From Ignavibacteriales bacterium (GTDB lineage: Bacteria > Bacteroidota > Ignavibacteria > Ignavibacteriales > Ignavibacteriaceae), in assembly GCA_016182615.1 (NCBI GenBank), contig JACPGF010000304.1, positions 1 to 32,456 on the forward strand: a DNA stretch of 32,456 nucleotides. The letters are read 5' to 3'. Position numbers and translations under genes: made by a program. The notes beneath the pieces are model-generated. The model did not search any database and was not told the DNA's origin. It saw nothing but the letters and a program-made list of their open reading frames with translations. Positions 1 through 32,456 of this stretch are shown here, piece after piece (the stretch's first letter is position 1; each line of letters begins with the position of its first letter).

Positions 1-68
1 AAAAAAAAAAAAAAAAGAAACCGCAAAGGTGTGCTGCAAAGAGAAAAATGCATCGTATCAGGTGCTTA

Positions 69-1568
69 TTACTCCGTCGGCCCGGTATATTTCTTACCGT
101 CTGTTGAGATATAACTAAAATATTTCTCAGGGTCTTTGATGAATTTTTTATCGCAGCCCTTGCAGCAGAATCCGATAACCTTTCCTTTATACAATAACAA
201 TGGGCCTTCGTCAGCAACTTCATCACCAAGCACCGGACAGAAAGAATTAAAAACACCAAATTTCTTAAATACAGCGTTATCCTTCGTTATATATTCAGCT
301 GTAGCCGTGGTCTGTGCCACTTGTGGAGCTACGCTGGTACTTGCATCGCTTTTGTGCTCTCCATGTCCGCCCGATTTAAGCCTGCTCTCCGAATCGATGA
401 GATAGTTTCCGTTCAGCACTATTTCTTCACCCGCTGCCAGGCCCGCGGTTACCTGATACATGCTGCCAAACTTTGCACCCACTCGTATATCACGCGGTTC
501 AAATGTGGCCGAATCTCGTTTAACCCAGACAACATTGCGCTTACCGGTAAAAATTATCGCATCGGCATTTATTAGGATTCCGGTTCCCAGATTAACCGAG
601 AGGCTGCTCTCGCCGTACATCCGTGCACGCAATTTACCTGAATTGTTCGGCACGTCAATCCGTACTTTAACAGTGCGTGACTCACTTTCAACAACCGGAG
701 AAATAAATGAGATTTTACCGGTAAACGTTTCTCCCGGCAAAGCTGGGAATGTTACCTGCACAGGCATTTGCGGTTTGAGATACGTTACATCGGCTTCGAA
801 TATGTCGGCAACACTCCACAAATGTGAAATATCGGCCAGTTCATATAGTTCAGTTCCTTCGCTGATATAGCCGCCTTCTACGATGTTCTTTTTTATTACC
901 ACTCCCGAGTATGGAGCCAAATACTTGAACGTGTATGCTGCCTCGCCCGTTTTCTCAACATCGGTTATGTATTGTTCCGGCACGCCATACAACTCCAGCC
1001 GTTTACTGATTGAGTTAAGCAGTTTCTTCGCTTCCGCGCCGGGATTTTTATCGGAGGCACTTTTTGCAACAAGATATTCCGAAGCAGTCCTGTACACATC
1101 CGGGCTGTAGGCAGTAAATAGTACATCGCCTTTGCGGACTACCACACCAGTTTGCGCAACCGATAGCTGCTCTATTCGTCCGCCGAATTTTGCTGATACA
1201 ATCTTCCTGTTCTGTTCGGGAATTTCAAGAGTGCTGTAAGCTTTTATCTCTTTAACAAGCGGGCTTACTGTAACCGCTTCTGTTTTAACACCGGCGAGCA
1301 ACGCACGCTCACCGCTAAGGTTTACTGCACCATCCAGTGATTTAACATCAGCAGATTGCAGAACTAAGTCCATGTGGCAGATGGGGCAAACACCCTGCTT
1401 ATCGGATGTTACTTGCGGGTGCATGGGGCAATAGTACATTGTGCTATGAGCGATTTGCTCTTTGGGATTTTCTTTTTTTCCGGTACATCCGTTAAATACT
1501 ATTCCAATTACTATTGTAAAAAACAAGATGGGCATCAATATTTTTAGGTTAAGATTATTTGTTTTCAT
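69..1568 (-). CDS. CusB-like efflux RND transporter periplasmic adaptor with N-terminal heavy-metal-binding motif and C-terminal YHS/TRASH-like domain
   Basis: ORF 499 aa; lipoprotein-like N-terminus (VFNGC); 'YYCPMHPQVTSDKQGVCPICHMDL' heavy-metal binding domain; membrane-fusion-protein core; C-terminal 'FCPVLGDEV...GKVIGFCCKGCDKKFIKDPEKY'. Adjacent to CusC- and CusA-like genes. Confidence 0.9.
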   Translation of the reverse strand: MKTNNLNLKILMPILFFTIVIGIVFNGCTGKKENPKEQIAHSTMYYCPMHPQVTSDKQGVCPICHMDLVLQSADVKSLDGAVNLSGERALLAGVKTEAVTVSPLVKEIKAYSTLEIPEQNRKIVSAKFGGRIEQLSVAQTGVVVRKGDVLFTAYSPDVYRTASEYLVAKSASDKNPGAEAKKLLNSISKRLELYGVPEQYITDVEKTGEAAYTFKYLAPYSGVVIKKNIVEGGYISEGTELYELADISHLWSVADIFEADVTYLKPQMPVQVTFPALPGETFTGKISFISPVVESESRTVKVRIDVPNNSGKLRARMYGESSLSVNLGTGILINADAIIFTGKRNVVWVKRDSATFEPRDIRVGAKFGSMYQVTAGLAAGEEIVLNGNYLIDSESRLKSGGHGEHKSDASTSVAPQVAQTTATAEYITKDNAVFKKFGVFNSFCPVLGDEVADEGPLLLYKGKVIGFCCKGCDKKFIKDPEKYFSYISTDGKKYTGPTE

Positions 1569-1570
1569 TG

Positions 1571-2869
1571 CTATTTCCTGTCAAATTCAGTTATTGTTTC
1601 ACTTGCAGTAATCATGCGGATTTCAGCAGCGTTCATGTGCATATCCGTAACTGCCATGTAATAGTTCATTTCTTCCATCGTGCGCATTTTAAGGTACTCG
1701 TAATACTGCGGCATACTTAAGCTGCCCGCGGCAAATGCCGATGTAGCAGCCTCTTCCGCTTGATGCAGTAATGGGATAGTGACCGTCTTTAATCCATGTG
1801 CTTTTTCTTTGTTTGCACGGTAAGCGCCAAGAAGTTTTTGTAATGTTGTGTTCATAACACGCTCCATGTCCAAACGCTCAAACTGGAATTGTTTTGCTTC
1901 CGCCAGCAGCGCTTCGGATTTCTTTTCGATACCACCTTTAGACCAGGGCATAAAGGGTAATGTTACCGAGGCCATTAAACTGTACATGTATTCCGTCTTC
2001 GGCATTCCTGTCAGCATCGCCATTGATTGCCCCGTTGTAACTATCATGCCTTGCGGCATGCGCATAAACATTGCTTGCACCATCAGGTCGGGAATCAGTT
2101 CACGGTTGTTTGCATCATGCTCGGCAAGTTTCATGTTCTCCATCGCCTGCATCTTCAGCAACTCGGGGTTTACTTGCGGGAACTCTTGAATACTATTTTG
2201 AACAGGTATCGCATCTTCACCTTCGTGTACCACAACTGTTGCAAATGAAATATCTCCACTATAACCTGTCGCGCTTTTTAACGCGAGTACCGCGCCATCG
2301 TATTCATGTTCAAGTGCCTGAAGGGCTTGCCGCGAAGAGGATAGCAGTCCTTCAGCCATATAAATATCAGCCAACAAGCCGCCGGATGAGTACCGTGAGC
2401 GGAGCGACTCCAGACTGCGCTCCATTATTTGCAGCAGCTCTTTCTGCACTTGCATTTTCTTTGCAATACCCCATGCTGCATAATACTGCATAGTTACAGA
2501 TGCGTTTAACTTTCTCAGTTCCGCCTTGTATTCATAGAGTACCGCGTGAACACCCTTCTTTTCAGCCGCTGCCATTGCCTGTAGTTTGCCGCCAACCGGA
2601 AACATTTGCGATATGGCTATTGAGTTGGAGATTGATTTATCAACAATATTAATTTCATTTACCGGAATCTGGGAAAATTCAACCGATATGGTTGGTGGAG
2701 GCAGATATTCCATTCCCGAGGCCCGGTGAAGCATTGCATCACGCTTGTGCAGCAATGATTGCAGCCGCTGACTGTTTTGTCCGGCAACTGTTAATAATGA
2801 ATCAAGTGATTGTGCCTGTATAGTGCAGGCTAGTGCAAGCACATGCAGAATATAATATTTAAGCTTCAT
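1571..2869 (-). CDS. TolC/CusC-family outer membrane efflux protein
   Basis: ORF 432 aa with signal peptide, coiled-coil outer membrane efflux protein character; lies between the adaptor and RND pump genes; overlaps the pump ORF by 11 nt. Confidence 0.85.
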   Translation of the reverse strand: MKLKYYILHVLALACTIQAQSLDSLLTVAGQNSQRLQSLLHKRDAMLHRASGMEYLPPPTISVEFSQIPVNEINIVDKSISNSIAISQMFPVGGKLQAMAAAEKKGVHAVLYEYKAELRKLNASVTMQYYAAWGIAKKMQVQKELLQIMERSLESLRSRYSSGGLLADIYMAEGLLSSSRQALQALEHEYDGAVLALKSATGYSGDISFATVVVHEGEDAIPVQNSIQEFPQVNPELLKMQAMENMKLAEHDANNRELIPDLMVQAMFMRMPQGMIVTTGQSMAMLTGMPKTEYMYSLMASVTLPFMPWSKGGIEKKSEALLAEAKQFQFERLDMERVMNTTLQKLLGAYRANKEKAHGLKTVTIPLLHQAEEAATSAFAAGSLSMPQYYEYLKMRTMEEMNYYMAVTDMHMNAAEIRMITASETITEFDRK

Positions 2870-5800
2870 CGCTTTCCTCCTTCATCCATGCAGCCATCTT
2901 GGAAATGTGCAGCTGCCCCTTTTTCAGGGCGTGTTCTTTCATCATCACAAACAGTACAGGGGTTACAACAAGCACATGTACCGCGCTTGTCAGTAATCCT
3001 CCGACCATTGGTGCGGTGAGCGGTTTCATCACATCAGCACCAACACCCGTTGACCACATCACGGGCAGTAAACCAAGCATACTGGTAAACACGGTCATCA
3101 GTTTAGGCCTTAATCGCAGCACGGAGCCTTCAACCGCAGCTTCATAAATGTCAGTTGAATTAATTGCTCCCCTCCTGCCAGCCTGTACATCCCGCAGCCG
3201 CTTATCAAGCGCCTCGTGCAGATAAACAACCATAACCACGCCTGTTTCCACCGCTACGCCATACAAAGCAATAAACCCCACCCAGACTGCAACAGAAAAG
3301 TTGTAGCCCAATGCATAGATGGCATACACCCCGCCAATCAGTGCAAACGGAACGGATAACATCACCACGAGAGATTCCATGTAATCTTTCAGTGTAAAAT
3401 ACAGCAGGACAAAAATGATGATAAACACGATTGGCAAAATTATCATAATGCGGTTCTGTGCGCGTATTTTGCTTTCATACTGCCCGCTCCAACCAATCGT
3501 GTAACCCGTCGGCAAATGAAGTTGTGATTCAATTACCTTCATCGCATCCTCCATTACCGAGCCCATGTCCCTGCCTCGAGCATTCATGTAAATCACCGAG
3601 CGCAGCATGCCATTCTCGCTGCTTAACATGGAAGGCCCCTGATTGACATTTATATCGGCAAAGTAACTCAATGGCACATACCTCAAGTTTCCATCCTCCG
3701 TTGGTGCATCAAGCAATGATGTACCGCTGCCGGAAGATACTGCGCCGCCAGTTGAGCTGACCGCGGCAGGGGCACCCATAGCCATTCCACCACCTAATGG
3801 CATCCCGCCATTTGCTGGTTGAATGCCCGCACTTTGCACGCTTGTTGCTGCCCCCGTTTTGTAAATGGGGACAATCAGATTCTTCAACTCATTTACACCC
3901 TCCCTGAAATCCCGCGCATACCGCATCCGTATTGGGAAACGCATCCGACCTTCAAGCACAGAACCGATGTTCTGCCCGCCGATTGCAGTCTCAATAATAT
4001 CCTGCACATCTTTTACCGAAACCCCATAGCGGGCGGCATTTTGTTTATTCAGGATAATATCAAGATAATAGCCGCTCTGCTCGCGGTCCGCAACAACATC
4101 TGCCGCCCCGTCAACTTTTTTCAGCAGGGCTTCTGCTTTCAGTGCATAGTATTCAAGCGTGTCGGAGTTAGGGCCGAAAATCTTTAAGCCGAGTTCCGTA
4201 CGCACACCTGTAGCAAGCATGTTTATCCGGTTGATAATCGGCTGTGTCCAGCCATTCCTTACACCGGGTATTTGCAGGCGCATATCAAGCTCCTGTATAA
4301 TATCCTTTTTGGTTATACCCTTGCGCCATTGTTCTTTTGGTTTAAGCAAGATGATTGTCTCTATCATGCTTAAGGGGGCGTTGTCAGTGGCTGTTTCCGC
4401 TCTGCCTGCTTTTCCAAGCACCGCTTCCACTTCCGGCACCGAGGCTATAATTTTATCCTGCTGTGCAAGTATTTTGTTTATCTCGGTTATTGATACATTC
4501 GGCAATGTTACAGGCATGAACAGCAGCGAGCCCTCGTCCAAGGGCGGCATAAACTCCGAGCCGGTATGCATAACCATGGGCACGGTTATCAGCAAGGCAA
4601 GGACATTAATCACAATTGTAGTTTTCCGGTACTTCAGCACCCAGCGAATAACAGGCTCATATATACGATTAAAGAGCCGGGTGATAAAATTTTTGTTTTC
4701 CGGTTTAAAATTGCCGCGCATCAGCATGGTCATAAGCACTGGTATTAATGTTATAACAACAATGGCACTGCCAAGCATCATAAACGTTTTAGTGAAGGCA
4801 AGAGGCTTAAACAACTTACCTTCCTGCCCGGTTAATAAAAACACCGGCAGGAAAGAGACCAGAATTATCAATTCGGAAAAGAATATTGCCCGGCCAACCT
4901 GCTTGGCTGAGTTGACGGATATTGATTTGAATTCTTCATTAGTCAGCTTACCCTTTTTTGCCTGTGCCCGTGCAAGGCTCCGGTAGGCATTTTCAACGAG
5001 CACAATCGAGGAATCGACCACCACCCCGACAGCGAGTATAATGCCGCCCAGACTCATGATGTTCGAGGTAATCCCGAAGGCATACATGAGGATAAAGGCA
5101 AGCAGAACGGAAACCGGCAGCTCTATCAGTATCCTGACGATACTCCTCCAATGCAATAAAAAAAGAGCAACAACAAGCGCTACGACCACAGCAGCTTCCA
5201 TCAAAGCCCGCTCAAGCGTACCAATGGCTTGTGTAATAAGGGTGCTTCTATCGTAGAATGGTTTTATACTAACACCTGCAGGCAGGCCTGCCGATATTTG
5301 CTCTATCTGCTTTTTTACCCGTTCTATCACCTGGCGGGCATTCTCCCCGGTTCGCATTACCACAATTCCGCCAACAACTTCACCGTTGCCGTTTTTTTCG
5401 AGTGTGCCCCTGCGAATATCGCCGCCTAACTGAACTTTGGCAATTTGCTTTATATACACGGGAATTCCACCCGCCGCATTTTTCACCAGAATATTCTCGA
5501 TGTCCTCTGTTTTGCTAATATAGCCCTGCCCCCGTACAAAATATTCCGCGTCAGACATTTCAATAAGTTTACCGCCGACTTCGTTATTGTTTTTTTGCAG
5601 TGCGGCGGCCACCTCATTAAGGTGTACACCGTATGCCCGCAATTGCAGCGGGTCAACATCAACCTGATACTGTTTTACTTTACCGCCAATTCCCGCAACT
5701 TCGGCAACCCCCTCTACTGAGGCAAGCTTGTAGCGGATAAACCAGTCCTGCAAACTCCTCAGTTCAGCAGGTGTATATCCATTGCCCTCTACCGTGTACC

Positions 5801-6221
5801 AGAAGACATGCCCCACTCCAGTCCCATCGGGGCCGAGAGAGGGAGTGACCCCGGCGGGTAATTGTACCTGTATCGTGTTGAGTTTTTCGGCTACCCTTGT
5901 GCGGGCAAAGTAGGTTTCGGTGTTATCATCAAAAATAACAAACACGAAAGACATCCCGAACATTGAAGACGCGCGCACAGCTTTCACGTGCGGCAATCCC
6001 TGCAATGCGGTAACCAGTGGGAACGTTACCTGGTCTTCTATTACTTTTGGCGAGCGGCCCATCCATTCGGTATAGACTATCACCTGATTTTCCGAAAGAT
6101 CCGGAATGGCATCAACCGGTAGATTGATAACACTGTAAATGCCAATACCGCTCAGCAATAGATACGCGAGTATTACCAGTACGCGGTTTGACACGCACCA
6201 GTCAATAATTTTTTCTATCAT
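2859..6221 (-). CDS. CusA/CzcA-family heavy metal efflux RND transporter
   Basis: ORF 1120 aa; 'MIEKIIDWCVSNRVLVILAYLLLSGIGIYSVINLPVDAIPDLSENQVIVYTEWMGRSP' is characteristic of CusA/CzcA; multiple TM segments. Confidence 0.95.
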   Translation of the reverse strand: MIEKIIDWCVSNRVLVILAYLLLSGIGIYSVINLPVDAIPDLSENQVIVYTEWMGRSPKVIEDQVTFPLVTALQGLPHVKAVRASSMFGMSFVFVIFDDNTETYFARTRVAEKLNTIQVQLPAGVTPSLGPDGTGVGHVFWYTVEGNGYTPAELRSLQDWFIRYKLASVEGVAEVAGIGGKVKQYQVDVDPLQLRAYGVHLNEVAAALQKNNNEVGGKLIEMSDAEYFVRGQGYISKTEDIENILVKNAAGGIPVYIKQIAKVQLGGDIRRGTLEKNGNGEVVGGIVVMRTGENARQVIERVKKQIEQISAGLPAGVSIKPFYDRSTLITQAIGTLERALMEAAVVVALVVALFLLHWRSIVRILIELPVSVLLAFILMYAFGITSNIMSLGGIILAVGVVVDSSIVLVENAYRSLARAQAKKGKLTNEEFKSISVNSAKQVGRAIFFSELIILVSFLPVFLLTGQEGKLFKPLAFTKTFMMLGSAIVVITLIPVLMTMLMRGNFKPENKNFITRLFNRIYEPVIRWVLKYRKTTIVINVLALLITVPMVMHTGSEFMPPLDEGSLLFMPVTLPNVSITEINKILAQQDKIIASVPEVEAVLGKAGRAETATDNAPLSMIETIILLKPKEQWRKGITKKDIIQELDMRLQIPGVRNGWTQPIINRINMLATGVRTELGLKIFGPNSDTLEYYALKAEALLKKVDGAADVVADREQSGYYLDIILNKQNAARYGVSVKDVQDIIETAIGGQNIGSVLEGRMRFPIRMRYARDFREGVNELKNLIVPIYKTGAATSVQSAGIQPANGGMPLGGGMAMGAPAAVSSTGGAVSSGSGTSLLDAPTEDGNLRYVPLSYFADINVNQGPSMLSSENGMLRSVIYMNARGRDMGSVMEDAMKVIESQLHLPTGYTIGWSGQYESKIRAQNRIMIILPIVFIIIFVLLYFTLKDYMESLVVMLSVPFALIGGVYAIYALGYNFSVAVWVGFIALYGVAVETGVVMVVYLHEALDKRLRDVQAGRRGAINSTDIYEAAVEGSVLRLRPKLMTVFTSMLGLLPVMWSTGVGADVMKPLTAPMVGGLLTSAVHVLVVTPVLFVMMKEHALKKGQLHISKMAAWMKEESDEA

Positions 6222-6278
6222 AGTATTCTCTTATCAATAATAGTTACCGGCAGCAAGTATGCTTAGCCGGATAGTTTA

Positions 6279-6293
6279 CCTGTTTTAAACAGG
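6279..6293. promoter_or_regulatory. Perfect inverted repeat CCTGTTT-T-AAACAGG, candidate operator upstream of the efflux operon
   Basis: 15-nt palindrome about 57 nt upstream of the CusA-like start codon (minus strand). Confidence 0.4.
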
Positions 6294-6411
6294 ATGTATT
6301 ATTTCGGAATCAAAAGGAGGTGTATGCTGCCGTATCAGTTGTCAAACGGGGCGAGACGTGCCCATACTGTTTTCGTGAGCGATTACTCCTTGCACGAGGC
6401 AAAGCGTATTC

Positions 6412-6846
6412 TCAAATAAGCAGAGAGGAGAAAAGAATAGACAGGAGCTGCTTTTGTATTCCGGGCGGGGACTCCTGAATATGCACAGCACATAAACTGC
6501 CAAGAGTTGTAAAATTTTGACTGCTAATTTCCTGCACTAGTAAAGCACTTAACTGTTGTACAGGTTTTTTTGTGGAGATGATGCGCTCTGCATCAATTTT
6601 AAGAGGTGCTGCGATTACGTGTTCTTTGCAGCAGTTATTATCCGCTGTAAAAGCAACCAGGAAATCCTCCAATTCATCTTCACAGCACGAAGATTTTTCA
6701 ACCGGTTTACTTTGCTCTTCACACATAACGCATGATTGATTTGAAAATGCCCCGGCCATGCCGCAATAATGCAGCGCGTACGGTATGCCGGTAAAGTTAA
6801 CAATTACCAGCAAAAGTAAAATCCGGCCGAAGGTGTTTCTAATCAT
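6412..6846 (-). CDS. Small Cys-rich exported protein (HYC_CC-type), possibly metal-associated
   Basis: ORF 144 aa, N-terminal hydrophobic segment, 'ALHYCGMAG...SCVMCEEQ...SSCCEDE...NCCKEH'. Same strand as and upstream of the efflux operon. Confidence 0.6.
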   Translation of the reverse strand: MIRNTFGRILLLLVIVNFTGIPYALHYCGMAGAFSNQSCVMCEEQSKPVEKSSCCEDELEDFLVAFTADNNCCKEHVIAAPLKIDAERIISTKKPVQQLSALLVQEISSQNFTTLGSLCAVHIQESPPGIQKQLLSILFSSLLI

Positions 6847-6892
6847 ATAGTTATTATAACAATATTTTTGCCAATTGTCAAGCGTTGTTTTT

Positions 6893-6920
6893 AATTATGA
6901 ATTTTGAGTTATGAATTATA
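6893..6920. repeat. Heptamer-periodic array AATTATG/AATTTTG/AGTTATG/AATTATA
   Basis: Four consecutive 7-nt units with the same spacing, read directly from sequence. Confidence 0.6.
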
Positions 6921-7142
6921 AGGGTTCCCTTTATTTGCCATTGATTCACGAAAATTTCCGCCTTGCATCATCCTACTTGTTTGATTCCTTTTTTTAGTGG
7001 GGATTAATTGCAAGTACAAAACCTCAGCCACTCTTGTAACTATTAACAAAGCCACAATAAATGCTCATTCAGTTTTAATTAACCATTCAAATAACAGTGC
7101 ATTTAAAAACAATTTCCACCAATAAAATTCTTTTCACTCCTT

Positions 7143-7177
7143 CATTCTACATCTTACATTCTACATTTTACATTATA
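7143..7177. repeat. Heptamer-periodic array CATTCTA/CATCTTA/CATTCTA/CATTTTA/CATTATA
   Basis: Five consecutive 7-nt units with the shape CATNNTA, about 30 nt upstream of the likely TRIC start. Confidence 0.7.
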
Positions 7178-7207
7178 TTGCTTGCCAGAAATTTACTATT
7201 TGGACGC

Positions 7208-7858
7208 ATGAAGACAATACCCGATATAACACAAACCATTGTATTTTTACTGTTAGAGCATGGCGGGGTAGCCGTTGCAGCCGTTTCTGGCGTATTGGTC
7301 GCAAAACGGAAAGGCATGGATGTATTCGGCATTGGCGTTATTGCATTTGTTACCGCGCTTGGCGGCGGCACCTTGCGCGATGTTCTCTTGGGAAGGCATC
7401 CAATATTTTGGTTTACCAATCAGACATATCTCATTGGCGTTTTTGTTGCTACGGCAATTACCTTATTATATATTAAACGGAAAGAGCCTCCAATGAAGGC
7501 TTTACTGATAGCGGATGCATTCGGGCTGGCTTTTTTTACTATCAGCGGTACACAAATAGCCGAGGCTAGGCATCTTCCCTGGGTCATCGTTATTATGATG
7601 GGTGCTATAACCGGGACGGCGGGCGGTGTTGTGCGCGATGTGTTGTGTAATGAAATTCCCCTTATTCTCAGGCGGGATATTTATGCCACAGCTTCTATTA
7701 CAGGCGCCGCGGTTTATCTGCTTATCAGGGAGCTTGGATACAAGGCTTCGTACGCCGGTACTTGGGGCATGGTAACTATTGTTATTTTCAGGATACTTGT
7801 CATTTACCACAATTTACACCTGCCGGGGTTTTATGAAGAAAAGTTGAAAAGTGGTTAA
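7208..7858 (+). CDS. Trimeric intracellular cation channel (TRIC/YicG, UPF0126) family membrane protein
   Basis: Glycine-rich duplicated motif 'GGGTLRDVLLGRHPIFWF' and 'GTAGGVVRDVLCNEIPLILRRDIYATAS' typical of this family; start placed at ATG 7208 (the ORF track extends in frame to 7097). Confidence 0.85.
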   Translation: MKTIPDITQTIVFLLLEHGGVAVAAVSGVLVAKRKGMDVFGIGVIAFVTALGGGTLRDVLLGRHPIFWFTNQTYLIGVFVATAITLLYIKRKEPPMKALLIADAFGLAFFTISGTQIAEARHLPWVIVIMMGAITGTAGGVVRDVLCNEIPLILRRDIYATASITGAAVYLLIRELGYKASYAGTWGMVTIVIFRILVIYHNLHLPGFYEEKLKSG

Positions 7859-7884
7859 GACTGGGTGTTCGGCATTTTGAGCAG

Positions 7885-7990
7885 CTATTGTTTTTGACAA
7901 CTATTAATTGTCGTCCTGGGTGGGAAAAGTACCGTAAACGGCACTCAAGAAAAAAAACTCCTGAATCATGGACAAAATGTCGCACATCCT
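7885..7990. repeat. Dispersed intergenic repeat, copy A
   Basis: Shares ordered blocks ATTGTTT, GAC.AC.AT.AAT.GTCG, AAAAGTACCGTA..GGCACTCAAGAAAAAAA and AATCATGGA.AAA with 31869-31977. Confidence 0.75.
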
Positions 7991-8079
7991 TAAGACAACT
8001 TGCAAGATGACTTTTTTTAATTTATCGTTTTAGAAAAAGAAAATAGAGAGCCCCGGATTTGTTTTCACAAACTTTCAAA

Positions 8080-8601
8080 TTACTGCAGCGGCTTTTTGGT
8101 AAACTTACCGGAGAATTTATAATACGTGTATCCCCACAATACTGACCATCTTGGCCCGATTATCTCGCCGTACTTATCAGTATAACTGCAGGTCACCAGT
8201 TCCATCGATTGATGGGTTAGCGACATTGTAAACTGCTCCTCTGTTGTATTTCCTTTTTCTGTTAGTATCAATTTTCCATCCATCACTTTATACGTCCCGG
8301 TTTGCCCTTTTGTCATTGGGTCAGTATAGTACTGGGGGTTTCTGTCAATATGCCCGGGGAAGCGGATTGTATAGCGACCATTTGCAAATGTGATTTCGGA
8401 TATTTCAGTACTGTATTTTGATATATTATCCGGCGGGGTGTCAGCGCTCAAATATACTTTGAATTCCCTATAGATAAATGACTCAGTCCAGACACCCTCC
8501 AATATTAGTTCTTCCTGCCCCTCGGGTAATTGTTTATCCCTGCATCCAAAATACATCAGGGCATATAAGAAAATCAGTATCCAACTTTTTCCAATATTCA
8601 A
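8080..8601 (-). CDS. Lipoprotein of unknown function (paralogue of the next ORF)
   Basis: 173 aa with lipobox 'LMYFGC'; shared pattern 'EEL.LEG.W.E.F' ... 'F..GR..I.FP' ... 'TDPM...QTG.Y....G.L.L' with 8732-9262. Confidence 0.75.
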   Translation of the reverse strand: MNIGKSWILIFLYALMYFGCRDKQLPEGQEELILEGVWTESFIYREFKVYLSADTPPDNISKYSTEISEITFANGRYTIRFPGHIDRNPQYYTDPMTKGQTGTYKVMDGKLILTEKGNTTEEQFTMSLTHQSMELVTCSYTDKYGEIIGPRWSVLWGYTYYKFSGKFTKKPLQ

Positions 8602-8731
8602 AGTGTTTGTCCTGTTTCAATAAATTAAGTCAATAAAAAATACGATAGCTTTTAAAAAATGCCAGAACCCATATTCGGGCTCTATCCATCACATAGGTGA
8701 AAAGTTCCGACCTGAAAAATCTGGGCATATC

Positions 8732-9262
8732 TTATTCCACATCTTTTCTGATAAATTCTCCGGAGGTTTTATGAAAGGAATTTCCCCACAAAAATGATGA
8801 CAATGCTACTGATACTGAACCATCTTCCTTGACATAAGCAAACGTTGAAATAGTAATTGCATTCACATTATATTTTATATTAAACTTTCTTTCGTCGCTC
8901 TGCCCGTCAAGCAGTAAAATTAAAACACCATTATCAATCCTGTATGAACCAGTCTGTTCAACTGCCATAGGATCGGTTTCGCTACGGATATCGTGTTGAG
9001 GGAACTTGAGAATAAATCTCCCCCCGGAAAAAATAAGTTCGGCAGTCTCAGGTATCCCTCCCGGTGGAAAATAACTCCCCATGTATATAAGTGAATAATA
9101 GAAATCAAAATCCTCACTCCACGTGCCTTCAAGTTTTAGTTCTTCTGGCCCGAGAGGTGATTCGCCTCTATTACATCCGAGAAAAAATAGTCCAGTGAAT
9201 AAAACCAGAAGCACGCTATATCCCTTTAACATGATATATCTCTCTTTATTTTTCAGGTACAA
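8732..9262 (-). CDS. Lipoprotein of unknown function (tandem paralogue)
   Basis: 176 aa, lipobox 'LFFLGC'; likely true start at the internal Met (MLKGYS...) near 9232. Confidence 0.75.
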   Translation of the reverse strand: MYLKNKERYIMLKGYSVLLVLFTGLFFLGCNRGESPLGPEELKLEGTWSEDFDFYYSLIYMGSYFPPGGIPETAELIFSGGRFILKFPQHDIRSETDPMAVEQTGSYRIDNGVLILLLDGQSDERKFNIKYNVNAITISTFAYVKEDGSVSVALSSFLWGNSFHKTSGEFIRKDVE

Positions 9263-9537
9263 TTTAATCGTTTACTGATAAATCGCAAAATGACGCAAAC
9301 TACTACATTTTCATTTCATATTCTCATCGTAATCATATACATCCGGATATTGCTGCACCATTGCAAAATTGTGGTAAATAGTTTTGCGTGGTAACGACTG
9401 GTTATCGAGAACAATTCTTCTTTTTTTAATACCCTTCACCCATTAAGGCCTGAACATACATTGATTTTGATAAATGCAATATGAAGGTATAGCCTTATGT
9501 AAAAATAAATTATATTTATAATTAAGCCGTAAAACTT

Positions 9538-11100
9538 TTGCGGATATTCTATGAATTAGCAATACAGGACAGGATGAAAAGCGAAATCGTTCCCGCGCAC
9601 AATGCAATTAAACTAACATTGGCACAACAGGAAACCTTCACCAACATTGCCGGATTTTTCAATTCGGAAACTCCATGCTATATACTGAAAGGTTACGCGG
9701 GGACAGGAAAAACATTTCTCATTCGCATCCTGTCGCGCTACCTTAAAACACTTAACAGGCAGTTCTTTTTAATTGCTCCAACCGGCAGGGCGGCAAGAAT
9801 TCTAGCTGCCAAATCGGGATTCACTGCAACAACCATTCATTCATTGATATATGGTGAGGCCAAAGAAAGCACTACCCTTGAAGATGGCAAAGAAGCAGTA
9901 TCATTAAAATTCAACTTGAAGTCGAATCAGCACGCATCTAATACCGTGTATATTATCGATGAAGCATCAATGCTTTCGGATCGTGAAGGCAGCAGCGAGT
10001 TTCTGAGTTTTGGCTCCGGCAGATTACTAAAAGATTTTTTCAGGCATATTGGGCTTTCTGAAGATGCAAAAACACAAATGCCCGACAGAAAAGTTATTAT
10101 AGTGGGCGACCCGGCACAATTGCCTCCTGTGCAACAGGAAGAGTCGGTTGCACTCGACGCGGGCTATCTTTTTAACGAGTATGGTATTGATTCAAAGGAG
10201 TTTGAATTAACTGAAATAATCCGTCAAAAAGCAGATAACCGAGCTTTGCTGTTGGCTTCAGGCATACGGGAAGCAATGAATAAAAGTCAGCTTTCCATCG
10301 ATGCATTTCAACCGGCATTAGATCATGAGGTCAGCGAATCGCGCATGATGCAAATATGGAAAGACACTATTCAATCAACAAGCGAAGAAGAAGTTATCCT
10401 TATTGTTTCAACAAATAAATACGCTTCGTATTATAACACCATGCTCCGTAGGCTGAAATACCGGCAGGCTAATTTACCTTTGCAGGTAAAAGACCGCTTG
10501 CTTGTAACAAACAACAACAGGCTTTTCGGCTTGCTGAACGGGGATATAGTAGATGTGGTTACAATTGATAGTCAGCCTGAAATACATACCATCCCAACAT
10601 ACTCCGGCAGGGATGTAACTTTTTCATTCCGCGATATTGTTGTTGGTTATAAAAATGAGTTTGGTGAGTACGAAAAACAGCAAGTTAAAATATTAGAAAA
10701 TCTTTTATGGTCGCAGTCGCCATCTTTGGCCGGTGAGGAATGGCAGGCATTGAAAGCTGCCGCGATAAAAATACACGGCTTGGTGGCTCCTGATCAAAAG
10801 ATGAAGAAAAAGAAACCAACCGAGTACAAAGAGCTTGCAGAGAAGTACAAGGAAGAATTAAATGCAAGCCCATACATGAATGCAGTACAAGTAAAGTATG
10901 GTTATGCTATAACCTGTCACAAAGCGCAGGGTGGTGAGTGGCAGCATGTCTTTCTCGATTTCCGTTCTTTCTCCCCGCTTGATTCGCTTGAGTACTTCCG
11001 GTGGGCATATACCGCGATTACCCGCACGAAAGAATTTCTCTACGCGTTGCACTTGCCCCCGGGTCTGCAAAAAGAACCGCAGCGGTATTTTTACGAATAG
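9538..11100 (+). CDS. RecD-like ATP-dependent DNA helicase (AAA_30 / UvrD_C_2 type)
   Basis: Walker A 'LKGYAGTGKTFLI', Walker B 'VYIIDEASML', 'VGDPAQLPPV', C-terminal 'YAITCHKAQGGEW...YTAITRTKE'. Start may be the internal ATG at 9574. Confidence 0.9.
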   Translation: MRIFYELAIQDRMKSEIVPAHNAIKLTLAQQETFTNIAGFFNSETPCYILKGYAGTGKTFLIRILSRYLKTLNRQFFLIAPTGRAARILAAKSGFTATTIHSLIYGEAKESTTLEDGKEAVSLKFNLKSNQHASNTVYIIDEASMLSDREGSSEFLSFGSGRLLKDFFRHIGLSEDAKTQMPDRKVIIVGDPAQLPPVQQEESVALDAGYLFNEYGIDSKEFELTEIIRQKADNRALLLASGIREAMNKSQLSIDAFQPALDHEVSESRMMQIWKDTIQSTSEEEVILIVSTNKYASYYNTMLRRLKYRQANLPLQVKDRLLVTNNNRLFGLLNGDIVDVVTIDSQPEIHTIPTYSGRDVTFSFRDIVVGYKNEFGEYEKQQVKILENLLWSQSPSLAGEEWQALKAAAIKIHGLVAPDQKMKKKKPTEYKELAEKYKEELNASPYMNAVQVKYGYAITCHKAQGGEWQHVFLDFRSFSPLDSLEYFRWAYTAITRTKEFLYALHLPPGLQKEPQRYFYE

Positions 11101-11123
11101 TACCATGTAAGGAAGTCTAAAAA

Positions 11124-11154
11124 AAAGAGGCTGCCACGTAGTGACAGCCTCTTT
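11124..11154. terminator. Bidirectional intrinsic terminator AAAGAGGCTG...CAGCCTCTTT
   Basis: 10-bp stem between convergent genes (helicase ends 11100; minus-strand T9SS gene ends 11178), flanked by A-run and T-run. Confidence 0.85.
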
Positions 11155-11177
11155 GTAAAATTGGTATAAGCCCTCAA

Positions 11178-13196
11178 TTACCGGAGGAGAACCATCTTCT
11201 TGGTAGAAGTAAAGTTTCCTGCCCGTAAACTGTAGATATAAACACCACTTGCAAGGCGGTATTGATCTGTTGAGAAATTAAGTGTATAATTTCCGGCAGC
11301 TTGTTGTTCATTTACTAAGGTTGCAATTTCTTTCCCGAGAATATCATATACCTTTAATGTAACTAAACTATTCTGAGGCAATTGATAATTGATAACCGTT
11401 GCAGGGTTGAACGGATTAGGATAATTTTGATCGAGTGCATAAACCGTAGGTATATCGGCACCTTTAACAGTGAATGCGGTTAATGCATTGTTGTTAATAA
11501 CTACTTTGCCGCCATTGCGAACCGTTTGATTGAGCAATTTGCCCGAGATGTTATCTGAAACTGACAGGTCAGCACCATCGACCTGAACGGTAACAGGATA
11601 CGTTAAAGACTGTAACTGCACACTATTTGTGCCGCTCAACTTGGCAACTGTACTGTTTGATGCAAAACGTACGTCAAATACATTTGCAGGCGGAACCGGG
11701 GGAAGATCAAAACCAGCTGCATCAAATTCGGCTTTAGCAAGATATAAAGTTTTTTGCATTCCAGCTGCATCGCTAACGGTAACTTTAACCCAATCTGATT
11801 TTACAATACCTTGAATAACAGCGCGGCCGCTCTGCAAAACTGTTGGATTAGAATATCCGGTTGGATATGTAAATCCGAAATAACTTGAGTTAATAATTCC
11901 AGCCGGAGTAGTTGTCAGCCCTGCTACAGGTGCATCAACTGCATAAACACCAAGGAGGTTCCAACCGGAAACAAGTGGTACAGTGAGTGATGCAACTGCC
12001 GTACCGCAAACATTAATAGCGGTAACTGTATCGAAACGTGCCCAGTATCCTTTTCCGTTTTCTACGGTGGTAACCGACTGATAACCCGCGTTAAAAGCGA
12101 ATACTGCTGAGGTTGCCATCGGGAAAATTGCTGCTGTTGTCATAGAGGTTGCATTCACTGGTACCGATACAATATTCCAACTTGGGGAAGTGGTAATTGT
12201 TTTGCAAAAATCTTTATTGTATTCAATCCGTAAATCTGAAATGCTGTTATTTGTCAAAACATACTGGCTGTCAACTTTCATGTTCACGTTTATTGAACCA
12301 ACAAGATTACGCAACGCGAAAAAACCAGCCGGGAGGGAATTTTTATTCCATTTAATTGTTATAGGATAACCTGCTGCACTTGCTTGGAAACTAAGGTTCC
12401 AGAGTGAAAGGCGAAGTGTATCGTTACGGAAATCTTTCAAGCTGGCAATCGTTGGGGTAACCGGTAAAATAAAACGCGAATCAAACATACCGGGTGTTGG
12501 TGCAGAAAGAGCGGCTTCGCCGTAGGCTGCATCTAACCCGTTGGTTGCTGTTGGACCCTGCCCAAAAACGACATTTCCTGTGCCTGAACCGGCGTCGGTA
12601 ACCGTAAGTGTTGACTGCCAGGTAATAGTAACAGGAGGATTAACAGGCGCTTCGTTAAAAAATACACATGCACTGGTAATGTCGGTATTAACTGATGCAA
12701 GATATGCACCAATTTTCGTAAATGGATTTGTAAAACCGGGAGACCTCCAAGTAACTTGAGCGCTATCCGCGAGTAAAGCCGCTGCAGTGGTCCTTAATTT
12801 TAATTTAACAATTAGTACACTGTCACCGGGCTGTAAGGTAATTCCAGCTCCCGGTCCGGGAGGAGTATTAGCCGCTAAACGCAATTGACCCGGGGTTGTT
12901 GTTGTAGTAACCGTTGGATTCTTTGGTTGTAAAGCAGTTGGCAGGCCGGAGCTGAGGATGCTCAGTGTTCCTGTTCCACCACTCAGTACTGCTTTCTTAA
13001 AATCAAAATGGTATTGTCCCCCGTTAAATTCAAATGCAGTTGTATGTGTACTTTTTAGGTACACAGAAAAAGTAAGCACATTAGCTGAATCGAGATTAGT
13101 GCCAATGATGCGCAATGTTGTTGTAGGAAGCTGCGCGAACATGAGACCGCTAAATACCACAGTAAACAAGAAAAGAGCCTTAAGAACTCTATTCAT
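11178..13196 (-). CDS. T9SS type A sorting domain-containing secreted protein
   Basis: 672 aa, signal peptide, C-terminal 'YALDQNYPNPFNPATVINYQLPQNSLVTLKVYDILGKEIATLVNEQQAAGNYTLNFSTDQYRLASGVYIYSLRAGNFTSTKKMVLLR'. Confidence 0.9.
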   Translation of the reverse strand: MNRVLKALFLFTVVFSGLMFAQLPTTTLRIIGTNLDSANVLTFSVYLKSTHTTAFEFNGGQYHFDFKKAVLSGGTGTLSILSSGLPTALQPKNPTVTTTTTPGQLRLAANTPPGPGAGITLQPGDSVLIVKLKLRTTAAALLADSAQVTWRSPGFTNPFTKIGAYLASVNTDITSACVFFNEAPVNPPVTITWQSTLTVTDAGSGTGNVVFGQGPTATNGLDAAYGEAALSAPTPGMFDSRFILPVTPTIASLKDFRNDTLRLSLWNLSFQASAAGYPITIKWNKNSLPAGFFALRNLVGSINVNMKVDSQYVLTNNSISDLRIEYNKDFCKTITTSPSWNIVSVPVNATSMTTAAIFPMATSAVFAFNAGYQSVTTVENGKGYWARFDTVTAINVCGTAVASLTVPLVSGWNLLGVYAVDAPVAGLTTTPAGIINSSYFGFTYPTGYSNPTVLQSGRAVIQGIVKSDWVKVTVSDAAGMQKTLYLAKAEFDAAGFDLPPVPPANVFDVRFASNSTVAKLSGTNSVQLQSLTYPVTVQVDGADLSVSDNISGKLLNQTVRNGGKVVINNNALTAFTVKGADIPTVYALDQNYPNPFNPATVINYQLPQNSLVTLKVYDILGKEIATLVNEQQAAGNYTLNFSTDQYRLASGVYIYSLRAGNFTSTKKMVLLR

Positions 13197-13473
13197 AGTA
13201 ACTCCTAAAGTATGTTGATGAACTGATAAAAAGAAAATTATTTATGTGAAATATGCGCCAATAGTAATGCAATAAGGTTTTTAATTTACGTGTAAGTTAT
13301 TTATCATCAAAACTAAAAAATTGTTAATTCTACGTGAATTAAAATATTTTTCGGCCTGTATGATGTAATATAAGTATTTTGCTTTTAAAATAGCAAAATA
13401 ATTCTTTATAAGAATTTTAATATATTGTTATCTACATTTTTCTTTTTCGTCAACCGTTTGTTATAGGATTTGT

Positions 13474-14448
13474 ATGATAATTGTAACCGGTGGGGCCGGA
13501 TTTATAGGCAGCGCGCTTGTATGGCGTCTTAATCAGTTAGGAAAAAACGATATTATTATTGTGGACGACCTTGGACAGGATGAAAAGTGGAAAAATCTGG
13601 TTGCGTTGGATTATCTGGATTACTATGATAAAAAAACTTTGCTTGAAAAAGTTGAAAAAGACGCTATTTCATTTAAAATTGATGCAATCCTTCACATGGG
13701 GGCCAATTCATCGACAACCGAAAAAGATGCTTCACACCTGATGGCAAATAATTATGAATACACAAAAAAATTAGCACAGTACGCGATAAAAAATGGTATC
13801 CGGTTTATTTATGCATCCTCTGCTGCTACCTATGGAAATGGTGAACAGGGTTTTATGGATGTGGATGCTGCTTGTACAAGTTTAAGGCCACTCAACATGT
13901 ACGGGTATTCAAAAAATCTCTTTGATATGAGAGCATTAAAAAAAGGCTATCTCGATAAAATGGCCGGGTTGAAATTTTTTAATGTGTATGGCCCGAATGA
14001 AAACCATAAAGGAGAGATGCGGAGTGTTGTCCATAAAGCATATCACCAAATAATGGAAAGCGGTAAAGTGCAATTATTTAAATCGTATAATCCCGGCTAC
14101 CGTGATGGTGAACAATTGCGCGATTTTGTTTACATTAAAGATGTTGTTGATATGACACTTTTCTTTTTGCAGCGACCGGACAAAAACGGGCTCTTTAATG
14201 TTGGAACCGGCATTTCCAGATCATGGGCAGACCTGGTGAATGCAATTTTTAAAGCAATGAATTTACCGGTTAATATTGATTTTATCGATATGCCTGATTA
14301 TCTTAAACATAAGTATCAGTATTTTACTGAAGCTAACATCGAAAAACTTAAAAAAGCAGGTTACAATGCCCGTATCAGGACTCTTGAAGAAGGAGTTACC
14401 GATTACGTGCAAAACTACTTGATGAAAGACCGCCGGCTTGGGCAGTAA
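13474..14448 (+). CDS. hldD: ADP-L-glycero-D-manno-heptose 6-epimerase
   Basis: SDR Rossmann 'MIIVTGGAGFIGSALVWRLN', 'YASSAATYG', 'YGYSKNLFD', 'KFFNVYGPNE', 'QLRDFVYIKDVV'. Confidence 0.88.
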   Translation: MIIVTGGAGFIGSALVWRLNQLGKNDIIIVDDLGQDEKWKNLVALDYLDYYDKKTLLEKVEKDAISFKIDAILHMGANSSTTEKDASHLMANNYEYTKKLAQYAIKNGIRFIYASSAATYGNGEQGFMDVDAACTSLRPLNMYGYSKNLFDMRALKKGYLDKMAGLKFFNVYGPNENHKGEMRSVVHKAYHQIMESGKVQLFKSYNPGYRDGEQLRDFVYIKDVVDMTLFFLQRPDKNGLFNVGTGISRSWADLVNAIFKAMNLPVNIDFIDMPDYLKHKYQYFTEANIEKLKKAGYNARIRTLEEGVTDYVQNYLMKDRRLGQ

Positions 14449-14614
14449 CCGGGAACCTTTCACGATTCGGATTTTATAGATTTTCCGGCATTCGGAACCA
14501 GGAAGGAAGGAAGTAGTTCTCAACGGACTTTTCCGTCGGATGCCGGATCTTTGTTTTATTTTTGGCTTGTGTTCTTCTTATCAAATTATTTGTGTATAAA
14601 AAAGTGGAGTTGCT

Positions 14615-14839
14615 ATGTATCGTATTGATGAAGAAATTATTCCACCGGTGAGCATTTTCGAGTGGCTGGTTACGTTTTTTATATTAATTATTCCGGGCCT
14701 CAATCTTATAATGCTCCTGTTTTGGGCTTTTGCAAAAGGGATAAACCCCAACAAGTCCAATTGGGCAAAAGCGATGATTGTTTTTTCGGCTGTTGGAGTT
14801 GTTTTTTGGTTCCTCTTCCTGCGGGTTCTGTTCAAATAA
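14615..14839 (+). CDS. Small hydrophobic membrane protein, two predicted TM segments
   Basis: 74 aa ORF with ATG, 'WLVTFFILIIPGLNLIMLLFWAF' and 'AMIVFSAVGVVFWFLFLRVLF'; located in an otherwise ORF-poor gap. Confidence 0.6.
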   Translation: MYRIDEEIIPPVSIFEWLVTFFILIIPGLNLIMLLFWAFAKGINPNKSNWAKAMIVFSAVGVVFWFLFLRVLFK

Positions 14840-14974
14840 CTGTGCCGTCCTGCGATTAAAATAATTGCAGAGAGACTGATTTATATCATAAAGGGCAGCA
14901 GCAGTTCTGAAAATACCGGGCAATTTGGCAACGCGGGTTATAAATGCCCGGTTACCGGGAATGCAGTATTTACT

Positions 14975-15034
14975 ACGGAGTTTATTCGATGGCGGCACCT
15001 GCTATATTTCAGGGAGCCGCCATCGTCCGTTTTT
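14975..15034 (+). terminator. Candidate intrinsic terminator, CGATGGCGGC...GCCGCCATCG + T-tract
   Basis: 10-bp perfect stem (14987-14996 / 15016-15025), outer ACGGA/TCCGT pairing, followed by TTTTT. Confidence 0.7.
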
Positions 15035-15240
15035 GATAGACTGCTAGCCTTTTGCTTCGGGCTATTAAACAAACCATTCAGGCGTTTTCTCCTTTACAAA
15101 AACTTACCCTTTCAATTAATTTCCAGCACCAACAAATAATCAATTTTTATAATCCCTCGGCTAATGCAAAATAAAGTCGAGTTTTACCATTTAACCAAAA
15201 CTGGCAGCTTAAGAAGTATGGCGAAATTTTTATCACATTA

Positions 15241-15281
15241 CCTCAGACTTTCACGTAGTGATGGATACCCATAGTCTGGGG
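15241..15281 (+). other. Candidate compact three-way-junction RNA fold in the ruvC upstream region
   Basis: Outer stem CCTCAGACT/AGTCTGGGG enclosing TCAC-gta-GTGA and ATGG-atac-CCAT with almost no linkers. Sequence pairing only; no conservation data. Confidence 0.35.
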
Positions 15282-15364
15282 TTTAGAGATAGAAATTATT
15301 ATTGACATGGGCTGAGTAGTAACCAGGTTTTTTTGAAGACTCATTTTTTTGCGTATGGTTTTTT

Positions 15365-15377
15365 ATTGTAATACAAT
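15365..15377. promoter_or_regulatory. Perfect palindrome ATTGTA-A-TACAAT upstream of ruvC, candidate operator
   Basis: 13-nt inverted repeat 68 nt upstream of the ruvC TTG start. Confidence 0.35.
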
Positions 15378-15444
15378 CCTTATTTTGCTACTCGAAATTA
15401 TTTACGATATGAAATTTATCATACTAAAACGGAGGTAGTATTCC

Positions 15445-15981
15445 TTGAGAATACTCGGTATCGATCCCGGCACTCAACGCACCGGATTCGGCATTATTGA
15501 ATTAAAAGGAAAGGCATTATTCCCTTTAACATATGGAACGGTGCATCTTGAAAAGATTGAGTGTATGCCTGAAAAGCTTGAATGCATATTTACAAAAGTT
15601 GATGAGCTTATTCATCTGTATCAGCCCGATCAGTTTGTTATTGAAATGGCTTTTTTCGGGAAAAACGTGCAGTCGGCTCTCAAAATTGGTCTTGCGCGTG
15701 GAGCCGCGATAGTAGCCGCGCAAAGGCAAAAACTTGTTATCGGTGAATATGCTCCGCGGGAGATAAAGAAGTCGGTTACCGGTTCCGGGGCAGCATCAAA
15801 AGAGCAAGTGAGCGGCATGGTAAAAACTCTGCTCAACCTTAAAATTTCCACTCTCGGTTTTGATGAATCGGATGCCCTTGCTGTCGCAATCTGCCACGCG
15901 TTCAGGCACAATTCTGTTGAAGGAAAAACAAAATCATGGAAATCATTTATTGAACAAAATCCCGGAAGAATAATAGGATGA
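15445..15981 (+). CDS. ruvC: Crossover junction endodeoxyribonuclease RuvC (TTG start)
   Basis: 'MRILGIDPGTQRTGFGII', 'VIEMAFFGKN', 'EYAPREIKKSVTGSGAASKEQV', 'DESDALAVAICHA'; GGAGG about 9 nt upstream of TTG. Confidence 0.95.
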   Translation: MRILGIDPGTQRTGFGIIELKGKALFPLTYGTVHLEKIECMPEKLECIFTKVDELIHLYQPDQFVIEMAFFGKNVQSALKIGLARGAAIVAAQRQKLVIGEYAPREIKKSVTGSGAASKEQVSGMVKTLLNLKISTLGFDESDALAVAICHAFRHNSVEGKTKSWKSFIEQNPGRIIG

Positions 15982-16556
15982 TAGCATACCTTGAAGGAGC
16001 CGTAAAATTCAGTAAACCGACTGAACTCGTTGTCAACGCGGGCGGGGTCGGGTATCTTGTTTACATTTCTCTTTCTACTTACGAGGCGGTTGCAGGAAAA
16101 AGCACGGTTGAACTTTTCATTCACACTGTTGTACGCGAAGATGCAATTAACCTGTATGGTTTTGCCGCGATAGACGAAAAGGAACTTTTTGAGCTGCTTA
16201 TATCCGTTTCGGGTATTGGACCGAAAAGTGCACTCAGCGTTCTCTCGGGAATACGGCCGAATGACCTGCGGCAGGCTATTGCATTAGGTGATATAGGAAG
16301 GTTAACATCCGCGCCAGGAATTGGCAAAAAGACTGCAGAGCGTCTGGTGCTTGAATTACGCAATAAGATCGATTCGCTGCCGGTTGCAGCAACAGATATT
16401 GCTTATCCCATCAGATCCGAAGCAATCGCTGCTCTCGCCTCGCTTGGCTATAATCAGCGCGCTGCAGAAAAGCTAGTCCGGGAGTTATTGGATGTTGACC
16501 CGAACCTGAAACTTGAAGACTTGTTAAAACAGGCTCTCAAAAAAATGTCCGTGTAA
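15978..16556 (+). CDS. ruvA: Holliday junction branch migration protein RuvA
   Basis: 'MIAYLEGAV...', HhH 'LISVSGIGPKSALSVLSG' and 'LTSAPGIGKKTAERLVLELRNK'; ATGA overlap with ruvC. Confidence 0.95.
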   Translation: MIAYLEGAVKFSKPTELVVNAGGVGYLVYISLSTYEAVAGKSTVELFIHTVVREDAINLYGFAAIDEKELFELLISVSGIGPKSALSVLSGIRPNDLRQAIALGDIGRLTSAPGIGKKTAERLVLELRNKIDSLPVAATDIAYPIRSEAIAALASLGYNQRAAEKLVRELLDVDPNLKLEDLLKQALKKMSV

Positions 16557-16607
16557 CCCGGATTTAAACAAATATAATCAACCATTAAAATAATCAAAGG
16601 TTTGTAA

Positions 16608-17933
16608 ATGGATATAACTGCAATACTCAGGGGAATTATTGGTCTTATATTTTTACTCGGTGTAACCTGGCTGCTCTCGGAAGACCGAAAAAAAATAGAT
16701 TGGCGGATAGTTAGCACCGGACTTTTAATGCAGTTTGTCTTCGCTTTTTTTGTTATACAGACCTGGATAGGGCGTTGGATTTTCGGGGGAATCAGTAAAG
16801 CAATTGTTTCACTTTTATCCTTTACCGCGGAGGGCGCACGATTTGTATTTGGCAGTTTAGCAATTGGGCCGGGGCAGCCGGGAAGCCTGGGATTCTTTTT
16901 CCTGTTTCAGGTATTGCCGACGATAATTTTCTTCGCATCCCTTATGTCGGTTTTATATTATCTTGGCATAATGCAAAAAGTGGTGCAGGGAATTGCATGG
17001 GTGATGGCACGCCTAATGCGAATCAGCGGTGCTGAGTCGCTTTCCGTATCCGCGAATATTTTTATTGGCCAGACCGAAGCGCCTTTGGTTATAAAACCAT
17101 ACATTGCCGGAATGACAAGATCCGAGTTATATACAATAATGGTAAGCGGCATGGCACACATCGCGGGTGGTGTTCTGGCTGCATACGCGCAAATGCTCGG
17201 CAGTGCTTATGCACAATCGAAAGGATTACCGGTAGATGCTTCGCAGGCTCATTTTGCAGGGCACTTGCTCACTGCCTGCATTATTGCAGCTCCCGGTACC
17301 TTTATTGTTGCAAAAATGCTCATCCCGGAAAAAGATGAGCCCGCCACAAAAGGAAGCGTAAAGATTCACGTCGAAAAAAGTCAAAAAAACGTCATAGAAG
17401 CAGCGGCTGTTGGTGCCGGGGATGGAGTTCGGCTGGCCATAAATGTTGCCGCAATGCTGGTGGCTTTTATTGCACTTATCGCTCTGGTTAATGCTATTCT
17501 TGTCTCTGTTGGTGATATTACCGGATTAAATTCTTGGCTTGCGAACACCTGGCATATTACGCAAAAACTTTCAATGGAATTATTATTCGGTATGTTTTTC
17601 CAGTTTATTGCTTTCATCATCGGTGTTCCCTGGACTGATGCACTTAATGTTGGCAGCCTTATGGGGATAAAACTTGTTTTGAATGAATTTGTTGCCTACT
17701 CACGTATGTCAGAGATGGTTTCATCGGGCTTGCTGAGTGAAAAAGCAATAATTATATCGACGTATGCCCTGTGTGGTTTTGCAAACTTTGCATCGATTGC
17801 AATTCAAATTGGCGGTTTGAGTCCTTTGGCGGAAAACAGAAGGAGTGATATAGCGGCACTCGGGTTAAAATCATTACTCGGTGGAACAATTGTTACCCTC
17901 ATGACAGCGGCTATTGCAGGGATGCTCTTTTAA
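16608..17933 (+). CDS. NupC/CNT-family concentrative nucleoside transporter
   Basis: 441 aa multi-TM; 'GQTEAPLVIKPYI', 'SGMAHIAGGVLAAYA', 'ALCGFANFASIAIQIGGL' are CNT signatures. Confidence 0.92.
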   Translation: MDITAILRGIIGLIFLLGVTWLLSEDRKKIDWRIVSTGLLMQFVFAFFVIQTWIGRWIFGGISKAIVSLLSFTAEGARFVFGSLAIGPGQPGSLGFFFLFQVLPTIIFFASLMSVLYYLGIMQKVVQGIAWVMARLMRISGAESLSVSANIFIGQTEAPLVIKPYIAGMTRSELYTIMVSGMAHIAGGVLAAYAQMLGSAYAQSKGLPVDASQAHFAGHLLTACIIAAPGTFIVAKMLIPEKDEPATKGSVKIHVEKSQKNVIEAAAVGAGDGVRLAINVAAMLVAFIALIALVNAILVSVGDITGLNSWLANTWHITQKLSMELLFGMFFQFIAFIIGVPWTDALNVGSLMGIKLVLNEFVAYSRMSEMVSSGLLSEKAIIISTYALCGFANFASIAIQIGGLSPLAENRRSDIAALGLKSLLGGTIVTLMTAAIAGMLF

Positions 17934-18074
17934 AAACAAATATAGATAGTCCTCCGGTTTTGTTATTTCTGTTCAATAATTTTCTGTATTGTGCCGGATG
18001 TTAACTTTACGTTACTTTATTCATTTATTGCAAACCGGGAAATTCTGGTTATCAGTTTTAATGCTTTCTAATTT

Positions 18075-19280
18075 TTACTCTTTTTCAATTGCAAGGACGG
18101 AAATATCGTCTTCAAATTTTTCATCACCCTTCCAGGCAATAAGCATTTGCTTAAGGGCTTCGATTACCTCGCGCAGTGGTTTAGCGCTATTTACTGATAA
18201 AAACGCGTTGAGCCTGTCAAAACCAAACATTTCGCCTTCAGAATTTACCGCATCAATTACTCCGTCGGAGTAGAGAAAAATGCGGGATCCGGGTGAAAGT
18301 ATAACCATTTCATCATCAAACTCGGTTTCCTTCAATATACCGACAGGCATTCCCTTCGTATTAACGATATGGCCATCACTCCCCGGACGGGTAAGAATCG
18401 GCATCGGATGCCCGGCCCGTGAAAGAAATATTTTTCCTGTCCCCGGTTCAATAGAACCATAGCAAACGGTAAAAAACTGCATCGCATCATTTTCTTTGTA
18501 AAACATGGTGTTTAACCGATCCATCATGTACGATGGACGCTTTGGATCCATCGTATCCGTAAGGATTTCAACGATGTTAAACTGTACAGGCCGCTGCATA
18601 AACCCTAAAAATTTGCTTAACGTGTAAGCAAGCATAGCACTTGCTACTCCATGTCCGGCAACATCAATCTGGTAAAAATCTATGGTGCCAAAATCGGTCT
18701 TACCGAAGTTAAAGATATCACCCGCGACACCACTGGTTGGCATAAATAACCAATCGAAAGCATACCCTTCAATTGATTTCCGTTTATCCGGCAGCAATTC
18801 ACGCTGCAAATAGGCAGCCATATCAATATCATTTTTAACAATCGCGTACGCCCGGTTCAAATCCTGGTTGGCCTTGCGCAAGCGGGCATTATTCTCTTCC
18901 AGCCGTTTTTCCAGTTCAAGAATTCTGTTTCCTGTAGCAATCCTGCACTTCAATTCTGCCGGATGAAAGGGTTTTTTCAGAAAATCATCTGCTCCGGCCT
19001 CAAGGGCTTTCACCACTTCACCGGCTTCGGTATGCGCGGTAATAATTATAATGTAAACATACCGGTCCAAAATTTCGGATCGTATTTTACTGCAAAGTTC
19101 CGGCCCGGTCATTTTGGGCATAACCCAATCGGTTATAAGAAAATTGATCTGGCTTTTACATAAAATATCATACGCTTCACTGCCATCAGTTGCGGCAATG
19201 ACGGTGTGCCCTAAATGTTTAAGGTACGATTCGAGGATAAGCCGGTTTTGGGCTAAATCTTCTGCTATGAGTATATTCAC
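18075..19280 (-). CDS. Response regulator with SpoIIE/RsbU-type PP2C serine phosphatase output
   Basis: REC domain 'MNILIAEDLAQNRLILESYLKHLGHTV...LITDWVMPKMTGPELC...KKPFHPAELKCRI' plus 'GDIFNFGKTDFGTIDFYQIDVAGHGVASAMLAYTLS' and 'LYSDGVIDAVN'. Confidence 0.92.
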   Translation of the reverse strand: MNILIAEDLAQNRLILESYLKHLGHTVIAATDGSEAYDILCKSQINFLITDWVMPKMTGPELCSKIRSEILDRYVYIIIITAHTEAGEVVKALEAGADDFLKKPFHPAELKCRIATGNRILELEKRLEENNARLRKANQDLNRAYAIVKNDIDMAAYLQRELLPDKRKSIEGYAFDWLFMPTSGVAGDIFNFGKTDFGTIDFYQIDVAGHGVASAMLAYTLSKFLGFMQRPVQFNIVEILTDTMDPKRPSYMMDRLNTMFYKENDAMQFFTVCYGSIEPGTGKIFLSRAGHPMPILTRPGSDGHIVNTKGMPVGILKETEFDDEMVILSPGSRIFLYSDGVIDAVNSEGEMFGFDRLNAFLSVNSAKPLREVIEALKQMLIAWKGDEKFEDDISVLAIEKE

Positions 19281-19445
19281 TTTACTCCAAGAATTTTAAG
19301 TGAATATACAAATATTGTGCATTAAATGCTGTGCCGGGAAAGGTATAATTCTATTTTTGGGAATTTGAGCTTTCTATCATTCTCAAGTATGAGAGTCAGG
19401 TTTTTGTTTACCCATAATACTTTACAGATAGCAACTTTTTAGAGC

Positions 19446-19461
19446 TGGCACCCTTTTTGTT
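19446..19461 (+). promoter_or_regulatory. Possible sigma-54-like -24/-12 promoter (TGGCACCCTTTTTGTT)
   Basis: GG-N10-GT spacing close to the consensus TGGCAC-N5-TTGC, about 40 nt upstream of the cytochrome c ATG at 19501; one mismatch at the -12 GC. Confidence 0.35.
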
Positions 19462-19488
19462 GAATTATTCTACAATCTTTCACAAAAA

Positions 19489-19851
19489 GTGTATAAAAAT
19501 ATGAAAAATGTATTCTTGTATTTGTTGGTTGTTGTTACAATCATTGCCCTTTACGGAGTTGCATATGCCGGAATGCCGGAAGAACCGGCCGGAAAAAAGT
19601 TATTTATCGATTCAAAATGTAATATGTGCCATGGTATACAATCCGCGGCAATTGAAACAAAATCAAAGAAAAAAGACATCCCGGATCTTTCCGGAGTTGG
19701 ATCACACAGAAAAGCCGATTTTTTGAAAAAATATCTTCTTAAACAAGAAAAAGTAAATGATAAAAATCATCCGACCAATTTTAAAGGCAGTGATGCTGAC
19801 CTTACAAAACTGGTTGAATGGCTAGGTACTTTAAAAGAAGCAAAAAAATAA
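19489..19851 (+). CDS. Small monoheme cytochrome c
   Basis: Signal peptide, 'GKKLFIDSKCNMCHGI' single CXXCH; likely start ATG 19501. Confidence 0.85.
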   Translation: MYKNMKNVFLYLLVVVTIIALYGVAYAGMPEEPAGKKLFIDSKCNMCHGIQSAAIETKSKKKDIPDLSGVGSHRKADFLKKYLLKQEKVNDKNHPTNFKGSDADLTKLVEWLGTLKEAKK

Positions 19852-19881
19852 TTTTTTATCAAAGGACTTCCCTTATTCACT

Positions 19882-22032
19882 ATGGCAGCTCTCAGTCAAA
19901 ATTCCGCCCTCCCAGATAAATGGTTAGGAACATTATTCCTCTTCCTATTTTTAGTTATAGCGCCTGCAATAAATGCTCAAACAAAAGAAGATTGCATGAG
20001 CTGCCACAGTGACCAAACTTTGACAATGGAAAAAAAGGGGAAGCAAGTTCCCCTTTTTGTTAACGAAAAATCACTTGATAATTCACCGCATAAAAAATTA
20101 AACTGCATTGCATGCCACACGGGATTCGATTTCGAAAATGTGCCCCATAAAGAAATTATTACCCCTGTCAACTGCATGTCCTGTCATAAAAATGCACCTA
20201 TGAAACACCTTTTCCATCCTCAGATGCTTCGTGCAGCCGGTGAAGGCAAAGATGTTAACTGTAAAGGTTGTCATGGAACTCACGATGTAAAGCGGATACA
20301 ACACAATGCAACTGCAGGTTCAGGTATCAGATGCGAAAAATGCCATCAGGAAAACACGCAAAAATATCAGCTATCGGCTCACGCGGCCGCCCGTGCAAAC
20401 AACATTATCGATGCACCGGAATGCCTAACCTGCCATAAAGAACAAATTTCTTTTAAAAGCTTCAAACAAGATACCATTAAGGCAAAAATCGCTCAGGAAA
20501 AACTTTGCCTTTCGTGCCATTTGAACGATCCTGAAGTACGTTCCCGTTTCGCTTTTACCAAATCGTTTATTAACTCATACGAGAACAGCGTTCATGGAAT
20601 GGCACTACGTAAAGGCAACGCTAAAGCCCCGGGCTGCGCGGATTGTCATGATGCTCATCAGGTTTTAAGCAAACAGGACAAAAATTCCAGTGTTTTTAAG
20701 GCAAATATCCCTAAAACCTGCTCAAAGTGCCACGAAAAGGTTGCCCACGATTATGCGACAAGCGTGCATGGTTTGGCAGTTGCAAAAGGCAACTCTGATG
20801 CACCGGTTTGTACAGACTGCCACGGCGAACATAATATTCTTAAACATACAGACCCCAACTCCCCCGTTGCTTTTAAGAATGTTTCAGAACAGGTTTGCGC
20901 AAATTGCCATAACTCGATTCAATTGAATCAAAAATACGGGCTGGCCAGTGAGCGTACGAAGACATTTAATGATTCATATCATGGCCTTGCTTTGCGGGGC
21001 GGTTCGTATGCAGTTGCCAATTGTGCTAGCTGCCACGGTGTTCACGACATTAAAAAATCAAGTGATTCAACTTCAAAAGTTCACAAATCTAATCTTGTAA
21101 AAACCTGCGGCAAGTGCCATCCGGGTGCTAATGAAAACTTTACTGTCGGCTCTATCCATGTAAAATATTCCGAAAAAGAAGAACCGATATTATTCTGGAT
21201 AATTTCCATATACATTTTCCTCATCGGCGGAACAATTGGTGCAATGATGCTGCACAACCTGCTCGATTTTGTTAAAAAGGCAAAAATTAAAAAGATGAAA
21301 CAGCGTGGATTGCTGCCGCATCATCAACACGGGCACCGGTTATATCTCCGTATGAGTAAAAGCGAGAGAATACAGCACTTTTTGTTATTAACCAGTTTCT
21401 TTACGCTTGTACTCACTGGTTTTATGCTCCGTTTCCCGGAGGCGTGGTGGGTGCGCGGTATCCGCGATATTAGCGGCCATGCCTTTGAACTGCGCAGTAT
21501 TCTTCACCGTATTGCTGCCGTTGTTATGGTTGCAGCAAGTTTATATCACGTTTATTATTTAGCGTTCACCCAGCGCGGGAGGCAGTTATTTTTTGACCTT
21601 TTACCACGTTTACAGGATGCAAAAGACGCTATTGGTGTTCTGAAATACAACCTTTCTTTATCAACCGAAAAACCATTACTTGACAGGTTTAGTTATATTG
21701 AAAAAGCAGAATACTGGGCACTTATTTGGGGAACGATTGTAATGACTTTAACGGGTTTTATCCTGTGGTTTGATAATACATTTATAGGATTATTCACAAA
21801 ACTGGGATGGGATATTGCAAGGACAATCCATTATTACGAGGCTTGGCTTGCTTTCCTTTCAATTGTTGTATGGCATTTTTATTTTGTTATGTTTAATCCG
21901 GATATATACCCGATGAGCCTTGCATGGTTCAAGGGCACCATCACCGAGGAGGAAATGGCTGAGGAGCACCCCTTGGAGTTAGAAAGAATTAAAAAACAGT
22001 CCGCTGAAAACGAAGACGAAACAAAAGAATAA
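19882..22032 (+). CDS. Multiheme cytochrome c (13 CXXCH) fused to a membrane cytochrome b-type domain
   Basis: 13 CXXCH motifs counted in the translation; TM anchor 'ILFWIISIYIFLIGGTIGAMML', then a His-containing multi-TM region 'RIQHFLLLTSFFTLVLTGFML...LHRIAAVVMVAASLYHVYYL...WHFYFV'. Confidence 0.9.
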   Translation: MAALSQNSALPDKWLGTLFLFLFLVIAPAINAQTKEDCMSCHSDQTLTMEKKGKQVPLFVNEKSLDNSPHKKLNCIACHTGFDFENVPHKEIITPVNCMSCHKNAPMKHLFHPQMLRAAGEGKDVNCKGCHGTHDVKRIQHNATAGSGIRCEKCHQENTQKYQLSAHAAARANNIIDAPECLTCHKEQISFKSFKQDTIKAKIAQEKLCLSCHLNDPEVRSRFAFTKSFINSYENSVHGMALRKGNAKAPGCADCHDAHQVLSKQDKNSSVFKANIPKTCSKCHEKVAHDYATSVHGLAVAKGNSDAPVCTDCHGEHNILKHTDPNSPVAFKNVSEQVCANCHNSIQLNQKYGLASERTKTFNDSYHGLALRGGSYAVANCASCHGVHDIKKSSDSTSKVHKSNLVKTCGKCHPGANENFTVGSIHVKYSEKEEPILFWIISIYIFLIGGTIGAMMLHNLLDFVKKAKIKKMKQRGLLPHHQHGHRLYLRMSKSERIQHFLLLTSFFTLVLTGFMLRFPEAWWVRGIRDISGHAFELRSILHRIAAVVMVAASLYHVYYLAFTQRGRQLFFDLLPRLQDAKDAIGVLKYNLSLSTEKPLLDRFSYIEKAEYWALIWGTIVMTLTGFILWFDNTFIGLFTKLGWDIARTIHYYEAWLAFLSIVVWHFYFVMFNPDIYPMSLAWFKGTITEEEMAEEHPLELERIKKQSAENEDETKE

Positions 22033-22051
22033 TTAAAAGTTGGTTTATGTT

Positions 22052-22094
22052 GACCGGTATGCGTATTTTCCGAATGAAGCATACCGGTCTTTTT
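22052..22094 (+). terminator. Intrinsic terminator GACCGGTATGC...GCATACCGGTC-TTTTT
   Basis: 11-bp perfect stem followed by TTTTT, immediately after the 13-heme gene. Confidence 0.85.
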
Positions 22095-22200
22095 GTATTT
22101 AGTTTAACTGCATTTCATTCAATTAGTAATAATTTTCCCGGCAGGGAAACGGCAAAATAAACTAACAAGTTCTACATTTTTAGAGTAACTTTCTGAAGGC

Positions 22201-24204
22201 TTGATAATGAGAAAGCTTGTCTTTTTTACACTCCTGATTTTCAGGTTTTTCGCTTATGCACAAGATAATAGCGACTGCCTGTCGTGTCATGATGATAAAA
22301 CAGCAAAAGGAACCCGTAACGGTAAAACAATTTCCATATACATGGATGAAAAGAAGCTCAAAGGTTCAGTGCATGCAAAAAACAAATGTATTGATTGCCA
22401 CGTTGACCTGAAGGATGCCGAATTTCCGCATGATGAGAATCCGAAACGAGCACAATGTGCAACCTGTCACGATGAGGCGTTTAAACTTTATTCTGCCGGA
22501 TTACACGGACGGGCAAAGGCAAAGGGCGACCCCTTGGCTCCCGGCTGCGGTGACTGTCATGGAAACCATGAGATACTTAAGAAAAAAGACCCACGCTCCT
22601 TAACATTTCCACTGAAAGTGCCTTACCTTTGCGGCCGCTGCCATAAAGAAGGAACACCCGTGCAGTTACAGCGCAACATTCCGCAGGATCATATCTTCGA
22701 GAACTATTCCGAAAGTATTCACGGCGAAGGATTGTTAAAAAAAGGGTTGACCGTTTCGGCAACATGCGCATCCTGCCATACGGCGCACCTTGTTTTGCCA
22801 CACACCGATTCCCGTTCGAGCATTGCCCGTAAAAATATCGCGGCAACCTGCACGCAATGCCACATGGGCATAGAGAATGTTCACCGGAAAATTATTCAAG
22901 GCCAGCTCTGGGAAAAAGAAGCTCACGTCCTGCCCGCTTGTGTTGACTGCCATCAACCGCATAAGGCACGAAAAGTATTTTATGATCAGGGAATGGCTGA
23001 TGCCGACTGTATGAAATGCCATGCCAATACGGCACTAATATCATCTAAAGACGGTCACTCTTTATATGTCGATTTTGCCCAGGTTAAAGATTCACGCCAT
23101 GCCAAGATTGCGTGCAGCCAATGCCACTCGGCAGTTAACCCTTCAAAGCTTAGGCCATGTGAAACGATTACCAAGAATGTTGACTGCGCCTCGTGCCATG
23201 CCGCCGTTGGTGAAGAATACAAACTAAGCACGCATGGTAAACTTTTTGCTAAAAATGATGAAAATGCCCCAATTTGTTCTGAATGTCACGGCACACATCA
23301 TGTTCTTGGTAAACGTGACCCGAGATCACCGATTTTTGCCACCAGTATTCCAAAGTTATGCGCGCAGTGCCACCGCCCGGGACAGGCAGCAGCCAAAAGG
23401 ATTAAAAACAAAAAAGATGATATAATATCTGAATACAAAGAAAGTATTCATGGTAAGGGACTGTTAAAAAGCGGTTTAACGGTAACGGCAAAATGTACCG
23501 ACTGCCACACGGCTCACCGTGAGCTGCCAAGTTCGGATCCGCTTTCAAGTGTTAATCCTAAAAACATGGCGGCAACCTGTGGTATCTGCCACAGCGGTAT
23601 CGAAGAAAAATTCTTGAAAAGTGTGCACTCGCCAGATGTGACAAAGACGGATAAAAAACTACCCGGCTGCAACGATTGCCACTCCTCGCACACGATTTCA
23701 CGCACCGATGGTGATAATTTCAAACTCGGGGTTATGTCCTCGTGTGGTAATTGCCATGAAGAAATTGCTAAAACATATTTTGATACATATCATGGCAAGG
23801 TATCGCAGCTTGGTTCTTCAAAAACTGCAAAATGCTACGATTGCCATGGAGCGCATGATATTCTGCCGCCGTCAAATCCGGATTCAAGATTAAGCAGGCA
23901 GAACGTTATAAAAACATGTCAACATTGCCACCCCGGTGCAACAAAAATGTTTGCCGGATATTTAACCCATGCAACACACCATGACCCGCAAAAATACCCC
24001 TGGCTCTTTTGGGTATTCTGGGGAATGACAGGCTTGCTCGTGGGAACATTTATCATTGCCGGTGCCCACACGCTCCTGTGGCTGCCCCGCTCTTTCCAAT
24101 GGAAGAAAAAACTGAAAGAAATTGAAGAGAGGGAAGCCCGCGAAGAATTAGAAGCAGAGCAATCCGAATCACAGGAAAAGAATGAAAACGGAAAGGAGAA
24201 ATAA
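22201..24204 (+). CDS. Membrane-anchored multiheme cytochrome c (19 CXXCH)
   Basis: 19 CXXCH motifs counted; N-terminal signal sequence; C-terminal TM anchor 'YPWLFWVFWGMTGLLVGTFIIAG'; internal duplication. Confidence 0.9.
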   Translation: MIMRKLVFFTLLIFRFFAYAQDNSDCLSCHDDKTAKGTRNGKTISIYMDEKKLKGSVHAKNKCIDCHVDLKDAEFPHDENPKRAQCATCHDEAFKLYSAGLHGRAKAKGDPLAPGCGDCHGNHEILKKKDPRSLTFPLKVPYLCGRCHKEGTPVQLQRNIPQDHIFENYSESIHGEGLLKKGLTVSATCASCHTAHLVLPHTDSRSSIARKNIAATCTQCHMGIENVHRKIIQGQLWEKEAHVLPACVDCHQPHKARKVFYDQGMADADCMKCHANTALISSKDGHSLYVDFAQVKDSRHAKIACSQCHSAVNPSKLRPCETITKNVDCASCHAAVGEEYKLSTHGKLFAKNDENAPICSECHGTHHVLGKRDPRSPIFATSIPKLCAQCHRPGQAAAKRIKNKKDDIISEYKESIHGKGLLKSGLTVTAKCTDCHTAHRELPSSDPLSSVNPKNMAATCGICHSGIEEKFLKSVHSPDVTKTDKKLPGCNDCHSSHTISRTDGDNFKLGVMSSCGNCHEEIAKTYFDTYHGKVSQLGSSKTAKCYDCHGAHDILPPSNPDSRLSRQNVIKTCQHCHPGATKMFAGYLTHATHHDPQKYPWLFWVFWGMTGLLVGTFIIAGAHTLLWLPRSFQWKKKLKEIEEREAREELEAEQSESQEKNENGKEK

Positions 24205-24205
24205 T

Positions 24206-25045
24206 ATGGCCGGAAAACCTAAATTACAGTTTCAGCGTTTCACCCGGATTCAACGGTTATTACATATTCTCATGATTGTTAGTTTTATCAGTCTTGCTTT
24301 AACCGGTATGACTTTAAAATTTGCTTACACCAGTTGGGCGTATTTTCTTTCCCATCTTTTAGGGGGATATCAAACCGCCGGTTACATTCACCGCTTCGCG
24401 GCAGTAATAATGATAAGTGTTTTCACGATTCATATTATTGACGTTGTACGGCTGAAACGGCGCATGTTTCAATCTTGGAAAGCACTGATACTCGGACCTG
24501 ACTCAATGCTTTTTAACAGGAAAGACTGGGATGATTTAAAGGCTTCGTTAAAGTGGTTTGTCGGGAAAGGTGAGCGCCCGGAATACGGAAGATGGACGTA
24601 CTGGGAAAAATTTGACTACTTCGCTGTCTTCTGGGGTATCTTTGTTATCGGTTCTACCGGTGCAACATTATGGTTCCCCGAGTTTTTCACCCGCTTTATT
24701 CCCGGCTGGGTTTTAAACGTTGCTACCATTATCCATAGTGATGAAGCCCTGCTGGCAACCGGTTTTATATTTACCGTGCACTTCTTTAACACCCATCTCC
24801 GTCCGGAAAAATTTCCGATGGACATTGTAATTTTTACCGGGCGGATTCCTTTAGAAGAATTTAAACTTGACCGCCCTGCCGAGTATAAAGCACTTGTTGA
24901 AAGCGGGCAGCTTGAAAAGTTTTTAGTTGAACCATATCAACCGATTGTTATCCGTACCATTAAAATATTCGGCTGGACCGCCCTTTCACTTGGGCTGTTT
25001 ATTGTTGTCTTTATTATATACGCGATGATTTTCGCTTACCGGTAA
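24206..25045 (+). CDS. Cytochrome b/b6-type membrane protein (formate dehydrogenase gamma-like)
   Basis: AAGGAG RBS before ATG 24206; 'RIQRLLHILMIVSFISLALTGMTLKF...IHRFAAVIMISVFTIHIIDVV...FTVHFFNTHLRPEKFPMD'. The ORF track start at 24182 overlaps the upstream gene. Confidence 0.85.
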   Translation: MAGKPKLQFQRFTRIQRLLHILMIVSFISLALTGMTLKFAYTSWAYFLSHLLGGYQTAGYIHRFAAVIMISVFTIHIIDVVRLKRRMFQSWKALILGPDSMLFNRKDWDDLKASLKWFVGKGERPEYGRWTYWEKFDYFAVFWGIFVIGSTGATLWFPEFFTRFIPGWVLNVATIIHSDEALLATGFIFTVHFFNTHLRPEKFPMDIVIFTGRIPLEEFKLDRPAEYKALVESGQLEKFLVEPYQPIVIRTIKIFGWTALSLGLFIVVFIIYAMIFAYR

Positions 25046-25061
25046 CAGAAAAGGAATTATT

Positions 25062-26555
25062 ATGAAAAGAAAGTTTCCCGCAGTTTTCTACAACCCCATT
25101 TCTCTGGCAGGTGCTTCTATAGCCACAGTTTGCGCCGGATTAATTGCTTTTTTAGTTGTTATCGAGTTTTTTGCCCGTGAACACAAACCGTACATGGGAA
25201 TTGTTGCTTTTATCATTCTCCCTGCAATAATGATTTGCGGGCTTATCCTCATCGCGTATGGCGGGTACAGGGATTTCAGAAGAAAAAAGGTCGGAATCGT
25301 GCGCGATATGCACTTCCCCGTTATCGATTTGAACGACCCGGTAAAGAGAAGGGCGGTTACCGTTTTCACGGTCGGGACAATCGTTTTACTTGTTGCCTCG
25401 GCATTCGGCAGTTTTAAAGCATACGAATATACAGACTCCGATGAATTTTGCGGAACAGTCTGCCACTCGGTTATGGAGCCCGAATATACCGCGTACCAAG
25501 GCAGCCCGCATGCTAAAGTGGGGTGCGTCAAGTGTCATATCGGCTCGGGGGCTGATTGGTTTGTCCGAGCTAAAATCTCAGGCTCATACCAGTTATATTC
25601 AGTTGCCTTTAACAAATTTTCACGGCCGATACCAACCCCAGTTGAAAGTTTACGCCCCGCGCAGGGCACTTGCGAGCAATGCCATTCACCCAGCCATTTT
25701 TACGGCGAAAAGAAGTTGACCATTGAGCATTTCCTTTCGGACGAGAAGAACTCGAAATCGGATATGACAATTCTTCTGAAAATTGGCGGTCACGATATCC
25801 GGGGGATTGCTTCCGGTATTCACTGGCATGTCAATCCCGAAACCGAAGTTTGGTATTTCCCTGCGGATACACAACGGCAGCATATACCATATATAAAAAC
25901 CATTTCGAAAAAATCCGGTAAAGAATCTGTCTATCTCGAAAAGGGTTTCCCTTTAGACAAAGTTGACTTCTCTAAACTGCGTAAAATGGACTGTATCGAC
26001 TGCCATAACCGCCCCTCGCACATCTATCATGAACCTGATAAAGCCATTAACAGGCTTATGCAGTACGGTGAAATTGATTCCACTTTACCATACATTAAGA
26101 GTTTGGCCGTTCAGGTACTCGAGGAGAATTACTACTCTAAAAAAGAGGCACTTGAGAAAATCAATCTTAAGGTAAACGATTTCTACAGTAACAATTACGC
26201 AAGCCTCACATCATCTAAAGGCACACAGATTGCCTCTGCCATCAAAGAGATTCAGGCAGTCTATCAGAGAAATTATTTCCCTGAAATGAAAGTAAGCTGG
26301 AGAAAATATCCCAACAACATTGGCCACACCTATTACGATGGCTGTTTCAGGTGTCACGACAATAAACATCAGGAAAAAGCGGGTAAAATTATCTCTGCCG
26401 ATTGTAATCAATGCCATCTAATTATCGAGCAGTCCTCACCGGAAACCGGAAAACAGGTAAACCTGTCCGGTTTAACCTATGTTCATCCCGGTGAATTAAA
26501 CAATAGCATCAAGAACCAAAAGTGCAGCGACTGCCACGGAGTTAAAAAGTACTAA
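25062..26555 (+). CDS. NapC/NirT-like multiheme cytochrome c (6 CXXCH + 1 CX3CH)
   Basis: N-terminal TM segments; CGTVCH, CVKCH, CEQCH, CIDCH, CFRCH, CNQCH, CSDCH. Confidence 0.85.
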   Translation: MKRKFPAVFYNPISLAGASIATVCAGLIAFLVVIEFFAREHKPYMGIVAFIILPAIMICGLILIAYGGYRDFRRKKVGIVRDMHFPVIDLNDPVKRRAVTVFTVGTIVLLVASAFGSFKAYEYTDSDEFCGTVCHSVMEPEYTAYQGSPHAKVGCVKCHIGSGADWFVRAKISGSYQLYSVAFNKFSRPIPTPVESLRPAQGTCEQCHSPSHFYGEKKLTIEHFLSDEKNSKSDMTILLKIGGHDIRGIASGIHWHVNPETEVWYFPADTQRQHIPYIKTISKKSGKESVYLEKGFPLDKVDFSKLRKMDCIDCHNRPSHIYHEPDKAINRLMQYGEIDSTLPYIKSLAVQVLEENYYSKKEALEKINLKVNDFYSNNYASLTSSKGTQIASAIKEIQAVYQRNYFPEMKVSWRKYPNNIGHTYYDGCFRCHDNKHQEKAGKIISADCNQCHLIIEQSSPETGKQVNLSGLTYVHPGELNNSIKNQKCSDCHGVKKY

Positions 26556-26596
26556 GTTTTTTTAGTATTTTGTGCTATATAAAGAATTTTCTTGCT

Positions 26597-26625
26597 GCGG
26601 CACTTTATAGAGAGTAAAGTGCCGC
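26597..26625. terminator. Hairpin GCGGCACTTTA...TAAAGTGCCGC at the end of the cytochrome cluster
   Basis: 11-bp perfect stem 41 nt after the last cytochrome stop; no clear T-tract follows. Confidence 0.5.
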
Positions 26626-26728
26626 TCCGGTTACAAGTAAACGCGCAGCCTTTTTATGCGGCCTTTTCCCGGGTAAAATCAAACGCGGACTGGCAGGAGA
26701 ATTCATTGTCACAATCGATGAAAGACTA

Positions 26729-28701
26729 ATGTACATGAAATATTTTAAAACCACTTTTTTGGCTCCTTCCCTCGCGCTATTTGCTGCCAATAGCAAATAC
26801 CTCTTTCTGCTCGCATTTATGTCACTGCTCTCCACTGTACAAGCACAGAACTGGAAAACGGTCGATTCTGTTTTTGCTCCATGGGGCGTAAAAGCGCAGA
26901 GTTTTTCGGATCCGTTCTTTTGCGATATGGACAAGGATGGCGACGCTGATTTGTTTATCGGAAGCACCGGCAACCGTGTCGAATATTTCGAAAACATTTC
27001 AAATGCAACCCGGCCGATGTTTAGAAAAGACACAGCAATGCTTTCCTCTATTTACGCCAACGGGTATCAGTTTACTAATGCAGACTATCCGTTCTTATGT
27101 GATCTTGATGCCGATAACGATTTTGATCTTCTTATCGGCGGTTATAACGGTGTTTTGTATTATCTGAATACCGGTGATTCATTGCACCCTGTCTGGGAAC
27201 AGGCAGACACATTATTTGCAAATGTCAATACGCAAATAGGCACGGATCCCAAACCGGTGCTTGTTGACATTGATGATGACGGCGACCTTGACTTGTTTGT
27301 TGGTATTGGCTAGTCTTTGATGGGCGGACGAACATCAGGTATAACTATTGCATTCCGAAATCAGGGTAACAATAGAAGCGCTTATTTTGTAAGGGACAAC
27401 ACTCTTACCTCAGGCATTGGCGATGCAGGTTATAACGCGTATCCTTCTTTTGCCGACCTTGACAAGGATGGGGATTATGATATGATTATGGGACGAGACG
27501 TGGCAACGTTTATTCACTATAAGAATGCAGGCACCCGCACAGCACCCATTTGGCAGATGGCACCGATTCAGGACTTTTGTATTACTACACCAACACAGGT
27601 ACGCCTACGGCACCTGCATACACCTATGATGCAACAAAATTCAGAATAATAAAATCCGATAATAGCGGCGCAACCGTATCGGTAGCGGATTATGATAAAG
27701 ACGGCGACTTCGATTTCATCAGCGGCAATTGGCTTGGCACCATACAGTATTACAAAAACGAAGGAACAAAGCTGCTGCCTTTGTTTAAGCAAACAACCAC
27801 CGTGTTTTCCGGGTTAGATTTTGGCTCGTACAGTGCACCCGTTTTTGTCGATCTTGATAACGACGGCGATCAGGATATTGTCGGCGGCGATATGAACGGC
27901 TTGGTACAGGCCTACATTAACACGAATAATACAACCTTCGCGAAAAACACTACCATGTTTGCAGGTATTAATGTTGCCGGGTTTAGCATTCCCGCGTTTG
28001 GCGATATTGACGGAGATGGTGATAAAGACCTGCTTGTTTGCGCGGAAGATGCCCCGAATATAAAGTTTTACAAGAACACAGGCGGAAATGTTTTCGTGCA
28101 GAACGATTCGTTAATGACCGGGGTGACTTTTTATGATAGAAGCAACCCAACGTTTGCAGATATTGACAATGACGGTGATTTGGATCTCATCCTTGGCCGC
28201 CGGTTTGGCACCATACAGTTCTACGAAAACCTGGGTAATAAACTTGAACCCAAGTGGAAACAGAATGACACTTTAATGGCTGACATTGAAGTAAAGCAGA
28301 ATGCATCCTGCGGTTTTGCCGATTTTGACGGAGACACCAAACCCGACGCCGTTACCGGTGAATATGACGGAACATTCACATTTTTCAAAAACCTGTTTGC
28401 AGTGGTTGGCGTAACCCCCGCTAACGGGCTTTCGGCAAAAGAGTTTGCTTTGCTGCAAAACTATCCTAACCCGTTTAATCCCGCCACGGTTATTTCATAC
28501 ACCGTGCAGGAATACGGCTATGTCTCCCTGAAAGTATATGATATTACCGGTAATGAAATCGTGCAGGTTTTCAACGGCTATCAGCAGCCGGGCAGTTACA
28601 CAGCTGCTTTTGATGGCACCGGACTGGCAAGCGGTGTCTATTTTTACAAGTTACAGGCAGGCAATAAAACCATTACAAAAAAAATGCTTCTGCTTAAATA
28701 A
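26729..28701 (+). pseudogene. VCBS/FG-GAP repeat T9SS-secreted protein, interrupted by an in-frame TAG and a downstream frameshift
   Basis: ORFs 26729-27313 and 27317-27649 are in the same frame, separated only by TAG at 27311-27313; homology-like repeat continues in another frame in 27550-28701, ending in a T9SS domain 'NYPNPFNPATVISYTVQEYGYVSLKVYDITG...KKMLLLK'. Confidence 0.75.
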
Positions 28702-28720
28702 CTGTACACCTGTTATTAAT

Positions 28721-28760
28721 AAAAAGGCTGCCCTGTTGCAATAAGCAGGGCAGCCTTTTT
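28721..28760. terminator. Intrinsic terminator AAAAAGGCTGCCCTG...CAGGGCAGCCTTTTT
   Basis: 15-bp perfect stem with T-tract just downstream of the T9SS gene stop. Confidence 0.92.
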
Positions 28761-28769
28761 GTACTTTAT

Positions 28770-28822
28770 CCCCCGGTTTACCCAATGCCTACCAAGAAAT
28801 GGCAGTGGGATGAATCCGGGGG
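28770..28822. other. Extended imperfect hairpin CCCCCGG...CCCAaTGCC...GGCAgTGGG...CCGGGGG
   Basis: Two nested GC-rich stems separated by an internal loop, read directly. Confidence 0.45.
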
Positions 28823-28917
28823 CAATTTTAGAATAGCCGCATTATTGGCTGCTGAAATTGCGATTGATTGAATTGTCAAGATTTCAATCCGTACAAATTA
28901 TTTATTTATCCAATCGA

Positions 28918-29267
28918 TTAGAGCGCTAAATCGAGCTGGGCGTCATAGTAGTTCCAGCAGCCGGTATGCGAATCGATAAACGCTGGAAGAATACCTCCTA
29001 GAATATCAACTGCTACATGACCGCCTGAGAGGTACGGGAACAATTCTATTTGTTTCTGTTTCCCGTTTGCACTTATCGTCAGCACCTGTCTTCTCGTACT
29101 TCGACCATAACGGCAAATCCACATTATCCGCGGTGGTTATTTTAGTGCCCGGTTGAACATTAAGAACATCAATTTCCTGCGTGTATCCGCGGAGAATTGT
29201 TGCAACCTGTAAAAAGAAACGTGGTGAAAAACACTATTGATAGAAGAATGATTTTTTCCTTAATCAT
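28918..29267 (-). pseudogene. Degraded lipoprotein gene (at least two frameshifts)
   Basis: Minus-strand translation: MIKEKIILLSIVFFTTFLFTGCNNSP (lipobox) / frameshift / ILRGYTQEIDVLNVQPGTKITTADNVDLPLWSKYEKTG / frameshift / VLTISANGKQKQIELFPYLSGGHVAVDILGGILPAFIDSHTGCWNYYDAQLDLAL*. Confidence 0.6.
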
Positions 29268-29475
29268 TTCGAATCCCGGATAATTTGAATTAAATGGTGT
29301 GGGTAAAATACTGAGCACAGTTTAATAATGCAAACAACCATGGGCAGTTTTGCAGTGGCAGAATTTTAGGACTACTATATGATAATACGGCAGAGTACCG
29401 GATAAACCTTATATTTACTAAATAACATTAGATAGTTTTTTTTACCATTGGTGTGCCACCAAAACTGGATGTGAT

Positions 29476-31818
29476 TTGCAGGATTTAAAGTTTGACATAT
29501 CAGCAGTTAGCGATTTCTGTAATTTTTTACAGGATGTAGCATGTATTCTTGATACTGATGGAAATATCCTTGATATAAACAATGCTGCATGCTTTATACT
29601 GGGTTATGCAAAGGAAGAACTTGCCGGTAAAAACATTAACAAATTGCATCCTTCTTCCAATGCCATTGATTTTACTGCCTTGTGTGAATTACTCAAAGCA
29701 CATCAGCCCGCCTCCCATGCTGCTCCGCTTGTTACCAGCACTAATAAACTTATCCCGGCAGAGACGCGTTTTTTCTTCGGCTCAATGTTTAACCAGTCTG
29801 TTATTATCAGCCTCAGCAGGGACATGAGCGATGTCCGCCGGACGCAAGACATGTTTAGTAAAATTTTTGATCAAAGCCATATGATGATGGCAATAATGGA
29901 AGCTGATTCGGGCAAAATTATCAACGTTAACCCGCAATTTGAACGCATGTTAGGTTATAAAAAAGCCGATGTTACCGGTATGCGGGTTACCGATTTGCTG
30001 CTGGCAACGGATATTGAAAAACTTATCGCATTAAAATATGTTCTTGAAAAAAATGGTTTTGTCCGTGATTATGAATTATCATTAAACAGCACGCAGGGAT
30101 ATATAACTGATATTTTACTTTCGATATACAAAATTGTTATACAGGGAACCGAATATCATTGGCTGTCGGCAAATGATATTACATCAACGAAAACTACAGC
30201 AGGACTGCTTAAAAATCTGTTAATACAGACACAGCTTATTGCAGATATTTCACTCGAGTTAAATAATCCCCGTGAGATTGGCAAGAGCCTTGCAAAGGTA
30301 ATTGCTTTCCTTGGCGAACATACCAATGTCAGCAGGGTGTATATTTTCGAAGACTCGTTTGACGGTGAAACAACAAATAATACATACGAGTGGTGCAATA
30401 CCGGGATTACTCCACGAAAGCAAAACCTGCAGCAAATACCTTACAGTACAATACCATCGTGGAAACCAATCCTGACAAAAAAAGGCAAATTGTTTTCGTG
30501 TAATATAAGCGGGTTACCTGAAGATATCAAAAAAGCCCTTGAACCTCAGCAAATACAATCTATTCTTGTTTATCCAATATATATCGATAATAGTTTCAGG
30601 GGATTCATCGGCTTTAATGAATGTACACGGCAAAGGAATTGGCCGGTTGAAGAAATTGACCTTTTGAGAACGGTTTCCAATGTAATTGCCAATGCCCTCG
30701 AGCGAAAAAATTTCTTTGAACAGCTGCAGGAAAATCAGTTCCGCCTGCAATTAACTATCGACAGCGCGCGTGAAGGTTTGTGGGACTGGAACATTAAGAC
30801 AGGTGCAATAAAATATAGCGATTTTTGGTGCAGCATGCTTGGATACGCCCCTGACGAAATTGAAGCAAATCTGGGAACCTGGGAAAAAATGCTTCACCCG
30901 GATGATAAAGAAAGTGTTTTTAAAATACTGAACGGGCACCTTGCAGGCGAACGTGATTATTACGAAGCGGTACACCGGATAAAAACCAAGCAGGGTAGCT
31001 GGCGTTGGATTCTTGATCACGGAAAAGTTATCGAAAGGAATGAAGCGAATGAACCAATTCGCGCCCTCGGCACGCATATCGATATTACCAAACAAAAAGA
31101 GACCGAAAATGAACTGGTACGTTTGATTGCAACGAAAGATAAATTCTTTTCCATAATTGCACACGACCTGAAAAATCCGTTCATGACACTTTTAAGCCTT
31201 ACAGAGCTGATGTTGCTCTGTTATGATGATTTTAGTGCTGAGGAAATAAAAGAAAATCTGAACGAAATTTTTACCGTTACCAAAAGCACCCATACATTGC
31301 TCGAAAACCTGCTTACATGGGCAAGGTCGCAGCGGGGAGATATAAAACTGCACCCTGAAACGTTATCACTTAACCTTTTGGCACAGGAAACTATTTCACA
31401 GCAGAGCACGACCGCGTTAAAAAAGCTTATCACGCTCCACAATGATATTCCTGTTGGTATTAATGTCTATTGTGATTCAGATACGGTGCTTACTATCTTG
31501 CGCAATCTTGTTGCAAATGCTATAAAATTCAGCAAACCGGATGGTATAATTACCGTTTCGGCACATGATGATGGAGGCTTTGTCGCGGTGTCAATCACGG
31601 ATAACGGTGTTGGTATGAATCAGGAAACGATGGATAAACTTTTCAGGATTGATGTTCACCACAGTACCGAAGGAACCGGGCATGAAAAAGGCACAGGATT
31701 AGGGCTTATTTTATGCAAAGAATTTGCCGAGAGTAACGGTGGAAAAATATCAGTGAGCAGTATTGAAGGCCAAGGAAGTACTTTTACCTTTACACTACCC
31801 CAAAAGGCTCAAAACTAA
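29476..31818 (+). CDS. Hybrid-sensor-type histidine kinase with several PAS domains and a GAF-like domain
   Basis: PAS-like segments ('LDTDGNILDINNAACFILGYAKEEL', 'MEADSGKIINVNPQFERMLGYKKADV', 'GAIKYSDFWCSMLGYAPDEI...LHPDDKESVF'), HisKA 'FFSIIAHDLKNPFMTLL', HATPase 'NLVANAIKFSKPDG', 'DNGVGM', 'GTGLGLILCKEF'. Apparent TTG start. Confidence 0.9.
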   Translation: MQDLKFDISAVSDFCNFLQDVACILDTDGNILDINNAACFILGYAKEELAGKNINKLHPSSNAIDFTALCELLKAHQPASHAAPLVTSTNKLIPAETRFFFGSMFNQSVIISLSRDMSDVRRTQDMFSKIFDQSHMMMAIMEADSGKIINVNPQFERMLGYKKADVTGMRVTDLLLATDIEKLIALKYVLEKNGFVRDYELSLNSTQGYITDILLSIYKIVIQGTEYHWLSANDITSTKTTAGLLKNLLIQTQLIADISLELNNPREIGKSLAKVIAFLGEHTNVSRVYIFEDSFDGETTNNTYEWCNTGITPRKQNLQQIPYSTIPSWKPILTKKGKLFSCNISGLPEDIKKALEPQQIQSILVYPIYIDNSFRGFIGFNECTRQRNWPVEEIDLLRTVSNVIANALERKNFFEQLQENQFRLQLTIDSAREGLWDWNIKTGAIKYSDFWCSMLGYAPDEIEANLGTWEKMLHPDDKESVFKILNGHLAGERDYYEAVHRIKTKQGSWRWILDHGKVIERNEANEPIRALGTHIDITKQKETENELVRLIATKDKFFSIIAHDLKNPFMTLLSLTELMLLCYDDFSAEEIKENLNEIFTVTKSTHTLLENLLTWARSQRGDIKLHPETLSLNLLAQETISQQSTTALKKLITLHNDIPVGINVYCDSDTVLTILRNLVANAIKFSKPDGIITVSAHDDGGFVAVSITDNGVGMNQETMDKLFRIDVHHSTEGTGHEKGTGLGLILCKEFAESNGGKISVSSIEGQGSTFTFTLPQKAQN

Positions 31819-31868
31819 ACAAATAGTAGCCCGTTCTTAGGTTTGTTTGGGTGAACGCAATTTGGGCA

Positions 31869-31977
31869 GATATTGTTTCTTTTGACGACCATAAATGGTC
31901 GCTCTGATTAGAAAAAGTACCGTATTGGCACTCAAGAAAAAAAGTCTCTCCAATCATGGATAAATTGCCGTACACCC
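31869..31977. repeat. Dispersed intergenic repeat, copy B
   Basis: Matches copy A at 7885-7990; contains the hairpin CGACCAT-AA-ATGGTCG. Confidence 0.75.
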
Positions 31978-32064
31978 AAGGTCAGCCGCAGAAATTATGG
32001 CAGAATTGATGCGGTGCAAATAGCGTACAAAATTTAGTTACCCAACTGGTTCCCCGAAAAAACT

Positions 32065-32456
32065 CTAAAACCTTCCAATCCAAGACTCGGGGTTTTGGGA
32101 TTTCCGTTCGTTCCATACTTCGAAGTGGAGAATATCTCCTTCAAGGCTTTCGCTAATGCTGCCAATACCGGCTCCGGAACTTACCCTTTGCCCTTCACGA
32201 ACCAGGACTTCTGTTACGCGGCCGTACACGGTGCGCAGGTCTTTGCCATGCGAAATAATAACAACAGTGCCGTAACCCGGTATCCAGTCAATCGCTGAAA
32301 CTTCGCCATCACCTGCAGAACGCACTGTATTATCGCCGGATGCCTTTATATCGATGCCGTAATTAATCGTGACGGTTTTTAATACCGCGTTAGTCGATTG
32401 CCCATATCTTCGTACTATCGAGCCGCTCCGCACCGGTGAAAGCAGTTTTCCCCTGA
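32065..32456 (-). CDS. M23-family metallopeptidase (EnvC/NlpD-like), C-terminal part, truncated by the window edge
   Basis: 'GKLLSPVRSGSIVRRYGQ...GIDIKASGDNTVRSAGDGEVSAIDWIPGYGTVVIISHGKDLRTVYGRVTEVLVREGQRVSSGAGIGSI...LHFEVWNERKSQNPESWIGRF'; the open frame continues past the right edge. Confidence 0.85.
   Translation of the reverse strand, partial: RGKLLSPVRSGSIVRRYGQSTNAVLKTVTINYGIDIKASGDNTVRSAGDGEVSAIDWIPGYGTVVIISHGKDLRTVYGRVTEVLVREGQRVSSGAGIGSISESLEGDILHFEVWNERKSQNPESWIGRF

Follow-up and report, generated by a model that had tools for sequence, protein, structure and literature searches.

A conserved multiheme cytochrome cluster in an Ignavibacteriales bacterium is probably the quinol-oxidizing end of an extracellular electron transfer chain

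Introduction

Five consecutive genes (A to E) in a 32,456-nucleotide stretch of Ignavibacteriales DNA, hereafter the window, are crowded with c-type heme motifs, which raises the question of where their products would take electrons from and where they would deliver them. The original prediction, made from the sequence of the window, was of a quinol-linked extracytoplasmic electron conduit. This idea fits all of the parts that we tested. Gene content, the placing of hemes and their ligands, homology, conserved gene order, co-occurrence, and the physical linkage to a conduit in relatives together make it probable that the five genes encode the part of an extracellular electron transfer (EET) chain that oxidizes quinol at the inner membrane, in which B, C-D, and E would be separate entry points.

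Results

Composition of the cluster

The DNA pattern for CXXCH occurs 42 times in the window, versus 2.5 expected from shuffles (sd 1.7, maximum 8), and 39 of these 42 matches lie within 19618-26537, on the plus strand only. Gene A has one, B 13, C 19, D none, and E six plus one CX3CH, so our recount (1 + 13 + 19 + 0 + 7) agrees with the 39 CXXCH and one CX3CH originally reported for five plus-strand genes; the seven motifs then credited to E are six CX2CH and the CX3CH. The gene coordinates given earlier agree as well, with the likely true starts of A, C, and D lying a few codons inside their open reading frames (ORF), at the ATG codons at 19501, 22207, and 24206, respectively (Table 1). The profile match to C begins at 22207, the same position as its proposed start.

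Table 1. Features of the cytochrome cluster (positions in the window)
Feature	Coordinates	Strand	Evidence
Gene A, class-I monoheme cytochrome c with signal/anchor helix	19501..19851	+	PF00034, E 4.7e-8
Gene B, CbcL-like: 13 c hemes, then membrane domain with FdnI-like diheme cytochrome b	19882..22032	+	13 CXXCH, PF01292
Gene B, FdnI-like cytochrome b module	21349..21981	+	PF01292, Foldseek, invariant His
Terminator-like hairpin between B and C	22052..22094	+	11-bp perfect stem GACCGGTATGC/GCATACCGGTC, 16-nt loop, then TTTTT
Gene C, 19-heme cytochrome with C-terminal membrane helix, heme half of split CbcL-like protein	22207..24204	+	19 CXXCH
Gene C, internal repeat copy 1 (residues 56-278, 8-heme unit)	22366..23034	+	z 19 vs heme-preserving shuffles
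Gene C, internal repeat copy 2 (residues 298-523)	23092..23769	+	z 19 vs heme-preserving shuffles
Gene D, free FdnI-like cytochrome b	24206..25045	+	PF01292, profile vs 1kqf_C
Gene E, ImcH-like quinol dehydrogenase (predicted)	25062..26555	+	PF03264, CX3CH + 6 CX2CH, NrfH 2j7a match

A predicted terminator-like hairpin separates A-B from C-D-E. Its minimum free energy is -21.4 (z -4.7), 0 of 2000 mononucleotide shuffles gave the like, and a hairpin is likewise found 3' of B in a genome of the same genus (G001, locus L022). The terminator scan missed it because its loop limit is 8 nt. A scan for sigma-70 promoters gave no informative signal, with 26 versus 15 expected, every one with 9/12 matches.

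In a 12-row alignment of A, H90 is invariant and there is no conserved distal Met. The invariant His occupies the distal Met position, and A is therefore predicted to be bis-His ligated, which suggests a low potential. This bears on a reading in which the cluster stands in for complex III and supplies cytochrome c oxidases with electrons in aerobic respiration, with A as the carrier. Although the genome has COX1-family oxidases and A is a class-I cytochrome c, we consider this reading extremely improbable: besides its predicted ligation, A is absent from many relatives, there is a Rieske/cytochrome b complex on contig C420, and the recurrent neighbors of the cluster are conduit genes, not oxidases.

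B and C-D are a fused and a split version of a CbcL-like architecture

One fused (B) and one free (D) cytochrome b module had been proposed, and both indeed match PF01292 and align to 1kqf_C. In B, the PF01292 match covers residues 490-673 (E 6.7e-14); in D it covers residues 19-200 (E 7.9e-6), under the curated cut-off. AlphaFold2 models of B and C, built from alignments of 19 and 14 rows, respectively, are of low confidence (mean pLDDT 60-62, pTM about 0.35). As assessed by Foldseek, the membrane part of the B model matches 1kqf_C with a TM-score of 0.71 by target, probability 1.00, and E 6e-3. His residues are invariant in the B alignment at H499, H542, H650, and H665, and when D and its relatives are aligned as a profile with the FdnI chain of formate dehydrogenase N (1kqf_C), each of the four heme ligands is matched. 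The four FdnI positions that we take to be the b-heme ligands in 1kqf_C are thus all conserved here.

C and D taken together are collinear with B (E 3e-78), and in some relatives they are fused into single ORFs of about 920-1020 aa. There are 13 invariant non-motif His for the 13 c hemes of B, and 20 for the 19 hemes of C in a 14-row alignment; in both proteins there are enough conserved distal His to give each c heme a second His ligand. For this reason, C as a terminal reductase of the NrfA/NapA type was dropped. The internal repeat of C was not shown by BLASTP self-comparison and was shown by the heme-preserving shuffle test. Foldseek with the low-confidence C model gave no significant match (HAO at E 0.19), and a PDB sequence search with C returned generic multiheme proteins only (NrfB, HAO, and others).

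E is ImcH-like

E, a protein of 497 aa, has three N-terminal transmembrane helices, with hydropathy peaks at about 20-38, 47-65, and 100-118, followed by the CX3CH motif (FCGTVCH, residues 130-135). Residues C130, C134, H135, M138, and K171 are invariant in a 24-row alignment. Its match to PF03264 is confined to residues 97-187, and residues 103-229 match NrfH (2j7a), of which Met49 and Lys82 are kept as M138 and K171, and Asp89 is replaced by Q177. E scores under the NCBIfam equivalog cut-offs for NrfH (50.6 vs 134.2 bits) and TorC (21-23 vs 455-478). Membership in the DmsE, HmcA, and GSU2203 families was dropped, with scores far under the NCBIfam cut-offs. The original assignment of E to NapC/NirT therefore holds as a similarity, in helix 3 and the first hemes, but not as a plain label; judging from the helices, the CX3CH, the motif count, and the length, ImcH-like is the better name.

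C-D is an accessory pair that travels with E

The original prediction had allowed that the genes might prove unrelated, or belong to a complex that is already well characterized. Gene order is kept across phyla, so they are not an unrelated assortment, and the set as a whole corresponds to no characterized complex of assigned substrate. The cluster recurs in Ignavibacteriota, Bacteroidota, Acidobacteriota, and others. Within the family, A-B-E is usually contiguous, and some members have C-D between B and E. C and D are adjacent or fused in 47 of the 51 loci with enough flank, from several phyla, and among such loci B is found near C-D in 42 and E in 37, in the orders B-C-D-E, E-C-D-B, and C-D-B-E. 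C-D is thus an accessory pair that occurs in several phyla, split or fused and in rearranged orders, nearly always with E.

Such cohesion might mean that B, C-D, and E are parts of a single obligate supercomplex in the membrane, a multi-headed quinol oxidase with several quinone sites. B, C, D, and E are kept together across phyla despite the changes in order, and E accompanies C in 42 of 43 genomes. However, the modules are separable: many family members have A-B-E without C-D, and E lies apart from C-D-B in family f2 and apart from CbcL in f3. Moreover, B is without its cytochrome b module in one genome (G010) and probably in a second (G003), and here the hairpin lies between B and C. An obligate supercomplex is consequently unlikely, and we favor separate entry points.

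The partner is probably a porin-cytochrome conduit

The partner of the cluster had been described as unknown. There is indeed none in the window, but a probable porin-cytochrome conduit lies on a separate short contig of the source genome (C352) and downstream of E in relatives. What remains on C352 is a porin fragment, the gene being cut by the contig end, a 14-heme protein, and a lipoprotein. In relatives, the genes for the porin and for the periplasmic and outer-membrane c-type cytochromes are complete and adjacent. The porin has no Pfam or NCBIfam match, and the 14-heme protein and lipoprotein match generic c7/CxxxxCH models only. Fourteen genomes have the 14-heme gene on the same strand as E, 1.4-9.8 kb downstream of it, and one locus (L165) reads, in a row, B-C-D-E-Rieske-cytochrome b-11-heme-4-heme-porin-14-heme-lipoprotein; another (L166) adds 8h-FeS-NrfD. 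Across the class (149 genomes), 75 genomes have E, and 69 of them also have the 14-heme protein (Fisher p about 1e-13, uncorrected for relatedness). The link is not obligatory, because 26 of the 95 conduit-bearing genomes are without E and 6 of the 75 E-bearing ones are without the 14-heme protein. These findings suggest that the missing partner is probably a porin-cytochrome conduit, and we infer that in this organism it is the unlinked one on C352.

NapC-like proteins usually serve soluble periplasmic reductases (of nitrite, nitrate, arsenate, etc.), and the window is without a conduit, so the cluster might instead be a quinol dehydrogenase set feeding such enzymes. We regard this as very unlikely. 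Contig C392 has a four-heme NapC/NrfH-type protein beside a larger four-CXXCH protein (NrfHA-like), which suggests a dedicated donor for nitrite reduction, and in the loci read it is porin-cytochrome genes, and no periplasmic reductase, that recur beside the cluster.

Discussion

In the proposed EET chain, menaquinol would be oxidized by E at a NapC-type site facing the periplasm, and by B and C-D via two b hemes crossing the membrane, in FdnI style. Quinol oxidation by all three would then send electrons through the separate porin-cytochrome conduit to minerals or electrodes outside the cell. The outward direction, which sequence does not reveal, is likewise proposed. Flow could be reversed, from extracellular donors such as Fe(II), cathodes, or partner cells to quinone, as CbcL/MtoC homologues are found in Fe(II) oxidizers and no feature of the sequence tells the two directions apart (PMC6295460). 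We nevertheless hold reverse flow to be highly improbable, since the ImcH homologues reported come only from Fe(III) reducers (PMC6295460).

Why would one chain have several entry points? In Geobacter, ImcH, CbcL, and CbcBA serve different acceptor potentials, ImcH being needed for acceptors above about -0.1 V and CbcBA being used near -0.2 V (PMC12307469, PMC9129911). By analogy, B, C-D, and E perhaps divide the labor by acceptor potential, which would match energy yield to the acceptor. More speculatively, there is some chance that the cluster forms the core of a widespread respiratory island, in which as many as five quinol oxidoreductases of different structure (ImcH-like, CbcL-like, the split 19-heme pair, Rieske/cytochrome b with the 11-heme protein, and NrfD/FeS with the 8-heme protein) share one outer-membrane conduit in a switchable manner, with the duplicated 19-heme arm of C possibly spanning much of the periplasm and reaching the conduit directly.

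E, B, and C-D were likened to ImcH, CbcL, and CbcBA by architecture and description. E resembles ImcH, the inner-membrane heptaheme cytochrome of G. sulfurreducens, in length, three N-terminal helices, CX3CH plus six CX2CH, and a resemblance to NapC that does not extend beyond helix 3 and the first hemes. ImcH proteins in general carry a CX3CH beside the membrane domain plus 5-9 CX2CH and are 31-49% identical to that of Geobacter; homologues are reported from Melioribacter roseus, a cultivated relative. E differs in having CbcL-like genes as neighbors and, in relatives, a porin conduit as well; in a 2018 survey, mtrAB/mtoAB never adjoined imcH (PMC6295460). B shares with CbcL/MtoC/MtrH, which oxidize quinol at low potential, an N-terminal multiheme c domain and an FdnI/HydC-like membrane domain with conserved histidines, with 13 c hemes versus 9 in Geobacter (reported range 3-23). 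CbcBA consists of a multiheme c protein, CbcA, with seven c hemes, and a separate b-type protein, from adjacent genes. C-D has the same organization, but C is related to CbcL and carries 19 hemes, including a duplicated 8-heme unit, and some lineages have C and D as one fused protein.

The conduit of C352 and relatives resembles the Pcc conduit (OmbB-OmaB-OmcB; reported in Ignavibacterium album) in combining a beta-barrel-like protein with periplasmic and lipoprotein multiheme cytochromes, although the heme counts are 14 + 5-9, plus a c554-like tetraheme protein, rather than the 8 + 12 of Geobacter. Several quinol oxidase genes likewise lie beside an outer-membrane conduit in Rhodoferax ferrireducens (two cymA, mtrH, mtrABC), where the set is CymA, MtrH, and the Mtr conduit; ImcH, a split CbcL-like pair, Rieske, and NrfD go unmentioned (PMC6295460).

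The component families are thus already known, and it is the conserved multi-entry island that is new. It gathers modules homologous or analogous to those of Geobacter in one cluster, sometimes in one run with the conduit, which makes the redox-gear idea testable outside Geobacter. It also ties many mostly uncultivated bacteria from sediment, peat, and groundwater to probable mineral or electrode respiration, and supplies compact marker genes, above all that of the 19-heme C protein. Part of the island may have been met before. An anode-enriched metagenome-assembled genome, Bacteroidetes_1, has a seven-gene EET cluster of six multiheme cytochromes and a beta-barrel, with best matches in Bacteroidetes and Ignavibacteriae; it is uncharacterized and was not treated as a quinol-oxidase island (PMC8258643). 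This cluster may correspond to the conduit portion of the island described here.

Heme content and architecture of the five-gene cluster

The window matches the CXXCH DNA pattern 42 times, where shuffled sequences give an expected 2.5; of the 42 matches, 39 are plus-strand and fall inside the stretch occupied by the neighbouring genes A to E. The heme counts of the original prediction were borne out, with one motif in A, 13 in B, 19 in C, none in D, and six CX2CH plus one CX3CH in E. The A-E components belong to, or closely resemble, known families of extracellular electron transfer (EET). Gene A matches the profile of class-I cytochromes c, and in an alignment with 12 relatives an invariant His takes the place of the usual distal Met, so that A is predicted to be bis-His ligated and of low potential.

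B pairs a 13-heme domain with a cytochrome b module on its C-terminal side. In a structure comparison (the whole B model being of low confidence), its predicted membrane part matches the diheme cytochrome b of Escherichia coli formate dehydrogenase N, FdnI. D is such an FdnI-like module on its own. Its residues H28, H70, H185, and H200 align in a profile alignment on H18, H57, H155, and H169 of FdnI, its heme ligands, and are invariant across 14 D sequences, as are their counterparts H499, H542, H650, and H665 across 19 B sequences. Outside the heme motifs, alignments reveal exactly 13 invariant His ahead of the membrane domain in B and 20 in C, enough to supply a far-side ligand for every c heme, which argues for B and C being wires rather than catalytic reductases. 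A homologue of B lacking the cytochrome b domain occurs in the related genome G010 (see table), and a 481-aa frame on contig C226 of another relative, G003, resembles it.

When joined, C and D are collinear with B (E 3e-78), C corresponding to the heme part plus the first membrane helix and D to the cytochrome b part. By this alignment, they are the two halves of a split CbcL-like protein. In 13 of the 80 loci from named genomes (the best 80 of 569), a single ORF of about 920-1020 aa encodes both halves, and a tree built from 82 C proteins requires at least three switches between the split and the fused state. Within C, an eight-heme unit is also present twice (residues 56-278 versus 298-523), a duplication that scores 19 standard deviations over shuffles with the heme motifs fixed.

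E, a protein of 497 residues, has three N-terminal helices, a membrane-adjacent CX3CH and six CX2CH. Helices, CX3CH, CX2CH set, and length are the features given for ImcH (PMC6295460), by which E is classed as ImcH-like. Its similarity to NapC is limited to helix 3 and the first hemes, and its scores as an NrfH or TorC equivalog fall far under both cut-offs. In an alignment with NrfH, M138 and K171 of E are conserved counterparts of the methionine at heme 1 and the lysine at the quinone site, and Gln stands where NrfH has Asp89.

Conservation and rearrangement of the cluster

The synteny check proposed with the original prediction was run, and B, C, D, and E proved to be co-located across phyla, in varying gene order. 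E was found in 37 of 41 close genomes. The usual order in the source family is A-B-E, and seven genomes of that family, the source genome among them, have C-D placed between B and E. In a related family (f2), C-D is followed by a 16-heme CbcL-like gene, with E located elsewhere. Searching named genomes with C gave 569 confirmed loci, the best 80 of which (58-83% identity) come, according to submitters' titles, from Ignavibacteriota, Bacteroidota, Chlorobiota, Acidobacteriota, Eisenbacteria, and Marinimicrobia. Among the 51 of these best 80 with enough flank, D adjoins or is fused to C in 47, B is near C in 42, and E in 37. Because the order varies (B-C-D-E, E-C-D-B, or C-D-B-E), co-location has been kept through rearrangement. 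Acidobacteriota C proteins form mostly one well-supported clade inside the 82-protein tree.

Association with a porin-cytochrome conduit

In families f2 and f3, a CbcL-like gene is followed by genes for a tetraheme c554-like protein, a 421-427 aa protein, a 14-heme cytochrome, and a CxxxxCH lipoprotein. Judged by its sequence, the 421-427 aa protein looks like a beta-barrel, with no match in Pfam or NCBIfam, and from its predicted products this run has the layout of a porin-cytochrome conduit. Contig C352 of the source genome carries the end of the porin, which is cut off at the contig end, the 14-heme gene, and the lipoprotein, whose split ORF suggests a frameshift or sequencing error.

Across 149 genomes of the class, E is present in 75, the 14-heme protein in 95, and both in 69 (Fisher p about 1e-13, uncorrected for relatedness); of 43 genomes with C, 42 also have E. 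Fourteen genomes carry the 14-heme gene 1.4-9.8 kb downstream of E in the same orientation. One relative (L165) has the whole series on one strand: B-C-D-E-Rieske-cytochrome b-11-heme-4-heme-porin-14-heme-lipoprotein. In L166, which probably belongs to the same genome as L108, C-D is fused and there is an extra 8-heme/FeS/NrfD set.

Earlier papers describe conduits from Ignavibacterium album and further Ignavibacteria (PMC4245776, PMC6137239, PMC7399161), and ImcH homologues from Melioribacter roseus as well as three Ignavibacteriae (PMC6295460). In an anode-enriched Bacteroidetes MAG, seven clustered genes for six multiheme cytochromes and one beta-barrel were noted (PMC8258643). Rhodoferax ferrireducens combines cymA, mtrH, and mtrABC, and a 2018 survey found mtrAB/mtoAB genes never adjacent to imcH (both PMC6295460). 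Desulfuromonas acetexigens expresses homologues of ImcH and CbcL on electrodes, and their accession numbers are consecutive (PMC12133095), so this pair may be adjacent there as well. No description of the B-C-D-E set, or of its union with Rieske, NrfD, and conduit genes, was found in the mainly open-access literature searched; the arrangement of known parts is apparently new, and an earlier description is possible.

Proposed electron flow

Most likely, B, C-D, and E would act as parallel entry points, each oxidising menaquinol and passing electrons to periplasmic carriers and then to the conduit. We also considered that the cluster proteins form one obligate supercomplex, that they serve soluble reductases, that electrons flow through them in reverse, and that they replace complex III. 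In Geobacter, ImcH is used for acceptors above about -0.1 V, CbcL for lower ones, and CbcBA near -0.2 V (PMC12307469, PMC9129911). By analogy, the parallel entry points B, C-D, and E may be divided by acceptor potential. Such a division would fit with the occurrence of the modules apart from one another in other genomes. It would also fit with the terminator-like hairpin that follows B and precedes C (stem of 11 bp, z -4.7; matched in 0 of 2000 mononucleotide shuffles), which would allow separate expression of A-B and C-D-E.

Coordinates of the cluster and of further features in the window and related loci
Feature	Sequence	Coordinates (strand)	Remarks
Genes A-E	window	19501-26555 (+)	most likely translation starts: A 19501, C 22207, D 24206
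Heavy-metal RND efflux operon (putative)	window	69-6846 (-)	by sequence, resembles membrane-fusion protein, TolC-like, and CusA-like pump genes
Response regulator fused to SpoIIE-type phosphatase	window	18075-19280 (-)	divergent from A
FG-GAP repeat protein with type IX secretion tail	window	26729-28701 (+)	broken across three frames
FG-GAP protein homologue	L022 (G001, same genus)	13122-15221	single ORF, 699 aa
B homologue without cytochrome b domain	L023 (G010)	8828-10252	474 aa, 13 hemes kept, directly upstream of E
13-heme protein, sensor kinase with CXXCH, two response regulators	L056 (f2)	349-5344	upstream of C-D-CbcL
Conduit CxxxxCH lipoprotein	L064 (C352, source genome)	1609-2554	split over two ORFs that overlap (206 and 126 aa)
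Four-heme NapC/NrfH-type protein, then 473-aa protein with four CXXCH	L065 (C392, source genome)	3478-5499	NrfHA-like, apart from cluster
DUF2339 membrane protein	L067 (C420, source genome)	4542-6158	after the Rieske/cytochrome b/11-heme set
Rieske, cytochrome b, and 11-heme genes	L067 (C420, source genome)	6185-12637	with heme-motif histidine kinase and NtrC-type regulator

The broken FG-GAP gene is either a pseudogene or an assembly error. In G001 (L022), a protein 48% identical to the response regulator/SpoIIE-type protein of the window is encoded upstream of A.
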